Shown here: in pieces, positions 1 to 64,000 of the stretch
Numbering within the stretch: position 1 is the stretch's first letter
How the letters are laid out: the number at the start of each line of letters is the position of its first letter
DNA from: Limnohabitans sp. JirII-31
Lineage (GTDB): Bacteria; Pseudomonadota; Gammaproteobacteria; Burkholderiales; Burkholderiaceae_C
Reading direction: 5' to 3'
DNA: 64,000 bases
NCBI RefSeq assembly: GCF_002778315.1
Contig: NZ_NESA01000011.1
Span: 1 to 64,000 of the forward strand
Program-made: the position numbers and the translations under genes
The notes under the pieces: model-generated
Databases searched by the model: none
Told to the model about the DNA's origin: nothing
What the model saw: only the letters and a program-made list of their open reading frames with translations

Positions 1-736
1 CCAATGCGTTGAGTTGTGTGCTCACGCTGCGATGCGACAAATGCGCCAATGTTCGGCGTGAGTGCCCCTGTGGTGAGAGGGGAGCGCCGATGTGCAGGCT
101 CACGGTGATGGAGGGCGCGCACATCACCTTGTGCAGCGACGCCACAAAGCCAATCTCCCCTACAAACGCTGCCACTTGGCAGTGTGCCCCTGTGGTTGCG
201 TTGATGTAGCGCAGAGCGATCGGTTGCACCTCCACGCCGCGGTCAATTGCTGCCTCAAACAAATTGGCATGAAACAAACGCACCTCATGGCCTTCGCTGC
301 TCGTGCCCTCTGGAAACCCGGCCACCCGATAGCCGCGTGTCAAGGCATCGGTCACGTCCTCCACCATTTGGCGCGCAGAGCTGGGCGAGCCGCGATCCAC
401 AAACACCACCTCGCAGGCTTGGGCAATCGCGCCCACGACGGGCCAGGCACGCACTTCTTTTTTCGCCACGAACACGCTGGGCTGCAGCGACTGAATCACC
501 AACACATCCAGCCAAGACACATGGTTGGCCACCAGCAACTGAGGCGTGTTGTTGGGTGATGTGTGTTCAAGCCCGGCGTTCAGACGCACGTTCACGCCCA
601 TGATGCGCAGCGTGCGTTGCGACCAGTTTTGAATCTCGGTCAACTTCTCGTCACGGTCCAAGCTCGGAAAGTGCACCCACAAGATCCAAAAAGCTTGCAC
701 AAAGGAACAAAGGAGGCGGGCGTACTTGGTCAACAT
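1..736 (-). CDS. PlsC-family 1-acyl-glycerol-3-phosphate acyltransferase (OlsA-like), 3' end outside window
   Basis: Transfers an acyl chain from acyl-ACP to a lyso-lipid at the inner membrane. Reading leftward from the ATG at 734-736, the frame stays open to the window edge (about 245 codons). It carries the acyltransferase catalytic motif NHVSWLD near residue 73 and the substrate motif FPEGTSS near residue 139, in the usual order and spacing. The N-terminus is hydrophobic (FVQAFWILW). It is divergent from an olsB-like gene 165 bases away; in ornithine-lipid synthesis OlsB makes lyso-ornithine lipid and OlsA, a PlsC relative, adds the second acyl chain. A role as OlsA rather than PlsC is inferred from this position only. 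Confidence 0.85.
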   Translation of the reverse strand, partial: MLTKYARLLCSFVQAFWILWVHFPSLDRDEKLTEIQNWSQRTLRIMGVNVRLNAGLEHTSPNNTPQLLVANHVSWLDVLVIQSLQPSVFVAKKEVRAWPVVGAIAQACEVVFVDRGSPSSARQMVEDVTDALTRGYRVAGFPEGTSSEGHEVRLFHANLFEAAIDRGVEVQPIALRYINATTGAHCQVAAFVGEIGFVASLHKVMCAPSITVSLHIGAPLSPQGHSRRTLAHLSHRSVSTQLNAL

Positions 737-790
737 AGTGGCTACCAAGCTTAGGTGTGCTGTGTGACAAATCGGTGAAGGCTCTGGTGG

Positions 791-830
791 CTTGTCACCA
801 AATCTTCATCGTTTCGTCTTGGTTGCGTCA
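791..830 (+). promoter_or_regulatory. Candidate tandem Pho boxes upstream of olsB-like gene
   Basis: Two pairs of half-sites with the 11-base period of PhoB boxes are seen: TTGTCAC (792-798) with TCTTCAT (803-809), and TCGTC/GCGTC whose GTC cores lie at 815-817 and 826-828. The first half-site is strong, the others are degenerate. They lie 70-110 bases before the olsB ATG, in the divergent region shared with the acyltransferase gene. Ornithine-lipid and PlcP genes are known PhoB targets in other bacteria, which raises the prior. Confidence 0.5.
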
Positions 831-901
831 CGTGAGGTTTCAAAAATCAGGTCATCAGAAATCACAGACTTCAACCTATCTCAACGACACAAGGACGCCA
901 G

Positions 902-1750
902 ATGAAAGAACTGCCCAACCCCACCATGCCGTTGTCGATGATCGATTTACCCAGGGGGTCACTTCATCGACACGATCTTGAAACTCAAAAAACTCCTGTC
1001 TCGCCGCAAGCCGACAAAGACCGTGGCGGTTTGATCGTTCAGTGGGCCAAGCACCAAGACGAGGTGCGTGAGGCCCAGCGCTTGCGCTACAGCGTCTTCG
1101 CCACCGAAATGGGCGCACGCTTGAAAGACAGCATCCCCGGCCACGACATCGATTTGTTCGATGACTTTTGTGAGCACCTCATCATCCGTGACGATGTGAG
1201 CCAACAAGTCATCGGCACCTACCGTGTGCTCACTCCCGCGCAAGCCAAACGCATTGGCAGCACTTATTCGGATTTGGAATTTGACTTGACCCGTTTGCGT
1301 GCCTACCGCGAACGCATGGTGGAGCTGGGCCGCAGCTGCGTGCATCCAGCGCACCGCCATGGCGGCGTGATCATGGCCTTGTGGGGTGCCCTGGCCGAGT
1401 TCATGGTGCGCAACAAGCTCGACGTCATGATTGGCTGTGCCAGCATTCCCATGCTGCATCAAGGTGTGGTCAGCGGTGAAGTGGCCGCCAGCATTTGGCA
1501 CCAACTCAAACACACCCATTTGGCCGATATCGAATACCAGGTGCGTCCTCGTTTGGCCCTGCCTTTGGACAACTGGGAAGTCAGCACAGCGTTTGAACCC
1601 CCTGCGTTGATCAAAGGCTATTTGCGCCTGGGAGCCAAAGTGTTGGGCGCACCGGCCTGGGACCCCGACTTCAACACCGCCGACTTGCCCATGCTGATGA
1701 AGATCAACGACATGCCAGCACGCTATCGCAAACATTTCTTGGGTGCTTGA
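902..1750 (+). CDS. olsB: OlsB-like L-ornithine N(alpha)-acyltransferase (GNAT/hemolysin family)
   Basis: Predicted to link a 3-hydroxy fatty acid from ACP to the alpha-amino group of ornithine, the first step to phosphorus-free ornithine lipids. The 282-residue product has the family layout: EAQRLRYSVFATEMGA near residue 58, an LIIRDD...GTYRVL core strand, then ELGRSCVHPAHR (about residue 140) and the following helix with LWGALAEFM. An AAGGA lies 6 bases before the ATG, supporting this start. The stop codon overlaps the next start (TGATG), so the downstream phosphoesterase is translationally coupled. Other members of this GNAT branch acylate different amines, so the ornithine substrate rests on family and context. 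Confidence 0.8.
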   Translation: MKELPNPTMPLSMIDLPRGSLHRHDLETQKTPVSPQADKDRGGLIVQWAKHQDEVREAQRLRYSVFATEMGARLKDSIPGHDIDLFDDFCEHLIIRDDVSQQVIGTYRVLTPAQAKRIGSTYSDLEFDLTRLRAYRERMVELGRSCVHPAHRHGGVIMALWGALAEFMVRNKLDVMIGCASIPMLHQGVVSGEVAASIWHQLKHTHLADIEYQVRPRLALPLDNWEVSTAFEPPALIKGYLRLGAKVLGAPAWDPDFNTADLPMLMKINDMPARYRKHFLGA

Positions 1751-2517
1751 TGCACTACCGCGCCGTCTTCATTTCTGATTTGCATTTGGGCACACCTGGC
1801 TGCCAGGCCGATGCCTTGCTAGATTTTTTGAAAGAGCACACAAGCGACTATTTGTATTTGGTGGGTGACATCGTGGACGGTTGGCAGTTGCGCCGTAAAT
1901 GGTATTGGCCGCAGGCGCACAACGATGTGATCCAAAAGCTGCTGCGCAAAGCGCGCAAAGGCTGCCGTGTGGTGTATGTGCCTGGCAACCACGACGAGTT
2001 CGCGCGCCATTTCTTGGGCCATCAATTTGGCGGCATCGTGGTCAACGATGAAGCGGTTCACCAGATGCGCGATGGCCGCAAGTTGTGGGTCATCCATGGG
2101 GACTACTTTGATGCCGTGGTGCAACAAGCCAAGTGGCTGGCCTATGTGGGAGACCACTTGTACGAATTCACCCTCAAGCTCAACCGCTACCTCAACAACC
2201 TCAGAGGTCGCTTAGGTCTGCCGTATTGGTCCTTGTCGGCGTACCTCAAGCACAAGGTCAAAAAAGCCTTGAACTACGTCACTGACTTTGAAAATGCCGT
2301 GGCCCATGAGGCCGCCAAAAAAGGGTACCAAGGGGTGGTGTGTGGGCACATCCACCGTGCAGAGATTCGCGATGTCAATGGTGTGCTCTATTGCAACGAT
2401 GGCGATTGGGTGGAAAGCCGCAGCGCCTTGGTAGAAACTGTCAGTGGACAGCTCGAACTGTTGCACTGGCGTGCCCACATGCCTGCCAGCAACGCACCCG
2501 TGATGAAGGTCGCATGA
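1750..2517 (+). CDS. plcP: PlcP-like metallophosphoesterase (phospholipase C type; often named UDP-2,3-diacylglucosamine diphosphatase family)
   Basis: Calcineurin-fold hydrolase of 255 residues with all metal-ligand motifs: SDLHLG (about residue 9), GDIVDGW (about 40), PGNHDE (about 79), IHGDYFD (about 115) and CGHIHRAE (about 199). Relatives include LpxH, but this sequence closely follows, from memory, the PlcP type of Sinorhizobium (WYWPQAHNDVIQKLLRKARKG region), which degrades phosphatidylcholine/ethanolamine to diacylglycerol under phosphate stress. The ATG overlaps the olsB stop and its own stop overlaps the next start (ATGA). Being between olsB and a glycosyltransferase fits lipid remodelling better than lipid A synthesis. 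LpxH activity is the alternative. Confidence 0.75.
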   Translation: MHYRAVFISDLHLGTPGCQADALLDFLKEHTSDYLYLVGDIVDGWQLRRKWYWPQAHNDVIQKLLRKARKGCRVVYVPGNHDEFARHFLGHQFGGIVVNDEAVHQMRDGRKLWVIHGDYFDAVVQQAKWLAYVGDHLYEFTLKLNRYLNNLRGRLGLPYWSLSAYLKHKVKKALNYVTDFENAVAHEAAKKGYQGVVCGHIHRAEIRDVNGVLYCNDGDWVESRSALVETVSGQLELLHWRAHMPASNAPVMKVA

Positions 2518-3881
2518 AGATCGCGCTCATCACCGACGCCTGGCGCCCACAAATCAACGGAGTGGTCACCACCTTGGTGGAACTGGTGGACCAACTGTGT
2601 GACGCGGGTCACACCGTCGAAGTGATCCATCCTGGCTTGTTCACCACCCGTCCTTGCCCTGGCTATGCTGGCATCGACTTGGCTGTGCGCCCCTACGCGG
2701 GCGTCAAACAGCGTTTGGATGCGTTCGTGCCGGAGGCCATCCATATCGCCACCGAAGGCCCATTGGGCTGGGCTGCACGGCGCTATTGCTTGCGGCATCA
2801 CTTGCCTTTCACCACGGCCTACCACACCCGTTTCCCCGAAATCCTCAAGGCCGCATTGCGCGTGCCTTTGTGGGCGGGCTACGCCTTGTTTCGGCACTTT
2901 CACCGCCCCTCGTCAGGTGTGATGGTGCCCACACAGGGCGTGATGCGCTTGCTGGACGGCAAAGGCTTCAGAAAACTGCGCACTTGGACCCACGGCGTCG
3001 ATACCCAGTTGTTTGAGTTTTCGCCGCAAGCACGCAACCACGACCTGTTGGCAGGCTTGACGCGTCCCATCGCCTTGTATGTGGGGCGTGTGTCGTATGA
3101 GAAAAATATCGATGCCTTTTTGGACATGCCCTGGCATGGCAGCAAAGTGGTTTGCGGTGTCGGGCCGTTAGAGCTTGCGCTGAAGTCACGCTACGACGGT
3201 GTGCGTTGGTTAGGTGTGTTGTCACGTGACGTGTTGGCGGGCGTGTATGCCGCCGCCGATGTGTTCACCTTTCCAAGCCGTCACGAAACCTTTGGCCTGG
3301 TGATGCTCGAAGCCATGGCATGCGGCACACCTGTTGCCGCTTATCCGGTGGACGGGCCCTTGGAGGTCTTGCCTGAGCATGACCAACCGCCACTCAAACG
3401 TCGTGGCGGCGTGTTGGCCGACGACCTGGCACTTGCCAGCCTTGAAGCTTTGCGCATTCCCCGCTCAGAAGCCAGATTGCAGGCTTTGGCTTTTAGCTGG
3501 CAAGAGGCGACACGTTTGTTTGAAAACAACTTGGTGCCGATTGCACGCAGGCCTTGCTTTCATGCCAATCAGCTCAGCGACCCAGTATTTGAGAGTTTTT
3601 TGCGAAGCACAGGACGCCATTCAGATTACATGACCATTCGCGACGCGGTGCTGCCAAGTTTGGTGAATTCAGCATCCCTTGCCATGAGCAATAACTTCGC
3701 ACACCAAGAGCCCAGACTGAGTGTGTCTTGCGGCAATCTACGCAACAAGCAATTGCACATCGGATTTCCCCCCAACCGTGCAGAGTACGTTCTGATTCAC
3801 GGTGACCAAGCGTTGACCGTGCATGGTTTAGACGATCTTCGCCAGCAGTTGTCTCTTGTGATTGGCGAGGTTGTGCGTTGA
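2514..3881 (+). CDS. GT4-family glycosyltransferase, candidate diacylglycerol glucosyl/glucuronosyltransferase (Agt-like), with C-terminal extension
   Basis: Start chosen at the ATG in ATGA overlap with plcP (MKIALITDAWRP), giving 455 residues. The GT-B fold features are an N-terminal NGVVTTLVELVDQL segment, the middle YVGRVSYEKN strand and the nucleotide-sugar motif HETFGLVMLEAMACGTPV near residues 258-275. GT4 enzymes after plcP are known to glycosylate the diacylglycerol PlcP releases. The catalytic part seems to end around residue 345 (ENNLVPIARR); the last about 110 residues have no GT4 counterpart that I recognise. Sugar donor and acceptor are inferred from context. Confidence 0.75.
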   Translation: MKIALITDAWRPQINGVVTTLVELVDQLCDAGHTVEVIHPGLFTTRPCPGYAGIDLAVRPYAGVKQRLDAFVPEAIHIATEGPLGWAARRYCLRHHLPFTTAYHTRFPEILKAALRVPLWAGYALFRHFHRPSSGVMVPTQGVMRLLDGKGFRKLRTWTHGVDTQLFEFSPQARNHDLLAGLTRPIALYVGRVSYEKNIDAFLDMPWHGSKVVCGVGPLELALKSRYDGVRWLGVLSRDVLAGVYAAADVFTFPSRHETFGLVMLEAMACGTPVAAYPVDGPLEVLPEHDQPPLKRRGGVLADDLALASLEALRIPRSEARLQALAFSWQEATRLFENNLVPIARRPCFHANQLSDPVFESFLRSTGRHSDYMTIRDAVLPSLVNSASLAMSNNFAHQEPRLSVSCGNLRNKQLHIGFPPNRAEYVLIHGDQALTVHGLDDLRQQLSLVIGEVVR

Positions 3882-3914
3882 ATGCTTAGAGCGTAAGCTG
3901 AAGACGTCATGGTT

Positions 3915-3932
3915 TTGTCACTGTTTTGTCAC
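3915..3932 (+). promoter_or_regulatory. Pho box upstream of ppk1
   Basis: Two identical half-sites TTGTCAC (3915-3921 and 3926-3932) separated by TGTT, exactly the 7+4+7 spacing of PhoB boxes. It lies 41 bases before the ppk1 ATG in a 91-base gap that otherwise holds nothing recognisable. Confidence 0.75.
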
Positions 3933-3972
3933 ATGGGGCTGAAACACTACAGACATTGATCAGATAGTTTCT

Positions 3973-6075
3973 ATGTTCGCCTCTACGCCACACGATAAAT
4001 TGACCGACCACTCCACCGCTTCTCACTGGCTAGACCGTGACTTGAGTCTCTTGGCCTTCAATGCCCGCGTCTTGGATTGGGCCAAGCGTCCCGAGGTACC
4101 GTTGTTAGAGCGCTTGCGCTATTTGTGCATCGTGTCTTCCAACCTCGATGAGTTTTTCGAGGTGCGTGCTGCCTTGCACCACAGCGTTGCAAACCCCAAA
4201 GCCGCGCCCGATGCGGCAGGGGCGTATGCGATGCATTCGTTGAGCAAGTTGGCTCACGAGTTGGTGGACGAGCAGTACGCGCTCTACAACGATGTGTTGA
4301 TGCCTGCCTTTGCCAAAGAAGGGGTACGCATCTTGTCGCAGGGCGAGCGCACCTTGGCACAGCACCGTTGGGTCAAAACCTTTTTTGAACGCGAAGTGCG
4401 GCCTTTGTTGCTGCCCGTGGGTTTAGATCCCGCGCACCCATTTCCTCAAGTGGCCAACAAATCGCTCAACTTCATTGTGCGTTTGTCGGGCAGTGATGCC
4501 TTTGGTCGTGACAACGAAATTGCCATTGTCAAAGTGCCACGCAGCCTGCCGCGATTGATTCGTTTGCCAGACAAGTTGTCTGGCAAACGCATGCTGTTTG
4601 TCTCGATCTCCAGCGTCATCCGCGCGCACCTGAAAGACTTGTTCCCAGGCCGTGACGTCGGACAGTTTTCGCAGTTTCGGGTCACCCGTCACTCCGACTT
4701 GGCGGTGGACGAAGAGGACGTGAAGAACCTGCGCACCGCTCTGCGTCAAGGCTTGGTACACCGCAACTACGGCCAAGCGGTGCGCTTGGAAGTGTCGGCT
4801 GGTTGCTCAGAGTACCTGTCAGACTTTTTGCTCCATCAATTCGAGTTGCCGCCCTCTGCGCTGTATCGCGTGCATGGTCCGGTGAATCTTGTGCGTTTGA
4901 ACCAGCTGATCGATCTGGTGGACAACCCCGCTTTGCTGTTTCCCGCCTATCACGCCAGTTACCCCCACCAGCTGTCGACCACCACCTCAATTTTTGACCA
5001 GCTTCAAGCAGGCGATGTGTTGATTCATCAACCGTATGAGAGTTTTGACGGTGTGTTGGCTTTTCTGCGTGAGGCCGTGCGCGACCCCGATGTGCTGGCC
5101 ATCAAACAAACCATCTACCGAACCGGTGCCGACTCTGCCTTGATGGAGTTGCTGCGTGAAGCCGTGCAACGCGGCAAAGAGGTGACGGTGGTGGTGGAAC
5201 TCAAAGCACGTTTTGACGAAGAGGCCAACATCAACTGGGCCGAGAAGCTCGAATACATCGGGGCACAAGTGGTCTACGGCGTGGTGGGTTTGAAAACTCA
5301 CGCGAAGATGCTGTTGGTGTCTCGCCGCGAGGGACGCAGCATCCGCCGCTATGCCCATTTGTCCACTGGCAACTACAACCCCAGAACGGCCAAGCTCTAC
5401 ACCGACTTGAGCCATTTGACCTGCGACCCCAAGCTGACCCAAGACATCGAAAACGTCTTCAACTTGTTGGCCAACCAAAGCAAAATTCCGCGCTTGAACA
5501 AACTTTGGCTGGCACCGTTTTATTTGCAGCGCAACCTCATCGACATGGTGGACAAAACTGCACAAGCGGCAGCGGGTGGTTTGCCATGCCGCATTGTGCT
5601 GAAGATGAACACCCTCACCGACGAAAAACTCATGGAGTCTTTGCTGCGTGCGGGTCTGGCCGGTGTCGACATTGACCTGATCGTGCGTGGTGCCTGCATG
5701 CTGCCTGCACAACGCCCAGGCGTGAGCGAGAACATCCGGGTGCGCTCCATCATTGGACGCTTCTTGGAGCATTCGCGTGTGTTTTATTTCCGCAGCGGCG
5801 AGGTGGAGTCCTTGTATTTGTCCAGTGCTGACTGGATGAACCGCAACATGTTGCGCCGTGTCGAGCTGGCCTGGCCCGTGGAAGACCCCGCATTGCGCCA
5901 ACGCATTGTGGATGAGTGCTTGGTGGCCTACTTGCAAGACAACGTCGATGCCTGGACGCTCAATGCCGATGGTCACTACACCCGAGTGGTCGCGCCCAAG
6001 TCGCGGGCAGCCAAACCTAAACCTTTGCATGGTGCACAGGCGGCATTGATGGATCTGTACTCAGCCAAACCCTAA
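3973..6075 (+). CDS. ppk1: Polyphosphate kinase 1
   Basis: Reversibly polymerises the gamma-phosphate of ATP into inorganic polyphosphate. The 700-residue length is typical. The N-terminal domain shows LSLLAFNARVLDWA and SSNLDEFFEVRA; the catalytic phospholipase-D-like half has the autophosphorylated histidine at residue 443 (KTHAKM), followed by YAHLSTGNYNP, and the second conserved histidine at residue 600 (LEHSRVF), followed by LSSADWMNRNM. sixA follows 12 bases after the stop, so both are probably one transcript. A strong Pho box precedes it, so induction by phosphate limitation is likely. Confidence 0.97.
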   Translation: MFASTPHDKLTDHSTASHWLDRDLSLLAFNARVLDWAKRPEVPLLERLRYLCIVSSNLDEFFEVRAALHHSVANPKAAPDAAGAYAMHSLSKLAHELVDEQYALYNDVLMPAFAKEGVRILSQGERTLAQHRWVKTFFEREVRPLLLPVGLDPAHPFPQVANKSLNFIVRLSGSDAFGRDNEIAIVKVPRSLPRLIRLPDKLSGKRMLFVSISSVIRAHLKDLFPGRDVGQFSQFRVTRHSDLAVDEEDVKNLRTALRQGLVHRNYGQAVRLEVSAGCSEYLSDFLLHQFELPPSALYRVHGPVNLVRLNQLIDLVDNPALLFPAYHASYPHQLSTTTSIFDQLQAGDVLIHQPYESFDGVLAFLREAVRDPDVLAIKQTIYRTGADSALMELLREAVQRGKEVTVVVELKARFDEEANINWAEKLEYIGAQVVYGVVGLKTHAKMLLVSRREGRSIRRYAHLSTGNYNPRTAKLYTDLSHLTCDPKLTQDIENVFNLLANQSKIPRLNKLWLAPFYLQRNLIDMVDKTAQAAAGGLPCRIVLKMNTLTDEKLMESLLRAGLAGVDIDLIVRGACMLPAQRPGVSENIRVRSIIGRFLEHSRVFYFRSGEVESLYLSSADWMNRNMLRRVELAWPVEDPALRQRIVDECLVAYLQDNVDAWTLNADGHYTRVVAPKSRAAKPKPLHGAQAALMDLYSAKP

Positions 6076-6087
6076 GGAGAGTCCGCG

Positions 6088-6588
6088 ATGGATTTGATTT
6101 TGTGGCGTCATGCAGAAGCCGAAGTGGCTGCTGAGGGAGGCGACGATCTGTCGCGTCAACTCACCCCCAAAGGCGAGCGTCAGGCCACACGCATGGCGGT
6201 GTGGTTAGACCGCCATTTGCCTGAGGGCACGCGTGTGTTGGTCAGCCCAGCCAGACGCACCGAGCAAACAGCGCAAGCCCTGGGCCGTAAGTACAAGTTA
6301 CGTGACGAGTTGGTGCCAGAGAGCACACCTGAAGACGTGTTGGACTTGGTGAAGTGGCACCCCGACACAGGCCCGCAGGGCAAAGGCTCGGTGTTGGTGG
6401 TGGGCCATCAGCCCTACTTGGGACAGATTGTGTCTCGTTTGCTAGGCATGAACGAGGCCGTTTGTCCTGTGCGCAAGGGCGCCGTCTGGTGGTTGCGCGC
6501 TCGCATGCGCGAGGAGCAGCTGCAAACGGTGTTGATGACCGTGGCCAGTCCCGACCTTATTTCGCGTGCGTGGGACGACCGGTCTTGA
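6088..6588 (+). CDS. sixA: Phosphohistidine phosphatase SixA
   Basis: Small histidine-phosphatase superfamily protein of 166 residues with the catalytic LWRHAEAE motif at residues 5-12 and the second histidine in VVGHQPYLG (about residue 107). SixA removes phosphate from phosphohistidine, classically on the HPt domain of ArcB or on PtsP/NPr. It has a ribosome site AAGGAGAG and follows ppk1 by 12 bases; its tail overlaps the convergent Lys-rich gene by 32 bases. The partner here is unknown; proximity to ppk1 and ppx is a common betaproteobacterial arrangement. Confidence 0.88.
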   Translation: MDLILWRHAEAEVAAEGGDDLSRQLTPKGERQATRMAVWLDRHLPEGTRVLVSPARRTEQTAQALGRKYKLRDELVPESTPEDVLDLVKWHPDTGPQGKGSVLVVGHQPYLGQIVSRLLGMNEAVCPVRKGAVWWLRARMREEQLQTVLMTVASPDLISRAWDDRS

Positions 6589-7006
6589 TGGTCGGCACAT
6601 TGCTCAACGCCGCTTTGAACTGAATGTCACTCATGGCAGCCAGTGCCTTGATGCCTGCACGCAGCAACTCGCTTTTCTTGACCGATTGACCGAGCTTGCC
6701 ACTGCGCACTTTCAAGCTGTCGATCACCACGTATTCGTCTTTGGGCATGGTGAAGCTGTCACGCACCATTTTTGGTTTTTTCACTTTGGCAGGTTTGACG
6801 GGCTTGGCCGCTTGAGGTGCCACAGCCGCTTGTTTTGTTGCGACAGGTTTTTTGGCGCTCACAGGCTTCATGGCTTTGTGTGGCGCTGCCTGAGGCGTGG
6901 GTGTGACCGCTGGTTTTTTCAGGACCACTTTTTTGACGGCAGTAGGTGCAGGTTTTGTGGCGGTTTTGGTAGCAGTTTTGGCGGTGGTTTTTTGAGTCGT
7001 GGCCAT
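6557..7006 (-). CDS. Lys/Ala/Pro-rich histone H1-like protein with C-terminal putative DNA-binding domain
   Basis: 149 residues. The first about 80 are low complexity: repeated KTATKTA, KPV, KPAV, KPVKPAK motifs resembling histone H1/AlgP tails. The last about 65 (DSFTMPKDEYVVIDSLK...KKSELLRAGIKAL) look like a small folded domain, suggestive of ribbon-helix-helix. A nucleoid-associated or phosphate/polyphosphate granule protein (PhaF- or phasin-like basic tail) is possible but unproven. The ATG has AAGGA 10 bases upstream. A 14-bp perfect inverted repeat overlaps its predicted promoter. Its 3' end overlaps sixA tail-to-tail. Confidence 0.75.
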   Translation of the reverse strand: MATTQKTTAKTATKTATKPAPTAVKKVVLKKPAVTPTPQAAPHKAMKPVSAKKPVATKQAAVAPQAAKPVKPAKVKKPKMVRDSFTMPKDEYVVIDSLKVRSGKLGQSVKKSELLRAGIKALAAMSDIQFKAALSNVPTIKTGRPTHAK

Positions 7007-7026
7007 GCACAGAGTCCTTGAGGAGT

Positions 7027-7062
7027 TAAAAGTGTAAACAGTATAAATTGTTTACACTTTTA
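7027..7062 (-). promoter_or_regulatory. 14-bp perfect inverted repeat with embedded promoter, upstream of the Lys-rich gene
   Basis: Arms 7027-7040 and 7049-7062 are perfect reverse complements (core TGTAAACA/TGTTTACA), loop 8 bases. On the minus strand the loop contains TATACT, a good -10, with CAGACA 17 bases upstream as a weak -35. The layout suggests an operator that blocks the promoter of the 6557-7006 gene. Because the preceding ppx gene ends 21 bases upstream and the arm ends in TTTT, it could instead, or also, act as the ppx terminator. Confidence 0.6.
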
Positions 7063-7082
7063 TGTCTGTCATCAAACATTCG

Positions 7083-8576
7083 TCAAGTTGTCACGAAATC
7101 AAACGACCACGATGTTTTTTGCCAAGCAGCAGACTCTTGTCGCAACAGGTGTGCCGATTGCGGGTGCTGCACTGCCCAAGCAGCACTCGCATGAAGGTTA
7201 AAGTTTCGTTTGCCCTCGTGGCAGCTCAAGGCCAGACCTTGCAGCTCAGGGTCTTTGCGGGCGTGGCACAAGATGATGGCCAGCCGTAACACCAACAGCA
7301 GTTTCGAGAACTCGGGTGACTCAATTTCGATATCGAGTTTTTTCAACTTGCCGCGTTGCCCCAGCACCAACAGTCCTAAGCGGTGAAGCTCTGGCATGCT
7401 AAAGCCCAACATGTCGGCATTGTCCAAAATGTAAGCACCATGCTTGTGGTAGTCGCTGTGCGAGATGGCGATACCCACTTCATGCAACGTGGCGGCCCAG
7501 CTCAATTTGCGCAGCGCGGGCGACGGCAGAGAGCCTGCCACGGGGTCGATCTTGCGAAACAGGTGGGCCGATACCTGCCTCACCCGTTGGCTTTGCGCTG
7601 CATCCACCACAAACTTCTGCGCCAGGCGTTGCACAGACACATCGCGTGCATCAGACGTTTCGTCTTCACGCTCCACCATGTCAAACAACACACCATGCCG
7701 CAAGGCACCCTGCGCCACATGCAGGGTGCTGATCTTGAGTAACTCCATCAAGGCCCGCAGCACACTCACGCCGCCACCAATCACGGCGCGGCGGTCTTCT
7801 TTCAGGCCTTCCAATCGAACGCGTTCAGCCTGGCCTGCACGCAGCAAGCACTTGACCAACCAGTTCAAGCCTTCCCTGCTGATTTGCCCGTCAGGCCAGC
7901 CGGCAATTCGCAAAATATCTGCCACAGCGCCCACGGTGCCTGAAGCGCCATAGGCGGTGTCCCATTGGTTGCGCGGGTATTGGTTCAGGGCTTCTTCCAG
8001 CACAGCTTGTGCTGCAATTTCGGCACGGTAGAACGTTTGTTCTGTGAACTCGCCGTTCGGGAAATACGCCATCGACCAAGCCACACTGCCCACATGAAAC
8101 GACGCGGTTTCGGTGGCTTGTGTGCCTGCACCCAAAATAATTTCGGTCGAGCGCCCTCCAATGTCCACCACCAAGCGTCGCTCCTGGCTGTGTGGCAGCA
8201 AGTGCGACACGCCCTGGTAAATCAAGCGCGCCTCTTCGGTGCCGGCAATCACCTCAATCGGAAAACCCAAAATCTCGCAGCCCCGTTTGAGGAACACATC
8301 GCGGTTTTTGGCCTCACGCAGCGTTTGCGTGGCCACAGCACGGACTTGGGATTTTTTGAAACCCGACAAGCGCTCGGCGAAGCGGGCCAAGCAGTCCCAG
8401 CCTCTTTGCATGGCTTCTTGCGTCAAGTTGCGTTCTTCGTCCAGGCCATTGCCCTGGCGCACGGTTTCTTTGAGGTATTCAATGCGGTCGATTTGACCGT
8501 GGTCGTAGCGTCCAATCTCAAGTCGAAAACTGTTCGAGCCCAAGTCAATGGCTGCAAGAAGGGTGCCGTGGTTCAT
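7083..8576 (-). CDS. ppx: Exopolyphosphatase (Ppx/GppA family)
   Basis: Releases phosphate from polyphosphate ends, or hydrolyses pppGpp (GppA). Start taken at MNHGTLLAAIDLGSNSFRLE (AGGAT 8 bases before the ATG), giving 497 residues. The actin-like ATPase-fold motifs are IDLGSNSFRLEIG (about residue 9), VDIGGRSTEIILG (about 138) and ASGTVGAVADIL; a C-terminal HD-like segment has TLHEVGIAISH with histidines. It opposes phoX across a gap with a Pho box and shares the neighbourhood with ppk1, giving both arms of polyphosphate turnover. Confidence 0.93.
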   Translation of the reverse strand: MNHGTLLAAIDLGSNSFRLEIGRYDHGQIDRIEYLKETVRQGNGLDEERNLTQEAMQRGWDCLARFAERLSGFKKSQVRAVATQTLREAKNRDVFLKRGCEILGFPIEVIAGTEEARLIYQGVSHLLPHSQERRLVVDIGGRSTEIILGAGTQATETASFHVGSVAWSMAYFPNGEFTEQTFYRAEIAAQAVLEEALNQYPRNQWDTAYGASGTVGAVADILRIAGWPDGQISREGLNWLVKCLLRAGQAERVRLEGLKEDRRAVIGGGVSVLRALMELLKISTLHVAQGALRHGVLFDMVEREDETSDARDVSVQRLAQKFVVDAAQSQRVRQVSAHLFRKIDPVAGSLPSPALRKLSWAATLHEVGIAISHSDYHKHGAYILDNADMLGFSMPELHRLGLLVLGQRGKLKKLDIEIESPEFSKLLLVLRLAIILCHARKDPELQGLALSCHEGKRNFNLHASAAWAVQHPQSAHLLRQESAAWQKTSWSFDFVTT

Positions 8577-8611
8577 GAAGAACGATCCTAGGTAATTTAT
8601 GTGACACATTC

Positions 8612-8629
8612 ATGTCATGGGACTGTCAT
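8612..8629 (+). promoter_or_regulatory. Pho box between ppx and phoX
   Basis: ATGTCAT (8612-8618), spacer GGGA, CTGTCAT (8623-8629): second half-site identical to the consensus, first with one difference, spacing exact. It is 45 bases before the phoX ATG and 36 bases from the ppx start on the other strand, so it may serve phoX and possibly ppx. Confidence 0.82.
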
Positions 8630-8674
8630 ATCGCAACCCTACATTGGCGAATTCTCCTCCAGAAAAAAACAGCC

Positions 8675-10576
8675 ATGAACATCTTTGACCTGAACGATCA
8701 AGCCAACCATCCCCGTGCAACAGACAGTGACTTCGCCAAGTTGACCGACTCACTCATGGCACGCCGACAGTTCTTAGGTGCTTCGGCGGGCTTGGGCTTG
8801 GGTGCGTTTTTGGGAGGCGCGGCACACGCTCAGGGTACGGCCACACAGACAGCCCAAGGCCCACGCATTGGCTTCAAACCCATCGCGGCCAACTCGGCAG
8901 ATACCGTGACCGTGCCAGAGGGTTACCAATGGCGCGTGCTCTCATCTTGGGGGGACCCTTTGTTGCCCGGTGGCACCCCCTTTGACCACGCCACCCGTGG
9001 CACCGCCTTGAGCCAGAGCCTGGCCATGGGGGACAACAACGATGGCATGAGCTTTTTCAGCTTGGGCAAAGACCATGGCGTGATTGCCGTCAACAACGAA
9101 TACACCAACTACGAACACCTGTTTCCTCACGGGCGCTGTGCCAGCATTGACGACGCGCGCAAAGCGCAAGCCGCGCATGGCGTGACCGTGTTTGAAGTGC
9201 GTCGCCAAGCGGGCACCTGGCAGCCAGTGCCCAACGCCCCTTTGAACCGTCGCATCACGGCCAACACCGAGATGCGCCTGAGTGGCCCAGCCGCGGGCCA
9301 TCCTTGGCTCAAAACTTCTGCCGACCCCACCGGTACCGTGGCCCTGGGCACTTTCAACAACTGCGCCAATGGCCGCACCCCCTGGGGCACCTATCTGACC
9401 TGCGAAGAAAACTTCAACGGTTACTTCGGCAGTGCCGACAAACTGCCTGACAACGTCGCTTTCAAACGCTATGGCATTGCCGCCAAAGATGCGGGCTACA
9501 ACTGGCACCCCTTCGATGGTCGTTTTGACCTGGGCCAAAACCCCAACGAGCCCAACCGCTTTGGTTGGGTGGTCGAGATCGACCCCATGAACCCCCACAG
9601 CACGCCCACCAAGCGCACGGCCCTGGGTCGTTTCAAACACGAGAACGCCGAAGTCGTGCTCAGTGCAGATGGCCGAGTGGTGGTCTACATGGGTGACGAC
9701 GAACGTGGCGAACACATTTACAAATTTGTCTCAGCCAAGACTTTCGATCCTCAAAACGCCGCCGCCAACCGCCAGCTGCTCGACGAAGGCACCCTGTATG
9801 TGGCGCGTTTCACCGCAGCGGAGGGCAAGCTCTCAGGCCAAGGTGAGTGGTTGGAATTGACCCACGGCAAGAACGGGTTGACGCCCGAGAACGGTTTCAA
9901 AGACCAAGCCGAAGTGCTCATCCACGCACGCTTGGCCGCTACCGTGGTGGGTGCCACCACCATGGACCGCCCCGAGTGGATTGCCGCTCACCCCAGCAGG
10001 GCCGAGGTGTATGTGACCTTGACCAACAACACCGACCGTGGCGTCAAACCCAACCAAGCGCTCAATGGCCCCAACCCCCGTGCCAAAAACGTGTACGGGC
10101 AAATCGTGCGTTGGACCCCAGACCAAGGGCTGCACACCGCGCCGACCTTTCAATGGGACATCTTTGTGCTGGCCGGCAATCCCACCTTGCACCGCGACCT
10201 GATGGCGGGCACGCCCAACGTCAACGCCGACAACCTGTTCAACAGCCCCGATGGTTTGAGCTTTGACAAAGACGGGCGCTTGTGGATTCAAACCGATGGC
10301 GATTACAGCAACGCCAATGCTTTTGCGGGCATGGGCAATAACCAAATGTTGTGTGCCAACCCAGTCACGGGTGAGATCAAGCGCTTTTTGGTGGGGCCGG
10401 TGGCTTGCGAAATCACGGGCATCTGCTTTGCCCCAGACAACGCCACGATGTTTGTGGGCATTCAACATCCAGGCGAGGCGCGCAAGCCTTCGCACTTTCC
10501 GCAAGGTGGCCAAGCCGTGCCACGTTCTTCCATCATTGCCATCCGTCGCAAAGACGGTGGCGTGGTTGGCAGCTGA
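8675..10576 (+). CDS. phoX: PhoX-family alkaline phosphatase (DUF839), Tat-exported
   Basis: Extracytoplasmic phosphomonoesterase needing Ca/Fe, used to scavenge phosphate from organic esters. 633 residues from the ATG at 8675 (MNIFDLNDQ). A Tat signal ARRQFLGASAG lies at residues 29-39 and ends at AHAQ, after the long polar n-region usual for PhoX. Conserved family blocks are seen: VNNEYTNYEHLF, NNCANGRTPWGTYLTCEENF, GWVVEIDP, MGDDERGEHIYKFV, DRPEWIAAHP and LFNSPDGLSFD near the C-terminus. The shine-dalgarno is weak. A near-consensus Pho box precedes it. The gene for an OprB-like porin follows by 21 bases. Confidence 0.95.
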   Translation: MNIFDLNDQANHPRATDSDFAKLTDSLMARRQFLGASAGLGLGAFLGGAAHAQGTATQTAQGPRIGFKPIAANSADTVTVPEGYQWRVLSSWGDPLLPGGTPFDHATRGTALSQSLAMGDNNDGMSFFSLGKDHGVIAVNNEYTNYEHLFPHGRCASIDDARKAQAAHGVTVFEVRRQAGTWQPVPNAPLNRRITANTEMRLSGPAAGHPWLKTSADPTGTVALGTFNNCANGRTPWGTYLTCEENFNGYFGSADKLPDNVAFKRYGIAAKDAGYNWHPFDGRFDLGQNPNEPNRFGWVVEIDPMNPHSTPTKRTALGRFKHENAEVVLSADGRVVVYMGDDERGEHIYKFVSAKTFDPQNAAANRQLLDEGTLYVARFTAAEGKLSGQGEWLELTHGKNGLTPENGFKDQAEVLIHARLAATVVGATTMDRPEWIAAHPSRAEVYVTLTNNTDRGVKPNQALNGPNPRAKNVYGQIVRWTPDQGLHTAPTFQWDIFVLAGNPTLHRDLMAGTPNVNADNLFNSPDGLSFDKDGRLWIQTDGDYSNANAFAGMGNNQMLCANPVTGEIKRFLVGPVACEITGICFAPDNATMFVGIQHPGEARKPSHFPQGGQAVPRSSIIAIRRKDGGVVGS

Positions 10577-10597
10577 CCCCCTTCATACAATGGCCTG

Positions 10598-11941
10598 ATG
10601 CGTTTTTCTTATCTGTACTTTGCTGCTTGCCTTGCAGGTGTGGCCACTGTTGGCACCTGCTGGGCTGACACGCCAGACACCGAAGACCAAACCGCCCGTT
10701 ACCAGCTGACCTACAACTGGCAGCACCACGGTGCCTTCAATGCCAGCCACAGCGGTGCCAACAGCATTCAGCCGTCAGCTGAAAAGATGTACACCTTCAG
10801 TGCCACCGCGCACTGGGGGTTTCGTCCATGGCAAGACGGCGAGCTGTATTTCAACCCCGAGATCACGCAGGGCGTGCCGTTCTCTGGCAACTTGGTCGGT
10901 ATGGGCGGCTTCACCAACGGTGAAATCACCCGTGCTGGCGGCAGCAACCCCAAGGTCTACAGACAGCGCTTGTTTGTGCGCCAAACCTGGGGCCATGGGG
11001 GCGGGCAAGAAACGGTCGAGGCCGACTTCAACCAAATGGCTGGCACGGTCGATAAAAACCGTTTTGTGTTGACCGTTGGCAACTTCTCCACCTTGGATGT
11101 GTTTGACGACAACGCCTACGCCAAAGACCCGCGTACCCAATTCATGAACTGGGGCAACTGGACCTACGCCGCATATGACTATGCGGCAGACGCCCGAGGT
11201 TTTGGGTGGGGCTTTGCCGGTGAGTGGTACCAAGACGACTGGGTGCTGCGCTTTGGCCGCATGACGGCACCCACCACGCCCAATGGACAGCCTGTGGACT
11301 TTGCGCTCGCGCGCCACTATGGCGACCAAGTCGAATTAGAGCGCGCCCACACCTTGTGGGGGCAGCCCGGCAAATGGCGTGTGCTGGCATGGCGCAACCG
11401 TGGCGTGCTGGCCAGCTTCAACGATGCCACCCAATGGCAGTTGCAAAACCCCGGCACCTACAACGACCCCACGGCCTTGGTGCAGACGCGCAAAGAAGAA
11501 AAAACCAAATACGGTTTGGGCTTCAACGTCGAGCAAACCGTCCAACCTGGCGTGGGTTACTTTTTGCGCGTGATGAAAGCCGATGGCCGCACCGAAACCC
11601 AAGCCTTCACCGAAGTCGACGGTTCTTTGTCCACGGGCTTGGTGTTCAAAGGTGGTTTGTGGGGACGTGCCGACGATGCGGTGGGTGTGGCCTGGATGCG
11701 CAACACCTTGTCCAACGACCGACGTGCCTTCTTGGCGGCGGGTGGCACCTCGTTCTTCATTGGCGACGGCGCAGCGTTGACCCATTACCGCCCCGAGATG
11801 ATTCTGGAAGCCTTCTACAGCTTTGCCATGACCCGGGGCACCTGGCTGACCGCCGACTACCAACGGGTGCAAAACCCCGCCTACAACGCAGACCGTGGGC
11901 CGATCAACGTTTACGCAGCCCGCTTTCACGCCGAGTTTTGA
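10598..11941 (+). CDS. OprB-family carbohydrate-selective porin
   Basis: 447 residues with a classic signal peptide (cleavage likely after TCWA) and a beta-barrel pattern ending in the outer-membrane signature ARFHAEF with terminal Phe. Family features include the YNWQHHGAFNA start, QTWGHGG, TVGNFSTLDVFDDNAYA and the FMNWGNWTYAAYDYAADARGF block. OprB porins admit sugars, but the position 21 bases after phoX suggests this copy may admit phosphoesters or products of PhoX. Substrate is not readable from sequence. Confidence 0.85.
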   Translation: MRFSYLYFAACLAGVATVGTCWADTPDTEDQTARYQLTYNWQHHGAFNASHSGANSIQPSAEKMYTFSATAHWGFRPWQDGELYFNPEITQGVPFSGNLVGMGGFTNGEITRAGGSNPKVYRQRLFVRQTWGHGGGQETVEADFNQMAGTVDKNRFVLTVGNFSTLDVFDDNAYAKDPRTQFMNWGNWTYAAYDYAADARGFGWGFAGEWYQDDWVLRFGRMTAPTTPNGQPVDFALARHYGDQVELERAHTLWGQPGKWRVLAWRNRGVLASFNDATQWQLQNPGTYNDPTALVQTRKEEKTKYGLGFNVEQTVQPGVGYFLRVMKADGRTETQAFTEVDGSLSTGLVFKGGLWGRADDAVGVAWMRNTLSNDRRAFLAAGGTSFFIGDGAALTHYRPEMILEAFYSFAMTRGTWLTADYQRVQNPAYNADRGPINVYAARFHAEF

Positions 11942-11944
11942 AGC

Positions 11945-12313
11945 ATGTTGGAACGATGGCGCAAGCTCGCGCGCCTGATCAAGCAAGACGTCATGACGGT
12001 CTACCTGATTGCGCGTGACCCCCGCACGCCTGCACATGTCAAAGCACTGGCCTTGTTGGTGGCGGCCTACGCCCTCAGCCCCATTGATTTGATCCCTGAC
12101 TTCATTCCTGTCTTGGGATTCTTGGATGACATCATCCTTTTGCCTCTGGGCATTGCGCTGATCATCAAGCTGACGCCTTCAGACGTCTTGCAATCCAACC
12201 GTGCCAAAGCCCTTGAACTCGACACCAAACCCAGCAGCCGTGCCGCTGCGGCGGTCATCGTGTTGCTGTGGGTCTTGTGTGGGCTTGGCTTGGGCTACTG
12301 GTTGATCGCTTAA
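11945..12313 (+). CDS. YkvA family (DUF1232) small membrane protein
   Basis: 122 residues. The diagnostic DUF1232 block YALSPIDLIPDFIPVLGFLD occupies residues about 39-58, followed by a hydrophobic helix (IILLPLGIALIIKL) and a C-terminal membrane helix (VIVLLWVLCGLGLGYWLIA). Starts 4 bases after the porin stop; the tail overlaps the convergent tonB gene by 4 bases. Function of the family is not established. Confidence 0.85.
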   Translation: MLERWRKLARLIKQDVMTVYLIARDPRTPAHVKALALLVAAYALSPIDLIPDFIPVLGFLDDIILLPLGIALIIKLTPSDVLQSNRAKALELDTKPSSRAAAAVIVLLWVLCGLGLGYWLIA

Positions 12314-12957
12314 AAGCACGCCACCCAGATTTGGTACGTGCCTTCTTTGTTTTTCAACTCAGCGGGCGGTAAGGGGAACTTGGCAACTTCTACTGCCTTC
12401 ACAGCTGCCCGATCCACAGCGCCTAATCCACTGCTTTGAATCACACGAATGGCAGACGCCACGCCGTCGTGCAAATGGAACTCCACCCGTGCTTTGCCTT
12501 TGAATGACAAAGCTTTGGCAGAGCCCGGTACTTCAAAGGCCGCTTGTACGGCAGCAGCCAGCTTCACGTTGTAGGCGAGGGCAGGGTCCACGGCAGGTGC
12601 CACAAGCTGCGGCGCGTGTGCGGGAGCTACAGGTACGACTTCTTTTGTCAGCTGTTGCTGCACCGCATGAGACTCGCTCACTGTGGGTTGTTGTGCCAGC
12701 GGTTGTGGTGTTTCTGCTTGTGGGCGTGACACAGCTTGGGGGCTGGGGGGTGTTTTGATTTTGGGCGGTGGCTCACGTGCAGCCAGCTTTTGTGGTGGTT
12801 TGTCCATGAGCACTTCGATGCTCAAGGGAATCACTTCAGTTGGGACTGCTGGCAGGTGTTGAAAGGCCCAGCCCACCACCCCGACCATCAACACAGACTC
12901 CACGCCCAGTGCCATGGCCAAAGATTGCCATTGGCGTTTTTGATATCCGTTCAGCAT
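12310..12957 (-). CDS. tonB: TonB energy-transducing protein
   Basis: 215 residues: an N-terminal membrane helix (SVLMVGVVGWAFQHL, about residues 19-33), a Pro/Lys-rich periplasmic spacer (KPPQKLAAREPPPKIKTPP), and a C-terminal TonB domain with ALSFKGKARVEFHLHDGVASAIRVIQSSG and AVEVAKFPLPP. Transmits the ExbBD proton-motive energy to outer-membrane receptors. Last gene of the leftward TonB-receptor-exbB-exbD-tonB unit, 22 bases after exbD, so probably dedicated to that receptor. Confidence 0.9.
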   Translation of the reverse strand: MLNGYQKRQWQSLAMALGVESVLMVGVVGWAFQHLPAVPTEVIPLSIEVLMDKPPQKLAAREPPPKIKTPPSPQAVSRPQAETPQPLAQQPTVSESHAVQQQLTKEVVPVAPAHAPQLVAPAVDPALAYNVKLAAAVQAAFEVPGSAKALSFKGKARVEFHLHDGVASAIRVIQSSGLGAVDRAAVKAVEVAKFPLPPAELKNKEGTYQIWVACF

Positions 12958-12979
12958 AAAAGCGTTGGCTATTTGGTGC

Positions 12980-13375
12980 TCAGCGTGTGGGATGACGTGC
13001 TGCCAAGCCGACCTGTGTCACACCGCTGGTTTTGACCACATCAATCACGTCCATCACCCGTTGCATGGATGTGTCTTCGCCACCTGCAATCGTGACGGCT
13101 AATTTGCTGGCATCTTGACGTTGGATCAACGCACGAATTTCGTCCAGGGTCCGGCTTGAACCTTCTGCCATCAATTGGCCGTTGGCTTGAATCTCAATCA
13201 ACAACTTAGGCGCCGGTAAGGTGCTGGTGGTGCTGCTTGTGGGCAGTTTGGACAGCTGACCCGAGGATGGAATCATCCGCAGTGTCAGCATGGCAAAGAA
13301 CACCAGCAAAAACAACATGATGTCGATCATTGGAATGATCTCAATGCGCGCCTTGCGCGTCTCAAAGTAGCGCAT
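12980..13375 (-). CDS. exbD: ExbD/TolR biopolymer transport protein
   Basis: 131 residues with one N-terminal membrane helix IEIIPMIDIMLFLLVFFAML; the Asp in PMIDIM (about residue 18) is the conserved proton-path residue. The periplasmic part ends in GEDTSMQRVMDVIDVVKTSGVTQVGLA, typical of ExbD. Only one base separates its ATG from the exbB stop, so the two are coupled. Confidence 0.92.
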   Translation of the reverse strand: MRYFETRKARIEIIPMIDIMLFLLVFFAMLTLRMIPSSGQLSKLPTSSTTSTLPAPKLLIEIQANGQLMAEGSSRTLDEIRALIQRQDASKLAVTIAGGEDTSMQRVMDVIDVVKTSGVTQVGLAARHPTR

Positions 13376-13376
13376 G

Positions 13377-14033
13377 TCAGACTGCTTTTAACTTGGGACG
13401 CACATTGGCGGGTGTGGGTGTGCCAAAGCGACGGTTGAGCAGCATCAGTTTGATGACTTCTAGCTGATGAACAATCATGCGCACCTTGGTGCTGAGCCCG
13501 TTGAAAAACACCAAACCAACCATGGCGATGAACAGGCCAAAAGCGGTGGCAATCAATGCCTCTGCAATGCCACCGGTGACCTGTGACGCGGCATTCTGTA
13601 CATCACCGAGCACAGAAAATGCGCCAAACATGCCGATGATGGTGCCAAACAAGCCCAGCAGAGGGGCCAGCGTGATCACGGTGTCGAGTACCCAGAGCGA
13701 ACGGTCCAGCATCGGTACTTCGTGCATCACCGCTTCTTCGAGATGGCCAGCACAGGTGTCACGTTCAGACTCAAGCGGTTCAATCAGCGAGGCTTCAAAC
13801 AAGCTGATGTGTGGCAACTTGGCGTGCTTGGCCAGGCACGCTTGCAAAGGCTCTGTTGGCAACTGCGGACTGTGCTGCAGCAAGCCAATCAGTTCTTCGC
13901 CACCTTGTTGCATTTTGGACAAATAGAGCGTGCGCTCGATGATCACAGTGAGTGCTACCAAGAGCAGCACACACATGATGTAGAGCGTGCCGCCCGAGTT
14001 GTTGGCCAGTTCAAACAGCTTCTCGGGCGTCAT
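13377..14033 (-). CDS. exbB: ExbB/MotA/TolQ proton channel protein
   Basis: 218 residues with three membrane helices: near residues 17-35 (YIMCVLLLVALTVIIE), 117-140 (WVLDTVITLAPLLGLFGTIIGMF) and 158-180 (ALIATAFGLFIAMVGLVFF). The LGLFGTIIGM and GGIAEALIATAFGL motifs are hallmarks. Second gene of the receptor operon, 2 bases after the receptor stop. Confidence 0.93.
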   Translation of the reverse strand: MTPEKLFELANNSGGTLYIMCVLLLVALTVIIERTLYLSKMQQGGEELIGLLQHSPQLPTEPLQACLAKHAKLPHISLFEASLIEPLESERDTCAGHLEEAVMHEVPMLDRSLWVLDTVITLAPLLGLFGTIIGMFGAFSVLGDVQNAASQVTGGIAEALIATAFGLFIAMVGLVFFNGLSTKVRMIVHQLEVIKLMLLNRRFGTPTPANVRPKLKAV

Positions 14034-14035
14034 AT

Positions 14036-16348
14036 TTAAAAGTCCGCTTTCAGTGACACCATCATGCTGCGTGGTGCTTGATAGATGTAGGTGTCTTGTG
14101 CCACGGTAGAGCCCGTGCTGATGGAGGTGATCTTGCCGCTGTTGGTCAAGTTAAACACGTTGAATTGCAGCTTCAAATTCTTGGTCTGTGGCGTCACGTT
14201 CTTCAAGGTGTACGCCACGCCTAAATCCAAGTTGCCGTAAGCGGCTGTTTTGTAGTAGTCGTAATACGACACACCACCGATGGCTGCTTTGCTGGCGTCA
14301 TAGTCTTTCTGATGCACGTTGCCTGTGCGCTTGTAGATCAATGAGCCCGACCAAGGCCCCGCGTTGTACAAACCGCCCAAGGCAGCTGTCATGCTGGGTG
14401 CACCTGAAATTTGTTCACCCGTGTCGTTGGCCTTGGCGCTGTTGAGCGAACCATTCAAGTAGAGCGAGAAGCCGCCACCCAACACCCGCGCCATCTGACC
14501 TTCAACGCCTTTGTAGGTGGCGCCACCCACGTTGACGTACTGTGTCACAGCAGGTGTGCCCGATGTCACAGACACCAACTTGTTGGTGAAGTCGATTTGG
14601 TAGATGTCCACATCCCATGTCATCTCATCGGTTTTGCCAACAATGCCCAACTGCAAGTTGGTCGACTTTTGTGGGTCTGTGCTGTTTTTGGTGGGGTCCG
14701 TGATGTAGAAGGTGTTCAAGTCAGGAATTTGAAAACCCTTGGCGTATTGCGCATACACCGACATGCTGGCGTTGATTTTTTGGTTGATCGTCAAGAACGG
14801 CAACGTGGTTTTGTACGTCACGGAGGCGTTGTGGTTGAGGTCACGGCTGGTGTTCTCGACTGCCGCGTTCACAGAGCGTGTGATGCTGACGTACTTCACA
14901 CCTGGGGTCACCGTCATGCTGTCGGTGGCGGCCCATTCGAACTCGGCGAAGGGTTGAATCGACTTGATGCTCGATTGCTGGTCAAACTTCACGCTGTCGA
15001 TGGGACGGTTGGTGCCGGCCAGCGTGTTGGCGTTGGCTGTGGATTCAATGCGGTTGTAGCCGCCCGTGGTCAAGTCCAGGTCGTACTGGTGACGGTCGGT
15101 CGACGAGGTTTCATACCAAACGCCAACGCGTGCCAAACCTTCTTCCATTTTTTGTGTGGCTTTGAACATATCGCCCCACACGCGGTACTTGTTCTGCTTG
15201 TCAATGCCAGGAATATGGCCGTTGGCTGTGACCGTGCGTGTGCCGTCGCTGGCTGTCTTGCGTGGGTCAGAGGTCAAAGGCAGCGTACCCGTCCACGTGG
15301 GCGTGGTCGACGACATGGTTTGGTTGTTGTAGGCGTAGGTGTAGAGCGAGTTGTCTGTGCTCCAACCATCGCCGAGATCACTGCGCAAACGCAAGTAGCT
15401 GAAATCGGTGTCCTTGCTGGTTTTGTTGTACCCCATGTAGTTCATGCTGGTGGGGTCGTTGTCCAACTGGTAGTTGCGACCAAACGCTGCAATCTGGGTC
15501 AGAGTGGCGCCCTTGTTGCTGTCGGGTTGGTTGTAGTCGATGTGGTTGTAGGTGGAGAAGATGGTCATCAACGATGCATCACCCACTGGGCGCTCATATT
15601 TCAGCGCATAGTTCTGGCTCTTGACAGCGCTGTAGCTCAGATAGCCATCAGACGACAGATTTTGGTAATTCAGTTGCAGCGTGGCATCACCCTTGTCAGC
15701 CATGCGGCCTGTCTCATACGCGAAGCCATACAACTGGGTGTTCCAAGTCCCCAAGGAGGTGAACACCGTGGTGTTTTCTTCAGCCATTGGTTTTTTGGAG
15801 AACAGGTTGATAGAGCCACCGAATGTGGCGTAGCCCAAATTGCTGGCGTTGCCAGGGCCACGCTCTACCACTGCGCCACCGATCACCGAGGCGGGGAAGA
15901 AGGAGGTGGAGTGGTGGGCCGGGTTGTTGGTGTCACCCCATGGGATGCCATCAAAGGTGATGTTGTATTGGTCATCGCTGAAACCACGCAAGGTGGTTTT
16001 GGTTTCGCTCAAGCCTGGGCCGTTGGCTGAGTCCCCTGACAAGCTGGGCGCGATGTTGACGATGCGGCTGTATTCGGCAATCGGCGAAACAGACAAGTCC
16101 ATGAATTCGCGGGTGATGATGGACTGAGGCTGTGTGGCTTCCAGGCTGGCTTGCGTGGGTGCCACTGCGGTGGCGGTTCCTTTGACGGACTCTTCGCGGA
16201 AAGCGCCCGCTGCCGTGCTGGCACCGATGGTGCCCAAGTCGGTGGCGCTGGTCTGCGCCAAGCTCAGGTGGCTGGCGCTGAGGGTTACCAAAGCCAATGA
16301 GACAAGACGGGTGACGTGTTTGAGTTGAAAAGATGGTTGTTTTTTCAT
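14036..16348 (-). CDS. TonB-dependent outer-membrane receptor
   Basis: 770 residues with a signal peptide (about residues 1-31, ending SLAQ), a plug domain (SIITREFMDLSVSPIAEYSRI, LRGFSDDQYNITFDGIPWGDT, VVERGPGNASNLGYATFGGSINLFSK) and a beta-barrel ending PRSMMVSLKADF. It heads an exbB-exbD-tonB operon and is divergent from a secreted phosphatase that has a Pho-box-like site. No siderophore, heme or cobalamin genes are adjacent. I infer uptake of an organophosphate or a metal cofactor for PhoX-type enzymes; neither is provable from sequence. Confidence 0.9.
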   Translation of the reverse strand: MKKQPSFQLKHVTRLVSLALVTLSASHLSLAQTSATDLGTIGASTAAGAFREESVKGTATAVAPTQASLEATQPQSIITREFMDLSVSPIAEYSRIVNIAPSLSGDSANGPGLSETKTTLRGFSDDQYNITFDGIPWGDTNNPAHHSTSFFPASVIGGAVVERGPGNASNLGYATFGGSINLFSKKPMAEENTTVFTSLGTWNTQLYGFAYETGRMADKGDATLQLNYQNLSSDGYLSYSAVKSQNYALKYERPVGDASLMTIFSTYNHIDYNQPDSNKGATLTQIAAFGRNYQLDNDPTSMNYMGYNKTSKDTDFSYLRLRSDLGDGWSTDNSLYTYAYNNQTMSSTTPTWTGTLPLTSDPRKTASDGTRTVTANGHIPGIDKQNKYRVWGDMFKATQKMEEGLARVGVWYETSSTDRHQYDLDLTTGGYNRIESTANANTLAGTNRPIDSVKFDQQSSIKSIQPFAEFEWAATDSMTVTPGVKYVSITRSVNAAVENTSRDLNHNASVTYKTTLPFLTINQKINASMSVYAQYAKGFQIPDLNTFYITDPTKNSTDPQKSTNLQLGIVGKTDEMTWDVDIYQIDFTNKLVSVTSGTPAVTQYVNVGGATYKGVEGQMARVLGGGFSLYLNGSLNSAKANDTGEQISGAPSMTAALGGLYNAGPWSGSLIYKRTGNVHQKDYDASKAAIGGVSYYDYYKTAAYGNLDLGVAYTLKNVTPQTKNLKLQFNVFNLTNSGKITSISTGSTVAQDTYIYQAPRSMMVSLKADF

Positions 16349-16468
16349 GGTGTAGACGCGTGAATAAAAAATCTTTGCTTTTGACAGTTAGCTGTTAAAA
16401 CAAGCACGAAGTATCAAAACCATTTGTGACAACAGCGCTACAAAAATATGAAATTTATAAGACCTTGG

Positions 16469-16486
16469 CCGTCATGAATCTGCCAC
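16469..16486 (+). promoter_or_regulatory. Candidate Pho box upstream of secreted phosphatase
   Basis: CCGTCAT (16469-16475), spacer GAAT, CTGCCAC (16480-16486): each half-site differs from CTGTCAT/CTGTCAC by one base and spacing is exact. 39 bases before the ATG at 16526. The rest of the 177-base divergent gap is AT-rich and may hold the promoter of the TonB-receptor operon, with an isolated TTGTCAC half-site on the minus strand (rc of 16425-16431). Confidence 0.6.
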
Positions 16487-16525
16487 GCAGCATCGTCACA
16501 CTGCGCCCTTAACTTTGGAAACCTC

Positions 16526-17518
16526 ATGCGTAAGCTTTCAATTTTCTCTGTGCTGTTGAGCACCGTATTCGCTGCGTCAGCCGCCGATTTTTCATTTGCG
16601 TTGTGGGGCGACATGCCTTACGGCAAAAACAACGACGCACGTCAAACCCAAGCCGTGATCGACAGCATCAATGCGTCAGATGTCGCGTTCTCGATCTTCG
16701 ATGGCGACTTCAAAGACGGCAGTTCGACGTGCCATGACGCGCTGTACACGCAGACGCTCAACACCTTCAATGCCATGCACAAACCGCTGGTGTATGTGCC
16801 AGGTGACAACGAGTGGACGGACTGCCACCGCACCAACAACGGAGGGTTCAATGCCCTGGAACGCTTGTCTTTGATTCGCCGGACTTTCTTTGCTAGTTCA
16901 GAAAGTTTGGGTCAGAAAAAAATGCGATTGGCGCAGCAAGGCAAAGCGGGCGATCAGTTTTCTGAAAACACCCGCTTTGTGTACCAGGGCATCGTGTTTG
17001 TTGGTCTGAATGTGCCCGGCAGCAACAACAACCTGGTGATGAGCCCCAAAGAGTGCACGCACAAGAGCGCCAGAACGCAGGCTGATTGCGATGCTGCCAA
17101 TGCCGAATTCATCGAGCGTGACAACGCCAACGTCGCATGGCTCAAGGCTGCTTTTGCAACCGCCAAATCGCAGTCGGCACGAGGTGTGGTGGTCGTCATT
17201 CAAGCCAACCCAGGCTTCGATTTGTCTGAGACTTGGCCACTCGATGAAAGCACCTTGCCGGAGTATTCCGGCTATCGTCATTGGATGTCTGCACTGGTGG
17301 CCGAAACCGAAGGCTTCTCAGGGCAAGTGTTGTTGGTGCATGGCGATGACCATTTTTTCAAGATCGACAAGCCCTTGTACTCACCGCTGCGCATGTTGAA
17401 AAATTTCACCCGTGTTCAAACCTTTGGCAGTCCTTCCAACCACTGGGTCAAGGTCACGGTGGAGGGCTCACAGCCACAGGTGTTCACCCTCCAGCCTGTC
17501 ATGGTGGAGGGCCACTGA
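16526..17518 (+). CDS. Secreted calcineurin-like metallophosphatase
   Basis: 330 residues with a cleavable signal (ending AASAADF). Metallophosphoesterase motifs are visible but divergent: LWGDMPYG (in place of DxH), IFDGDFKDGS (GD), VYVPGDNEWTDC (GDNE in place of GNHD), and VLLVHGDDHFF (GDDH in place of GHxH). The GDNEWTDC variant characterises a branch of extracytoplasmic phosphatases. A Pho-box-like site precedes it, and it is divergent from the TonB-receptor operon, so a phosphate-scavenging role is likely. Substrate unknown. Confidence 0.8.
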   Translation: MRKLSIFSVLLSTVFAASAADFSFALWGDMPYGKNNDARQTQAVIDSINASDVAFSIFDGDFKDGSSTCHDALYTQTLNTFNAMHKPLVYVPGDNEWTDCHRTNNGGFNALERLSLIRRTFFASSESLGQKKMRLAQQGKAGDQFSENTRFVYQGIVFVGLNVPGSNNNLVMSPKECTHKSARTQADCDAANAEFIERDNANVAWLKAAFATAKSQSARGVVVVIQANPGFDLSETWPLDESTLPEYSGYRHWMSALVAETEGFSGQVLLVHGDDHFFKIDKPLYSPLRMLKNFTRVQTFGSPSNHWVKVTVEGSQPQVFTLQPVMVEGH

Positions 17519-17547
17519 GCATCTTTTGAATAAGCCTGTGGCCCTTT
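17508..17547. terminator. Hairpin between convergent genes
   Basis: AGGGCCAC (17508-17515) pairs with GTGGCCCT (17538-17545), 22-base loop, followed by TTT. It overlaps the stop of the phosphatase gene and abuts the stop of the convergent DUF4010 gene; a weak terminator. Confidence 0.45.
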
Positions 17548-18778
17548 ATGGCGCCAGGTTCATGGTGACCAATGCCGCTGCCAAGAGTGCCACCAATCCC
17601 GATGTCACTCGGTGACCGTAAGCTTTGCCGCCACTCAGGTAGGCCAAGCCAATTTTGGACACCACACTCGACGCCAGCACGGCCATCACGCCCCAGCGTG
17701 CGAAGACGGGTTGCACACCGTCAGGCACGCCCAGCTGTGCCACGCTGACCACTGCTGAGTGCAGTTCAACCAGCGCCACCAACACGGCGGTGGTCAACAC
17801 GCCGGATTCACCAAACATCTGTCGCAAGCCGGCCGCCAGCAGGGTGACGCCACTGATGGTCACAGCCATCAGCAAGGCATGCGTCACTTTGAACGCATGT
17901 TCACTGGCTGTGATTTGAAACTCGCTGCCAGGTGCCAGTTTGCGAGCATGAAAAACAGCCACACACACCATAGCGAGCGCCGCCGCAGCCAAGGGCCAAG
18001 CCACTGAGCGCAACAAAGCCTGTGACGTGGCCCCCAGCACCAAGCAAAAAAGCGTCAGCGAAGACAGCGTGGAAAACAGCGCAGCCGCACTGGCTGCTGA
18101 GGTGAGTTCGGGCTTGTCAGTCGCCTTGCGTCCAAACTCAGCCACAGCGGCGGTAGAGGAGATGAAGCCAGAGAAAAATCCGGCCAACGGCAGCCCCCAC
18201 CGCGCACCGGTGGCGCGCATCGCAATGTGGCCCACCATGCCGATGCCCATGATCAACACCACAATCTTCCACATGGCATAGGGCTTGAGCACGTGCCATG
18301 GGTCCACCGCTTCGGTGGGCAACAGCGGGAGCACCACCAACGCGGCAGCGCACAGCATCAAGGCGTCTTCCAGCTCTTTTTCGCTCAGCACTTCCTGGCT
18401 GAAATGGCGCAGCGGTTTTTTGACAAACAGCAAGCCTGCCACCACCACCCCTGTGGCTGCTGCCAACGGCGCGTTCTGGACGGCCAAGCCCGACAGCGCA
18501 GCGGTTAACAACAGCGCGAACTCACCGGTCATGCCAGGGTCTTCGGGGGCAGACTGGCGGTAACCCAGCGCCACCATCACCCCCACCATGACCAAGGTCA
18601 CCACAAAGGCGTACATGCCCAGCAAGAAGGTGATGGCACCCAGCAGTGCCACGATGGCATGCGTGCGCACACCTGCTTTCATGACGCCCGGTTTGTGCAG
18701 ACGCTCACGCACGGTGCCAATCAGCAAGCCAATGCCCAGTGCAGTGAGCAGACCAAGCAGCGATTCATTCCATGGCAT
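17546..18778 (-). CDS. MgtC/SapB-DUF4010 family integral membrane protein
   Basis: About 410 residues from the ATG at 18778 (MPWNESLLGLL); a TTG 15 bases upstream is also in frame. The N-terminal part has the MgtC/SapB pattern GLGIGLLIGTVRERLHKPG...GVRTHAIVALLGA; the rest is DUF4010, with about ten further membrane helices and the motif GFISSTAAVAEFGRKA. Function is not settled; MgtC-type proteins are linked to Mg limitation and, in some bacteria, to phosphate uptake control. It stands between the phosphate genes and the metal efflux operon, so context does not decide. Confidence 0.82.
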   Translation of the reverse strand: MPWNESLLGLLTALGIGLLIGTVRERLHKPGVMKAGVRTHAIVALLGAITFLLGMYAFVVTLVMVGVMVALGYRQSAPEDPGMTGEFALLLTAALSGLAVQNAPLAAATGVVVAGLLFVKKPLRHFSQEVLSEKELEDALMLCAAALVVLPLLPTEAVDPWHVLKPYAMWKIVVLIMGIGMVGHIAMRATGARWGLPLAGFFSGFISSTAAVAEFGRKATDKPELTSAASAAALFSTLSSLTLFCLVLGATSQALLRSVAWPLAAAALAMVCVAVFHARKLAPGSEFQITASEHAFKVTHALLMAVTISGVTLLAAGLRQMFGESGVLTTAVLVALVELHSAVVSVAQLGVPDGVQPVFARWGVMAVLASSVVSKIGLAYLSGGKAYGHRVTSGLVALLAAALVTMNLAP

Positions 18779-18808
18779 GGTGGTTCTGTTCAATCGTGCA
18801 AGCGGGGC

Positions 18809-20050
18809 TTACTCGTCGAAGTCCCAAATTTCATGCAAGTCCAGCCGCACGCTGGTGAGCAATTCCACCACGTCCACCCGCATCAACTCGGCGGCCAAAC
18901 GGTTGTCGTTGGCCACGCGGGCAATGGTCAGCATGTCGGACATGCTGTGCTCGCCCAAGGTGAAGGCGGTGCGTGATTTGTCGGCGGCCAGCGTTTGCGC
19001 TTGTGCGGCCAGTTGCAGTTGCTCAGCGGCCAAACGCTTGTGCTGGTACTGCGCCAAGGTGGTGTCAAAGGCAGCGCTTAACGTGCGCTGCAAGGTGGCC
19101 ACCTTGTCTTCGGCGGCTTGTGCTTCGGCCAGTGCGGCCTGGCCTTGGTAGCTGCGTGCGTCGCCCGGAAAAGCAATGGCCACACTCAGGCCAGTCACCT
19201 GTTCAGCGCCTGCAAATTCACGCGCGGTGAAGAGGCCCACGGTGGGGTCAGGCAAGCGGTCGCGGTTCACGCGCTGGGCGTGCAAGCGCAAGCGCTGTGC
19301 ATCGATGCGCAACATGTTGAGCTCATGGTTGGTTTGCAAAAACGCGTCGCGCAAGGCGGACGTGTTGTCCAGCGGCGCAGGCCCTTGCTGGTCTTGTGCC
19401 ATGCGCTTGAACGTCGTGTTGGGCAAAGGCAGACCGGGGTAGCGGCGCTGCAAGGCCGCGGTGGCACTGCTCAATTCAGCCTGGCTGAGTTGCCACGCCG
19501 CCTGGGTGCGCTGCAACTCGGCCTGTGCCAATTGCGCGTCAAGTTGCGAAATTTCACCGTACTTCAAACGCACGCTGGCCAAGCGCAAGGTGGCTTGGGC
19601 CAGTTCCAGGTTGGTGTTGGCGTTGGCGTGTGTGGTGCTGGCGCGCAGGTAGGCAAACCAGTGCTTCAACAACTCGCGGCTGGCTTCGTGCACCGCGTCG
19701 GCGTATTCAATGTCGGCCAGGGCCTGGGTTTGCTGCGCCAGCTCAGCGTCGATGCCACGCTTGCCCCACAAGCGCACCGGGCGTTCCAGGCTGATGCTCG
19801 ACTCGCCATAGCGGTCGCTGTTGGTTCTGCGCCGCTGTTGCAAGACACGCACGCTGAACTCGGCCGTGCCCGCGTCAATGGCTTGCGCATGCAGCCCCAG
19901 TGCCTGCTTGCGAGCGCGTGCTTGTTGCAGCAGGGGCGATTGGATGAGCGCCTCTTTTGCCGCCGCCTCCGCAGGCAAGTACGCGGCCAGCTCCGGGCTG
20001 GCATGCAAGGCCGTGCTCAGCAGCAGGGTCAATCCAAGCAGATGTTTCAT
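18809..20050 (-). CDS. czcC: TolC/CzcC-family outer-membrane efflux protein
   Basis: 413 residues with a signal peptide (ending ALHA) and two OEP repeats rich in coiled-coil helices, e.g. ASVRLKYGEISQLDAQLAQAELQRTQAAWQ split by a beta region, and the late SRTAFTLGEHSMSDML motif. Forms the outer-membrane duct of the tripartite metal pump. Its ATG overlaps the stop of the RND gene (ATGA). czcC is last here (order B-A-C), which differs from classic czcCBA. Confidence 0.88.
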   Translation of the reverse strand: MKHLLGLTLLLSTALHASPELAAYLPAEAAAKEALIQSPLLQQARARKQALGLHAQAIDAGTAEFSVRVLQQRRRTNSDRYGESSISLERPVRLWGKRGIDAELAQQTQALADIEYADAVHEASRELLKHWFAYLRASTTHANANTNLELAQATLRLASVRLKYGEISQLDAQLAQAELQRTQAAWQLSQAELSSATAALQRRYPGLPLPNTTFKRMAQDQQGPAPLDNTSALRDAFLQTNHELNMLRIDAQRLRLHAQRVNRDRLPDPTVGLFTAREFAGAEQVTGLSVAIAFPGDARSYQGQAALAEAQAAEDKVATLQRTLSAAFDTTLAQYQHKRLAAEQLQLAAQAQTLAADKSRTAFTLGEHSMSDMLTIARVANDNRLAAELMRVDVVELLTSVRLDLHEIWDFDE

Positions 20051-23000
20051 GGCTGTTTCCTCGTGAACAAGCGTGACAACAGAGCCGAGCGGTGAACCAC
20101 TGCGTGCCAGGCTTCGCCCACACTGTCGGCAGCGCCAAAGCGCTCAAAAATTTTGGGCAACAACAGCAAGGTCAGCAATGTGGAGGTCAGCAAACCGCCC
20201 GTCACCACCACCGCCAAGGGCCGTTGAATTTCAGAGCCGGGCCCAGTGGCAAACAGCAGCGGAATCATCCCCAGCGCTGTGATCACCGCCGTCATCAACA
20301 CCGGGCGCAAGCGCCGCTCAGAGCCCAGACGCACCACGGTGGCCAGGTCTTCGCCTTCCAGCAAACGCTCGTTGAAGTGCGTCACCATCACCACGCCGTT
20401 GAGCACCGCAATGCCCAGCAGTGCAATGAAGCCCACCGAGGCCGGCACCGACAAATATTCGCCCGACACAGCCAGCGCCACCACCCCGCCCACCAAGGCA
20501 AACGGGATGTTCACAAAAATAATGCCTGCCTGCACCACCGACCCAAAGGTGACCACCAAGATGGCAAAAATCAAACCCAGCGCAGCCGGTATCACCAGAG
20601 CCAAACGTGCCGCAGCGCGTTGCTGGTTTTCAAACTGTCCGCCCCACACCACGCGCAAGTGCTTGGGCAAATTCAGCGCGGCCACAGCCGCTTGTGCGTC
20701 TTGCACGTAACCTCCCAGGTCGCGCCCGTCCACCGACACCTGCACGGTGGTGAAGCGCGCGCTTTGTTCGTGGTCCACCCGAATCGGGCCATCCACCACC
20801 GCGATGGTGGCCAAGCTGCCTGCGGTCCAGCTGCTGCCATTGGGGGCGACCAAGCGCAGGTTCTTGAAGGCCTCCGGGCTGTGCCGCACGGCCTCATTGC
20901 CTTTGAGCGTGAGGGGCGCACGCACACCGTCTTGCAGCACATAGCCCAGCGCTTCGCCCTCGACTTGGTTCTTCAAGGCCTGCTGCACTGCCTCCACGCT
21001 CAGGCCTGCCTGACCTGCCAGCGTGCGGTTGACCTCGACCGACAGGTACTGCAAGCCATCGCCCTTGGGGGCAATCACTTCGCCCGCACCGGGGATGGTG
21101 CGCATGGCCTCGGCCACGCGTTGCGCGGCTTCTTGCAACTGGTTCAAGTCGGCGCCAAAAATCTTGATGGCCACATCGCCGCGCGTGCCGGTCAGCATCT
21201 CGGACACCCGCATTTCAATCGGTTGCGTGAAGCCGTACACCAGCCCCGGAAACCCTTCCAATACCGTGCGCAACTCGGCCACGATGTCTTCTTTGTTGCC
21301 ACGCCATTCGCCCTTGGGCTTGAGCACCAAAAACGTGTCGGTCTCGTACAAGCCCATCGGGTCGAGCCCCAACTCGTCGGACCCGGTGCGTGCCACCACC
21401 GCTTTGACTTCGGGCACGCTGGCCAGAATGGCTTGCTGAACCCGGGTGTCCATCTCCAGCGAGGCTTCGAGCGAGATCGAGGGCAGCTTTTGCAGCTGCA
21501 CGATGATGTCGCCCTCGTCCATCGTAGGCATGAAGGTTTTGCCAATCACGGTGTACAAGCCTGCGGCCAGCACCAGCGACGCCAGCGAGGTGCCATACAA
21601 CCACTTGGGGTGACGCCAGACCGTGTCGCGCACACGCACATAGCCAGCGTGAATCCACTGCATCAAACGCGGCTCATGCGCACCTTGTTCTTTGAGCAGC
21701 CAAGAGGCCAAGGCCACCACCACGGTGAAGGCCATCAGCAGCGACGCGGCCAGGGCCAAGATGATGGTCACCGCCACGGGCGAGAACAACTTGCCTTCCA
21801 GCCCCTGCAAACTCAGCAGCGGCAAAAACACCACGCAGATGATCAGCACGCCCGCCACCACCGGTTTGACCACTTGGCGCACCGCGCCCATCAGCACCTC
21901 GGCCCGCGACAAAGCGTGGTGGCCGCTGTGCGCCGCAAACGCGGTTTCGATGTTCTCCACCACCACCACCGACGCATCCACCAGCATGCCCAGTGCAATC
22001 GCCAAGCCGCCCAGGCTCATCAGGTTGGCGGTCAGCCCAAACGCATGCATGAGCATGAAGGTGCACAGCAAGGCCAAGGGCAGCGACACCGCCACCACCA
22101 ACGCGGCGCGCAAGCCACCCAAGAACACATACAGCGTCACGCACACCAGCACCGACGCTTCCAGCAAAGCCTTGATCACCGTGCCCGCCGCACGCGACAC
22201 TAACTCGCCCCGGTTGTAAAACACCTGCACCCGCATGCCAGAGGGCAGGCGGGGTTGAATGTCGTCGAGCTTGGCGCTGACCTGTGTCACCAAGTCGCGC
22301 GCGTTCACGCCACGCATGCCCAGCACCAGGCCTTGCACCGCTTCGCCTTGGCCGTTCTCGGTCACTGCGCCGTAGCGCGTGAGCGCGCCTAAGCGCACCG
22401 TGGCCACGTCGTCCACATACACCTTGAGGTTGGGTTGGGCGGTGGCCAAACGCACGGTGCGCAAGTCGTCAAGCGAGCGCACCGCACCCACCACCCGCAC
22501 CACCAGCGATTCGTCGCCCAGCGTCAAGCGGCCCGCGCCGTCGTTGCTGTTGTTGGCCAGCAGGGCTTGGCGCAAGTCACCCATGCTCACGCCCAAGGCC
22601 GCCATGCGCTCGGGGTTGGGCACCACTTCCAGGGTTTGCACTTCGCCGCCCAGCGAGTTGACTTCGGCCACACCGGTGACGGTGCGCAGCTCGGGGCGAA
22701 TCACCCAGTCCAGCACGCGGCGTTTCTCGGCCAGGCTGAAGCCGTCACCTTCAAGCGTGAACATGAACATCTCGCTCAAGGGTGTGGTGATGGGGGCCAA
22801 GCCGCCGCTCACGCTGGCAGGCAAGTCGCGCATCACGTTGTTGAGGCGTTCAGACACTTGCTGGCGCGCCCAGTAAATGTCGATGCCTTCGTCAAAGTCA
22901 ATCGTGATGTCGGCAATGCCGTACTTCGAGACCGAGCGCACCACCCGTTTGTTGGGAATGCTCAGCAGCTCTTGCTCCACGGGTTTGACCACGCGTTGCT

Positions 23001-23187
23001 CAATTTCTTCCGGCGTCATGCCCGGAATTTTCAAAATCAATTTGGCCTGGGTGGGCGAAATGTCGGGAAAGGCATCAATCGGCAAAGTCAGCCACGCTTG
23101 CAAGCCGCCCAGCAACAAAGCCACCCCCAAGCCCAGCGTGAGGTTGCGGTAACGCAGGCTCAGGCGAATCAGGTGTTCAAACATCAT
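20047..23187 (-). CDS. czcA: HME-family RND heavy-metal efflux pump (CzcA/CusA type)
   Basis: 1046 residues, normal length for the proton-driven inner-membrane pump. Twelve membrane helices in two halves with two large periplasmic loops. Landmarks are the PIDAFPDISPTQ start, the helix-4 region ALGMLVDASVVVVENIE and QPIEMRVSEMLTGTRGDVAIKIFG. The classic CzcA helix-4 motif begins DFG; here that Asp position is Gly in an AIALG context, closer to CusA, while the EMLTG loop resembles CzcA/NccA. The metal (divalent Zn/Co/Cd or monovalent Cu/Ag) is thus undecided. Its start overlaps the fusion-protein stop (ATGA). Confidence 0.9.
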   Translation of the reverse strand: MMFEHLIRLSLRYRNLTLGLGVALLLGGLQAWLTLPIDAFPDISPTQAKLILKIPGMTPEEIEQRVVKPVEQELLSIPNKRVVRSVSKYGIADITIDFDEGIDIYWARQQVSERLNNVMRDLPASVSGGLAPITTPLSEMFMFTLEGDGFSLAEKRRVLDWVIRPELRTVTGVAEVNSLGGEVQTLEVVPNPERMAALGVSMGDLRQALLANNSNDGAGRLTLGDESLVVRVVGAVRSLDDLRTVRLATAQPNLKVYVDDVATVRLGALTRYGAVTENGQGEAVQGLVLGMRGVNARDLVTQVSAKLDDIQPRLPSGMRVQVFYNRGELVSRAAGTVIKALLEASVLVCVTLYVFLGGLRAALVVAVSLPLALLCTFMLMHAFGLTANLMSLGGLAIALGMLVDASVVVVENIETAFAAHSGHHALSRAEVLMGAVRQVVKPVVAGVLIICVVFLPLLSLQGLEGKLFSPVAVTIILALAASLLMAFTVVVALASWLLKEQGAHEPRLMQWIHAGYVRVRDTVWRHPKWLYGTSLASLVLAAGLYTVIGKTFMPTMDEGDIIVQLQKLPSISLEASLEMDTRVQQAILASVPEVKAVVARTGSDELGLDPMGLYETDTFLVLKPKGEWRGNKEDIVAELRTVLEGFPGLVYGFTQPIEMRVSEMLTGTRGDVAIKIFGADLNQLQEAAQRVAEAMRTIPGAGEVIAPKGDGLQYLSVEVNRTLAGQAGLSVEAVQQALKNQVEGEALGYVLQDGVRAPLTLKGNEAVRHSPEAFKNLRLVAPNGSSWTAGSLATIAVVDGPIRVDHEQSARFTTVQVSVDGRDLGGYVQDAQAAVAALNLPKHLRVVWGGQFENQQRAAARLALVIPAALGLIFAILVVTFGSVVQAGIIFVNIPFALVGGVVALAVSGEYLSVPASVGFIALLGIAVLNGVVMVTHFNERLLEGEDLATVVRLGSERRLRPVLMTAVITALGMIPLLFATGPGSEIQRPLAVVVTGGLLTSTLLTLLLLPKIFERFGAADSVGEAWHAVVHRSALLSRLFTRKQP

Positions 23188-24302
23188 TCGTCCTTTTGCA
23201 GCAAGGCACGCAAGGCTGCAATGCCGCTGATGGCCACCTGCGCGTTGGCGGGCCAGTTGGCTTCGACCAAGGCCATGTCATCGTTGGACGACAGCACGCG
23301 CACCGGTTGCGCACTAAAGCCCGTGCTTTGACGCACAAACACCAGCGACTGGTTGTTCCAAGGCGTCAGTGCCCGCGCAGGCACCAGCCAACGCGCGACG
23401 CTTGTCGCCGTCGGGGCTTTGGCTTGCACGGTGATGGCCACCACCTCGCCCACTTGCAAGCGGCCGGGCTGAGTCACCACGGCCCGGGCTTTGGCCAGTT
23501 GGCTGGCGTCCACCGCGCGGCTCACGCCCACGATCTTGGCTTGCGCTTCGCGGCTGGGCACCAGCACTGCGTCGCCCACTTGCAACTGCGCGGCTTTGTC
23601 GCTGGCGAGTTGGATGTCGAGTTGCAAGCTGCTGTCGTCGGCCAGCTTGAACAGCACCGCACCGGGCTCCACCCGTTGGCCCACGGCCGCAAACGCTTGG
23701 GTCACCACGCCCGCAATGGGCGCGGTCAAGGTGCCGCTGGCATAGCCCATGGTCGCTTTGTCGTGGTCTGCGTTGGCGCCGATGCCTGCTGCGCGCAGCT
23801 CGGCCTCGCGGGCTTGCACCAGCGCTTGTGCGGCCTCTTGCTTGTTGCGCGTGATCTGCACCCGCACGGCAGGGATGATGCCCTCGTCCAGCATGGCTTG
23901 GTCGCGTTGCAATGCGCTGTTGGCGTTCTTCAATTCCAGTTGCGCCTCTTGCCATTGACGGCGCGCCTCACCCAGCATCGGGCTGGTGAACTGCGCCAGT
24001 GCTGCCCCGGCCTTGACCCGATCCCCCACGCCCACCCACAAGCGCGACAACTGGCCTGGGTAAGGGGCCGACACCGTCACGTCTTTGCCCGGCAGCGTGT
24101 TCACCGTGGCGCTGGCCAGCAACTGCGCGGTGTTGGCCGCAAGCGGCGTGGCCACTTGCACGCCGAGTGCCGCTTGCTGCTTGGCGTCCAGCGCCAGCAG
24201 CTTAGGCTGCGTGGCTGGGGTTTGTGCGTGGCTAAAGCCCGTCCCCAGTGCGCAGCACAGCGTCAGACCCGAAAGAATCTTTGAACCGATTGAATTGGAC
24301 AT
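23184..24302 (-). CDS. czcB: Periplasmic membrane-fusion protein of the RND metal pump (CzcB/CusB type)
   Basis: 372 residues from the ATG at 24302 (MSNSIGSKIL), chosen because GGAAGGAG lies 6 bases upstream; the longer open frame before it is not used. Signal peptide ends FSHAQ. Shows the lipoyl-like halves (VSAPYPGQLSRLWVGVGDRVKAG and LTAPIAGVVTQAFAAVGQRVEPG), a helical hairpin between them and a beta-barrel domain. No His-rich metal-binding N-terminal domain of classical CzcB is visible. First core gene of the coupled B-A-C operon. Confidence 0.88.
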   Translation of the reverse strand: MSNSIGSKILSGLTLCCALGTGFSHAQTPATQPKLLALDAKQQAALGVQVATPLAANTAQLLASATVNTLPGKDVTVSAPYPGQLSRLWVGVGDRVKAGAALAQFTSPMLGEARRQWQEAQLELKNANSALQRDQAMLDEGIIPAVRVQITRNKQEAAQALVQAREAELRAAGIGANADHDKATMGYASGTLTAPIAGVVTQAFAAVGQRVEPGAVLFKLADDSSLQLDIQLASDKAAQLQVGDAVLVPSREAQAKIVGVSRAVDASQLAKARAVVTQPGRLQVGEVVAITVQAKAPTATSVARWLVPARALTPWNNQSLVFVRQSTGFSAQPVRVLSSNDDMALVEANWPANAQVAISGIAALRALLQKDE

Positions 24303-24406
24303 ACCCAACTCCTTCCAAACAAACCATGAAAAAACAAGGTCGCAGTCTGCGACGGCCTCGCGCATCGTGATGGGGTCATCAGACCACACCTCTGTGACGC
24401 GGGCGT

Positions 24407-24835
24407 TCAAGCGTGGAGGAACGAGAGGGGAGGTGCCAGTGCCGGTGGCGGCAGGCCTGCGCGATAGGGCGCGTGTGGGGTGTGGCTTGTGTGTTGCCAC
24501 ACTGTGGCAAGCAGGGGGGCTAGGGCCACTGGGTCTGGGTGTACAGGGTGAGCGGCGGCGCTGCTGAGGGGGTTGTGGTCTGGGTCGCTGACCTCGCGTG
24601 TGTGCGAGGTGGCCACGCCCAGCGCGGGTGACTCGGGCGTGTCGGCTTGGCTCAGCTCCGTGGTGTGGCCCAGATGCGGTAAGTGCGACACCGCCTGGCT
24701 GACCTCGTCCATGTGAAAGCCAGTGCGGCTGCTGCTGCCGTAATGCGCGTGCAAAAACGGCCCGAGTGCCAGCAACACCCAAAGGGTGTGCAGCAGCGCG
24801 AGCCGACAGCGGTGGAGCAGGGTGTGAGAGGTCAC
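24407..24835 (-). CDS. Small His-rich exported/membrane protein upstream of metal efflux operon
   Basis: 142 residues, GTG start at 24835 (no ATG available; weak ribosome site). One hydrophobic segment near residues 11-30 (LALLHTLWVLLALGPFLHAH) looks like a signal peptide or anchor, and the rest is rich in His and Pro (SHLPHLGHTTE, HPVHPDPV, HTSHTPHAPY). It lies 104 bases upstream of czcB on the same strand, so it is probably the first gene of the unit. A metal-binding or sensing role is inferred from composition. I do not recognise the family. Confidence 0.55.
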   Translation of the reverse strand: MTSHTLLHRCRLALLHTLWVLLALGPFLHAHYGSSSRTGFHMDEVSQAVSHLPHLGHTTELSQADTPESPALGVATSHTREVSDPDHNPLSSAAAHPVHPDPVALAPLLATVWQHTSHTPHAPYRAGLPPPALAPPLSFLHA

Positions 24836-24866
24836 ACCTTCATTCTAGGTTTGCTTTGTCAACCGG

Positions 24867-25868
24867 TCAGTCTGCTTTCGCGCCCGAGCTTTTGACCACC
24901 GCCGCCCACTTGGGCACTTCGGCGCGCAAGAAGCTGCCAAATTCGGCAGCGCTGTTGCGGCTGCTGGACATGCCAAGCTGGGCAAATTTGTCCACCACGT
25001 CTTGCGACTCCATGGCGCGGTTGAGTGCGGCGTTGAGTTTGTCGACGATGGCCTGCGGTGTGCCCGCGGGCAAGAAGAAACCAAACCAGGTGTAGTCGTC
25101 AAACTCTTTGTAGCCAAACTCGGTGATCGAGGGCACTTCGGGTAACAGCGGCGAGCGGGTGGCGCTGGTCACGGCCAGGGCGCGAAGCTTGCCCGCCTTG
25201 ATCATCGGCACCGCTGGCGGCATGGAGGTGCTGGCCATGGGCGTGTGGCCGGCCACCACGGCGTTGATGGCCGCCGCAGGTTGGTAGGGCACATGGGTGA
25301 TGTCCACCTTGGCGGCAGTTTTTAAGCGCTCCATCGACAAATGGGTGGTGGTGCCAATGCCAGACGAGGCGTAGCTCATGGGGGTCTTTTTGGCTTCTTC
25401 CACCAACTCAGGCAGCGTCTTGGCCGACACGCTCGGGTTGACGGTGAAGATGTTGGGTGTTTTGGGGCCCAGCGCCAAAGGCGCGAAGTCTTTCAGCGCG
25501 TCGTAGCCAGCGTCGGCATAGAGCGAGGGATTGACCGCAAAGGCCACGCTGTGCACCAGCACGGTGTAGCCATCGGGTGCCGCGCGTTTGACTTGGCCCG
25601 TGGCAATGTTGCCGCCTGCACCGCCTTTGTTTTCGACAATGAAGTTGCCGCCCGTGATCTCGGACAACTTTTGCGTCAGCGAGCGCGCCACGATGTCGGT
25701 GGACGCGCCTGGGGCAAACGCCACCAGCAAGGTCACAGGCTTGGCCTTGGGCCACTCGGCTTGGGCCGATGCGTTCAGGCTAAGCATGCTGCACACAGCC
25801 GCCAAGCCGATGCTCGTCCAGGTGGTGGTGCGTGCCAGGGTGTGCAAGCGGTGTGTGAGTTGGGCCAT
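24867..25868 (-). CDS. Bug/TctC-family tripartite tricarboxylate transporter binding protein
   Basis: 333 residues with a signal peptide (ending LNASAQA), then the Bug fold: PVTLLVAFAPGASTDIVARS, IVENKGGAGGNIATGQVKRAAPDGYTV, YASSGIGTTTHLS, HVPYQPAAAINAVVAGH and the LPEVPSITEFG segment. Binds carboxylates or aromatic acids in the periplasm. A GAGGAGAC ribosome site precedes the ATG. It lies 45 bases after the intradiol dioxygenase, so it probably delivers that pathway's substrate. No TctA/TctB genes are near. Confidence 0.92.
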   Translation of the reverse strand: MAQLTHRLHTLARTTTWTSIGLAAVCSMLSLNASAQAEWPKAKPVTLLVAFAPGASTDIVARSLTQKLSEITGGNFIVENKGGAGGNIATGQVKRAAPDGYTVLVHSVAFAVNPSLYADAGYDALKDFAPLALGPKTPNIFTVNPSVSAKTLPELVEEAKKTPMSYASSGIGTTTHLSMERLKTAAKVDITHVPYQPAAAINAVVAGHTPMASTSMPPAVPMIKAGKLRALAVTSATRSPLLPEVPSITEFGYKEFDDYTWFGFFLPAGTPQAIVDKLNAALNRAMESQDVVDKFAQLGMSSSRNSAAEFGSFLRAEVPKWAAVVKSSGAKAD

Positions 25869-25913
25869 GTCTGTCTCCTCGTTGTGTGTGTATCGGTGAA
25901 AGCGCGTTGCGTG

Positions 25914-26786
25914 TCAGTTGGCTTTGACCAGGCAGAACTCGAAGTTGACTTCCAAGAAAGGCGTTTCGATGCCAAAGCGCTCGGCCACAGCCTTGTTGTG
26001 TGACGGCACAAAGGGCACCACCAGGCCGGGGCGCACGCCAAACACGGTGTCGTTGTCGATGTAATCCGAGCCCTCGGGGAACAGCTCGGTCACCAAGCCC
26101 ACATGGCCCGGTGCGCTCACGATGACGTGGTAGTGGGCTGGACGCCAAATGCCACGGTTGCTGGCACGCAGCAGCGCGCCGACAGGGCCGTCGGTGGGCA
26201 CGGTGTAGGGGTGGGGGCGGATGGTGAGGAGGTTGAAGCTGCCGTCGGCCTCGCACTTGATTTTGCAACGCAGGTTGTGCGGGTCTTGCTCAGGGTCTTG
26301 CGCGGGGTACAGGCCGTTGTCTGCGTTTTGCCAAAAGTCGAGTTCTGCGTTGGGGATGGGCTGGCCGTCCACTCCCACCACACGGCCTTTGAACCAGGTG
26401 CGCTCGCCGGCTTGGCCTTCTGTCAGGTCGCTGCCATTGGGCTTGACTTTGGAGTCGTGGTTGTGGAACGGGCCCAACACGCTGCTGGGCGTGCCGCCCA
26501 CCGGCTGCGACACCACGTCGACCATCGATGAGATGCCCATGATGTCGGAGATCAGGCTGAACTCGTTGCGTTCACCATCGGTGATGGCGGCGCTGGCCGT
26601 CAAAAACTCCAGACCTTGCAGCCACTCGGCTTTGGTCAGGTGCGACTCTTGCACAAAGGCATGAAGGTGCTTGACCAACAGCGCCATGACTTCGCCCAGG
26701 CGGGGGTTGCTGGCGGTGCCAAAGCTGCGCATGGCGGCTTCGGTGACAGAGAGAGAAAGCGCGTCTTGGGGGGAACTGGTCGTCAT
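25914..26786 (-). CDS. Intradiol ring-cleavage dioxygenase (hydroxyquinol 1,2-dioxygenase-like)
   Basis: Cleaves a catechol or hydroxyquinol ring between the two hydroxyls using non-heme Fe(III). 290 residues from the ATG at 26786 (AGGA 6 bases upstream). N-terminal helical dimer domain (residues about 1-100), then LGPFHN, GRVVGVDGQPIPNAELDFWQNADNGLYPAQD (ligand Tyr in GLY), RPHPYTVPTDGPVG (second Tyr) and RPAHYHVIVSAPGH (two His ligands). Length and the N-terminal pattern fit hydroxyquinol dioxygenases better than short protocatechuate subunits. Divergent from a CaiB gene. Confidence 0.88.
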   Translation of the reverse strand: MTTSSPQDALSLSVTEAAMRSFGTASNPRLGEVMALLVKHLHAFVQESHLTKAEWLQGLEFLTASAAITDGERNEFSLISDIMGISSMVDVVSQPVGGTPSSVLGPFHNHDSKVKPNGSDLTEGQAGERTWFKGRVVGVDGQPIPNAELDFWQNADNGLYPAQDPEQDPHNLRCKIKCEADGSFNLLTIRPHPYTVPTDGPVGALLRASNRGIWRPAHYHVIVSAPGHVGLVTELFPEGSDYIDNDTVFGVRPGLVVPFVPSHNKAVAERFGIETPFLEVNFEFCLVKAN

Positions 26787-26822
26787 CGTGTGTCCTGAAT
26801 CGAGGGGCAAGGTTGGGTGTTG

Positions 26823-26865
26823 TTTTATCGATAATATTCGATATCTATCTTATTTGTCGATAAAA
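26823..26865. promoter_or_regulatory. Inverted-repeat operator candidate between dioxygenase and CaiB genes
   Basis: TTTTATCGA (26823-26831) and TCGATAAAA (26857-26865) are exact reverse complements, with a further TTCGATA (26838-26844) between them. The block is AT-rich in a GC-rich area and lies in the 167-base divergent gap, so a regulator could control both directions. GntR-type sites can look like this; no regulator gene is adjacent. Confidence 0.5.
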
Positions 26866-26953
26866 GAACTCTGACAATTCTGCGCCAATCAGCGTCACGT
26901 TTGGCACATCAGGGTCTGCTGACTGCATCGGTTTCAGGCACACTCTTCGCCCT

Positions 26954-28168
26954 ATGCCAAACGACACTTTTTCTGCTTCTACCGGCCCCCTCAGCGGCTT
27001 GCGCGTGATCGAACTCGGCCAGCTCATCGCCGGCCCTTTCGCCGCCAAAACCTTGGCCGACTTTGGTGCCGAGGTGATCAAGATCGAAACCCCCGGCAGC
27101 GGCGACCCGCTGCGCAAATGGCGTTTGCTCAAAGACGGCACCTCGGTGTGGTGGCAGGTGCAGTCGCGCAACAAGCGTTCGGTGGCGCTGGACTTGAAAC
27201 AGCCCCAAGCGCAAGACATCGTGCGCCAGTTGGTGCGCGATGCCGATGTGCTGATTGAAAACTTCCGTCCCGGTGCCATGGAAGGCTGGGGCTTGGGGCC
27301 CGACGATTTGCACGCCATCAACCCGCGCTTGATCATGCTGCGCATCAGCGGCTACGGACAAACCGGCCCTTACCGCGACAAGCCGGGTTTTGGCGTGGTG
27401 GCCGAGGCCATGAGCGGTTTGCGCCACCTCACCGCCGAGCCCGGGCGTGTGCCGGTGCGCGTGGGCATCAGCTTGGGCGATACGCTGGCTTCTTTGCATG
27501 GCGTGATTGGCATCTTGATGGCGCTGCACGAGCGTCAACGCAGTGGCCAGGGCCAGGTGATTGATGTGGCTTTGTACGAAGCGGTCTTCAACTGCATGGA
27601 GAGTTTGCTGCCCGAGTACAGCGCCTTTGGCGCGGTGCGTGGGCCCGCTGGCAGCGCCTTGCCCGGCATTGCACCAACCAATGCGTACCGCTGCCGTGAT
27701 GGGGGCTATGCCTTGATCGCGGGCAACGGCGACAGCATTTACAAGCGCTTGATGCATGCCGTGGGCCGAGACGACTTAGGGCAAGACCCCGCGCTGGCTG
27801 ACAACGCGGGCCGCGTCAAACGGGTGGACGAGATCGATGCCGCCCTGGGTGCCTGGGCGGCAGAGCGCACGGTGGACGAGGTGCTGGCCGTGTTGGACGC
27901 GGCCTCGGTGCCTGCCGGGCGCATCTACACCGTGGCCGACATTGCTGCCGACCCACACTACCAAGCGCGCGGCATGATTCAGCAGGTGCAGATGAACGAC
28001 GGCACGTCCATGGCCGTGCCGGGCATCGTGCCCAAGCTGTCGCGCACGCCGGGCGGGCATCGCCGCAACGCACCCGCACTGGGCCAAGACACCGATGCGG
28101 TGCTCAGCAACATGGGCCTCACCCCCGAACAAATTCAAACCCTCAAAGACCAAGGCATCGTCGCATGA
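26954..28168 (+). CDS. CaiB/BaiF family CoA-transferase
   Basis: 404 residues of class III CoA-transferase. Motifs: LRVIELGQLIAGPFAAKTLADFGAEVIKIE at the start, RNKRSVALDLKQP, the catalytic Asp in GISLGDTLAS (about residue 176), and C-terminal GRIYTVADIAADPHYQARGMI. Moves CoA between an acyl donor and a carboxylic acid. The stop overlaps the lyase start (ATGA), so the pair likely activates and then cleaves one acid, e.g. a citramalate- or hydroxymethylglutarate-like compound. Confidence 0.93.
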   Translation: MPNDTFSASTGPLSGLRVIELGQLIAGPFAAKTLADFGAEVIKIETPGSGDPLRKWRLLKDGTSVWWQVQSRNKRSVALDLKQPQAQDIVRQLVRDADVLIENFRPGAMEGWGLGPDDLHAINPRLIMLRISGYGQTGPYRDKPGFGVVAEAMSGLRHLTAEPGRVPVRVGISLGDTLASLHGVIGILMALHERQRSGQGQVIDVALYEAVFNCMESLLPEYSAFGAVRGPAGSALPGIAPTNAYRCRDGGYALIAGNGDSIYKRLMHAVGRDDLGQDPALADNAGRVKRVDEIDAALGAWAAERTVDEVLAVLDAASVPAGRIYTVADIAADPHYQARGMIQQVQMNDGTSMAVPGIVPKLSRTPGGHRRNAPALGQDTDAVLSNMGLTPEQIQTLKDQGIVA

Positions 28169-29079
28169 CACGTATTTATTTCAACGAAGTGGTGACCCGC
28201 GATGGCTTTCAGATCGAGCCTGAGTTCATCGCCACCGACGCCAAAGTGGCGTTGATCGACGCGCTGAGTTTGTGCGGTTACGCCAAGATCGAAGCCACCT
28301 CGTTTGTCTCGCCCAAAGCCATTCCGATGCTGCGCGACGCCGAAGAGGTGATGGGGCGTATCACGCGTGCACCGGAGGTGGAATACACCGTGCTGGTGCC
28401 TAACCTGCGTGGGGCTGAGCGCGCGCTGGAGTCCAAGGCCGATGAACTGAACTTGGTGATGTCCACGTCGGAGACCCACAACCGCGCCAACTTGCGCATG
28501 GGCCGTGAGCAAAGCTTTGCCGCACTGGCCGAGGTGGTGCGTCATGTGGATGGGCGCACGCCCATCAACGTGTCGCTCTCCACCGCCTTTGGTTGCCCCA
28601 TGGAAGGTGATGTGCCCGAGGCTGAGGTGGTGCAGTTCGCCGAGCGCTTTGCGGGCTTGGGTGTGCGCGGTTTGACCATTTGCGACACCACGGGCATGGC
28701 ACACCCGGGCCAGGTGGCCCACATGGTCGAGACCTTGCAGCAGCGCGTGAAGGGCGTGCAGCTGACGCTGCATTTCCACAACACGCGTGGCATGGGCCTG
28801 GCCAACTTGCTGGCCGCGGTGCAGGGCGGCATTGTGCGATTTGACGGCTCACTCGGTGGCTTGGGCGGTTGCCCGTATGCGCCAGGCGCGAGTGGCAATA
28901 TTTGCAGCGAAGACGCGGTGCACATGTTGCACGCCATGGGCTACGACACCGGCATGGACTTGCCGCGTTTGCTGTCGGTGGCGCGTGGTTTGCCCTACAT
29001 CGTGGGCCACGACGTGCCAGGCCAAGTGGCCAAGGCGGGCTTGATCACCGACCTGCACCCCGCCCCGCAAGCCCAATGA
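28165..29079 (+). CDS. Hydroxymethylglutaryl-CoA lyase family enzyme
   Basis: 304 residues, HMGL-like TIM barrel. EVVTRDGFQIE near residue 5 holds the catalytic Arg-Asp, HFHNTRGMGL (about 203) the metal-binding His pair, and GGLGGCPYAPGASGN (about 231-245) the signature with its catalytic Cys. Cleaves HMG-CoA to acetyl-CoA and acetoacetate, or a related citramalyl-type CoA ester. Coupled to the CaiB gene by ATGA overlap; the true substrate would be set by that partner. Confidence 0.9.
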   Translation: MTRIYFNEVVTRDGFQIEPEFIATDAKVALIDALSLCGYAKIEATSFVSPKAIPMLRDAEEVMGRITRAPEVEYTVLVPNLRGAERALESKADELNLVMSTSETHNRANLRMGREQSFAALAEVVRHVDGRTPINVSLSTAFGCPMEGDVPEAEVVQFAERFAGLGVRGLTICDTTGMAHPGQVAHMVETLQQRVKGVQLTLHFHNTRGMGLANLLAAVQGGIVRFDGSLGGLGGCPYAPGASGNICSEDAVHMLHAMGYDTGMDLPRLLSVARGLPYIVGHDVPGQVAKAGLITDLHPAPQAQ

Positions 29080-29134
29080 TGGTGTTGGGCGTGATGCCGT
29101 TAAGGGCCTGTGCACCCCTGCTAACATCGATCGC

Positions 29135-29584
29135 GTGAAACCCCTCAAACTTTGGTTGATGTGTTGGCTGGTCCTTGCAGTGCCACTGCAAGGCATGGCT
29201 GCGGTCAGTCAAATGTTTTGCCACGGCAAAGCGGCTGTGGTGGTTGCTCATGTCGTGGCACAGACCCCACCCGCACAGGTGCACCTGGACGCCCACCACG
29301 GGCACCACGGCCATGACGCGCAGGCAGTGGCACAGCATGTGCCAACGCCGCATGACGCGTCGTCAGCCCAAGCCAACGCCAACGCCAACGCCAACGTAAG
29401 CGCCACACCTCACCACACATGCAGCACCTGCGCGCAGTGCTGTGTGGGCGTGGCGCTGTTGCCAGCACCTGTGGTGTTGGCATTGGGGCAGCCAGCTCAC
29501 ACCCTGGTGGCGGCCCCTGCTGTGCTGTTGGGTGAGTGGTCACCCAACCACTTAGAGCGACCGCCCCGCACCTTCCTCGCCTGA
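29135..29584 (+). CDS. Exported Cys/His-rich small protein (CopL/DUF2946-like), start of copper cluster
   Basis: 149 residues, GTG start. Signal peptide (KLWLMCWLVLAVPLQGMAA), then His-rich stretches (HLDAHHGHHGHDAQ), a short ANANANAN repeat and a C-terminal cysteine knot HTCSTCAQCCVG. Such composition is common in small copper-responsive exported proteins placed ahead of multicopper oxidase genes. Family assignment to CopL/DUF2946 is tentative. Confidence 0.6.
   Translation: MKPLKLWLMCWLVLAVPLQGMAAVSQMFCHGKAAVVVAHVVAQTPPAQVHLDAHHGHHGHDAQAVAQHVPTPHDASSAQANANANANVSATPHHTCSTCAQCCVGVALLPAPVVLALGQPAHTLVAAPAVLLGEWSPNHLERPPRTFLA
29372..29395 (+). repeat. Hexanucleotide tandem repeat (GCCAAC x4) within coding sequence
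   Basis: Four perfect GCCAAC units encode the ANANANAN stretch of the Cys/His-rich protein. Unit length is a multiple of three, so copy changes would alter linker length without shifting the frame. Confidence 0.8.
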
Positions 29585-29672
29585 TCGCGCTGCAACCTCT
29601 TGGTTGTCAGTGCACGGACCTCTGGGTGGCGCGCCATCCTGAGATGTTTGATCCATGGTCAACGAGGAATCT

Positions 29673-30053
29673 ATGTCTTTCAAAAAACCAATGCCGTGCT
29701 CGCTGCTTGTTGCGAGGTGGTGGCCCGGGTGCGCCCTGCTCAGTGCCTGTTTAGGCTGTGCGCTGGCGGGCAGCGCGTGGGCACAGGCGGATGCACTTGC
29801 CACAGCGCCTGTTCCTGCCACGCAGCCCAGTGCCACAGCCAAGCCCTCTGTGGACTTGCGCTACCGCTCGACGTTTGACAGCTACCAACGTTATGTCGCG
29901 TCACCTGTTCAGTCGTGGCCACAGGCCAATGACACGGTGCAACAAGTGGGTGGGTGGCGTGCCTATGCCAAAGAACTTGCACCGACACCCAGCGCGGTGC
30001 CAAGCGCGACTTCAACACCGCCACCACCCCATGTGCATGGAGGCCAGCCATGA
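29673..30053 (+). CDS. Small exported protein of copper cluster, unknown function
   Basis: 126 residues from the ATG at 29673, which has GAGGA just upstream; an ATG 18 bases earlier is in frame but lacks a site. Signal peptide ends SAWAQ. The mature part is Ala/Pro-rich with a conserved-looking core DLRYRSTFDSYQRYV...VGGWRAYAKEL and ends PHVHGGQP. The stop overlaps the TolC-like start (ATGA), so the products probably work together. I recognise no domain. Confidence 0.65.
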   Translation: MSFKKPMPCSLLVARWWPGCALLSACLGCALAGSAWAQADALATAPVPATQPSATAKPSVDLRYRSTFDSYQRYVASPVQSWPQANDTVQQVGGWRAYAKELAPTPSAVPSATSTPPPPHVHGGQP

Positions 30054-31483
30054 CTTTTCTCGACAAACGGCGGCCCTTGCCAGTCCGTGCCATGGTGTGG
30101 CTTGTGTTGGGTTTGGCGGGATGCAGCAGCTATGACATGCAACAAGGCATGGACCAGACCAGCCGCACCACCCGCAACTTCTCGCAAGGCGGGTTGAACC
30201 TGGCGCGCACCCAAGCCCAGCGCGACCAGCGCCGGGCAATCAGTCGTCAGCTCTTGGCCGCTCCGGTGGGGCCCAAAGAGGCGGTGCAATTGCTGCTCAA
30301 CAACAGTCCCGCGTTTCAGGCCTTGCTGGCGCAGCAGGGGGAGTTGGGGGCCCGTGCCGCGCAAAGCGGGCGCATTGCCAACCCGAGTTTTGCTTTCGAG
30401 CGCGTGGTCACCGGCAGCGAGTTGGAGCTCAACCGGTTTCTCACCTTCGGTTTGTTAGACCTGTTGACGCTGCCGCAACGCGCAGCGATGGCGGATGTGC
30501 GCATGGAACAAGCGCAGGTTCAGGCGGCCTCGGAGGTGGTGGACCAAGTCACCCAAGTGCGCCAAGCCTGGGTGCGTGCCGTGGCGGCGCAACAGATGGC
30601 CCACTACGCCGAGCAGGTGGTGGCCAGCGCCCAAGCCAGTGCCGAGTTGGCGCGCCGCATGGAGGCGGTGGGCAACTTCAACAAACTCACCCGGGCCCGG
30701 CACCAGGCGTTTTATGCAGATGCAGCAGCCCAACTGGCCACGGCCACGCAAGCGGCCTTGTCACGCAAAGAAGAGCTGGTGCGCTGGTTGGGCTTGGACG
30801 ACGACCAGGCCCAGCAACTGGTGCTGCCCGAGCGGTTGCCCGATGTGCCCAAGCAGCCGTTGTTGCCCCAGGACGTGGCGCAGCAAGCCACGTATGAGCG
30901 CTTGGACATACAACAAGCCCGGGCCGCACTCAACGTGGCGGCCAAAGCGCAAGGGCTCAACCAAGTCACGAGCTTCACCGACATCGAGTTGTCGGTGCGA
31001 CGTGGCCGTGTGTCCGACAGCAGCGCGGCCACCTCGGCGTCACGGCGTGGCTATGAAGTGGGTGTGAAGCTGCCGGTCTTTGACTGGGGTGGCATGCAAC
31101 GCGAGGCCATGTCAGCGCAAACGCTGGCTGCGGCCCATCGGCTGGAGTCCACGTTGCGCTTGGCCGGTTCGAGCTTGCGTGAGAGCTACGCGGCTTATCG
31201 CACGGCGCATGACGTGAGCCGACATTACAAAGAAGAGGTGCTGCCTTTGCGCAAGGTCATCGCCGATGAAAACGTGCTGCGCTACAACGGCATGTTGATT
31301 GGCGTGTTTGAGCTGTTGGCCGATTCACGCGATCAAATTTCTGCCGTGGTTTCTGCCATCGCCGCTGAACAGCAGTTCTGGCTGGCCGACGCGGCGTTGC
31401 AAGCCACGCTGATGGGACGCCCCACCACCATCGCGTGGGTCGCGTCCAACAGCACCACGGCCAACAGTCCTGCGGGCCACTGA
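30050..31483 (+). CDS. TolC-family outer-membrane lipoprotein
   Basis: 477 residues from the ATG at 30050 (GGAGG 6 bases upstream). The signal ends in a lipobox LGLAGCSS (Cys about residue 24). Two OEP repeats follow, with AVQLLLNNSPAFQALLAQQGELGARAAQSGR and LPVFDWGGMQREAMSAQTLAAAH as typical blocks. Likely outer-membrane duct or anchored factor for copper export. No RND or fusion-protein gene is in this cluster, so it may pair with the pump at 18.8-24.3 kb. Confidence 0.85.
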   Translation: MTFLDKRRPLPVRAMVWLVLGLAGCSSYDMQQGMDQTSRTTRNFSQGGLNLARTQAQRDQRRAISRQLLAAPVGPKEAVQLLLNNSPAFQALLAQQGELGARAAQSGRIANPSFAFERVVTGSELELNRFLTFGLLDLLTLPQRAAMADVRMEQAQVQAASEVVDQVTQVRQAWVRAVAAQQMAHYAEQVVASAQASAELARRMEAVGNFNKLTRARHQAFYADAAAQLATATQAALSRKEELVRWLGLDDDQAQQLVLPERLPDVPKQPLLPQDVAQQATYERLDIQQARAALNVAAKAQGLNQVTSFTDIELSVRRGRVSDSSAATSASRRGYEVGVKLPVFDWGGMQREAMSAQTLAAAHRLESTLRLAGSSLRESYAAYRTAHDVSRHYKEEVLPLRKVIADENVLRYNGMLIGVFELLADSRDQISAVVSAIAAEQQFWLADAALQATLMGRPTTIAWVASNSTTANSPAGH

Positions 31484-31495
31484 CAAGGGATAGTC

Positions 31496-32908
31496 ATGAC
31501 ATCACGACGAGAATTTTTCAAGTTCGCTGGCATTGCCGGTGGCGCTGCATCGGCGGCTGCGGTGGGGCGGTATGCCTTGGCGGGTGTGCCTGAGGCCGTC
31601 ATTCAAACCCAGCCCGACACCATGCCTGCCTTGGTGCCCAACACCGGGCGGCCCTACAACCCGGTGGTCACACTCAACGGCTGGACCTTGCCATGGCGCA
31701 TGAACCAGGGTGTGAAAGAGTTTCACCTGGTGGCCGAGCCGGTGGTGCGCGAAATGGCACCCGGCTTCAAAGCCCATTTGTGGGGTTACAACGGGCAAAG
31801 CCCGGGGCCCACCATCGAAGTGGTGGAGGGTGACCGGGTGCGAGTGTTTGTCACCAACAAACTGCCTGAGCACACCAGCGTGCACTGGCATGGACAGCGC
31901 GTGCCCAATGGCATGGACGGCGTGTCGGGTCTGACCCAGCGGGCCATTCAGCCTGGACAAACCTTTGTCTATGAGTTTGTGGCGCGCCGACCTGGCAGCT
32001 TCATGTACCACCCGCATGCCGATGAGATGACGCAAATGGCCATGGGCATGATGGGTCTGTGGATCACCCATCCCAAAGACAAACATCCGCTCATCGACAC
32101 CGTGCAGCGGGATTTCTGTTTTCTGCTCAATGCCTTTGACATTGACCCCGGCAGCTACACCCCCAAGACCATGACCATGCTGGACTTCAACCTGTGGGCG
32201 TGGAACAGCCGCGTGTTTCCGGGCATTGATTCATTGAACGTGAAGCTCAACGACAAGGTGCGCATCCGGGTGGGCAACTTGACGATGACCAACCACCCCA
32301 TCCATCTGCACGGCCACGAGTTCACCGTGACCGGCACCGATGGTGGGGCCATACCCCACACCGCACGCTGGCCCGAAGTGACCACCGATGTGGCGGTGGG
32401 GCAAATGCGTCAAATCGAGTTTGTGGCCGACGAGGAGGGTGACTGGGCCTTGCATTGCCACAAAAGCCACCACACCATGAACGCCATGGGCCACAACGTG
32501 CCGACCCTGATTGGTGTGGACCACCGCGACATTGGCAAAAAAATCAACCGCTTGATTCCCGATTACATGGTGATGGGCGAGCGCGGCATGGCCGACATGG
32601 CGGAGATGGAGATGCCCTTGCCCGACAACACCGTGCCCATGATGACCGGCGAGGGGCCGTTTGGCTCGGTCGAGATGGGCGGCATGTTCAGTGTTTTGAA
32701 GGTCAGAAAGACACAAAAAAACGGCGACTACAGCAACCCGGGTTGGTTTCAGCATCCCCCAGGCACGGTGGCGCAGCCATACGCAGGCGCGGTGGTACCC
32801 CCGAAGCGTCAGCATGGCGTGGGCGGTCAGAGCATGCCGTGTGTGGACAAACCCGCCTCTGAAGTTGAAGTGCAAATTCGCAAACCCCATGCGCATGGCG
32901 AGCATTGA
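31496..32908 (+). CDS. Tat-exported multicopper oxidase (copper detoxification type)
   Basis: 470 residues. Tat signal TSRREFFKFAG at the N-terminus. Copper ligands: HWHGQRVPNGMDG (type 2/3), YHPHADEMTQMAMGMMG, HPIHLHGHEF and C-terminal HCHKSHHTMNAMGH (type 1 Cys-His with distal Met ligand). The Met-rich patch MADMAEMEMPLPDN after it is like CopA/CueO Met-rich regions. Oxidises Cu(I) to less toxic Cu(II) in the periplasm. 12 bases after the TolC-like gene and before a CusF-like gene. Confidence 0.93.
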   Translation: MTSRREFFKFAGIAGGAASAAAVGRYALAGVPEAVIQTQPDTMPALVPNTGRPYNPVVTLNGWTLPWRMNQGVKEFHLVAEPVVREMAPGFKAHLWGYNGQSPGPTIEVVEGDRVRVFVTNKLPEHTSVHWHGQRVPNGMDGVSGLTQRAIQPGQTFVYEFVARRPGSFMYHPHADEMTQMAMGMMGLWITHPKDKHPLIDTVQRDFCFLLNAFDIDPGSYTPKTMTMLDFNLWAWNSRVFPGIDSLNVKLNDKVRIRVGNLTMTNHPIHLHGHEFTVTGTDGGAIPHTARWPEVTTDVAVGQMRQIEFVADEEGDWALHCHKSHHTMNAMGHNVPTLIGVDHRDIGKKINRLIPDYMVMGERGMADMAEMEMPLPDNTVPMMTGEGPFGSVEMGGMFSVLKVRKTQKNGDYSNPGWFQHPPGTVAQPYAGAVVPPKRQHGVGGQSMPCVDKPASEVEVQIRKPHAHGEH

Positions 32909-32933
32909 TATTTTTTGGAATAGGAGATCTTCG

Positions 32934-33269
32934 ATGGTGAAATTTTTAAAACCTATGCTGTCCGTGCTCGTGCTGTGCGGCGGCTTGTCGTGCGGCATGA
33001 CTGGCATGGCACAAACTGCGCCACAGACCCCGCAGACGCGTTCAAGTGCAGCGGCTTTCACCGAAGCAGAGGTGAAGAAAGTCGACCTGTCCACGGGTAA
33101 GGTGACCCTGCGACACGGCGAGATCAAGAGCCTGGACATGCCGCCCATGACCATGGTCTTCACGGTCAAAGACAAGTCCTTGCTCCAGGGGGTGGTTGCT
33201 GGCGATCAGGTGCGTTTTGTGGTGGTGTCGGAGAACGGCAAGCTGGTGATCACCGAGCTGGTCAAGTGA
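32934..33269 (+). CDS. CusF-like periplasmic copper-binding protein
   Basis: 111 residues from the ATG at 32934 (TAGGAG 7 bases upstream). Signal peptide ends GMAQ. The CusF OB-fold core reads VDLSTGKVTLRHGEIKSLDMPPMTMVF: His plus the MPPMTM ligands are present, but the Trp that caps Cu in E. coli CusF is Met here (DMPPM), as is common in beta-proteobacterial relatives. Carries Cu(I)/Ag(I) to an efflux pump. Last gene of the copper cluster. Confidence 0.88.
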   Translation: MVKFLKPMLSVLVLCGGLSCGMTGMAQTAPQTPQTRSSAAAFTEAEVKKVDLSTGKVTLRHGEIKSLDMPPMTMVFTVKDKSLLQGVVAGDQVRFVVVSENGKLVITELVK

Positions 33270-33276
33270 GTGCCCA

Positions 33277-34230
33277 TCAGGGGTTGGGCAAATGCCCGTC
33301 GGGTTTTGGCAGGCCCGGGCCCTGGTACACCAGAACTTTCAGCGCACGCTCGGGCGACACGTCGGCAAACACGGCGGGGTTGGCCACGCGCTCTTGCAGC
33401 ACCAGCTCGGGGGCCAAGGTTTGCATCTGTTCATGCAAGAACGCGACATCCAACTCGGGCGCGTTCAGGCACAGCAAGGCTTGACCCTCGGGCGCCAGCA
33501 GTTCGGGCAGGCGGCGCATCAGCTTGGCGTAGTCTTTGGTGGCGATGAAGCTGCCTTTTTGGTAGCTGGGCGGGTCGACGATGATCAAGTCATACGGCCC
33601 GCTGCGCGTGATCTTGCCCCAGGTTTTGAAGATGTCATGCACCAAAAAGCTGGCACCTGCCATCACGCCGTTGAGCTGGTGGTTTTGTTGGCCAATGGTC
33701 ATGGCGCCCTGGCTCATGTCCACGTTCACCACATGCCTTGCCCCCGCCTGCATGGCCACCACCGAAAACGCACAGGTGTAGGCAAACAGGTTGAGCACTT
33801 TCAGGCGTGCGCGCGCTTGCACATGGGCACGCACCCAGCGTCGGCCCTCGGCCATGTCAAGGAACAAGCCATGGTTTTGTCCCTTCAACACATGCACCCG
33901 ATAGCGGGCACCGTCTTCGTTCACCACATGCGGCTCGGGCACGCTGCCTGCCATCAGCCGAGTTTCGGTTTGGCTGGCGTGACGGCACTGGAACACCCAG
34001 TTCAGCGGTTGATCGGGTGACAACTGTTGCCAGCGTGTTGACAGCGCGTGGTGCAGGGTGGCGAGGTCATCCTCAGACACGGGTTGAAAACTGGTCAACA
34101 CCCACACCGGGGGAAAGGCATCCAGCGCCCATTGCTCACACCCTGGATACAGACCGCCACGGCCATGAAAGATGCGTTGTGCATCTTGGGGGAGAGGCAT
34201 CGTGGCGATGGCGTTGAGCAGGGCTTGCAT
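33277..34230 (-). CDS. Class I SAM-dependent rRNA methyltransferase (RlmI/RlmK-like)
   Basis: 317 residues. SAM-binding Rossmann motif LNLFAYTCAFSVVAMQAGA with NVDMSQGAM, and catalytic-type DLIIVDPPSYQKGSF. The upstream half contains GLFLDMAEGRRWV as in the RlmI/YccW family, but no PUA domain is obvious. Probably modifies 23S rRNA; target base not deducible. Convergent with the copper cluster, 7 bases between stops. Confidence 0.82.
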   Translation of the reverse strand: MQALLNAIATMPLPQDAQRIFHGRGGLYPGCEQWALDAFPPVWVLTSFQPVSEDDLATLHHALSTRWQQLSPDQPLNWVFQCRHASQTETRLMAGSVPEPHVVNEDGARYRVHVLKGQNHGLFLDMAEGRRWVRAHVQARARLKVLNLFAYTCAFSVVAMQAGARHVVNVDMSQGAMTIGQQNHQLNGVMAGASFLVHDIFKTWGKITRSGPYDLIIVDPPSYQKGSFIATKDYAKLMRRLPELLAPEGQALLCLNAPELDVAFLHEQMQTLAPELVLQERVANPAVFADVSPERALKVLVYQGPGLPKPDGHLPNP

Positions 34231-34345
34231 GGGTGACAGGGTTCAAAGAAGTGAGCAGGTGGGGTGTGGCAGGATGTCGGCGCACCCCGTGGCGCGAGGC
34301 GCCCAGGCGGGGATTGTCGGTGTTTCAAGAACTCAAGGAGAAGGT

Positions 34346-35380
34346 ATGAAAAGCAACACGTGGACGATGGCTATGGCAGCTGTGTGTTTCAGTGCCTCGG
34401 TATGTTTGGCCCAAGGCAGCGCTACACCTGCCGCGCCAACGTATGCACAGTCTGAGCCCCTGGGCGCTGCGATGGAGGGCTGGGCCTATCCGTTTCCTGT
34501 GCAGAGCATGCAGTTTGACATGCAAGGCCAACTGGTGCGCATGATGTACATGGACGTGGCACCCACGGGCACGCCCAATGGCCGCACGGTGTTGTTGATG
34601 CACGGCAAAAACTTTGGCTCTGACTATTGGGCGGGCACCTTGCGCACCCTCAGCGCACAAGGCTACCGGGTGATTGCGCCCGATCAAATTGGCTTTGGTA
34701 AATCGTCCAAGCCTGAGATTCGCTACCACTTTGCTGATCTGGCCCGCAACACCGATCACCTATTGGCCCATTTGGGCTTGAGCCGCGTGGCGGTGGTGGC
34801 CAACAGCATGGGCGGTATGTTGGGTGTGCACTTTGCACGGATGTATCCGCAACGTGTCAGCGCCTTGGTGTTGGAAAACCCGCTGGGTCTGGAGGACTAC
34901 ACGCTGCACATTCCGCCACAAGCCACCGACAACTTGGTCAAGCTGGAAATGGCCCAAACTCCCGCCACCTATCGCAACTTTGTGCGCAGCTACTTTCCAG
35001 TGTGGCAGCCTGAGTTCGAGCGCTTTGTCGAACAATTCGCCCGCGTGCAACTGAGTGCGGAGTACCCACGTTTTGCCAAGGTGTCGGCGCTCACCTACCA
35101 GATGATTTACGACGCGCCCATCACGGCTGAGCTGCCACGGTTGAACGTGCCCACCCTGTTGGCCATCGGGCAGCTGGACCGCACCGTGTTTGGCCGCCGC
35201 TTTGCGCCGCCTGAGGTGGTGCGTCCTTTGGGCAACTTTGCGCAATTGGGCAAGACGACCCAAGCCCTGATTCCGGGTGCCAAGCTGGTGGAGTTTGAGG
35301 GCGTGGGCCACGTGCCACATTTGGAGGTGCCCGAGCGCTTTCATGCCGCCCTGTTGCAGTTCTTACAAGACAAGCCCTGA
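34346..35380 (+). CDS. Exported alpha/beta hydrolase
   Basis: 344 residues. The ATG at 34346 has AAGGAGAAGG before it. Signal peptide ends VCLAQ. Alpha/beta fold features: LLMHGKNFGSDYWAG oxyanion region, the nucleophile elbow ANSMGGMLG (Ser about residue 155), an Asp region IGQLDRTVFG and a His in GVGHVPHLE. Likely a periplasmic esterase or C-C hydrolase-like enzyme. It precedes the MarR-controlled aromatic operon but is separated by a hairpin and a promoter, so it may be independently expressed. Confidence 0.85.
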   Translation: MKSNTWTMAMAAVCFSASVCLAQGSATPAAPTYAQSEPLGAAMEGWAYPFPVQSMQFDMQGQLVRMMYMDVAPTGTPNGRTVLLMHGKNFGSDYWAGTLRTLSAQGYRVIAPDQIGFGKSSKPEIRYHFADLARNTDHLLAHLGLSRVAVVANSMGGMLGVHFARMYPQRVSALVLENPLGLEDYTLHIPPQATDNLVKLEMAQTPATYRNFVRSYFPVWQPEFERFVEQFARVQLSAEYPRFAKVSALTYQMIYDAPITAELPRLNVPTLLAIGQLDRTVFGRRFAPPEVVRPLGNFAQLGKTTQALIPGAKLVEFEGVGHVPHLEVPERFHAALLQFLQDKP

Positions 35381-35387
35381 ATCTCTG

Positions 35388-35411
35388 AGGTCGGCGTTGC
35401 GATGCCGACCT
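35388..35411 (+). terminator. Hairpin after the alpha/beta hydrolase gene
   Basis: AGGTCGGC (35388-35395) pairs perfectly with GCCGACCT (35404-35411), loop 8. There is no T-run, so termination would be weak or factor-assisted. Confidence 0.35.
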
Positions 35412-35446
35412 GAATTGGTTGCGCACACAACCATCCGTGTTTCTAC

Positions 35447-35478
35447 CTAGTTGCGCCCGCAACTACATTTGTTTAAGA
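35447..35478 (+). promoter_or_regulatory. Promoter with overlapping MarR-type palindromic operator
   Basis: TAGTTGCG (35447-35454), CC, CGCAACTA (35457-35464) is a perfect 8+2+8 palindrome. It overlaps a -35 TTGCGC (35450-35455) placed 17 bases from a -10 TAAGAT (35473-35478). A weaker GGTTG..CAACC repeat sits at 35416-35431. Binding there would occlude RNA polymerase. The nearest regulator, a MarR protein two genes downstream, is the obvious candidate. Confidence 0.7.
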
Positions 35479-35521
35479 TGCTGCGTTCTGACACGCGCAG
35501 ACATCTTTTCAAGGAGACACG

Positions 35522-36496
35522 ATGACTTCAATGGTTCAAAAACTCAAGGCTGTGGCTGCGGTTGGTTTGCTGGTGCTGGGCACGGCCGCCATCGCGCAGA
35601 AGTACCCGAACAAGGTGATCGAGTGGGTGGTGCCTTACCCACCCGGTGGCGGCACCGACACGGTGGCGCGCGCCCTGGCACAAACCATGGGTGAGTCTCT
35701 GGGTCAAACGCTGGTCATCAACAACAAGCCCGGTGCTGCCACCAACATTGGTGCCGAATATGTGGCACGTGCCAAGAACGATGGCTACGTCATCATGTCC
35801 GCCGACACGGCCACACTGGCTGCCAACCCCTTTCTGTACAGCAAGCTGCCCTTCAATGTGGAGAAAGACTTTGCGCCCATTGGTTTGACGGTGCGCTTTC
35901 CGATGATCTTGGTGGTCAACCCCAGCGTGCCTGCCAACAACCTCAAAGAGTTGTTGGCCTGGATTCAAACCCAAGCCAGCGTGAGCTATGCCACACCCGG
36001 TGCAGGCAGCCCGCACCATTTGACGACCGAGCTGTTTCGCGAGGTCAGCAAGACCCAGCTCACCCACATTCCCTACCGTGGCGCTGCACCTGCCGTGCAA
36101 GATGTGGTGGGTGGTCAAGTGCCCATGATGTTTGTGGACACCGCCAGTGGCTATCAGTTCATCACCACAGGCAAGCTGCGTGCCATTGGCATTGCCAGCG
36201 CGAAGCGGGTGAAAAACTTTGAGCAAATTCCAACGCTCAGCGAGCAAGGGCTGAAGAATTTTGAAGCCTATGCCTGGCAAGGTTTGGTGGCGCCTGCGGG
36301 CACGCCAGACGAGGTGATCCACACCCTCAACAAGGCGCTGCTGAATGCGATGAATAGCACCGAGATCAAAGCCAAGTTGCAGGTGTTGGGCCTGGAGGCC
36401 ACGCCCAGCAGCCCCAAAGCCATGGCCGACTATGCCGCCAAAGAGCGCGCCAAGTGGGGCCCACTCATCAAGTCGACAGGCATCAAGGCCGATTGA
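35522..36496 (+). CDS. Bug/TctC-family substrate-binding protein of the aromatic operon
   Basis: 324 residues; AAGGAGACACG precedes the ATG. Signal peptide ends AAIAQ. Bug blocks: VIEWVVPYPPGGGTDTVARA, VINNKPGAATNIGAEYVARAKNDGY, YATPGAGSPHHLTTE, HIPYRGAAPAVQDVVGG. First gene of the operon behind the palindromic operator, followed within 11 bases by marR. Probably captures the aromatic acid degraded by the downstream enzymes. No membrane TctAB partners are nearby. Confidence 0.92.
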   Translation: MTSMVQKLKAVAAVGLLVLGTAAIAQKYPNKVIEWVVPYPPGGGTDTVARALAQTMGESLGQTLVINNKPGAATNIGAEYVARAKNDGYVIMSADTATLAANPFLYSKLPFNVEKDFAPIGLTVRFPMILVVNPSVPANNLKELLAWIQTQASVSYATPGAGSPHHLTTELFREVSKTQLTHIPYRGAAPAVQDVVGGQVPMMFVDTASGYQFITTGKLRAIGIASAKRVKNFEQIPTLSEQGLKNFEAYAWQGLVAPAGTPDEVIHTLNKALLNAMNSTEIKAKLQVLGLEATPSSPKAMADYAAKERAKWGPLIKSTGIKAD

Positions 36497-36506
36497 GGGC
36501 AGCACC

Positions 36507-36941
36507 ATGGCAATTCAACTGGACCGTTCGTTCACCTACCGCCTGCATTTGCTGGCCAAGGTGTCGGACTATGAAAGTCACAAGTCGTATCTCGACGAGA
36601 TAGGGCTGTCCCTGAGCGAAGCACGCTGTTTGGCCACGGTGGGCACGTTTGAACCCATGTCTGTGATGGACTTGGCCGACAAGGGCAACTTGAACAAAGG
36701 CCAAGCCAGCCGTGCCGCGCAAATTCTGGTGGACAAGGGGCTGATCCGTAAAAAAGAACACCCCTCCGACGGACGTGGCGTGACCTTGGGTTTGACCGCC
36801 GCAGGCAAAAAGCTGTGGGACAAAACCATGACCCTGATCGATGCACGCAATCGACACATCGTGTCTTGCCTGAACAAAGACGAGCAGGCCACTTTGAGCC
36901 GTTTGCTGGACCGCTTGCTGCAACACAACATCGGCGAATGA
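36507..36941 (+). CDS. MarR-family transcriptional regulator
   Basis: 144 residues from MAIQLDRSFTYRLH (GAGGGC upstream); the longer frame overlaps the preceding gene. Winged-helix core: GLSLSEARCLATVGTFEPMSVMDLADKGNLNKGQASRAAQILVDKGLIRKKEHPSDGRGV (recognition helix around NKGQASRAAQIL; wing around HPSDGRG). Located inside the operon it likely represses through the palindrome at 35447-35464, with an aromatic acid or its CoA ester as inducer. Confidence 0.9.
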   Translation: MAIQLDRSFTYRLHLLAKVSDYESHKSYLDEIGLSLSEARCLATVGTFEPMSVMDLADKGNLNKGQASRAAQILVDKGLIRKKEHPSDGRGVTLGLTAAGKKLWDKTMTLIDARNRHIVSCLNKDEQATLSRLLDRLLQHNIGE

Positions 36942-36965
36942 TGACGCCACAGAGGATTTAGAAAA

Positions 36966-38657
36966 ATGCATACCCCCACCACCGAAGCACGTCCTTCGAT
37001 TTATTACCACTACCAAGTGCATCAGCCCTGGCTGGCGTCGCAACACGCCAAGCAAGAACGCAAACGGGTGGTCATCGCAGGTTCCGGCCCCGCTGGCATG
37101 GTGACGGCCTTGGAGCTGGCACGCTATGGCGTACCTTGTGTGGTGGTGACGTCGGAGTTGCAGGTCTCACAAGGCAGCCGGGCCATTGTGTTCACGCGTC
37201 GCTCGATGGAGATCTTGCAGCAAGTGGGCGTGGCCGATCGCATGACCGAGAACGGCTTGCCTTGGCGTTTTGGCAATTCGTACTACCGCAACCAGCGCGT
37301 GTTTCGTTTGGAGGCGCCGCACGACGCAGATGACCGTTTCTTTCCAATGATCAACATCCAGCAGCAGTACATGGAGGAGTACCTGCTGGAGGCTTGCAGC
37401 GCCAACCCGTTGATTGATTTCCGTTGGGGCAACAAGGTGACGCAAGTTGAGCAGATGGACGGCTTTGCCCAGGTGGAGATCGACACGCCTGAAGGCCCCT
37501 ATACCTTGGAGACCGATTGGTTGGTGGCCGCTGATGGGGGACGCTCGGGCATTCGCACCGCCATGAACTTGCAGATGGAAGGCGCGTCGTACGAAGGCTT
37601 CTTTGTGATTGCCGACATCAAAATCGACCTGCCGCTGCCCACCGAGCGCCTGGCCTACTTTGACCCGGACTGGAACCGTGGCAACACCATTTTGATGCAC
37701 CGAGAACCCCACGGCATTTGGCGTGTGGACTACCAGCTGCCCGAGGGCGAAACACCCGAAGAAGCGCTCAGGCCTGAGTCGTTGAAGGCACGCATTGATG
37801 CACAACTGGCCATGATTGGTTATGCCGGTACGCCTTGGGAGATGGACTGGTCGTCGGTGTATTCCGCCCGCACCTTGACCTTGCCCGACTATGTGCATGG
37901 CAACGTGATCTTCACGGGCGACGCCGCACACCTGTTGCCTATTTTTGGCGTGCGCGGTGCCAACACCGGGTTCCAGGATGCGCAGTCTTTGGGCTGGCAA
38001 TTGGCCTTTGTGGTCAAGGGCTTGAGCAGCCCCCAGCTGCTGGCCAACTACAGCGCCGAGCGCGTGGGGGCCGCACGCGAGATCATTGAAGAGTCGGGCA
38101 AGAGCACACGCTTCATGGCACCGCCTGCGGGTGGTTTTCAGCTGCTGCGCAACGCGGTGCTGTCGCTCTCGCTGACACAAGAATTTGTGCGTCCGCTCTA
38201 CCACTGGCGTACCTCGCGCCCGCACGCGTACACGCAGTCGATGCTCAACAGCGCAGGCGATGACGACGCCTTGTTCACCTGCGGCCCAAGCCATGGCGCG
38301 CCGCCACAGAACATCCGCTTGGGCAGCGACGACTTTTTGCTGGACCACGTAGGCGGTGGCTTTGACTTGTTGTATTTCACCGAGGCGCAGGCGATTCCTG
38401 AGCCACTGCAAGCGGTGGTGCAGGCCGCACGTGCCAAAGGTGTGCCGATCCGTGTCACAGCGGTAGGGTCTGGTCACGCCGTGGCTGGTGCCGATGCCAC
38501 CCTGGCTGACACCGAGGGCCATTTCCGTCAACGCTATGGCGTGCAAGCCAGCGGCGCGGGTTATTTGCTGCGCCCTGACCAGCATGTGTGCGCGCGTTGG
38601 CTCACGCTGGACGCCAAGCGCCTGCAAGACGCGCTGAACGCCGCATTGCCACAGTAA
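36966..38657 (+). CDS. FAD-dependent aromatic monooxygenase (PheA/TfdB/MhpA-type)
   Basis: 563 residues. FAD-binding GSGPAGMVTALELARYG (about residues 37-53) for the dinucleotide fold, the DG motif AADGGRSGIRTAM, and the GD motif FTGDAAHLLPIFGVRGANTGFQD. A C-terminal thioredoxin-like domain (from about residue 440) is as in phenol and MHPP hydroxylases. Uses NAD(P)H and O2 to hydroxylate an aromatic ring. 24 bases after marR and followed by DUF2783, VOC and FahA genes, so it probably starts ring activation in this pathway. Substrate unknown. Confidence 0.88.
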   Translation: MHTPTTEARPSIYYHYQVHQPWLASQHAKQERKRVVIAGSGPAGMVTALELARYGVPCVVVTSELQVSQGSRAIVFTRRSMEILQQVGVADRMTENGLPWRFGNSYYRNQRVFRLEAPHDADDRFFPMINIQQQYMEEYLLEACSANPLIDFRWGNKVTQVEQMDGFAQVEIDTPEGPYTLETDWLVAADGGRSGIRTAMNLQMEGASYEGFFVIADIKIDLPLPTERLAYFDPDWNRGNTILMHREPHGIWRVDYQLPEGETPEEALRPESLKARIDAQLAMIGYAGTPWEMDWSSVYSARTLTLPDYVHGNVIFTGDAAHLLPIFGVRGANTGFQDAQSLGWQLAFVVKGLSSPQLLANYSAERVGAAREIIEESGKSTRFMAPPAGGFQLLRNAVLSLSLTQEFVRPLYHWRTSRPHAYTQSMLNSAGDDDALFTCGPSHGAPPQNIRLGSDDFLLDHVGGGFDLLYFTEAQAIPEPLQAVVQAARAKGVPIRVTAVGSGHAVAGADATLADTEGHFRQRYGVQASGAGYLLRPDQHVCARWLTLDAKRLQDALNAALPQ

Positions 38658-38670
38658 GGAGAACCTGCAC

Positions 38671-38865
38671 ATGACCCCTTCACACACCGCCCTCACCATC
38701 GCTGATTTGGAAACCGTGTACGACGGTTTGGCCACGGCCATTGACCAAGCGGGCACCGACAAGGCGCAGCTCTTTTTGGTCAAGCTGGCCCTGCTCAACG
38801 CCAACGCCTTGGGCGATGCGGCTTTGTTTCAACAGCAAGTGCAAGTGGCACTGCAAGATCTTTAA
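38671..38865 (+). CDS. DUF2783 family small protein
   Basis: 64 residues, all-helical, matching the DUF2783 pattern as I remember it: LETVYDGLATAIDQAGTDKA followed by LFLVKLALLNANALGD. Preceded by AAGGAGAACC. It sits 13 bases after the monooxygenase and 17 before the VOC gene; DUF2783 genes commonly accompany this type of FAD monooxygenase, so it may be an accessory subunit. Function unproven. Confidence 0.8.
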   Translation: MTPSHTALTIADLETVYDGLATAIDQAGTDKAQLFLVKLALLNANALGDAALFQQQVQVALQDL

Positions 38866-38882
38866 AAAATTCAAAGGCTCCC

Positions 38883-39419
38883 ATGACCATCGATCGCATT
38901 CACCACGTCGCTTACCGCTGCAAAGACGCCAAACAAACCGTGGAGTGGTACGTCAAGCACTTGAACATGAACTTTGTGCTGGCAATTGCCGAAGATTTGG
39001 TGCCCAGCACTCATGCCCCCGATCCCTACATGCATGTGTTTTTGGATGCGGGTCATGGCAACGTGTTGGCTTTCTTTGAGTTGCCCAACTCACCCGCCAT
39101 GGGGCGTGACACCCACACACCCGATTGGGTGCAGCACATCGCCTTCAAAGTCGACAGCGTGCAAGCGCTGGAAGACACCAAAGTCCGCTTGCAAGCGGCC
39201 GGCATTGAGGTGGTGGGGGTGACGGACCACACCATCTTCAAGAGCATTTACTTCTTCGATCCCAACGGCCACCGTTTGGAGCTGGCCTGCGATGTGGGCA
39301 CGCCCGAGATGTACCAAAACCTCGACGAGGTGAAGTGGGCCATGCTGGAAGAATGGAGCCAAACCAAACGTGCGCCCAAGCATGCAGCGTGGATGCACAA
39401 CAAAGAACTCACCCACTGA
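38883..39419 (+). CDS. VOC-superfamily enzyme (extradiol dioxygenase/glyoxalase-like)
   Basis: 178 residues, one pair of VOC modules. Metal-ligand triad is present: His in IHHVAYRC (about residue 6), His in VQHIAFKV (about 83) and Glu in HRLELACD (about 131). That favours a catalytic metalloenzyme, for example ring-cleaving dioxygenase or isomerase, rather than a resistance protein. Its place between the monooxygenase and fumarylacetoacetase suggests ring cleavage of the hydroxylated product. Confidence 0.85.
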   Translation: MTIDRIHHVAYRCKDAKQTVEWYVKHLNMNFVLAIAEDLVPSTHAPDPYMHVFLDAGHGNVLAFFELPNSPAMGRDTHTPDWVQHIAFKVDSVQALEDTKVRLQAAGIEVVGVTDHTIFKSIYFFDPNGHRLELACDVGTPEMYQNLDEVKWAMLEEWSQTKRAPKHAAWMHNKELTH

Positions 39420-39434
39420 ACGGACACGCCCACC

Positions 39435-40754
39435 ATGACCACTTCATTGAACGAAACCCATGACCCGGCGTTGCGCAGCTGGGTGCCCTCTGCCAATGTG
39501 GCAGGGTGTGATTTCCCGATTCAAAACCTGCCCTTGGCGGTGTTTCGCCGTGCCGCTTCTGCTGAAGCTTTTCGCGGTGGTGTCGCCATTGGCGACCAAG
39601 TGCTCGACTTGGCAGCGCTGGCCCATGCAGGCGTCTTCAGTGGTCTGGCCGGTGCCGCCGCCCAAGCGGGTGCGCAAGACAAGCTCAACGCTTTGATGGC
39701 CTTGGGGCCCGAGGCGTGGTCTGCGTTGCGCTTGGCCTTGTCGCGCGCCTTGCGTGACGGTGCGCCCGAGCAAACACAACTGCAAGCGTGTTTGGTGCCG
39801 CAGTCGGAGGTGGTGTTTGATGTGCCGGCGCGCATTGGCGACTACACCGACTTCTACACCTCGGTGCACCACGCCACCAACATTGGCAAACAGTTCCGCC
39901 CTGACAACCCTTTGCTGCCCAACTACAAATGGGTGCCCATTGGCTACCACGGTCGGGCGTCGAGCATTGGCGTGTCGGGCCAATCGTTTGCGCGGCCCAA
40001 GGGACAGCTCAAAGCGCCTGACGCCGAGGTGCCGGTGCTGGCACCGAGCAAGCGGGTGGACATTGAGTTGGAGCTGGGTATTTTTGTGGGCCAAGGCAAC
40101 GCCAGCGGCGACGCGGTGCCCATGACCTTGGCCGAAGACCATGTGTTTGGCATGTGCTTGCTCAACGACTGGTCGGCACGCGACATCCAGGGCTGGGAGT
40201 ACCAACCGTTGGGGCCGTTTTTGTCGAAAAACTTTGCCACCACCCTCTCCCCCTGGGTGGTGACGCTAGAGGCCTTGGCACCCTACCGTGTGCCCTTTGT
40301 GCGGCCTGCCCAAGACCCACAGCCGCTGCCGTATTTAGACAGCGCCGCCAACCGCACGCAGGGTGCGTTTGACATTCAACTGCAAGTGGGCTTGCTGACG
40401 CCGAAGATGCGCCAGGCCGGGCTGGGCGACGCGTCGATTTGCCGCACCAGCTACCGCCACGCGTATTGGACAGTGGCGCAGATGGTGACCCACCACACCG
40501 TCAACGGTTGCAATTTGCAGCCCGGTGATTTGTTGGGCAGTGGCACCTTGTCGGGCCCCACGCTGGACCAAGCCGGTGCGTTGATCGAGCTCACCACCGG
40601 TGGCAAGAACCCGCTGCCCTTGCCCAACGGCGAGACCCGCGTTTTCTTGGAAGACGGTGACTCGGTGGTGCTGCGCGGCTGGTGCGAAAAGCCAGGCGCG
40701 GCGCGCATTGGCTTTGGCGCTTGCTGGGGCACGGTGCTGCCCGCCAAGGCCTGA
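39435..40754 (+). CDS. fahA: Fumarylacetoacetase
   Basis: 439 residues, full FAH length with the N-terminal SH3-like domain and the catalytic domain. Active-site features: DYTDFYTSVHHATNIGKQF (catalytic His and metal Asp), KRVDIELELGIFVG (metal Glu pair), LLNDWSARDIQGWEYQPLGPF (metal Asp) and LGSGTLSGP. Hydrolyses fumarylacetoacetate to fumarate and acetoacetate. Last gene of the operon, it gives the central metabolites. In tyrosine breakdown it acts after homogentisate; here the upstream enzymes differ, so a related acylpyruvate is possible. Confidence 0.93.
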   Translation: MTTSLNETHDPALRSWVPSANVAGCDFPIQNLPLAVFRRAASAEAFRGGVAIGDQVLDLAALAHAGVFSGLAGAAAQAGAQDKLNALMALGPEAWSALRLALSRALRDGAPEQTQLQACLVPQSEVVFDVPARIGDYTDFYTSVHHATNIGKQFRPDNPLLPNYKWVPIGYHGRASSIGVSGQSFARPKGQLKAPDAEVPVLAPSKRVDIELELGIFVGQGNASGDAVPMTLAEDHVFGMCLLNDWSARDIQGWEYQPLGPFLSKNFATTLSPWVVTLEALAPYRVPFVRPAQDPQPLPYLDSAANRTQGAFDIQLQVGLLTPKMRQAGLGDASICRTSYRHAYWTVAQMVTHHTVNGCNLQPGDLLGSGTLSGPTLDQAGALIELTTGGKNPLPLPNGETRVFLEDGDSVVLRGWCEKPGAARIGFGACWGTVLPAKA

Positions 40755-40777
40755 GCAACCCGTGTGACCGCTCAGGC
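40749..40777. terminator. Hairpin overlapping the fahA stop
   Basis: GCCTGAGC (40749-40756) pairs with GCTCAGGC (40770-40777), loop 13 bases; no T-run. It lies between convergent fahA and the amidase gene and could end transcripts from either side weakly. Confidence 0.35.
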
Positions 40778-40815
40778 TGAGTTGCCCGAAGCGGCCACGG
40801 CCATCACCTTGGCCT

Positions 40816-41808
40816 TTATGCCGACGTGGTGTGTGCGAAGGCTTGGCGTATGCCGTCTGGCGAGGTACCGGTGGCCAGCAGCAGGCTCAGCAGCAGCCGG
40901 GCCTTGGATGCACTCAAGTGACCACAAGGAATGACGCCTTTGGCAATCAGGTCCATCTCTGAGCCCGCAAAGCCATAGGTCTGCGTGAACACGCGGCCAC
41001 CGCGCACGCGTGTGCACAACACCACGGGCATCTGGTGCATCAGCTCGACCATAGCGCCCACGCTGGCAGCGGGCACATGGCCTGCACCCATGCCTTCAAT
41101 CACCGCGCCGCTGTAGCCCAGGCCTTGGAGGGTGGGCAGCATGCGTGCGTCCTCACCCAGCCCCAACGAGACCTGCGCCACCGCGTGGTCGTGCGCGAGC
41201 GGGCCTTGAATGGGGGCGATGTGGCGTTGGGGCGTCATCATCAGTTCTACCCGACCTTCGGCCACAAAGCCCATGCAGCCTGTACCGGGTGAGGTGAAGG
41301 CGCTGGTCAAGGCGGTGTGCGATTTTTGAGCCCAGCGCGCGCTGTGAATTTCGTCGTTGAGCACCACCACCACACCCATGCCGCGCAAGCGGGCATCGGC
41401 TGCCACGGTCACCGCCGACAAAATGTTGGCCGGGCCGTCTGCCCCGGCGGCTTGGGGTCCACGCATGGCACCGGTGACCACCACCGGACGCGGGCTGCGC
41501 ACCAACAGGTCGAGCACAAAGGCGGTGTCTTCGATGGTGTCGGTGCCTTGCACCACCACCGCGCCGTCGATGTCGCCTTGCAAGCGCTGGTTGAGCAACT
41601 CAGCCACTTCAGCCAGGTTGCGAATACTCAGTGAGGCACCGGGCATGCTGAATTGGGTGATGGCTTCGAGTGTGGCCACCCCAGCCAGTTGCGGCACGCT
41701 GTCAATCAGCTTGTCGGCAGTGAGGGTGGGTGTGATGCCCCCAGCCTCGGAGCGGGTCATGGTGATGGTGCCGCCGAGCGACACGATCAAGATGCGTGGC
41801 TGACTCAT
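40816..41808 (-). CDS. Asparaginase/glutaminase-family amidohydrolase
   Basis: 330 residues from the ATG at 41808, which overlaps the stop of the preceding deacetylase gene (ATGA). N-terminal LGGTITMTRSEAGG contains the catalytic Thr; the second Thr-Asp site is VVVQGTDTIEDTAF (about residues 83-96), followed by VVVTGAMRGPQAAGADGP. No signal peptide, so cytoplasmic (type I like). In this operon with two PuuE-like hydrolases it may hydrolyse an amide product rather than asparagine. Confidence 0.88.
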   Translation of the reverse strand: MSQPRILIVSLGGTITMTRSEAGGITPTLTADKLIDSVPQLAGVATLEAITQFSMPGASLSIRNLAEVAELLNQRLQGDIDGAVVVQGTDTIEDTAFVLDLLVRSPRPVVVTGAMRGPQAAGADGPANILSAVTVAADARLRGMGVVVVLNDEIHSARWAQKSHTALTSAFTSPGTGCMGFVAEGRVELMMTPQRHIAPIQGPLAHDHAVAQVSLGLGEDARMLPTLQGLGYSGAVIEGMGAGHVPAASVGAMVELMHQMPVVLCTRVRGGRVFTQTYGFAGSEMDLIAKGVIPCGHLSASKARLLLSLLLATGTSPDGIRQAFAHTTSA

Positions 41809-42704
41809 TTGGCGTTGTCGCGCTGTTGGGCCAAGAACCAGTCGAGGATTTCTTCGCCGGTCCACACCAGCACGTCTTCGTGGCTCAGCACATAGTCGTA
41901 CAGCTGTTCGAGGTAGCCAATGCGGTGCGGCACGCCGCTGAGGTAGGGGTGAACCGAGATGGCCATGATGCGCGGTGTTTTGGCACCATCTTTGTAGAGG
42001 CGGTCAAAGTGGGCCTTGCCGCGCTTGAGCATTTCGTCGGACGGTTGTTGTTGCACGGCGGAGATCACCACGTCGTTCAACTCCACGGTGTAGGGCACGG
42101 CGGTGATGGGGCCTTTGGGGGAGTGCAGCGACACGGGTTGGTCGTCGAGCACCCAGTTGGCCACGTAGTCAATGCCGCACTCGGCCAAGTGGTCGAGGGT
42201 GTCGTCGGTTTCAGTCAGGCCCGGGCTTTCCCAACCGCGGGGTGCTTTGCCAGTGAACTTGCGGATTTCGTCCATGGTTTCGCGGATGGCGGCCAGTTGG
42301 TCTTCCACTTTGTGCATGGGGCGTTGCACCAAGCCATGGCCCATGAATTCCCAGCCCGCATTGAGCGCTGCGGTGCACACCTCTTCGTACATGCGGCAGG
42401 TGGTGCCGTTGAGTGCGAAGGTGGCTTTCATCTTGCGGTCGCTCAAGGCTTCAAGCAGGCGCCAAAAGCCCACGCGCATGCCGTACTCGTGCCACGACCA
42501 GTTGGGCACATCGGGCAGCATGGGGTTGCCCATGGGCGGGGGCAACACCGCGCGCGGCATGGCACCGGTGGGCTCCCACACTTCGACGTTGACGATGTTC
42601 CACAGCACCACGCGGGCATTGCCTGGCAGTTTGAGGGGCGGGCGGTTGACGATGGATTGGTAGGGGGCGCGTGCGCGAACGCTGTGGCCAATAGGGTTGC
42701 TCAT
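41805..42704 (-). CDS. Polysaccharide-deacetylase-family hydrolase (PuuE allantoinase/cyclic imidase-like), copy 1
   Basis: 299 residues. NodB-fold elements: VVLWNIVNVEVWEP, MGHGLVQRPMHKVED (motif with His after EFMGHG), APRGWESPG, YVANWVLDDQPV and ISVHPYLSG. PuuE-type members of this family hydrolyse allantoin or cyclic imides, not sugars, and lack signal peptides, as here. 81 bases downstream of a paralogue on the same strand and coupled to the amidase, suggesting stepwise opening and deamidation of a nitrogen heterocycle. Confidence 0.82.
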   Translation of the reverse strand: MSNPIGHSVRARAPYQSIVNRPPLKLPGNARVVLWNIVNVEVWEPTGAMPRAVLPPPMGNPMLPDVPNWSWHEYGMRVGFWRLLEALSDRKMKATFALNGTTCRMYEEVCTAALNAGWEFMGHGLVQRPMHKVEDQLAAIRETMDEIRKFTGKAPRGWESPGLTETDDTLDHLAECGIDYVANWVLDDQPVSLHSPKGPITAVPYTVELNDVVISAVQQQPSDEMLKRGKAHFDRLYKDGAKTPRIMAISVHPYLSGVPHRIGYLEQLYDYVLSHEDVLVWTGEEILDWFLAQQRDNAK

Positions 42705-42785
42705 GGGGGCTCCAGATGTTGTGGTGAAGTGGCCGTGGTGCGGCGTGCGTGGATGAGAAAGATACGTGGTGCAGTCTGTGGCGTG

Positions 42786-43718
42786 TTAGCCGCCAGGAAT
42801 CACGCCAGGCGGCAGGCTGTAGCAGTAGTCGGCAATTTCGCCGGGACGTGCCAGCCATACCTTGTCTTGGTGCGGGCTTTGCACGCAATGCTTGAGCGCT
42901 TGACGCAGCTGCCGCAAGCGAAACGGTTGACCAAAGATGTTGGGGTGCACCGAGACGTTCATCACCAAGGGGTGGCGGGCAGACTGTTCGATCATTTCGT
43001 CAAACTGGTTGACGATCATGTCGCAGAAGTCGCTGGAGTCTTGGCGGCGGTGGGTGATGATTTGCGAGTCGTTGAGCTCTACGGGGTAGGGCACCGACAG
43101 AATAGGCCCGCTGCGGGTGCGCATCCAGATGGGTTGGTCATCCATGGGCCAGTCCATCAGGTACTTGAAGCCCGCTTCTTTCAACAGGTCGGGGGTGTGC
43201 GCGGTTTCGTAAGCGCCCGAGCCCATCCAGCCGGTGGGGGCCTTGCCTTCGTGGGCGACAAACTTGTCAATCACGTCTTGGATGATGCGCTCTTCGTCGG
43301 CTTCCCACATGCCGCGGTGGTTCTCGGCATTGGTGCGGCCATGACCCACGATCTCGTCGCCACGGCGGCGAATCTCGTCCATGATTTGCGGCGCGTAGTC
43401 GTACACCAAGCTGTTGACGTTGTGCCCTGCGGGGATGTGCAGTTCATCAAACAGTTCAAACAGACGCCAGATGCCAATGCGGTTGCCGTAGTCGCGCCAT
43501 GAATAGTTGCGGTGGGTTTGTGGCTCGCCGGTTTTGGCAGGGTCGTGGCCGTTGCCTGCACCAAACGCAAAACATTCGATGTTGGTGGTGATCACAAAAG
43601 CCAATCTGGCACCGCCCGGCCAGTCGTAGTCTTTGCGCTCATTCAAGGGCACGTAGTCGTAGCGGTTGTGGCGTGGCAAAAGAGGACGGGGCATGGGCTG
43701 GTCTTTCATGAGGAACAT
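42786..43718 (-). CDS. Polysaccharide-deacetylase-family hydrolase (PuuE-like), copy 2
   Basis: About 310 residues from the ATG at 43718 (AGGA 9 bases upstream); an ATG at 43709 (MKDQPMPRP) is an alternative. Motifs parallel copy 1: LAFVITTNIECFAF, RNYSWRDYGNRIG, IVGHGRTNAENH (His motif), GWMGSGAYET, YLMDWPMDDQPIWM and MNVSVHPNIFG. Diverged from copy 1, so probably a different step or a hetero-oligomer. First gene of the leftward operon, divergent from the Bug-IclR unit. Confidence 0.82.
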   Translation of the reverse strand: MFLMKDQPMPRPLLPRHNRYDYVPLNERKDYDWPGGARLAFVITTNIECFAFGAGNGHDPAKTGEPQTHRNYSWRDYGNRIGIWRLFELFDELHIPAGHNVNSLVYDYAPQIMDEIRRRGDEIVGHGRTNAENHRGMWEADEERIIQDVIDKFVAHEGKAPTGWMGSGAYETAHTPDLLKEAGFKYLMDWPMDDQPIWMRTRSGPILSVPYPVELNDSQIITHRRQDSSDFCDMIVNQFDEMIEQSARHPLVMNVSVHPNIFGQPFRLRQLRQALKHCVQSPHQDKVWLARPGEIADYCYSLPPGVIPGG

Positions 43719-43772
43719 CAAATTTCATCCTACCTGTGGCCGAAAAATACTGTCAATGTACGAATCAAATAG

Positions 43773-43785
43773 TCCATATATTGGA
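43773..43785. promoter_or_regulatory. Candidate operator in the divergent region 43719-43990
   Basis: TCCATATATTGGA (43773-43785) has inverted TCCA/TGGA ends around an AT core, and a TAGTCCAAATAG-like echo occurs near 43889-43900. The 272-base gap is AT-rich against its neighbours and otherwise empty. An IclR protein encoded downstream is the likely binder; this is inference. Confidence 0.35.
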
Positions 43786-43990
43786 ATATCAGGGCGCACG
43801 GTATTGGTGGCTTGAGTTGCGATTTGCACTAGAAGGATGCGTTATTTTTTGCTGCTGTTCTATTTGCGTGCATGGCTGAAATTGACTATGAGTCCAAATA
43901 GTGAAACATTCAAAGATCGCCTTGACACCTCAACTTTGCGCCACCTAGGATGAATTTTTGCTTTCACATTCAACCCAAAAGGACCCACGC

Positions 43991-44971
43991 ATGAAGAAGC
44001 CAAACCACCTTTCTTTTTGGATCGCCGCGTTGTGTTCGGTGTGCTGCGCCGCAACGGCTTGGGCACAACCTGCTGCTTATCCCAGCAAGCCCATCACCTT
44101 GGTGGTGGGGTTCACGCCGGGCGGTATTTCGGATGTGCTGTCACGCGCGTTGGCTGCACGGTTGTCGACGCAAATGGGGCAGAGCGTGATTGTGGAAAAC
44201 AAGGCCGGTGCGGGCACCACCATCGCCTCTGCGTTTGTGGCGAATGCAGCGCCCGATGGTTACACGCTGTATTTTCAAGACATGACCACACATGCCATCA
44301 GCGCTTCGACCTACAAGAAGCTGAAATACGACTCGTGGAACGACTTCACCATGGTCAGCTTGGTGGCCTCCACACCGTTGATGTTGGTCTCTAGCTTGTC
44401 TTCTGGCGCCAAGGATGTGAAGAGCTTGGTTGCACTCGCCAAGGCCAAGCCTGATCAAGTGGTGTATGCCTCGTCGGGCAATGGGGCCATCACGCATTTG
44501 GTGGGCGAGTCGTTCAAACAACTCACCGACACCAAGGCTTTGCATGCGCCTTACAAGGGCAGTTCACCTGCAACGCAAGCCATCATGGCGGGTGAGGTGA
44601 TGTACACGTTCTCCACCATGCCGCCTGCGGTGAGCCAAAGCAAGGCCGGAAAAATTTATGGTCTGGCGGTTACCTCGGGCAAGCGCGTCAGTGCTGCGCC
44701 TGATGTGCCCACACTCAAAGAAGCTGGGGTGCCACTGGAGGTGCTGCTCTACAGCGGATTGATGGGACCCAAAGGCATGTCGCCCGCCATCGTGGAGCGC
44801 TTGGGCGCCGAGGTGAAAAAAGCCTTGGCCAGTCCTGAGATGAAGTTGACATTGGCCAACGCGGGGGCGGAAGACCTGCACAGCACACCCGCCGAGTTTG
44901 CCGCCTTGATGAAGGTTGAGGCTGAGAAGATGGCCAAGGCCGTGCAGCTCGCTGGCGTGGTGCTGGACTGA
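43991..44971 (+). CDS. Bug/TctC-family substrate-binding protein of the amide/imide unit
   Basis: 326 residues from the ATG at 43991 (AAAAGGA upstream). Signal peptide ends ATAWAQ. Blocks: PITLVVGFTPGGISDVLSRA, VIVENKAGAGTTIASAFVANAAPDGYTL, YASSGNGAITHLVGE, HAPYKGSSPATQAIMAGE, APDVPTLKEAG. Likely binds the substrate of the divergent hydrolases. Followed by the IclR regulator after 31 bases. No TctAB genes nearby. Confidence 0.92.
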   Translation: MKKPNHLSFWIAALCSVCCAATAWAQPAAYPSKPITLVVGFTPGGISDVLSRALAARLSTQMGQSVIVENKAGAGTTIASAFVANAAPDGYTLYFQDMTTHAISASTYKKLKYDSWNDFTMVSLVASTPLMLVSSLSSGAKDVKSLVALAKAKPDQVVYASSGNGAITHLVGESFKQLTDTKALHAPYKGSSPATQAIMAGEVMYTFSTMPPAVSQSKAGKIYGLAVTSGKRVSAAPDVPTLKEAGVPLEVLLYSGLMGPKGMSPAIVERLGAEVKKALASPEMKLTLANAGAEDLHSTPAEFAALMKVEAEKMAKAVQLAGVVLD

Positions 44972-45002
44972 TATCCTCACGGCCCACACCAATGCAAGGG
45001 GC

Positions 45003-45785
45003 TTGTTTATTTCTTCTGAACCGTTAGAAGTTGCCGGAACACAAACCATCAGCAGGGCTTTTCGGGCCCTGCGCTTGGTGGCCGCGCAAGCGCCACATGG
45101 CATTCGGCTGGTTGACTTGTCGCACCAGCTCGGTCTTGAGCGACCCACGGCGCATCGCTTGCTCAAGGCCTTGGTGCAAGAAGGCATGCTGGTGCAACAG
45201 GCGGGCACGCGTCGCTACAGCCTGGGGCCGCAGTTGTTTGAGCTGGGTATTTCAGCCACCCACCAGTTCAACCTGAAAGACATTTGCCAGCCGGTGTGTG
45301 CCGCCTTGGCCGAACAAACGGGCGACACTGCATTTTTGTTTTTGCGCAGCGGCTTTGATGCGGTGTGCATTGCGCGCATTCAAGGCACCTACCCCATCCA
45401 GACACCCTCAGTGCCCGTGGGGAGTCGACAGCCCTTAGGTGTGAGTGCCGGAGGTTTGGCGCTGTTAAGTGCCTTGTCGGTCGAAGAAATGGCAACGGTC
45501 ATTGCTGCGGTGGAACCCCGCTTGGCCGCGTATGGTGATTTGGACGCCGACAAATTACGAGACCTGTGTGCCTCGGCCAAGCGCGCGGGCTATGCCACCA
45601 CGGGCAACCATGCCGTGCCCGGTGTGCGGGCCATTGGTTTGCCGATTTTTGACCGATCCAACACACCCATTGCCGCCATCACGGTGGCGGCCACCCAGTC
45701 GCGCATGGATGCACGACGCATTGCCACTTTGTTGCCAATGCTCAAAACAGCGGCGGCTGAGGTGACGCGGTTGTTGCGGCAGTGA
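45003..45785 (+). CDS. IclR-family transcriptional regulator
   Basis: About 260 residues if started at TTG 45003; no ATG is available before the HTH, so the start is uncertain. N-terminal winged helix: TISRAFRALRLVAAQAPHGIRLVDLSHQLGLERPTAHRLLKALVQEGML interrupted only by normal loop; C-terminal effector domain with GDTAFLFLRSG, LGVSAGGLALLS, GYATTGNHAVPGVRAIGLPIFD and AITVAAT. Probably governs the divergent deacetylase/amidase operon and the Bug gene. Confidence 0.88.
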   Translation: MFISSEPLEVAGTQTISRAFRALRLVAAQAPHGIRLVDLSHQLGLERPTAHRLLKALVQEGMLVQQAGTRRYSLGPQLFELGISATHQFNLKDICQPVCAALAEQTGDTAFLFLRSGFDAVCIARIQGTYPIQTPSVPVGSRQPLGVSAGGLALLSALSVEEMATVIAAVEPRLAAYGDLDADKLRDLCASAKRAGYATTGNHAVPGVRAIGLPIFDRSNTPIAAITVAATQSRMDARRIATLLPMLKTAAAEVTRLLRQ

Positions 45786-45901
45786 GGGGTGCGTGTCGAC
45801 AGACTGGTTCTCCAAATTGAGAGCTACGTAACCACTCAAAAGTTGGCGAGGCACGGATAAAGTCCGAGCAAAAAACTATGGGATTTAGCGCTTAAAAGTT
45901 C

Positions 45902-45947
45902 AAAAGTATCACTAGAAGGTGTTTAAACACCCCTTGGTGATACTTTT
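45902..45947 (+). terminator. Nested palindrome downstream of iclR
   Basis: Outer arms AAAAGTATCAC (45902-45912) and GTGATACTTTT (45937-45947) are perfect; inside lies the perfect palindrome GGTGTTTAAACACC (45918-45931). It ends in TTTT and reads as a bidirectional terminator, but the nested arrangement could also be a recombination or protein-binding site. Confidence 0.5.
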
Positions 45948-46210
45948 CTAAATTAATACATAAAAAAACATGATTGTTTGATTGTTAAATCAAAAGTTAT
46001 ATAATTTTGAGATATTTTCAAAATTGTCTCGCATGTGTTGGTTTTTATCTATTTTTATTGTGGGTTGTGGCGGTGACGCCCGAATGTTGCGTTGCTGTTC
46101 TCAAGATAGTGATTGACATCAACACAGATCCGAGAGCGAGCCCAATTTATGGATGAAGTCATTTCTACTTCATCTTAAGAATGCATCGAAAACTTCGGTG
46201 TGATTGCAAC

Positions 46211-46224
46211 GTGACAAATGTCAC
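46211..46224. promoter_or_regulatory. Palindrome GTGACA-AA-TGTCAC before beta-barrel gene
   Basis: Perfect 6+2+6 inverted repeat 20 bases before the ATG at 46245 and just upstream of its AAGGA ribosome site. Placement suggests a repressor site or an RNA hairpin affecting translation. It is not a Pho box: the TGTCA units are inverted, not direct. Confidence 0.45.
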
Positions 46225-46244
46225 ATTAACTTGAAGGACCAAAA

Positions 46245-46781
46245 ATGGAAAATCTTAAACTCGCATTCATTGCTTTCTTAGTTGTATTTGGAATAAGTTC
46301 TGTTTCTGCTCAATCTGTAAATAAAGACTCTGACTATTACGGTGAAATTGGCTATACAACGACTCATTTTAAAAATGATAAAAACGGCTTTTCTATTAAT
46401 CCTAAGCTGGCACGTTTAATTATCGGTAAAGAGTTTGACAAAAACTTAGCAGTAGAGGGTGCCTATGCATTCACAACGTCTAAAGACTCTGATGTTGTAG
46501 GGAGTGTGAAGTACACAGGGAAAGTAAGTTTTTACGGTGTTTATTTAAAGCCCAAGATGGAAATTACAGAAGACGTTGAAGCCTTTGCACGAATTGGAGC
46601 ACTCCACACAGAGTACTCAGACGAAGCAGGTACGGCTAACAAAAATAGACTGTCTTACGGAATCGGTATACAAGCTAAATTAACAAAAGACATTTACGGT
46701 CAAGTGGACTATATGAACTATTACAAACAAAACGGCGTCACAGCCAATGGTTTCACCATCTCTGTGGGCACCCGTTTTTAA
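46245..46781 (+). CDS. Outer-membrane beta-barrel protein, AT-rich and probably acquired
   Basis: 178 residues: signal peptide (ending SVSAQ), then alternating strands (DYYGEIGYTTTHF, LAVEGAYAFTT, VSFYGVYLKPKMEI, AFARIGALHTEY, RLSYGIGIQAKLT, IYGQVDYMNYY) and terminal ISVGTRF with C-terminal Phe: an 8-strand OmpX/OmpA-type barrel. AAGGA lies 9 bases upstream. One sampled line (46381-46440) is 35% G+C against 57% for 45481-45540 nearby, so codon use is unlike the neighbours. Function unknown; adhesion or stress resistance are options for the family. Confidence 0.8.
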   Translation: MENLKLAFIAFLVVFGISSVSAQSVNKDSDYYGEIGYTTTHFKNDKNGFSINPKLARLIIGKEFDKNLAVEGAYAFTTSKDSDVVGSVKYTGKVSFYGVYLKPKMEITEDVEAFARIGALHTEYSDEAGTANKNRLSYGIGIQAKLTKDIYGQVDYMNYYKQNGVTANGFTISVGTRF

Positions 46782-46799
46782 TCTTTAAGCGATCTCCTC

Positions 46800-46828
46800 A
46801 ATGGCAAATTTACGTTTATTTTGCCATT
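46800..46828 (+). terminator. Hairpin after the beta-barrel gene
   Basis: AATGGCAAA (46800-46808) pairs with TTTGCCATT (46820-46828), loop 11. No T-run follows, so it is a weak terminator candidate. Confidence 0.35.
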
Positions 46829-46962
46829 GCACTCTTCCACCTGGCCGGTGGCTTCACGAGAATCGCCAATCTGCTTGGTATCACCCGGTAGATTGGCCTC
46901 GTTCCTTGGCTAAGGGGCATGTGAACTACAATGACCCGTCCAATAAGTTGTACAGGTTAATC

Positions 46963-47217
46963 ATGAAAATCATCACCTACACCGAAGCCCGTAATGGCCT
47001 CAAAGCCGTGATTGATGGGGTTGTCAATGATGCAGACATTGCTGTAATAACTCGGCGTGATGGTGACAATGCTGTCGTCATGTCTCAGGCCCAATACGAA
47101 AGCATGGCTGAAACCCTTTACCTCTTGTCTAGCCCTGCAAACGCTGCACACCTTGCAGCATCCATTGCACAGCACAAAGCGGGCAAGGCAAAGCGTCGCA
47201 ATCTGTTGCAGGCATGA
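46963..47217 (+). CDS. yefM: YefM/Phd-family antitoxin
   Basis: 84 residues from MKIITYTEARNGLKAVID; the longer open frame is rejected because this is the family start. N-terminal DNA-binding half continues ADIAVITRRDGDNAVVMSQAQYESMAETLYLL; the C-terminal half wraps the toxin. The stop overlaps the yoeB start (ATGA). A TTGTACA element at 46948-46954, just before the ATG, resembles half of the E. coli yefM operator, consistent with autorepression. Confidence 0.93.
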   Translation: MKIITYTEARNGLKAVIDGVVNDADIAVITRRDGDNAVVMSQAQYESMAETLYLLSSPANAAHLAASIAQHKAGKAKRRNLLQA

Positions 47218-47477
47218 GCCGGGACGTTTTGTTCACAGCTGCTGCATGGGGCGATTACACCTATTGGCAGGGGCAAGATAAAAAAACACTCAAACGCATT
47301 AACGCTCTGATTGAGGCAGCACGGCGCGATCCATTTCAAGGCATTGGTAAGCCTGAACCACTGGTAGGCAACCTTTCAGGCTATTGGTCACGGCGCATTG
47401 ATGACACGCATCGGTTGGTTTATGCGGCAGACGACAACGAGTTGACGGTGATTGCCTGTCGCGGTCACTACCAATAG
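47214..47477 (+). CDS. yoeB: YoeB/Txe-family mRNA interferase toxin
   Basis: 87 residues. RelE-fold ribosome-dependent endoribonuclease: FTAAAWGDYTYWQGQDKKTLKRINALI, DPFQGIGKPEPLVGNLSGYWSRRIDDTHRLVY with the conserved Glu, Arg residues, and the C-terminal catalytic His-Tyr in CRGHYQ (residues 85-86). Intact and coupled to its antitoxin, so the pair looks functional. Confidence 0.93.
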   Translation: MSRDVLFTAAAWGDYTYWQGQDKKTLKRINALIEAARRDPFQGIGKPEPLVGNLSGYWSRRIDDTHRLVYAADDNELTVIACRGHYQ

Positions 47478-47514
47478 GCCGGAACAAGACGCATCGTTTT
47501 GAACGTATGCAAAT

Positions 47515-47566
47515 TCATATGTGGTGCCTCCGACAGGAATCGAACCAGTATCTAACGCCCAAGAGG
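47515..47566. repeat. Decayed half copy of tRNA-Arg(CCT): att-like direct repeat
   Basis: Bases 47515-47546 match 49022-49053 with one mismatch; 47521-47546 is a perfect 26-base copy of the tRNA 3' end. Similarity fades but continues through the anticodon arm to about 47566 (GTATCTA, CGC, GAGG blocks), so it cannot fold as a tRNA. Same orientation as the intact gene 1.5 kb away, as expected for the far end of an element integrated at that tRNA. Confidence 0.8.
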
Positions 47567-47596
47567 GGCAAGTCAGATGAACTTGATAGAGTTTCC

Positions 47597-48772
47597 TCAG
47601 GCAGACGACAGCAGTTGGATGTATCGGTCGTAGCTGAAACTCCGGTTTTTCTTGTTGCCTGTTGTCTCGGTGATCAAGCCCAATTCTTCTAGGGCTTTGA
47701 CTGCTGCATTGGCTGTAGGGAAAGTGGTTCCCAGCGCCGTCTTCACCCGCTCCACGGTAAAGCGCGGCATCATTGGCAGCATCTCAAACAGGCGGTATGC
47801 AGCAGCTCCACCCTTTGGCGATTCAAGCAGTTTTCTACGGTCGGAAGCCACGAGCGAGGCGATCTTCACGATGTTCTCCTCCGCTTGGGTGGCTGCCACC
47901 TGCACCCCCTCCAGAAAGAACTGGACCCAAGACTCCCAGTCGCCTTCCTTTCGAATGGCCGACAGCAGACGGTAATACTCTGTCTGGTGCTGCTTCAAGT
48001 AGCCGCTCAGATACATCAGCGGTTCGGGTAACAAGCCCAAGTCCTCCAGCAAGGCAGAAATCAACAGTCGTCCAATACGGCCGTTGCCGTCTAGGAAGGG
48101 GTGAATCGTCTCGAACTGAGCATGGGCAAGTGCAATCCCCACCAACGGTGGCAGACCTTTGCTTTTCGCCTCCTCCCCTTTTCTAGGCTGGTCATGGATG
48201 AACTTTTCCAAATCGCTCATCAGGGCTGGTACTTTGTCTGCGGGCGGAGGGACAAAAACAGCGTTCCCCGGTCTGGTTCCTCCCAGCCAGTTTTGCGAGC
48301 GCCTCAAAGCCCCAGGTTGCTTGCCCGCCCCCCGGACACCATTGAGCAGCAACTTATGGGCCTTACGAAGCAAGCGGACACTGATCGGAAGTCCCTTGGG
48401 GTCACGCAGGTTGTCTCGCACCAGCCGGTAGGCGGCGATGTAGTTGGTGACTTCCTCCACATCGTCTGTGTTGCTCACTTCCAGACCCGCCTCGTCATCG
48501 AAGAGGTCGGTGATCGTGGCTTGAGTGCCTTCGATCTGAGAGGTCAACAAGGCTTCCTTGCGGATGGCGCTGTAAAGCAGCCAATCCACAGATGGGACCA
48601 AGCCCGACACGCCCGACAGACGCGCCAGCGCCATCTCGGCTTTGTGGTTCAGGTCTTGGTAGACCTCCAGAGCTAAGGCTGGTTTTTGTGGCGGCAATGG
48701 ATGAGGCACAAACGCCTTGACCACCTCGCCAAGGGTGGTGGATTTCACATACGTTCCAGTTGCCCGTTTCAT
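47597..48772 (-). CDS. Fic-family AMP-transferase with N-terminal inhibitory motif and C-terminal winged helix
   Basis: 391 residues from the ATG at 48772 (MKRATGTYVKS). Fic_N domain with SALVPSVDWLLYSAIRKEALLTSQIEG; TSQIEG fits the inhibitory [S/T]xxxE[G/N] helix of class II Fic proteins. Core motif HPFLDGNGRIGR near residue 222 has the catalytic His. The C-terminal about 80 residues (AYRLFEMLPMMPRFTVERVKTALGTTFPTANAAVKALEELGLI split by turns) resemble a winged helix. Modifies target proteins with AMP; target unknown. Repeats upstream suggest autoregulation. Sits alone within the tRNA-flanked islet. Confidence 0.9.
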   Translation of the reverse strand: MKRATGTYVKSTTLGEVVKAFVPHPLPPQKPALALEVYQDLNHKAEMALARLSGVSGLVPSVDWLLYSAIRKEALLTSQIEGTQATITDLFDDEAGLEVSNTDDVEEVTNYIAAYRLVRDNLRDPKGLPISVRLLRKAHKLLLNGVRGAGKQPGALRRSQNWLGGTRPGNAVFVPPPADKVPALMSDLEKFIHDQPRKGEEAKSKGLPPLVGIALAHAQFETIHPFLDGNGRIGRLLISALLEDLGLLPEPLMYLSGYLKQHQTEYYRLLSAIRKEGDWESWVQFFLEGVQVAATQAEENIVKIASLVASDRRKLLESPKGGAAAYRLFEMLPMMPRFTVERVKTALGTTFPTANAAVKALEELGLITETTGNKKNRSFSYDRYIQLLSSA

Positions 48773-48776
48773 GATC

Positions 48777-48851
48777 AAGATATCTTTAATTCAAGCTGCT
48801 TATCTTAAAGACTTCTTTAATATGGTGCAGCCTGATGAAGATTATCTTTAA
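48777..48851 (-). promoter_or_regulatory. Repeated operator-like elements before fic
   Basis: TATCTTTAA (48781-48789), TATCTTAAA (48801-48809) and TATCTTTAA (48843-48851), start-to-start 20 and 42 bases, i.e. about two and four helical turns; the first lies in the palindrome AAGATATCTT (48777-48786). They are 5 to 80 bases from the fic ATG, a good position for repression, possibly by the Fic protein's own winged helix. Confidence 0.5.
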
Positions 48852-48907
48852 CAAGGATCTTGCAGAATTCCAGCCTTTGAATGATTTGTCACAACGCACC
48901 ACTCGCT

Positions 48908-49031
48908 ATGAAAGTCGTCAGCGACACCCAAGTCCGTGAAAGCCTCAAAGCTTGATGGATGAAGTTATTAAAAATGCCGACATTACCGTAATTGCCCGGC
49001 GTGGTGGTAAGCATGTCGTTGTCATAAGTGG
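48908..49031 (+). pseudogene. Frameshifted, truncated yefM antitoxin relic
   Basis: Reads MKVVSDTQVRESLKA then a stop; deleting one base of phase at about 48952 continues LMDEVIKNADITVIARRG and GKHVVVIS, which aligns residue by residue to the intact antitoxin at 46963 (KAVIDGVVNDADIAVITRRDGD). The relic ends exactly where the tRNA 3' end/direct repeat begins. No toxin gene follows. Probably the broken end of a second TA module cut by integration at the tRNA. Confidence 0.8.
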
Positions 49032-49103
49032 TGCCTCCGACAGGAATCGAACCTGTATCTAGCGCTTAGGAGGCACTCGTTCTATCCATTGAACTACGGC
49101 GGC
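49029..49103 (-). tRNA. tRNA-Arg (anticodon CCT)
   Basis: Complete 75-base cloverleaf with encoded CCA (49029-49031). D stem GTTC/GAAC, anticodon stem AGTGC/GCGCT with loop CTCCTAA (anticodon CCT), T stem ACAGG/CCTGT with loop TTCGATT. The acceptor stem GCCGCCG/CGGAGGC pairs except for a G4-A69 mismatch. Target site of the flanking direct repeat at 47515. Confidence 0.93.
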
Positions 49104-49151
49104 AGCCAACCCTTATTTTAGAGGGAGGCTGGTGCACCGCTGCTAGAGAGC

Positions 49152-49622
49152 TCAGAGTTCTTTGCCAATTCTGCGATCAATCGAGAAAGGGCCACCGCCA
49201 CGCAAGGCAACAGCCAGCATGATGAGGCCCCACATCAGTGGGTACTCGTAGCCTGGGCCGGTCCAGCCAAATTTGGGCAGGTGGTGGTAGGCAATGACGG
49301 CCATTTCAATGGTGATGGCAGCCGCAAAAAAGCGTGTAAACAAGCCCAGGGCCACGCACAAACCACCCACGGTTTCCAGCAAGATGAGCACCACGGCCAA
49401 TGGCTCGGCGGCTTCGATGCCGCGTCGTGTCAAGGCTTTGGCGGCGGTGGCTTCCACGCCTTCAAGAAGTTTGGGGATGCCATGGGGCAACAGCATCAGG
49501 CCCACGGTCAAGCGAATCAGCAACCAGGTGAAGGGTTCAGCCCAGTCATACAAGGGTTTGAGTTGGGGAATCAGCAGTTGGGGTTGGGTGGTTGTGGGTT
49601 CTTGCGCGTGTTCTTCGTTCAT
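49152..49622 (-). CDS. DoxX-family membrane protein
   Basis: 156 residues from the ATG at 49622 (GGAGAC 8 bases upstream). Four membrane helices with typical DoxX text: FTWLLIRLTVGLMLLPHGIPKLLEGV, PLAVVLILLETVGGLCVALGLFTRFFAAAI, EMAVIAYHHLPKFGWTGPGYEYPLMWGLIMLAVAL split by loops. DoxX proteins are linked to redox or sulfur chemistry; exact role unknown here. Confidence 0.85.
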   Translation of the reverse strand: MNEEHAQEPTTTQPQLLIPQLKPLYDWAEPFTWLLIRLTVGLMLLPHGIPKLLEGVEATAAKALTRRGIEAAEPLAVVLILLETVGGLCVALGLFTRFFAAAITIEMAVIAYHHLPKFGWTGPGYEYPLMWGLIMLAVALRGGGPFSIDRRIGKEL

Positions 49623-49659
49623 GCTTGTCTCCGTTGGTTTTATCAAGAATGCATGTGCG

Positions 49660-50844
49660 CTATTTGCTGAGCATGCGCATGGCGTCTTCCAGACCTTTGA
49701 GGGTCATGGGGTACATGCGGTTGCTCACCAGTTGCTGGATGATGCTGATGCTTTGGCGGTATTGCCAGACGCCTTGTGGTTCAGGGTTGATCCAGGCGTA
49801 TTTGGGGAAGGCGTGGGTCAGGCGCTGAATCCATTCGGCACCTGCTTCTTCGTTGTTGTATTCCACGCTGCCACCGGGCTGGACAATTTCATACGGGCTC
49901 ATGGTGGCGTCGCCAATGAAGATGAGTTTGTAGTCTTTGTTGTATTTGCGCAGGATGTCCCAGGTGGCAAATTTTTCGGCAAAGCGGCGTTTGTTGTTGC
50001 GCCACATGAAGTCGTACACGCAGTTGTGGAAGTAATAAAACTCCAAGTGCTTGAACTCGGCTTTGGCGGCAGAAAACATTTCTTCCACGCGGGCAATGTG
50101 TTCGTCCATGGTGCCGCCCACGTCCATGAGCAACAACACTTTCACGTTGTTGTGGCGCTCGGGCACCATCTTGATGTCGAGGTAGCCCGCATTGGCTGCC
50201 GTGGCGCGGATGGTGTCTGGCAAGTCGAGTTCTTCGGCCGAGCCTTCGCGGGCAAAACGGCGCAAGCGTCGCAGTGCCACTTTGATGTTGCGGGTGCCGA
50301 GTTCTTGGGTGTCGTCGTAGTCTTGGTAGGCGCGTTGGTCCCACACTTTGACAGCGCTCTTGTTGCCACCTTTGCCGCCGATGCGAATGCCTTGGGGGTT
50401 GTAGCCGCTGTTGCCAAAGGGCGAGGTGCCACCGGTGCCAATCCATTTGTTGCCACCTTCGTGGCGTTCTTTTTGTTCTTCAAGACGTTTTTTGAGCGTC
50501 TCCATCAACTCGTCCCAGCCCATTTTTTCGATGGCGGCTTTTTGCTCGGGCGTGAGTTCTTTTTGCAGAATTTTCTCAAGCCAGTCGAGCGGGACGTTTT
50601 TGGTGAAGTCGGTGAGCATGTCCACGCCTTTGAAGTAGGCGCCAAAGGCTCGGTCGAATTTGTCGTAATGCTTTTCGTCTTTGACCAGGGTGAGACGACT
50701 CAAGAAATAAAAGTCATCCAAGCTGCATGCCTCACTGCCTGGGCCTACGACTTGTTTTTGCAGCGCTTCCAGCAAGGTGAGAAATTCCTTCACAGACACG
50801 GGCAGCTTGGCGGCACGCAGGGTGTAGAAGAAGTCGATCAGCAT
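49660..50844 (-). CDS. VWA-domain protein of the CoxE type
   Basis: 394 residues. N-terminal helical region (MLIDFFYTLRAAKLPVSVKEFLTLLEAL) as in CoxE-like proteins, a charged middle (LKKRLEEQKERHEGGNKW), and a C-terminal von Willebrand A domain with LLLMDVGGTMDEHIARVEEM. The MIDAS is DxGGT rather than DxSxS, so metal binding may be altered. Such proteins work with MoxR AAA ATPases as chaperones; the partner ATPase lies two genes upstream on the same strand. Confidence 0.88.
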   Translation of the reverse strand: MLIDFFYTLRAAKLPVSVKEFLTLLEALQKQVVGPGSEACSLDDFYFLSRLTLVKDEKHYDKFDRAFGAYFKGVDMLTDFTKNVPLDWLEKILQKELTPEQKAAIEKMGWDELMETLKKRLEEQKERHEGGNKWIGTGGTSPFGNSGYNPQGIRIGGKGGNKSAVKVWDQRAYQDYDDTQELGTRNIKVALRRLRRFAREGSAEELDLPDTIRATAANAGYLDIKMVPERHNNVKVLLLMDVGGTMDEHIARVEEMFSAAKAEFKHLEFYYFHNCVYDFMWRNNKRRFAEKFATWDILRKYNKDYKLIFIGDATMSPYEIVQPGGSVEYNNEEAGAEWIQRLTHAFPKYAWINPEPQGVWQYRQSISIIQQLVSNRMYPMTLKGLEDAMRMLSK

Positions 50845-50849
50845 GGTGT

Positions 50850-51065
50850 TCAGTCTTGTGTGTTTTGTCGGGCGCGCAAGTAACGGGCGGCTTGCAAGCC
50901 CATGCCACCCCCTAAGCCCACCAACACAATGGCCACGATGCTGCCTGTGCCGTAGCCTTCGGCAAACAAGTCCAGGCCCAAGGTGACGCCCAGGCCATAG
51001 CCCAGCAACGCGCCCGCGACAAAGCCCACGGCGTCGCTGAGTCCTTCCATCAATGAGGCAAACAT
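50850..51065 (-). CDS. Small glycine-rich membrane protein
   Basis: 71 residues, two membrane helices (DAVGFVAGALLGYGLGVTLGLDLF and GSIVAIVLVGLGGGMGLQAARYLRA) joined by a short loop. It lies between the MoxR ATPase (12-base gap) and the VWA gene (5-base gap), so it probably belongs to that operon. No known family recognised. Confidence 0.75.
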   Translation of the reverse strand: MFASLMEGLSDAVGFVAGALLGYGLGVTLGLDLFAEGYGTGSIVAIVLVGLGGGMGLQAARYLRARQNTQD

Positions 51066-51077
51066 GGCAGCTCCTCT

Positions 51078-51932
51078 TTAACGGTTGCGGCTTTGCATGA
51101 ACACCAGTTTTTCGAACAGAGTGACGTCTTGTTCGTTTTTGAGCAAAGCGCCCACCAGCGGTGGGATGGCCACTTTCTCATCTTTGGTTTGCAAGGCTTC
51201 GAGAGGAATGTCTTCTGCAACCAGCAGTTTGAGCCAGTCGAGCAATTCGCTGGTGGATGGTTTTTTCTTCAAGCCGGGCAGGTTACGAATGTCAAAGAAT
51301 GTTTTCATGGCCACACTCAACAGCTCTTGTTTGAGCTGTGGAAAGTGCACGGCCACGATGTGGCGCATGGTTTCGGCATCCGGGAACTTGATGTAATGAA
51401 AGAAACAGCGACGCAAGAAAGCGTCGGGCAGTTCCTTCTCATTGTTGGAAGTGATGAACACCAAGGGACGATTTTTGGCTTTGATCAGTTCACGGGTTTC
51501 GTAGCAATAAAACTCCATGCGGTCGATCTCGCGCAACAAGTCGTTGGGGAATTCGATATCGGCTTTGTCGATCTCATCAATCAGCAGTGCCACAGGTTGC
51601 TCTGCGGTGAAGGCCTGCCACAGCACGCCTTTGATGATGTAGTTTTGAATGTCTTTGACGCGTGCGCCGCCATCCAGGTCGGCCATTTGGCTGTCGCGCA
51701 GTCGACTGACTGCGTCGTACTCGTAGAGGCCTTGTTGGGCCTTGGTGGTGGATTTGATGTGCCATTGCAGCAGGGGCATGCCCAAGGCCTGTGCGACCTC
51801 TTCAGCCAGCATGGTCTTGCCTGTGCCGGGTTCGCCTTTGACCAGCAAGGGGCGTTGAAGGGTGATGGCCGCGTTGACGGCGAGCATCAGGTCTTGCGTT
51901 GCAACGTAGTTGTCGGTGCCGGTGAATTTCAT
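51078..51932 (-). CDS. MoxR-family AAA ATPase
   Basis: 284 residues. Walker A GEPGTGKT at about residues 37-44, Walker B VALLIDEIDKAD, sensor-1 region PLVFITSNNEKELPDAFLRRCFFHYIKFPD with arginine finger. MoxR proteins remodel or load metal cofactors together with a VWA protein. First gene of the three-gene leftward unit. Confidence 0.93.
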   Translation of the reverse strand: MKFTGTDNYVATQDLMLAVNAAITLQRPLLVKGEPGTGKTMLAEEVAQALGMPLLQWHIKSTTKAQQGLYEYDAVSRLRDSQMADLDGGARVKDIQNYIIKGVLWQAFTAEQPVALLIDEIDKADIEFPNDLLREIDRMEFYCYETRELIKAKNRPLVFITSNNEKELPDAFLRRCFFHYIKFPDAETMRHIVAVHFPQLKQELLSVAMKTFFDIRNLPGLKKKPSTSELLDWLKLLVAEDIPLEALQTKDEKVAIPPLVGALLKNEQDVTLFEKLVFMQSRNR

Positions 51933-51995
51933 GTGAGTTGGCTCTATATAATGAACGGTTGACTTTTATCAATCTGTCTCGAAGACATCTGCACT

Positions 51996-52658
51996 ATGAA
52001 CAAGTCTCTCTCAATCGTGTTTGCTTTCGTTGTCGCCGCTGCGACCTTTTCAGTCCAAGCTCAAGAGCTCAAAGGCGACGCCAAAGCTGGCGAAAAAAAG
52101 ATTGCCATGTGCATTGGCTGTCACGGGATTATTGGCTACCAAGCCAGCTTCCCTGAAGTGTACAAAGTCCCCAAAATTTCAGGCCAAGGTGTGAAGTACA
52201 TCACCTCTGCTTTGAACGCCTACAAAAAAGGCGAGCGCAAGCACCCCACCATGCGCAGCATTGCCACCAGCTTGAGCGACCAAGATATTGCCGATATGGC
52301 TGCTTACTACTCAACCCACGGTGTGGTGGAAGGTGCTGTATTGCCTGAAAAAGCCACTGAGCCCAAAGGCAATGTGGCTGAGTTGGTGAAGAAGGGCGCT
52401 TGTACTTCGTGCCATGGTGAAAACTTTGCCAAGCCGATTGACCCGAGCTACCCCAAGCTGGCTGGCCAAAACGCCGATTACTTGTTTGTGGCTTTGAAGT
52501 CCTACAAGGTGGAAGGTACGGCGACCTGGGGCCGTGGCAACGGCGTGATGGGTGGTGTGGCCAAGCAGTTCAGCAATGCTGAACTCAAAGAGCTGGCCAA
52601 CTATGTGTCGGCACAACAAGGCGATTTGAAAACTGTGCCTCAGTCGAAGTTCCGTTGA
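51996..52658 (+). CDS. Diheme cytochrome c4-type electron carrier
   Basis: 220 residues with signal peptide (ending SVQAQ). Two heme-c sites: CIGCH (about residue 37) and CTSCH (about 138), with ligand Met candidates in HPTMRSIATSLSD and GRGNGVMGGVAKQFS. The duplication with two c-type domains matches cytochrome c4, an electron donor to terminal oxidases. A rho-independent terminator follows 24 bases after the stop. Confidence 0.92.
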   Translation: MNKSLSIVFAFVVAAATFSVQAQELKGDAKAGEKKIAMCIGCHGIIGYQASFPEVYKVPKISGQGVKYITSALNAYKKGERKHPTMRSIATSLSDQDIADMAAYYSTHGVVEGAVLPEKATEPKGNVAELVKKGACTSCHGENFAKPIDPSYPKLAGQNADYLFVALKSYKVEGTATWGRGNGVMGGVAKQFSNAELKELANYVSAQQGDLKTVPQSKFR

Positions 52659-52682
52659 TCTGAACGTTTCTTCTGCCAAAAG

Positions 52683-52706
52683 AGCCCGCTGCATGCGGGC
52701 TTTTTT
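52683..52706 (+). terminator. Rho-independent terminator after cytochrome c gene
   Basis: AGCCCGC (52683-52689), 5-base loop, GCGGGCT (52695-52701) and a run of T to 52706: textbook stem and T-tract. Confidence 0.92.
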
Positions 52707-52726
52707 GCGTCTGTGTGGTGGTGCGT

Positions 52727-53905
52727 TCAACGGCCGATTTCGCGCAGCACTTCTTGCGTGTGTTGTCCCAAGGTGGGCGCAGGTCGCCACACGCCCGTGG
52801 GTGTGTTTGTCATGCGCACGGGTGGGCGCAGTTGGCGCAACAGCCCTTCGTGAGGGTGCGGGATGTCGAGCCATCCCTCGGTGGCTGTGAGGTGTGGGTC
52901 GGTCAGCAAGTCATCGAGCTTCATCATGGGCATCACTGGGATGTCGTGTTGCGCCAAGTCTTGCAACCATTGCGCGCTGGTGCGTGTGCGCATGTGTTCC
53001 CCCACAAAGTCATACAGCGCATCAATGTGGGCAATGCGTTGGCTTTGAGTGCCAAAGCGCGGGTTGGTGGTGAACAACTCAGGTTGTCCGATCAAGCGTA
53101 AAAAAGACTGCCAATGCTTGTCGGTGTACATCAAGGCGCAGATGTGACCGTCTTGGGTTGCGTAGGGCTTGCGGTTGGCGGCGAGCATGCGCGAGTGGCC
53201 CATGGGGGCGATGGGGGGCTGCCAAGTTTCGCCACCCAAATGTTCGCCCAGTACAAACTGCAGCAGGCATTCGAACATGGGGACTTCCACATGCTGTCCC
53301 ACGCCTGTGCGGTAGCGCGCGATGACTGCTGCCAGCACCGCATGCACCATGTGGAGTCCGGTCACACGGTCGGCAAAGGTGGCTGGTACATAGCGCGGCT
53401 CGTGGCTGCCGCTTTGGGTCATGAGCCACGGAATGCAGGCTGCGCCCTGGATCAAATCGTCGTAGGCCGGCCAGTCTGAATAGGGTCCGCCTTCGCTATA
53501 CCCGTAAGCACCACACACGACCAAGCGCGGGTTGCGTGCATGCAAGGCTTCAAACGACAGCCCCAAACGTGCCATAGAGGCGGGGCGGATGTTGTAGGTC
53601 AGCACATCGGCGGTGTCACACAGGGCCAGCAAGGCCTCGCGTTGTTCGGCTTGGCGCAAGTCCAGCACGACAGAGCGTTTGTTGCGGTTGGTGTTGATGA
53701 AGATGTGGCCCATGCCCAGATGTTTCATCGGACCCGCCTGGCGCATGATGTCGCCCCCGGGGGGCTCAATTTTGATCACGTCAGCGCCGTAGTCGCCCAA
53801 GATTTGGGTGGCATAGGGGCCCAGAACCACGCCGGTCAGATCGACCACGCGCAGGCCAGCGAGCGCGCCAAGCAGGCTTTGGGTGGTGTCAGTGACGGAG
53901 GTCAA
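52727..53905 (-). CDS. CaiB/BaiF family CoA-transferase (second copy)
   Basis: 392 residues, TTG start at 53905 that overlaps the DUF1841 stop, implying coupled translation. LRVVDLTGVVLGPYATQILGDYGADVIKIEPPGGD at the N-terminus, RNKRSVVLDLRQ, catalytic Asp in TFADRVTGLH, and DIPVMPMMKLDDLLTDPHL at the C-terminus. Clearly diverged from the 26954 copy. Substrate unknown; downstream pcaFIJ on the other strand handle aromatic end-products but no link is shown. Confidence 0.9.
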   Translation of the reverse strand: MTSVTDTTQSLLGALAGLRVVDLTGVVLGPYATQILGDYGADVIKIEPPGGDIMRQAGPMKHLGMGHIFINTNRNKRSVVLDLRQAEQREALLALCDTADVLTYNIRPASMARLGLSFEALHARNPRLVVCGAYGYSEGGPYSDWPAYDDLIQGAACIPWLMTQSGSHEPRYVPATFADRVTGLHMVHAVLAAVIARYRTGVGQHVEVPMFECLLQFVLGEHLGGETWQPPIAPMGHSRMLAANRKPYATQDGHICALMYTDKHWQSFLRLIGQPELFTTNPRFGTQSQRIAHIDALYDFVGEHMRTRTSAQWLQDLAQHDIPVMPMMKLDDLLTDPHLTATEGWLDIPHPHEGLLRQLRPPVRMTNTPTGVWRPAPTLGQHTQEVLREIGR

Positions 53906-54336
53906 TCGCGGGTGGCGCGTCGTTGGACGGCATCCATGTAGGCCTGGCCATCGGGGGGGCGTCCGCTGCGCTGGCTTTCCCAGATCATTTGGCCCAGGGC
54001 CTCCATGGTTTCATGGTGTGCATCGTGCAGCGAGTCGCGTCTAGCGGCCAGTAGCTCGACGGCCTGTCGGATGCCACGCGGCTGGTCGATGGAGCATTGT
54101 TCACTGACCGACAAATGCATGGACAGGTGCAAGAACGGGTTGACCTTGCCGTCTTTCACCTCGTACATGCGCTCCAGCGCTGCGGCTTCATCGGCGAAGT
54201 CGGCATGGTATTCGGGGTGCTCGGCCACCCATTGGCTGGCCAAGGTCTCTAGCGCGTCCATGGGCTGTGCGTTGCGCCACTTGGCATAGACCGAACAAAA
54301 AAAGCGCCGAACGTCGGCTTGACTGGGTTCAAACAT
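53902..54336 (-). CDS. DUF1841 family protein
   Basis: 144 residues from MFEPSQADVRRFF (ATG 54336), the usual family start; an ATG 9 bases upstream is also possible. Conserved features: YAKWRNAQPMDALE, VNPFLHLSMHLSVSEQ (family signature) and DAHHETMEALGQMIWESQR. Function not established. Upstream of, and coupled to, the CaiB gene. Confidence 0.88.
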   Translation of the reverse strand: MFEPSQADVRRFFCSVYAKWRNAQPMDALETLASQWVAEHPEYHADFADEAAALERMYEVKDGKVNPFLHLSMHLSVSEQCSIDQPRGIRQAVELLAARRDSLHDAHHETMEALGQMIWESQRSGRPPDGQAYMDAVQRRATRD

Positions 54337-54429
54337 GCCCAGCATTGTCACTCAGGCGCCCGGTTTGGCGTGGGGTGGTGCGCGGCTTGATACATTTACC
54401 GGTTACACAAGTTTCATTTGAGGAAGACC

Positions 54430-55632
54430 ATGAACCAAGCCTTCATTTGCGATGCCATCCGCACCCCTTTTGGCCGTTACGGTGGCGCTTTGTCGTCCGT
54501 GCGCACGGATGATCTGGGCGCTATTCCGCTCAAAGCCTTGATGGCACGCAATCCCAACGTGGATTGGTTGGCTGTGACCGACTTGATTTATGGCTGTGTC
54601 AACCAAGCCGGTGAGGACAACCGCAACGTGGGCCACATGGCCAGTTTGCTGGCGGGGCTGCCCCTGGAATTGCCAGGCGCCACCATCAACCGTTTGTGCG
54701 GTTCGGGCATGGACGCCATTGGGACTGCCGCGCGGGCCATCAAGGCGGGCGAGGCCACGCTGATGATTGCTGGCGGTGTGGAGAGCATGAGCCGTTCGCC
54801 CTTTGTGATGCCCAAGGCCGAGAGTGCATTCAGCCGCAGCAATGCGGTGTACGACACCACGATTGGCTGGCGCTTCATCAACAAGTTGATAAAAGAAAAG
54901 TATGGCGTGGACTCGATGCCTGAGACGGCAGAGAACGTGGCCACCGATTTCAAGATCGAGCGTGAAGCCCAAGACCGCATGGCGCTGGCCAGCCAGATGA
55001 AGGCCGTGGCTGCGCAAAAGGCAGGCTACTTTGATGCTGAAATTTGCCCTGTCACCATCCCTCAGAAAAAGGGCGATGCCGTGGTGGTGAGCCAAGACGA
55101 GCACCCACGTGCGACCAGCCTAGAGTCGTTGGCCAAACTCAAGCCAGTGGTGCGCCCTGATGGCACGGTGACAGCCGGCAACGCCAGTGGCGTGAATGAC
55201 GGCGCGTGCGCGGTGTTGTTGGCCGATGAGAAAACTGCGGCCCAGCAAGGACTGACGCCCAAAGCCCGCGTGGTGGGCATGGCCACAGCGGGTGTGCCAC
55301 CGCGCATCATGGGCATTGGCCCGGCACCTGCGACACAAAAAGTGTTGGCATTGACGGGTTTGACGCTGGCGGATTTGGATGTGATTGAGCTCAACGAAGC
55401 GTTTGCTGCGCAGGGCTTGGCGGTGCTGCGCCAGTTGGGCTTGCAAGACGATGACCCGCGTGTGAACCCCAACGGCGGGGCGATTGCCTTGGGTCACCCC
55501 TTGGGCGCAAGTGGCGCGCGCTTGGTGACGACCGCCATCAACCAGTTGCACCGCACCGGTGGTCGTTATGCCTTGTGCACCATGTGCATTGGCGTGGGTC
55601 AAGGCATCGCCATGATCGTTGAGCGTGTTTAA
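54430..55632 (+). CDS. pcaF: 3-oxoadipyl-CoA thiolase
   Basis: 400 residues from the ATG at 54430 (GAGGAAGACC upstream). Thiolase active site: NRLCGSGMDAIG (nucleophile Cys about residue 91), NPNGGAIALGHPLGASG (catalytic His) and CTMCIGVGQG (second Cys). The YGCVNQAGEDNRNVGHMA block is typical of PcaF/PaaJ. Cleaves 3-oxoadipyl-CoA to succinyl-CoA and acetyl-CoA. Followed by pcaI and pcaJ, completing the beta-ketoadipate lower pathway. Confidence 0.93.
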   Translation: MNQAFICDAIRTPFGRYGGALSSVRTDDLGAIPLKALMARNPNVDWLAVTDLIYGCVNQAGEDNRNVGHMASLLAGLPLELPGATINRLCGSGMDAIGTAARAIKAGEATLMIAGGVESMSRSPFVMPKAESAFSRSNAVYDTTIGWRFINKLIKEKYGVDSMPETAENVATDFKIEREAQDRMALASQMKAVAAQKAGYFDAEICPVTIPQKKGDAVVVSQDEHPRATSLESLAKLKPVVRPDGTVTAGNASGVNDGACAVLLADEKTAAQQGLTPKARVVGMATAGVPPRIMGIGPAPATQKVLALTGLTLADLDVIELNEAFAAQGLAVLRQLGLQDDDPRVNPNGGAIALGHPLGASGARLVTTAINQLHRTGGRYALCTMCIGVGQGIAMIVERV

Positions 55633-55650
55633 AACAGCAGGGCGATTGGC

Positions 55651-56379
55651 ATGATCAACAAAATTGCACCTTCGGTGGCCCATGCATTGCAAGGTTTGCG
55701 AGACAACCAAACCTTGTTGATTGGTGGGTTTGGTACCGCAGGGATTCCCGATGAATTGATCGATGGCTTGATTGCCGTGGTGCGCGAGCGCCACGTGCAG
55801 GGCCTGACGGTGGTCAACAACAACGCAGGCAATGGCGAAAGCGGTTTGGCCGCTTTGCTGCAAACTGGCTGTGTACGCAAAGTGATTTGCAGCTTCCCTC
55901 GTCAGGCAGACAGCTATGTGTTTGACGGCTTGTACCGTTCGGGCAAGTTGGCGTTGGAGCTGGTGCCGCAAGGTAACTTGGCGGAGCGCATTCGTGCCGC
56001 AGGGGCTGGCATTGGCGCGTTCTTCACGCCCACAGGTTTTGGCACCGAGTTGGCCAAACACAGCGATGGTTCCCCCAAAGAGACCCGCGAAATCAATGGC
56101 CGCATGTATGTGCTGGAGCACCCTATCCATGCCGACATTGCCTTGATCAAGGCCGAGCGAGGCGACCGTTGGGGCAACCTGACCTACCGCAAGGCTGCAC
56201 GCAATTTTGGGCCAGTGATGGCCACTGCTGCCAAGTGCACCATTGCGTCGGTGCACGAGGTGGTGGAACTCGGCAGCTTAGACCCCGAGAGCATTGTGAC
56301 GCCCGGTATTTTTGTCAGCCACGTGGTGCAAGTGCCACGTGTGGCCACCCAAGGTGGTGGTTTCAAGAAGGAGGCATGA
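55651..56379 (+). CDS. pcaI: 3-oxoadipate CoA-transferase subunit A
   Basis: 242 residues, the alpha subunit fold with GGFGTAGIPDELIDGL (CoA-binding GxGGF-like) near residue 25, VVNNNAGNGESGLAALL, GAFFTPTGFGTELA and GNLTYRKAARNFGPVMA. Transfers CoA from succinyl-CoA to 3-oxoadipate with PcaJ. The stop is one base from the pcaJ ATG. Confidence 0.93.
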   Translation: MINKIAPSVAHALQGLRDNQTLLIGGFGTAGIPDELIDGLIAVVRERHVQGLTVVNNNAGNGESGLAALLQTGCVRKVICSFPRQADSYVFDGLYRSGKLALELVPQGNLAERIRAAGAGIGAFFTPTGFGTELAKHSDGSPKETREINGRMYVLEHPIHADIALIKAERGDRWGNLTYRKAARNFGPVMATAAKCTIASVHEVVELGSLDPESIVTPGIFVSHVVQVPRVATQGGGFKKEA

Positions 56380-56380
56380 G

Positions 56381-57022
56381 ATGGCCTACACCCGAAAAAC
56401 CAAAGACCAAATGGCGGCCCGTGTGGCCCAAGACATTCCCGATGGCGCTTATGTGAATTTGGGCATTGGCATGCCCACCCAAGTGGCCAACCACTTGCCC
56501 CAAGGCTTGGAAGTGATTTTGCACAGCGAGAACGGCATCTTGGGCATGGGCCCTGCGCCTGCTGCGGGTCAAGAAGATTACGACTTGATCAACGCGGGCA
56601 AACAACCCGTGACCTTGATGCCTGGCGGCGCGTTTTTTCACCACGCGGACAGTTTTTCGATGATGCGTGGTGGGCACTTGGACATTTGTGTGCTGGGCGC
56701 TTTTCAGGTCAGCGAACAGGGAGATTTGGCCAATTGGCACACCGGTGAGCCAGGTGCCATTCCCGCTGTGGGTGGGGCCATGGACTTGGCGATTGGCGCT
56801 AAACAAACCTGGGTGATGATGGATTTGTTGACCAAGCAAGGTGCCAGCAAAGTGGTGCGCGCGTGCAGCTACCCGGTCACGGGCTTGGCTTGCGTCAAGC
56901 GCATTTACACCGATTTGGCCACGCTCGAAGTCACGCCCCAAGGGCTGCGCCTGATCGATGCGGTGGATGGTTTGTCACGCGACGAGCTGGCGCAGTTGGT
57001 GGGCTTGCCGATTCACGGCTGA
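56381..57022 (+). CDS. pcaJ: 3-oxoadipate CoA-transferase subunit B
   Basis: 213 residues; AAGGAGG ribosome site just upstream. VNLGIGMPTQVANHLP and the catalytic Glu in HSENGILGMGP (about residue 50) mark the beta subunit; GGAMDLAIGAKQTWVMMDLLTKQGASK follows. Pairs with PcaI. Convergent with fpr, 13 bases between stops. Confidence 0.93.
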   Translation: MAYTRKTKDQMAARVAQDIPDGAYVNLGIGMPTQVANHLPQGLEVILHSENGILGMGPAPAAGQEDYDLINAGKQPVTLMPGGAFFHHADSFSMMRGGHLDICVLGAFQVSEQGDLANWHTGEPGAIPAVGGAMDLAIGAKQTWVMMDLLTKQGASKVVRACSYPVTGLACVKRIYTDLATLEVTPQGLRLIDAVDGLSRDELAQLVGLPIHG

Positions 57023-57035
57023 GCCCACGCAGCGT

Positions 57036-57809
57036 TCACTGCTCGGCGAACGCGCGCTCGATCACAAAGTCGCCGGGCTTGGTGGTGTTGCCCTCTTTGA
57101 AGCCACGCTCTTCGAGTATGTGCTTCAAATCCTTGAGCATTTGTGGGCTGCCACAAATCATCACGCGGTCGTCCGTGGGGTTGAAGGCCGGCAGCCCCAG
57201 GTCGCTGAACAATTTGCCGCTCTCGATGGCGTCGGTCAGACGGCCCTGGTTTTTGAATGGCTCACGCGTGACCGTGGGGTAGTACAGAAATTTCTCACGC
57301 ACCATCTCGCCCAGGAACTCGTGCTGGGGCAGCTCTTGTGTGAGGTGGTCGTGGTAGGCCAGCTCTTTGACCTCGCGCACGCCGTGCACCAAGATCACTT
57401 TGTCAAAACGCTCATACGTGTCGGGGTCGCGGATGACGCTCAAGAACGGTGCCATGCCGGTGCCGGTAGAGAGCAGGTACAAGTTTTTACCGGGCAACAA
57501 ATAGTCAATCAGCAGCGTGCCCGTGGGCTTGCGTCCGACGATGATTTTGTCGCCCACCTGGATGTGTTGTAGACGCGAGGTGAGGGGGCCGTCTTGCACC
57601 TTGATGCTCAAGAACTCCAGGTGCTCCTCGTAGTTGGGGCTGACGATGCTGTAGGCGCGCAGCAGGGGTTTGTTGTTGACGCGCAGGCCGATCATGGTGA
57701 AGTGGCCGTTGGAGAAACGCAGCGCGGTGTCGCGCGTGGTGGTGAAGCTGAACAAGCGGTCGGTCCAGTGATGAACCGTCAACACTTCTTCTTCGTGGAA
57801 TGCACTCAT
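57036..57809 (-). CDS. fpr: Ferredoxin/flavodoxin--NADP+ reductase
   Basis: 257 residues. FAD site RAYSIVSP (about residue 50) and GRKPTGTLLIDYL, NADP site STGTGMAPFLSVIRD (about 115), C-terminal VIERAFAEQ as in bacterial subclass I Fpr. Moves electrons between NADPH and ferredoxin or flavodoxin, important in oxidative stress. Divergent from a MarR gene across 175 bases. Confidence 0.93.
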   Translation of the reverse strand: MSAFHEEEVLTVHHWTDRLFSFTTTRDTALRFSNGHFTMIGLRVNNKPLLRAYSIVSPNYEEHLEFLSIKVQDGPLTSRLQHIQVGDKIIVGRKPTGTLLIDYLLPGKNLYLLSTGTGMAPFLSVIRDPDTYERFDKVILVHGVREVKELAYHDHLTQELPQHEFLGEMVREKFLYYPTVTREPFKNQGRLTDAIESGKLFSDLGLPAFNPTDDRVMICGSPQMLKDLKHILEERGFKEGNTTKPGDFVIERAFAEQ

Positions 57810-57984
57810 GACAAATAAAAGCTTTTTAAATCAAGGCGCTAGTGTAGGTGAGGCCTTCTAACGTCTGGCTATATCCATATGCCTTGGCGCAAGGGTCAAT
57901 GGGCCATGCAGGGCGCGCTGGTCCTGGTGATAGCATCTTTGGCAATTCTTGTTCCTGTGCTGATAAGGCTCTGTTTCTCGCGCT

Positions 57985-58458
57985 ATGCCATCTTCTGTGC
58001 CTTCGTCGTTACCTCTGTCTGAGTTGCCCGGTCATTACATCCGTCGTTTGCAGCAAATTGCTGTGGGCGTGTTCATGGACGAAACCCAGGCGTTTGGACT
58101 CACGCCGGTGCAATTTGCCGCTTTGAATGCCGTGATGGCTCAACCGGGCATGGACCAGCGTACCTTGGCTTCTGGCATTGGGTTTGACACCTCCACCATT
58201 GGCGGGGTGGTGGATCGGCTGGAGGCGCGTGGCTGGGTCGCAAGACAGGTGTCACCTGAAGACCGCCGTGCCCGTTTGCTGCGTGTCACACCCGAGGGTC
58301 AACAACTGCTGGCCGATGTGAGCGATGCCGTGCTCAGAACGCAACAACGCATCCTGAGTCCTCTGCCTGAAGCGCAACGCGATGAGTTTTTGCGCATGCT
58401 CAAGGTGTTGGTGGATGCCAACAACGAGGCCAGTCGGGCACCACGCAGCTTGGAATGA
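57985..58458 (+). CDS. MarR-family transcriptional regulator (second)
   Basis: 157 residues. Winged helix: FGLTPVQFAALNAVMAQPGMDQRTLASGIGFDTSTIGGVVDRLEARGWVARQVSPEDRRARLLRV with recognition helix DTSTIGGVVDRL and wing PEDRRAR. Followed by a TauE/SafE gene starting one base after its stop, so it may control that exporter. No clear palindrome recognised in the 175-base upstream gap. Confidence 0.9.
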   Translation: MPSSVPSSLPLSELPGHYIRRLQQIAVGVFMDETQAFGLTPVQFAALNAVMAQPGMDQRTLASGIGFDTSTIGGVVDRLEARGWVARQVSPEDRRARLLRVTPEGQQLLADVSDAVLRTQQRILSPLPEAQRDEFLRMLKVLVDANNEASRAPRSLE

Positions 58459-58459
58459 T

Positions 58460-59218
58460 GTGCTGACCGATTACCTGATCACCGACCCTTTCTTTTATGT
58501 GGTGGCCGCTCCCGCTGTGGTGTTGGTGGGCATCAGCAAAAGTGGATTTGGCGCAGGGTTTGGTTCATTGGCTGTGCCCTTGATGGCCATGGCGGTGACG
58601 GTGCCTCAAGCGGCAGCCATTTTGATGCCCCTGTTGTTTGTGATCGATGTGCTGGGTATTGCGGCGTATCGGCGTGACTTTGATCTGTCCTTGCTCAAGT
58701 TTTTAGTGCCTTGGGGTTTGGTGGGCACGCTGGTGGGGTATCTGTCATTTAGCCTGTTGGAGACCCACTGGGTCGCGGGTTTGGTGGGCTTTTTCACCCT
58801 GCTGTTTTTGGCGCAGCGCGTGTTGTTTCCTCCCGCTGCACAGGGGCACGCGCCGCCGCGCTGGCTGGGAGCGATATTGACCACCTTGTCTGGCTTCACC
58901 AGTTTCATTGCGCACACGGGCGCGCCACCCGTGAACGCGTATTTGTTGCCCATGCGTCTGGACCCGGTCAAGTTTGCTGCCACGTTGTCGGTGTATTTTT
59001 TCTTCATGAATTTTGCCAAGTGGGTGCCATACGCGGCCTTGGGCTTGCTCGATTGGCGCAACTTGTGCACGGCACTGGTGCTGATGCCTTTGGTCCCTGT
59101 GGGCGTGTGGTCTGGTGTGCGGATTGCCCGGCGTATTGAGCCCAAGTTGTTTTACCAAATGGTGCATCTGGGTATGCTGCTGACCGGTAGCAAGCTGATG
59201 TGGGACGCTTTGCATTGA
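58460..59218 (+). CDS. TauE/SafE family membrane exporter (TSUP)
   Basis: 252 residues from a GTG at 58460, one base after the marR stop; earlier in-frame ATGs lie inside marR and are less likely. About eight helices; family landmarks GISKSGFGAGFGSLAVPLM near the start and SGFTSFIAHTGAPPVNAYLLP (about residue 155) in the second repeat. Exports sulfite, sulfoacetate or similar organosulfur anions; substrate not known. Confidence 0.88.
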   Translation: MLTDYLITDPFFYVVAAPAVVLVGISKSGFGAGFGSLAVPLMAMAVTVPQAAAILMPLLFVIDVLGIAAYRRDFDLSLLKFLVPWGLVGTLVGYLSFSLLETHWVAGLVGFFTLLFLAQRVLFPPAAQGHAPPRWLGAILTTLSGFTSFIAHTGAPPVNAYLLPMRLDPVKFAATLSVYFFFMNFAKWVPYAALGLLDWRNLCTALVLMPLVPVGVWSGVRIARRIEPKLFYQMVHLGMLLTGSKLMWDALH

Positions 59219-59231
59219 AGAAAGGTGAGCG

Positions 59232-59687
59232 ATGAAGGTATTTGATTCGTTGCAGCAGGTGCAGGCCTGGGTCGGGCAGGGCGAGTTGCTCGGTGATTGG
59301 CTGACGGTGACCCAAGAACAAATCAACCAATTTGCCAAAGCCACGGGCGATGAGCAGTGGATTCATGTGGACGAAGAGCGTGCCCAGTCAGGCCCCTTTG
59401 GTGCAACGATTGCACATGGGTTTCTCACGCTCTCGTTGCTACCCAAGCTGTGCGCCACGGCGTTCCAGATACGCGGTGTGCGTTTGGGGGTGAATTACGG
59501 TTTGAACAAGGTGCGCTTCACGGCGCCAGTGCCCGTCAACAGCCGCTTGCGCGCGCGCTTGGTGCTCAAGTCGTGCGACCCGCTAGAGGGCAACGGCATG
59601 CAGCTCACATGGGTGACGACCATTGAGCGCGAGGGCGCGGACAAACCGGTGTGTGTGGCAGAGTCACTCACGCGCTGGTATGCATAG
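59232..59687 (+). CDS. MaoC-family dehydratase
   Basis: 151 residues, single hotdog fold. Catalytic Asp-His dyad in AKATGDEQWIHVDEERAQSGPFGATIAHGFLTLSLLP (Asp about residue 38, His about 43). Hydrates enoyl-CoA (R-specific hydratase type). Overlaps the convergent trmL tail by 20 bases. Confidence 0.9.
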   Translation: MKVFDSLQQVQAWVGQGELLGDWLTVTQEQINQFAKATGDEQWIHVDEERAQSGPFGATIAHGFLTLSLLPKLCATAFQIRGVRLGVNYGLNKVRFTAPVPVNSRLRARLVLKSCDPLEGNGMQLTWVTTIEREGADKPVCVAESLTRWYA

Positions 59688-60144
59688 CAAACTGGTTTTG
59701 TCGCCAGGCTTCGAAGACCAGCACTGCCACAGCATTGGACAGGTTCAAGCTGCGCTGGCCTTCGCGCATGGGCAGACGCAGTCGTTGTGCGGCTGCGAAG
59801 CTGTCGCGCACATCAGGTGGCAGACCACTGGTTTCTGAGCCAAAGACAAACCAGTCGCCTGGCTGATACGACACGTCATGTGCAGCGCCAGAGCCTTTGG
59901 TGGTGAGCGCAAACATGCGTGTGGGGTCTGGCTGTTGGGCATCTAAAAACTGCGCCCAACTGGCATGACGATGCACGGGGGCGTACTCGTGGTAGTCCAG
60001 GCCAGCGCGGCGCATGTGTTTGTCTTCCATCGAAAACCCCAGTGGCTCAATCAGGTGCAAGGCGCAGCCTGTGTTGGCGGCGAGCCGGATGACGTTGCCC
60101 GTGTTGGGGGGAATTTCGGGGTGGACCAGAACAATATTGAACAT
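59668..60144 (-). CDS. trmL: tRNA (cytidine(34)-2'-O)-methyltransferase TrmL
   Basis: 158 residues from MFNIVLVHPEIPPNTGN (ATG 60144), the family start. SPOUT-knot features: IPPNTGNVIRLAANTG, LGFSMEDKHMRRAGLDYHEY, FGSETSGLP and SLNLSNAVAVLVFEAWRQ. 2'-O-methylates the wobble base of tRNA-Leu species. 37 bases downstream of comF on the same strand. Confidence 0.95.
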   Translation of the reverse strand: MFNIVLVHPEIPPNTGNVIRLAANTGCALHLIEPLGFSMEDKHMRRAGLDYHEYAPVHRHASWAQFLDAQQPDPTRMFALTTKGSGAAHDVSYQPGDWFVFGSETSGLPPDVRDSFAAAQRLRLPMREGQRSLNLSNAVAVLVFEAWRQNQFAMHTSA

Positions 60145-60181
60145 GTGCGGATTGTCCTGCAAGAACCTTTTGCGCAAGGGA

Positions 60182-60919
60182 TCAGGACAGTTCTTGCGTG
60201 GGCTTTGCGGGGGTACGGGCAAACACCAGGCCCGTGATGTGTGCAGCGCCTGCTGCGCGCAATGCGCGTGCAGCTTCAAACAAAGAGGCGCCAGTGGTCA
60301 TGACATCGTCCACCACCAGCACGCGTTCACCACGCAAGGCTTGCAAGTGCTCGGGGTGTACCCAAAAACTGCCGCTGATGTTGGCCAGTCGCTCTGCCCG
60401 ACCTTGCCCCACTTGATGTCTTTTGTGTTCGTGTCGCAGCAGGGTGTGGGCATCGGTTTTGTTTGGGGCAAGGTGGCGTGCCAGTTCATGGGCTTGGTTG
60501 AAGCCACGCTCGCGCAGACGCTGGGCAGACAAAGGCATAGGGATCACGCGGTCTGCTGTTTCCAGGGCGGGTTCGACCCAAGGGGTGTGGCGTAGCAAGT
60601 CGGCCAAGTGCCGGCCCAAGCCTGGGTCGGCTTGGAATTTGAAGTGTGCGATGGCGTTGACCCATGGGTAAGCGTAGTCCACTGCGCACAGGCAAACGTC
60701 GAGTGGCGGTGGCGTGTGTTGGCAGGCCATGCAAAGTGGGGTCTCCAGTCTTTGCGCGCAGGTGTTGCAACGTGCCACGGGCTGGGCGAAGCGTTGCACG
60801 CAGTCTTCGCAAATGGGTTGACTGGGCCATGCCTGGCAAATACGGCACAGGCTCGGCCAGCGCTTGGGCAAGAGCCCATGCTGTTGCGCGAAAAGCCTTG
60901 CATCTGCGATCAGTGACAT
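60182..60919 (-). CDS. comF: ComF-family phosphoribosyltransferase-like protein
   Basis: 245 residues. N-terminal Cys pairs CRIC, CEDC, CNTC and CMAC form a zinc-binding part; C-terminal PRTase with RGFNQAHELARHLA and PRPP loop VLVVDDVMTTGASLFEAA (about residues 201-218). Linked to DNA uptake in competent bacteria. Divergent from a BioC-like methyltransferase, 23 bases between starts. Confidence 0.92.
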   Translation of the reverse strand: MSLIADARLFAQQHGLLPKRWPSLCRICQAWPSQPICEDCVQRFAQPVARCNTCAQRLETPLCMACQHTPPPLDVCLCAVDYAYPWVNAIAHFKFQADPGLGRHLADLLRHTPWVEPALETADRVIPMPLSAQRLRERGFNQAHELARHLAPNKTDAHTLLRHEHKRHQVGQGRAERLANISGSFWVHPEHLQALRGERVLVVDDVMTTGASLFEAARALRAAGAAHITGLVFARTPAKPTQELS

Positions 60920-60942
60920 GGGCTCAATATACTTCTTGCCTC

Positions 60943-61848
60943 ATGTCCGACATCCCATCTTCTGAGCGCCCCCCCACCCTTGACGCAATTGCCAGTGCAC
61001 GCTGGAATGCGTGGCCTCATGCGCAATCGCCCTGGCTGAATGAAGAGGTGGCAAGGCGCATGCAAGACCGGTTGGAATGGATTCGTTTGCAACCTCAGGC
61101 TTGGATCGACTGGATGCCATTGAGTGGTGGTTTGGCAACGCATGCGCTGGTGCGTGCGCGTTACCCCCAGGCGCGCTGCCATGTGGTCGAGCCCGATCAG
61201 ACGCGCTTGGCGCTCACGCAGCGCGCCTTGCAAGCACCTTGGTGGCGTCGCTGGCTCAAGCCTCGGGCGCTGTCTTTCGCGCAACGTCCTTTGGCCGATG
61301 CAGACATGGTGTGGGCCAACATGGCGCTGCATCTGTCTGCGCAGCCTCAGGTTTTGTTGCGCGAGTGGCACCAAACCTTGGCGGTGGACGGCTTTTTGAT
61401 GTTCTCTTGTCTTGGACCGGACACTTTGCGTGAATTGCATGCGGTGTACCAACAGCAAGGTTGGCCAGCACCTAGCCATGCATTCACTGACATGCACGAT
61501 TGGGGGGACATGCTGGTGGCGGCTGGTTTTGCGGAGCCTGTGATGGACATGGAGCACCTCACGCTCACGTATGCCAATGCGGCCGCGTTGTTGTCAGAGC
61601 TGCGTCAACTGGGCCGCAACCTGCATGGCGCGCGCTTTGCGGGTTTGCGCGGGCGTGCGTGGCGCCGTCAGCTTGAGCAGGCTTTGCTGGCGCTGGCCAA
61701 ACCCGACCAAGGAGGGCGCTTGACGTTGACCGTGGAGGTGATTTACGGCCATGCCCTCAAGCCCGTACCCAAGCTCAAAATGAGCGAGAAAAGTTCGGTT
61801 TCTCTTCAAGATATGCGAACCATGCTGGGCCGCTCTAGGGGTAATTAG
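60943..61848 (+). CDS. SAM-dependent methyltransferase, BioC-like
   Basis: 301 residues. N-terminal RWNAWPHAQSPWLNEEVARRMQDRLEWI, weak motif I LSGGLATHALVRARYPQ, then VVEPDQTRLAL and ADMVWANMALHLSAQPQVLLREWHQTLAVDGFLMFSCLGPDTLRELH typical of BioC. BioC methylates malonyl-ACP to start biotin synthesis; the glycine-rich loop here is less canonical (SGGLATHA). No other bio genes nearby, so the assignment is family-level. Confidence 0.8.
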   Translation: MSDIPSSERPPTLDAIASARWNAWPHAQSPWLNEEVARRMQDRLEWIRLQPQAWIDWMPLSGGLATHALVRARYPQARCHVVEPDQTRLALTQRALQAPWWRRWLKPRALSFAQRPLADADMVWANMALHLSAQPQVLLREWHQTLAVDGFLMFSCLGPDTLRELHAVYQQQGWPAPSHAFTDMHDWGDMLVAAGFAEPVMDMEHLTLTYANAAALLSELRQLGRNLHGARFAGLRGRAWRRQLEQALLALAKPDQGGRLTLTVEVIYGHALKPVPKLKMSEKSSVSLQDMRTMLGRSRGN

Positions 61849-61967
61849 CCTTGCTAGAATGCTCGCTGGTTACTTATAGGGCAAACCATTGCTTGACACA
61901 TTGAGATAACGCAGTGTTTCACAAGGTTTGCGGTCCTGAAGTCTAAACATTAAGGCAATCGAAAGTG

Positions 61968-63134
61968 ATGAAGAACAATCTTTTCCAGAAGCTGGCTTCT
62001 GGTTTGCTGTTCGCCGCCGCATGGGCGAGCACAGCGGCTTGGGCGGTGAACGACTTACCGGGCGGCCCGGGCGTGCGACAACTCAATCTTCAGCCTGGAG
62101 CTACCAAGATTGCGCAAGAGCAAGGCTGGTTGCACTGGTTCATGCTGATCATTTGCACGGTGATTTTTATTGCAGTGTTTGGCGTGATGTTCTATTCCAT
62201 CTGGAAGCACCGCAAATCGGTGGGTCACAAGTCGGCCAACTTCCATGAGTCGGTGAAGGTCGAGATTGCGTGGACCGTCATTCCTTTCATCATCGTGATC
62301 TTGATGGCGCTGCCCGCCACCAAGGCGGTGGTGGCTCAAAAAGATACCTCCAATGCTGACCTGACCATCAAGGCCACGGGTTATCAGTGGAAGTGGGGCT
62401 ATGACTACATCAAGGGTGAGGGTGAGGGCATTGCCTTCATCTCCACCTTGGACAACGCGCAACGCGAAATGTCTAACAACGGCGCCAAAGGCGTGGACAT
62501 CGACGATTACTTGTTGAAGGTGGACAATCCCTTGGTCGTTCCAGTCAACAAAAAGATTCGCATCATCACCACCGCCAATGACGTGATTCACGCGTTTGCT
62601 GTGCCTTCGTTGGGTGTGAAGCAAGACGCCATTCCTGGCTTCGTTCGCGACACTTGGTTCCGTGCTGAGCAAGTGGGTGACTACCACGGTCAATGCCAAG
62701 AGTTGTGCGGCAAAGAGCATGCGTACATGCCCATTCACGTCAAGGTGCTGAGCGCTGAAGACTACGCCGCATGGGTGGCCACCGAGCAAAAGAAGATGGC
62801 TGCCTTGCAAGATGATCCAAGCAAGGTTTGGACGCTTGAAGACATCACCAAGCGCGGTGAAAAAGTGTACGCAGCCAACTGCTCGGCTTGCCACCAACCC
62901 AATGGCAAGGGTGCGGGTCCGATCAAGCCTTTGGATGGCGCGGCTGTTGTGCTGGATGCCGACAAGACCAAGCAAATCAAAGTGCTGCTCAATGGTCAAA
63001 ACAATTTGGCCATGCCCAGCTGGAAGCAGTTGAGCGACACCGACATTGCAGCTGTGATCAGCTACACCAAAAACAATTGGTCCAACAAGACCGGCCAGCT
63101 GGTTCAGCCTGCCGATGTCAAGGCCGCACGTTAA
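61968..63134 (+). CDS. coxB: Cytochrome c oxidase subunit II with fused cytochrome c domain
   Basis: 388 residues from the ATG at 61968; GTG 3 bases earlier is in frame. Signal peptide, two membrane helices (LHWFMLIICTVIFIAVFGVMFYSIW about residue 50; VEIAWTVIPFIIVILMAL about 95), then the CuA domain with the first His in DVIHAFAVPS and CQELCGKEHAYMPIHV (two Cys, His, Met). The C-terminus adds a heme-c domain with CSACH (about residue 305) and axial Met in LAMPSWKQL. This is a caa3-like form. coxA follows by 28 bases. Confidence 0.95.
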   Translation: MKNNLFQKLASGLLFAAAWASTAAWAVNDLPGGPGVRQLNLQPGATKIAQEQGWLHWFMLIICTVIFIAVFGVMFYSIWKHRKSVGHKSANFHESVKVEIAWTVIPFIIVILMALPATKAVVAQKDTSNADLTIKATGYQWKWGYDYIKGEGEGIAFISTLDNAQREMSNNGAKGVDIDDYLLKVDNPLVVPVNKKIRIITTANDVIHAFAVPSLGVKQDAIPGFVRDTWFRAEQVGDYHGQCQELCGKEHAYMPIHVKVLSAEDYAAWVATEQKKMAALQDDPSKVWTLEDITKRGEKVYAANCSACHQPNGKGAGPIKPLDGAAVVLDADKTKQIKVLLNGQNNLAMPSWKQLSDTDIAAVISYTKNNWSNKTGQLVQPADVKAAR

Positions 63135-63162
63135 TTCGGCCAGCGTTTAGAAGGAACACATC

Positions 63163-64000
63163 ATGAGCGCAGTACTCGATCCACACGGCCACGCCGCAGG
63201 CGACCACAGTCACGACGACCACCACGGTGCCCCACACGGCTGGCGTCGCTGGGTGTTTGCCACCAACCACAAAGACATCGGTACCTTGTACCTGTTGTTT
63301 GCTTTCACCATGTTGATCATCGGGGGCGTTTTGGCTCTGCTGATCCGTGCTGAGCTGTTCCAGCCCGGCTTGCAATTGGTGAACCCCGAGTTGTTCAACC
63401 AACTCACCACCATGCACGGCCTGATCATGGTGTTCGGCGCCATCATGCCGGCCTTCGTGGGTTTTGCAAACTGGATGATCCCATTGCAAATTGGTGCCTC
63501 TGACATGGCCTTTGCGCGCATGAACAACTTCAGCTTCTGGCTGATGATTCCTGCTGCGGCCACGTTGGCTGGCTCGTTCTTCATGCCCGGCGGCGCTCCT
63601 GCTGCTGGCTGGACTTTGTACGCACCGTTGACCCTGCAAATGGGTCCCTCAATGGACGCTGGTATTTTTGCCATGCACATCTTGGGTGCTTCGTCGATCA
63701 TGGGCTCGATCAACATCATCGTGACCATCTTGAACATGCGCGCCCCTGGCATGACGCTGATGAAGATGCCGATGTTTGTTTGGACTTGGTTGATCACTGC
63801 GTATCTGCTGATTGCTGTGATGCCTGTGTTGGCTGGCGCGATCACCATGACGCTGACAGACCGCCACTTTGGCACGACCTTCTTCAACCCCGCTGGCGGT
63901 GGTGATCCCATCATGTACCAGCACATCTTCTGGTTCTTTGGTCACCCTGAGGTGTACATCATGATCTTGCCGGCCTTCGGCATCATCAGCCACATCGTGC
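63163..64000 (+). CDS. coxA: Cytochrome c oxidase subunit I, 3' part outside window
   Basis: ATG at 63163 with AGAAGGA upstream; open to the window end (279 codons). His-rich N-terminus ([15 protein letters not shown]) then heme-copper oxidase blocks: [30 protein letters not shown] with low-spin heme His, [18 protein letters not shown], and [18 protein letters not shown] that holds the cross-linked His-Tyr pair and CuB His. aa3/caa3-type, main proton-pumping oxidase. Confidence 0.97.

Follow-up and report, generated by a model that had tools for sequence, protein, structure and literature searches.

Why should a TonB-dependent outer-membrane receptor with motor genes of its own lie in the middle of a phosphate gene cluster, back to back with a predicted secreted phosphatase? 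An earlier note on this DNA had read the arrangement as a hint of active uptake of an organophosphate. The window analysed here is the whole 64,000-nucleotide stretch of Limnohabitans sp. JirII-31 (contig NZ_NESA01000011.1, positions 1 to 64,000), and the features that bear on the question are as follows.

1747 to 2517, + strand: metallophosphoesterase (PF12850 and PF00149), which we take to be PlcP-like and involved in lipid remodelling
2508 to 3881, + strand: glycosyltransferase (PF00534 and PF13439), presumably Agt-like
3973 to 6075, + strand: ppk, polyphosphate kinase (four PP_kinase domains)
6088 to 6588, + strand: histidine phosphatase (PF00300, 42.9 bits), presumably SixA-like
7083 to 8609, - strand: ppx, Ppx/GppA phosphatase family (PF02541, 249 bits)
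8612 to 10576, + strand: phoX alkaline phosphatase, ORF as called (PF05787, 609 bits)
10598 to 11941, + strand: OprB-type outer-membrane porin adjoining phoX (PF04966, 111.9 bits)
12310 to 12957, - strand: tonB (TonB_C PF03544, 27.0 bits, cut-off 24.6; TIGR01352, 31.4 bits; both above curated cut-offs)
12980 to 13375, - strand: exbD (PF02472, 76.9 bits)
13377 to 14033, - strand: exbB, MotA/TolQ/ExbB proton channel (PF01618, 104.9 bits)
14036 to 16348, - strand: TonB-dependent outer-membrane receptor of 770 aa, heading the operon (Pfam plug PF07715 and barrel PF00593)
16349 to 16525, no strand: divergent promoter region, 177 bp, separating receptor and phosphatase (sequence comparison and randomisation)
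16469 to 16486, + strand: candidate Pho box, CCGTCATGAATCTGCCAC, 39 bp upstream of the phosphatase start codon, 3 mismatches of 14
16526 to 17518, + strand: MPE_W, predicted secreted protein of metallophosphoesterase fold with variant metal motifs, 330 aa (AlphaFold model; signal peptide by eye)

A receptor operon in a phosphate island

The receptor, exbB, exbD and tonB form a tight gene set (12310 to 16348, - strand), and since they share a strand and are separated by intergenic gaps of only 22, 1 and 2 bp they are very probably a single operon. The receptor has plug and barrel domains above cut-off, and ExbB, ExbD and TonB, all Pfam-identified, are encoded in its own operon, as expected of a TonB-dependent transporter and of the self-sufficient unit described in the earlier note. 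The whole genome has 3 TonB_C, 6 ExbD-family and 8 receptor-barrel matches; the tonB set of the window is dedicated, yet it is not the only one in the genome.

The location of the receptor inside a phosphate cluster is likewise borne out by the PlcP-like, ppk, SixA-like, ppx and phoX genes annotated in the window. By eye, the PlcP-like protein resembles receptor-neighbour proteins at related loci (L100, L107, L127, L160 and L165), and the SixA-like protein resembles proteins adjoining ppk in relatives. A Pho box with 1 mismatch at 8612 to 8629 overlaps the beginning of phoX as called, which suggests that the true phoX start may be further downstream. No siderophore gene was found among the genes annotated between 902 and 24782, and it is to this span that the previously reported absence of siderophore genes applies.

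The divergent predicted phosphatase

The ORF of MPE_W is divergent from the receptor operon, and its N-terminus, MRKLSIFSVLLSTVFAASA, is by eye a readable Sec signal peptide. The protein has no match in Pfam or NCBIfam. Canonical calcineurin-like metallophosphoesterases carry the motifs DxH, GDxxD, GNH[DE] and GHxH; MPE_W conformed neither to this set in the alignment nor to PF00149 in the Pfam search. In an alignment of 18 sequences GDN[ED] and HGDxH are invariant, while DxP replaces the expected DxH in nearly all rows. An AlphaFold model (pLDDT 87) gave Z scores of 20.6 to Lmo2642, 20.5 to GpdQ, about 20 to SMPDL3A, 18.4 to PhoD and about 18 to purple acid phosphatases, and on this model MPE_W is predicted to have the metallophosphoesterase fold. 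A divergent, signal-peptide-bearing predicted phosphatase with variant metal motifs is therefore what the earlier note had rightly seen.

A general pairing of the receptor family with the MPE_W family was rejected. MPE_W is the partner in only 5 of 98 receptor-family loci and was absent from 20 large receptor stretches (L081-L100). Conversely, none of 20 other stretches (6.8-19 kb) around MPE_W homologues contained a receptor homologue at E 1e-5; these stretches came from 19 of the 53 genomes in which MPE_W has a match, the 53 counting the window's own genome.

Phosphatases of several kinds beside one receptor family

In 11 genomes with the receptor family, 11 of its 13 members have a phosphatase Pfam domain no more than 4 kb away; for the other TonB receptors the figure is 5 of 110 (Fisher p 2e-10). 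The genomes were picked down a ranking, after the neighbourhoods of L081-L100, 13 of which (of 20) carry a phosphatase, were known. Genomes G166 (cut contig) and G200 (three receptors, with the flanked locus L091 lacking a detected phosphatase) were left out; if their four receptors are scored as misses, the count becomes 11 of 17 (p 2e-8). Three receptor and two phosphatase places below the Pfam cut-offs were also left out, and the window's own locus counts as a miss because Pfam searches cannot detect MPE_W. These whole-genome searches took the place of a strict motif search, which as an unbiased control was unusable: it detected no more than 8 of the 68 family loci and none of the 40 controls.

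With profiles of six phosphatase-type families, one of the six was found in 70 of 98 non-redundant loci of the receptor family, and in 54 of the 68 with at least 3.5 kb on both sides, against 2 of 40 controls (Fisher p 4e-15); the profiles were made from the family neighbours themselves, so that these counts favour the family over the control. Near-identical loci (L145, L155 and L161) were dropped, matches 3963, 5754 and 5903 bp away were left uncounted, and L130 was counted by hand after inspection. The 14 full-flank loci without a detected phosphatase (L091, L094, L097-L100, L112-L114, L116, L117, L157, L163 and L166) include 6 of the 13 at 30-39% identity. By a crude rule, 69 of 73 phosphatase genes have signal-peptide-like starts, and exbB or exbD was found near the receptor in 46 of the 98 loci. 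The adjacency of this receptor family to phosphatases is not a matter of chance.

The association with the six families is strong, and partners have been exchanged again and again. A tree of the receptors, from which rows under 600 aa were excluded, requires 36 changes of partner type over 10 states; the MPE_A phosphatases alone need 17, and starred branches force no fewer than 11 of these. The pattern recurs in another class: four matches were found on Novosphingobium plasmids, and of the two inspected, one has the receptor, named only 'TonB-dependent receptor', next to an annotated metallophosphoesterase, while the other has it next to a PAP2 phosphatase. At locus L105 three ABC genes, Pst by position (two for permeases, one for an ATPase), are followed by PhoU, a response regulator, PhoR (377 bits, above its cut-off) and CorA, and then by receptor, ExbB, ExbD, TonB, MPE_A and a PhoX-domain protein. 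An apparent receptor-phosphatase fusion in Roseateles saccharophilus (L130), a 1226-aa open frame, was rejected: the receptor has its own stop, at 11118 and in a different frame, and about 12 bp further on the match to the phosphatase starts.

One MPE_A protein gave no match in a sequence search of solved structures, and one phosphodiesterase neighbour gave only weak sulfatase and YejM matches. Other activities are possible for the phytase-like and phosphodiesterase neighbours; the phosphodiesterase also matches a sulfatase model.

Promoters

The candidate site before MPE_W may be a weak Pho box. A match as good occurs in 1.1% of Markov-randomised copies of the 177-bp promoter, and the aligned position in two relatives is also Pho-box-like. 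Over the whole window, 3-mismatch sites number 7 where 5.26 are expected, no more than chance gives. In the earlier description of the locus, the Pho box before the phosphatase is the weak point.

Across the family, 19 of 95 promoters have a Pho-box-like site (at most 3 mismatches, on the strand of the gene) near the receptor start, against 2.0 +/- 2.4 matches, maximum 14, with permuted motifs (n=200) and 1 of 39 control receptors (Fisher p 0.008); 3 of 98 family and 1 of 40 control promoters were too short for these counts. The reverse strand, too, has such sites more often than with most permuted motifs, in 8 of 95 promoters, a number reached by 3 of 200 permutations, so that the excess may partly be due to composition or relatedness. 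Phosphatase promoters have few such sites (7 of 73), and core Pho genes within 5 kb (11 of 98 family loci, 3 of 40 controls) show no clear difference. A Fur-box search of the window gave zero matches where zero were expected by chance, and had little power.

A proposed phosphorus-scavenging unit

Because the relatives of the receptor keep phosphatases of several kinds nearby, the receptor probably imports phosphorus-containing organic molecules. The explanation that we favour, and hold to be fairly probable, is TonB-driven import of a bulky organophosphate followed by dephosphorylation in the periplasm, the whole forming a self-powered phosphorus-scavenging unit. The receptor would bind an organic phosphate compound too large or too dilute for porins, and ExbB, ExbD and TonB would power its passage across the outer membrane by means of the proton motive force. 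The neighbouring genes would encode active phosphatases which, exported to the periplasm (here MPE_W), would act after import and free phosphate for uptake across the inner membrane, while PhoX and the nearby porin would be the general arm of phosphorus scavenging. Candidate ligands include inositol phosphates, nucleotides and other polyphosphorylated molecules, and PhoB would control the divergent promoter of the window. For the organophosphate proposal of the earlier note, the link between the receptor family and phosphatases and the Pho-box-like sites in receptor promoters speak in favour; the rarity of MPE_W as partner, the weak Pho box and the core Pho gene counts speak against.

Alternative roles for the receptor

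The order of events could be the reverse: the phosphatase would act first, outside the cell or at its surface, and what the receptor imports would be the organic moiety left after phosphate removal, or else a phosphorylated cofactor or vitamin, as a source of carbon or cofactor; phosphorus would be a by-product. By profile and by fold the receptor is nearest to PqqU/YncD, a cofactor transporter, and FecA (FpvA was also matched by fold), with PqqU/YncD as the best solved relative (E 3e-26, mostly over the barrel). Identity to these closest solved receptors is 16%, neither is known to have a phosphatase link, and that they carry PQQ and ferric citrate counts against the organophosphate reading. 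Several of the phosphatases, including 15 of 33 MPE_A by the crude rule, are lipoprotein-like and could be surface-located. However, the excess of Pho-box-like sites close to the receptor start suggests a need for phosphorus, and presumed phosphate release is all that the six chemically different families have in common, and we regard dephosphorylation before import as unlikely.

It is more doubtful still that the receptor and phosphatases serve a metal response in which metal is precipitated or delivered by the freed phosphate. A parallel is the Caulobacter phytase that responds to uranium, which is under the control of the UrpRS two-component system and for which the accessible part of the report states no link to a TonB receptor at that locus (PMC8963506). 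Room for a metal role is left by the recurrence, in counts made without controls, of RND pumps within 8 kb (7 of 98 loci), CorA within 3 kb (6 of 98) and two-component-type genes, mostly not PhoBR, within 5 kb (29 of 98, an upper estimate because the cluster also contains unrelated signalling proteins of 119-887 aa). The RND protein of the window is CusA/CzcA by curated cut-off, and L230 and L231 carry both RND and TolC genes. Yet the pumps differ in type, that of L126 being best on a multidrug model and those of L114 and L230 falling below the heavy-metal cut-off. Among five sensor kinases scanned, the best model was QseC in three, PhoR in one and heavy-metal in one, and none but the PhoR one reaches a cut-off; phosphatases are also far commoner neighbours.

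Most characterised TonB receptors carry siderophores or B12, and the receptor might be an ordinary one of this kind, in a phosphate island by chance. Its matches to two BtuB models are weak, however, at 56.1 bits (cut-off 599.7) and 48 bits (cut-off 836), so that the grouping with B12 receptors that would have spoken against the earlier note was not seen; with siderophore genes absent among the annotated neighbours and phosphatase adjacency beyond chance, we think this very improbable. A surface-signalling receptor that senses phosphate compounds, as VreA/PUMA3 of Pseudomonas reportedly does, is scarcely credible, for Pfam (E 0.001) reported only plug and barrel with no STN signalling domain, and no sigma or anti-sigma gene is among the annotated neighbours in the window.

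Relation to known systems

The suggestion that such a route is little described was overstated, as two systems precede it. The Pus systems of Flavobacterium are TonB transporters co-localised with varied periplasmic phosphatases and phosphodiesterases that differ from cluster to cluster, read by their authors as organic phosphorus import and periplasmic breakdown; PusCD and low-phosphate TonB transporters are reported, with the PF13715 domain given for Pus receptors (PMC8115612). The receptor family studied here is similarly co-localised with different phosphatases. Pus belongs to Bacteroidetes and is of the SusC type with a SusD lipoprotein cap, and the accessible text describes no dedicated exbB-exbD-tonB (PMC8115612). 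In contrast, our receptor lacks PF13715 in the Pfam search, no SusD-like family is among its annotated neighbours in the window, it has its own motor genes and its family is mostly from Burkholderiales. The second is a TonB transporter of Citromicrobium bathyomarinum that adjoins a phytase, for which phytic acid was proposed as substrate from gene context; phytic-acid transporter sequences are called abundant in metagenomes (PMC3400609). This case is alike in being proteobacterial and in its reliance on gene context, and partner exchange does not appear in the accessible part of the paper.

Two further cases bear comparison. The Caulobacter receptor gene cc0171, reported as constitutive, adjoins that of ElpS, a phosphate-starvation protein to which secreted phosphatase activity has been linked; unlike the system in the window, ElpS is a lipoprotein found outside the cell, its release depending on the T2SS (PMC2996285). 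The organophosphate hydrolase of Sphingobium fuliginis works with ExbB/ExbD/TonB; this phosphotriesterase reportedly binds to the Ton complex at the inner membrane (PMC7142613). The accessible portions of PMC9426549, PMC2536512, PMC9414882 and PMC10719396 hold nothing specific, and in the open-access literature we recognised no description of a receptor family with exchanged phosphatases.

We therefore put forward, tentatively and as a possibility of nearly even standing, a system of Proteobacteria that corresponds to the phosphorus-utilisation loci of Bacteroidetes, in which a single receptor lineage, in many cases with an ExbBD-TonB of its own, may import bulky phosphorylated molecules and the phosphatase may be an exchangeable cartridge drawn from six families. 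Burkholderiales and sphingomonads would have it, and metagenome genomes give indications of it in Chlorobi and Marinimicrobia. Culturable relatives with the genes include Roseateles saccharophilus DSM 654 and isolates of Undibacterium, Duganella and Massilia. If this is true, many Proteobacteria of fresh water and soil would scavenge phosphorus in part by energy-driven import of intact organophosphates, and porin diffusion after surface hydrolysis would not be the sole organophosphate route. The receptor family would gain a substrate class, with culturable species named for testing, and TonB counts from metagenomes would take on a phosphorus meaning.

The receptor operon and its surroundings

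In the window, the receptor and motor genes lie on the minus strand with intergenic gaps of 2, 1 and 22 bp, beside a divergent gene for a protein of family MPE_W.

12310-12957, minus strand: tonB, with the expected Pfam domain
12980-13375, minus strand: exbD, with the expected Pfam domain
13377-14033, minus strand: exbB, with the expected Pfam domain
14036-16348, minus strand: TonB receptor, with the expected Pfam domains
16526-17518, plus strand: MPE_W protein, 330 aa with a signal peptide, divergent, 177 bp from the receptor operon

The earlier note called the operon self-sufficient, and the four genes do stand together, but they are not the genome's only TonB set. Another, stronger TonB_C match stands on this contig at a distance of about 70 kb, and the genome has six ExbD-family and eight receptor-barrel matches, so the window motor genes are a second, dedicated set. 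Close by is a phosphate island of genes for a phosphoesterase and a phosphatase that we take to be PlcP-like and SixA-like, a glycosyltransferase, polyphosphate kinase, ppx, an OprB porin and phoX, the last with a Pho box at one mismatch. Immediately past the phosphatase is an MgtC/DUF4010 membrane protein (17546-18793), with homologues in two other receptor-family stretches (L102, L103), and then, at 18809-24782, an outer-membrane efflux protein, a CusA/CzcA heavy-metal RND protein (926 bits, above the curated cut-off) and a membrane-fusion protein. Elsewhere in the window, G+C falls to 0.465 at 46-48 kb, adjoining a tRNA-Arg; the region 46245-49103 holds an OMP beta-barrel protein (46245-46781) and a Fic/DOC protein (47597-48778) and is possibly an insertion.

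The receptor profile matched the solved structures of YncD/PqqU (E 3e-26) and FecA (8e-20), followed by receptors for haem, pesticin and metallophores, and a fold search with the receptor model (pLDDT 74) also placed PqqU first and FecA next, at 16% identity. The receptor scored far under the cut-off of BtuB family models, and a Pfam search found neither a signalling domain nor a SusC-type domain.

The MPE_W protein had no Pfam or NCBIfam match and no credible match in a sequence search of solved structures. By its predicted structure (pLDDT 87.3; best Foldseek E 6e-8) it has a metallophosphoesterase fold, closest by Z score to Lmo2642 (20.6), the glycerophosphodiesterase GpdQ (20.5) and SMPDL3A (20.3), with lower scores for PhoD (18.4), purple acid phosphatases (about 18) and wheat phytase (17.8). 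Where this fold canonically has GNH[DE] and GHxH, MPE_W has GDN[ED] and HGDxH, invariant across 18 aligned homologues, which bears out the variant metal motifs first read from the sequence. MPE_W homologues occur in 53 of the 250 Burkholderiales genomes sampled, the window's own included, and 20 stretches retrieved around them, from 19 other genomes, had no receptor nearby.

Phosphatases as neighbours of the receptor family

At E 1e-60 the receptor family was found in 25 of the 250 genomes, again counting the window's own. A profile of 18 members gave at least 558 relatives in genome contigs, and the best 80 were used. These 80 come from Comamonadaceae, Massilia, Rugamonas, Duganella, Undibacterium, Roseateles, Curvibacter and others, and from metagenome genomes deposited as Chlorobium, Marinimicrobia and Desulfovibrionaceae. 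With 20 order-genome stretches (of 31 non-window places) and the window the set came to 101 loci, 98 without near-duplicates.

Open-frame clustering around these loci placed phosphatases among the commonest neighbours, motor genes aside. Among scanned representatives, Pfam identified MPE_A and MPE_B as calcineurin-like phosphoesterases and others as type I phosphodiesterase (PDE, also matching a sulfatase model), PAP2 (the one protein scanned being nearest to solved class A acid phosphatases) and phytase-like; MPE_W makes six families. Across the 98 loci, MPE_A was found at 32, MPE_B at 19, PAP2 at 10, MPE_W at 5, PDE at 4 and the phytase-like family at 2. At least one of the six was present at 70 of 98 loci, and at 54 of the 68 where both flanks reached at least 3.5 kb. 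By identity to the window receptor, these 68 gave 7/13 at 30-39%, 28/31 at 40-49%, 7/10 at 50-59%, 10/12 at 60-69% and 1/1 in the 80s, plus the window itself. At 46 of 98 loci the search picked up ExbB or ExbD close to the receptor.

Other neighbours were RND-cluster proteins within 8 kb (7/98 loci), CorA-type transporters, by cluster, within 3 kb (6/98: L101, L104, L105, L106, L131, L137; Pfam confirmed the first three), and, after the receptor, a protein of 369-422 aa that reads as porin-like, mostly in Undibacterium-type loci (L083, L084, L132, L135, L136, L144); that of L083, the one scanned, had no Pfam match. Some of the metagenome loci, deposited as Desulfovibrionaceae, Chlorobium/Chlorobiaceae and Marinimicrobia (L156, L167, L171, L175, L177, L178, L180), also have receptor and phosphatase together, through either wide transfer or binning error.

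As a control, the neighbour profiles were run around 40 other TonB receptors, drawn from nine genomes that also carry the family, and yielded two matches. Because these profiles derive from the family's own neighbours, and are thus biased, adjacency was retested with Pfam families in 11 genomes, comparing 123 receptor places with 95 places of four phosphatase families, all over cut-off. Counting from the barrel domain, a phosphatase lay no more than 4 kb away in 11 of 13 family members vs 5 of 110 other receptors (Fisher p 2e-10; 11 vs 4 at 3 kb, 11 vs 6 at 6 kb). The two misses were a second receptor in one genome (G082) and the window itself, since Pfam does not see MPE_W. Selection of the 11 genomes followed the order-genome ranking downwards, after some neighbourhoods had been seen, and skipped two (G166, G200); with their four receptors entered as misses the count is 11/17 (p 2e-8). 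By neighbour profiles, 13 of the 20 stretches L081-L100, in rank order with gaps, have a phosphatase.

Exchange of partners

A quick maximum-likelihood tree of 94 receptors and three outgroups, with SH-aLRT support only, required 36 changes among ten neighbour states (outgroup label included); shuffled states averaged 56.4, none of 200 being as low. Gains and losses are indistinguishable in these states, and 'none' takes in cut contigs. MPE_A required 17 changes, starred branches forcing at least 11 of them, MPE_B nine (at least 7 forced) and PAP2 seven (7 forced). The window groups with L101 and L103 in a starred clade whose members all keep MPE_W. Novosphingobium plasmids, from another class, show the same kind of exchange. 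Two of four matches there were inspected: one pairs the receptor with a metallophosphoesterase, the other with PAP2.

A possible link to phosphate regulation

Pho boxes with up to three mismatches were sought from 250 bp upstream to 60 bp downstream of the start of the receptor ORF. On the gene's strand they were present at 19 of 95 family receptors vs 1 of 39 control receptors, related loci not being independent; 200 permuted motifs in the same scan of the 95 gave 2.0 +/- 2.4 (maximum 14). On the reverse strand 8 of 95 promoters had a site, a count that 3 of the 200 permuted motifs matched or passed. Phosphatase genes have fewer (7/73, up to three mismatches, either strand). A candidate for the Pho box proposed ahead of the window phosphatase is present in the divergent promoter, and the matching position in L101 and L103 looks Pho-box-like as well, but it is a single site with three mismatches, equalled in 1.1% of randomised copies.

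Within 5 kb, core Pho genes are present at 11 of 98 family loci and 3 of 40 controls (p 0.76). Despite this lack of a clear overall difference, three loci are suggestive of a tie to phosphate genes. L105 runs ABC permeases and ATPase (pst, to judge by their place), PhoU, response regulator, PhoR (above its curated cut-off), CorA, receptor, exbB, exbD, tonB, MPE_A and a PhoX-domain protein; L107 has ppx, SixA-like, ppk, the receptor operon, MPE_A, glycosyltransferase, PlcP-like and, at 6 kb, phoX; L153 has PhoU, receptor, MPE_B and PhoX.

Proposed function

The earlier note considered such a route little described. Yet the idea has precedents of its kind: the Pus loci of Flavobacterium (PMC8115612), a receptor of Citromicrobium adjoining a phytase, with phytic-acid TBDTs in metagenomes (PMC3400609), CC0171-ElpS (PMC2996285) and a Ton-bound phosphotriesterase (PMC7142613). 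As far as searches of the open-access literature show, the new elements are this family of receptors, the motor genes encoded with it, and the exchange of phosphatase partners as measured here.

A metal-phosphate role of receptor and phosphatases is allowed, as two-component systems, RND pumps and CorA recur near the receptor, and their recurrence calls for caution on mechanism. Judged from genes and predicted proteins, organophosphate import followed by periplasmic dephosphorylation is the most likely role of the receptor unit. An organophosphate excluded by porins would be taken up through the receptor, TonB would power its passage across, and the phosphatase would then free phosphate in the periplasm. 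The different partner families may mean different substrates, or merely alternative routes to free phosphate.
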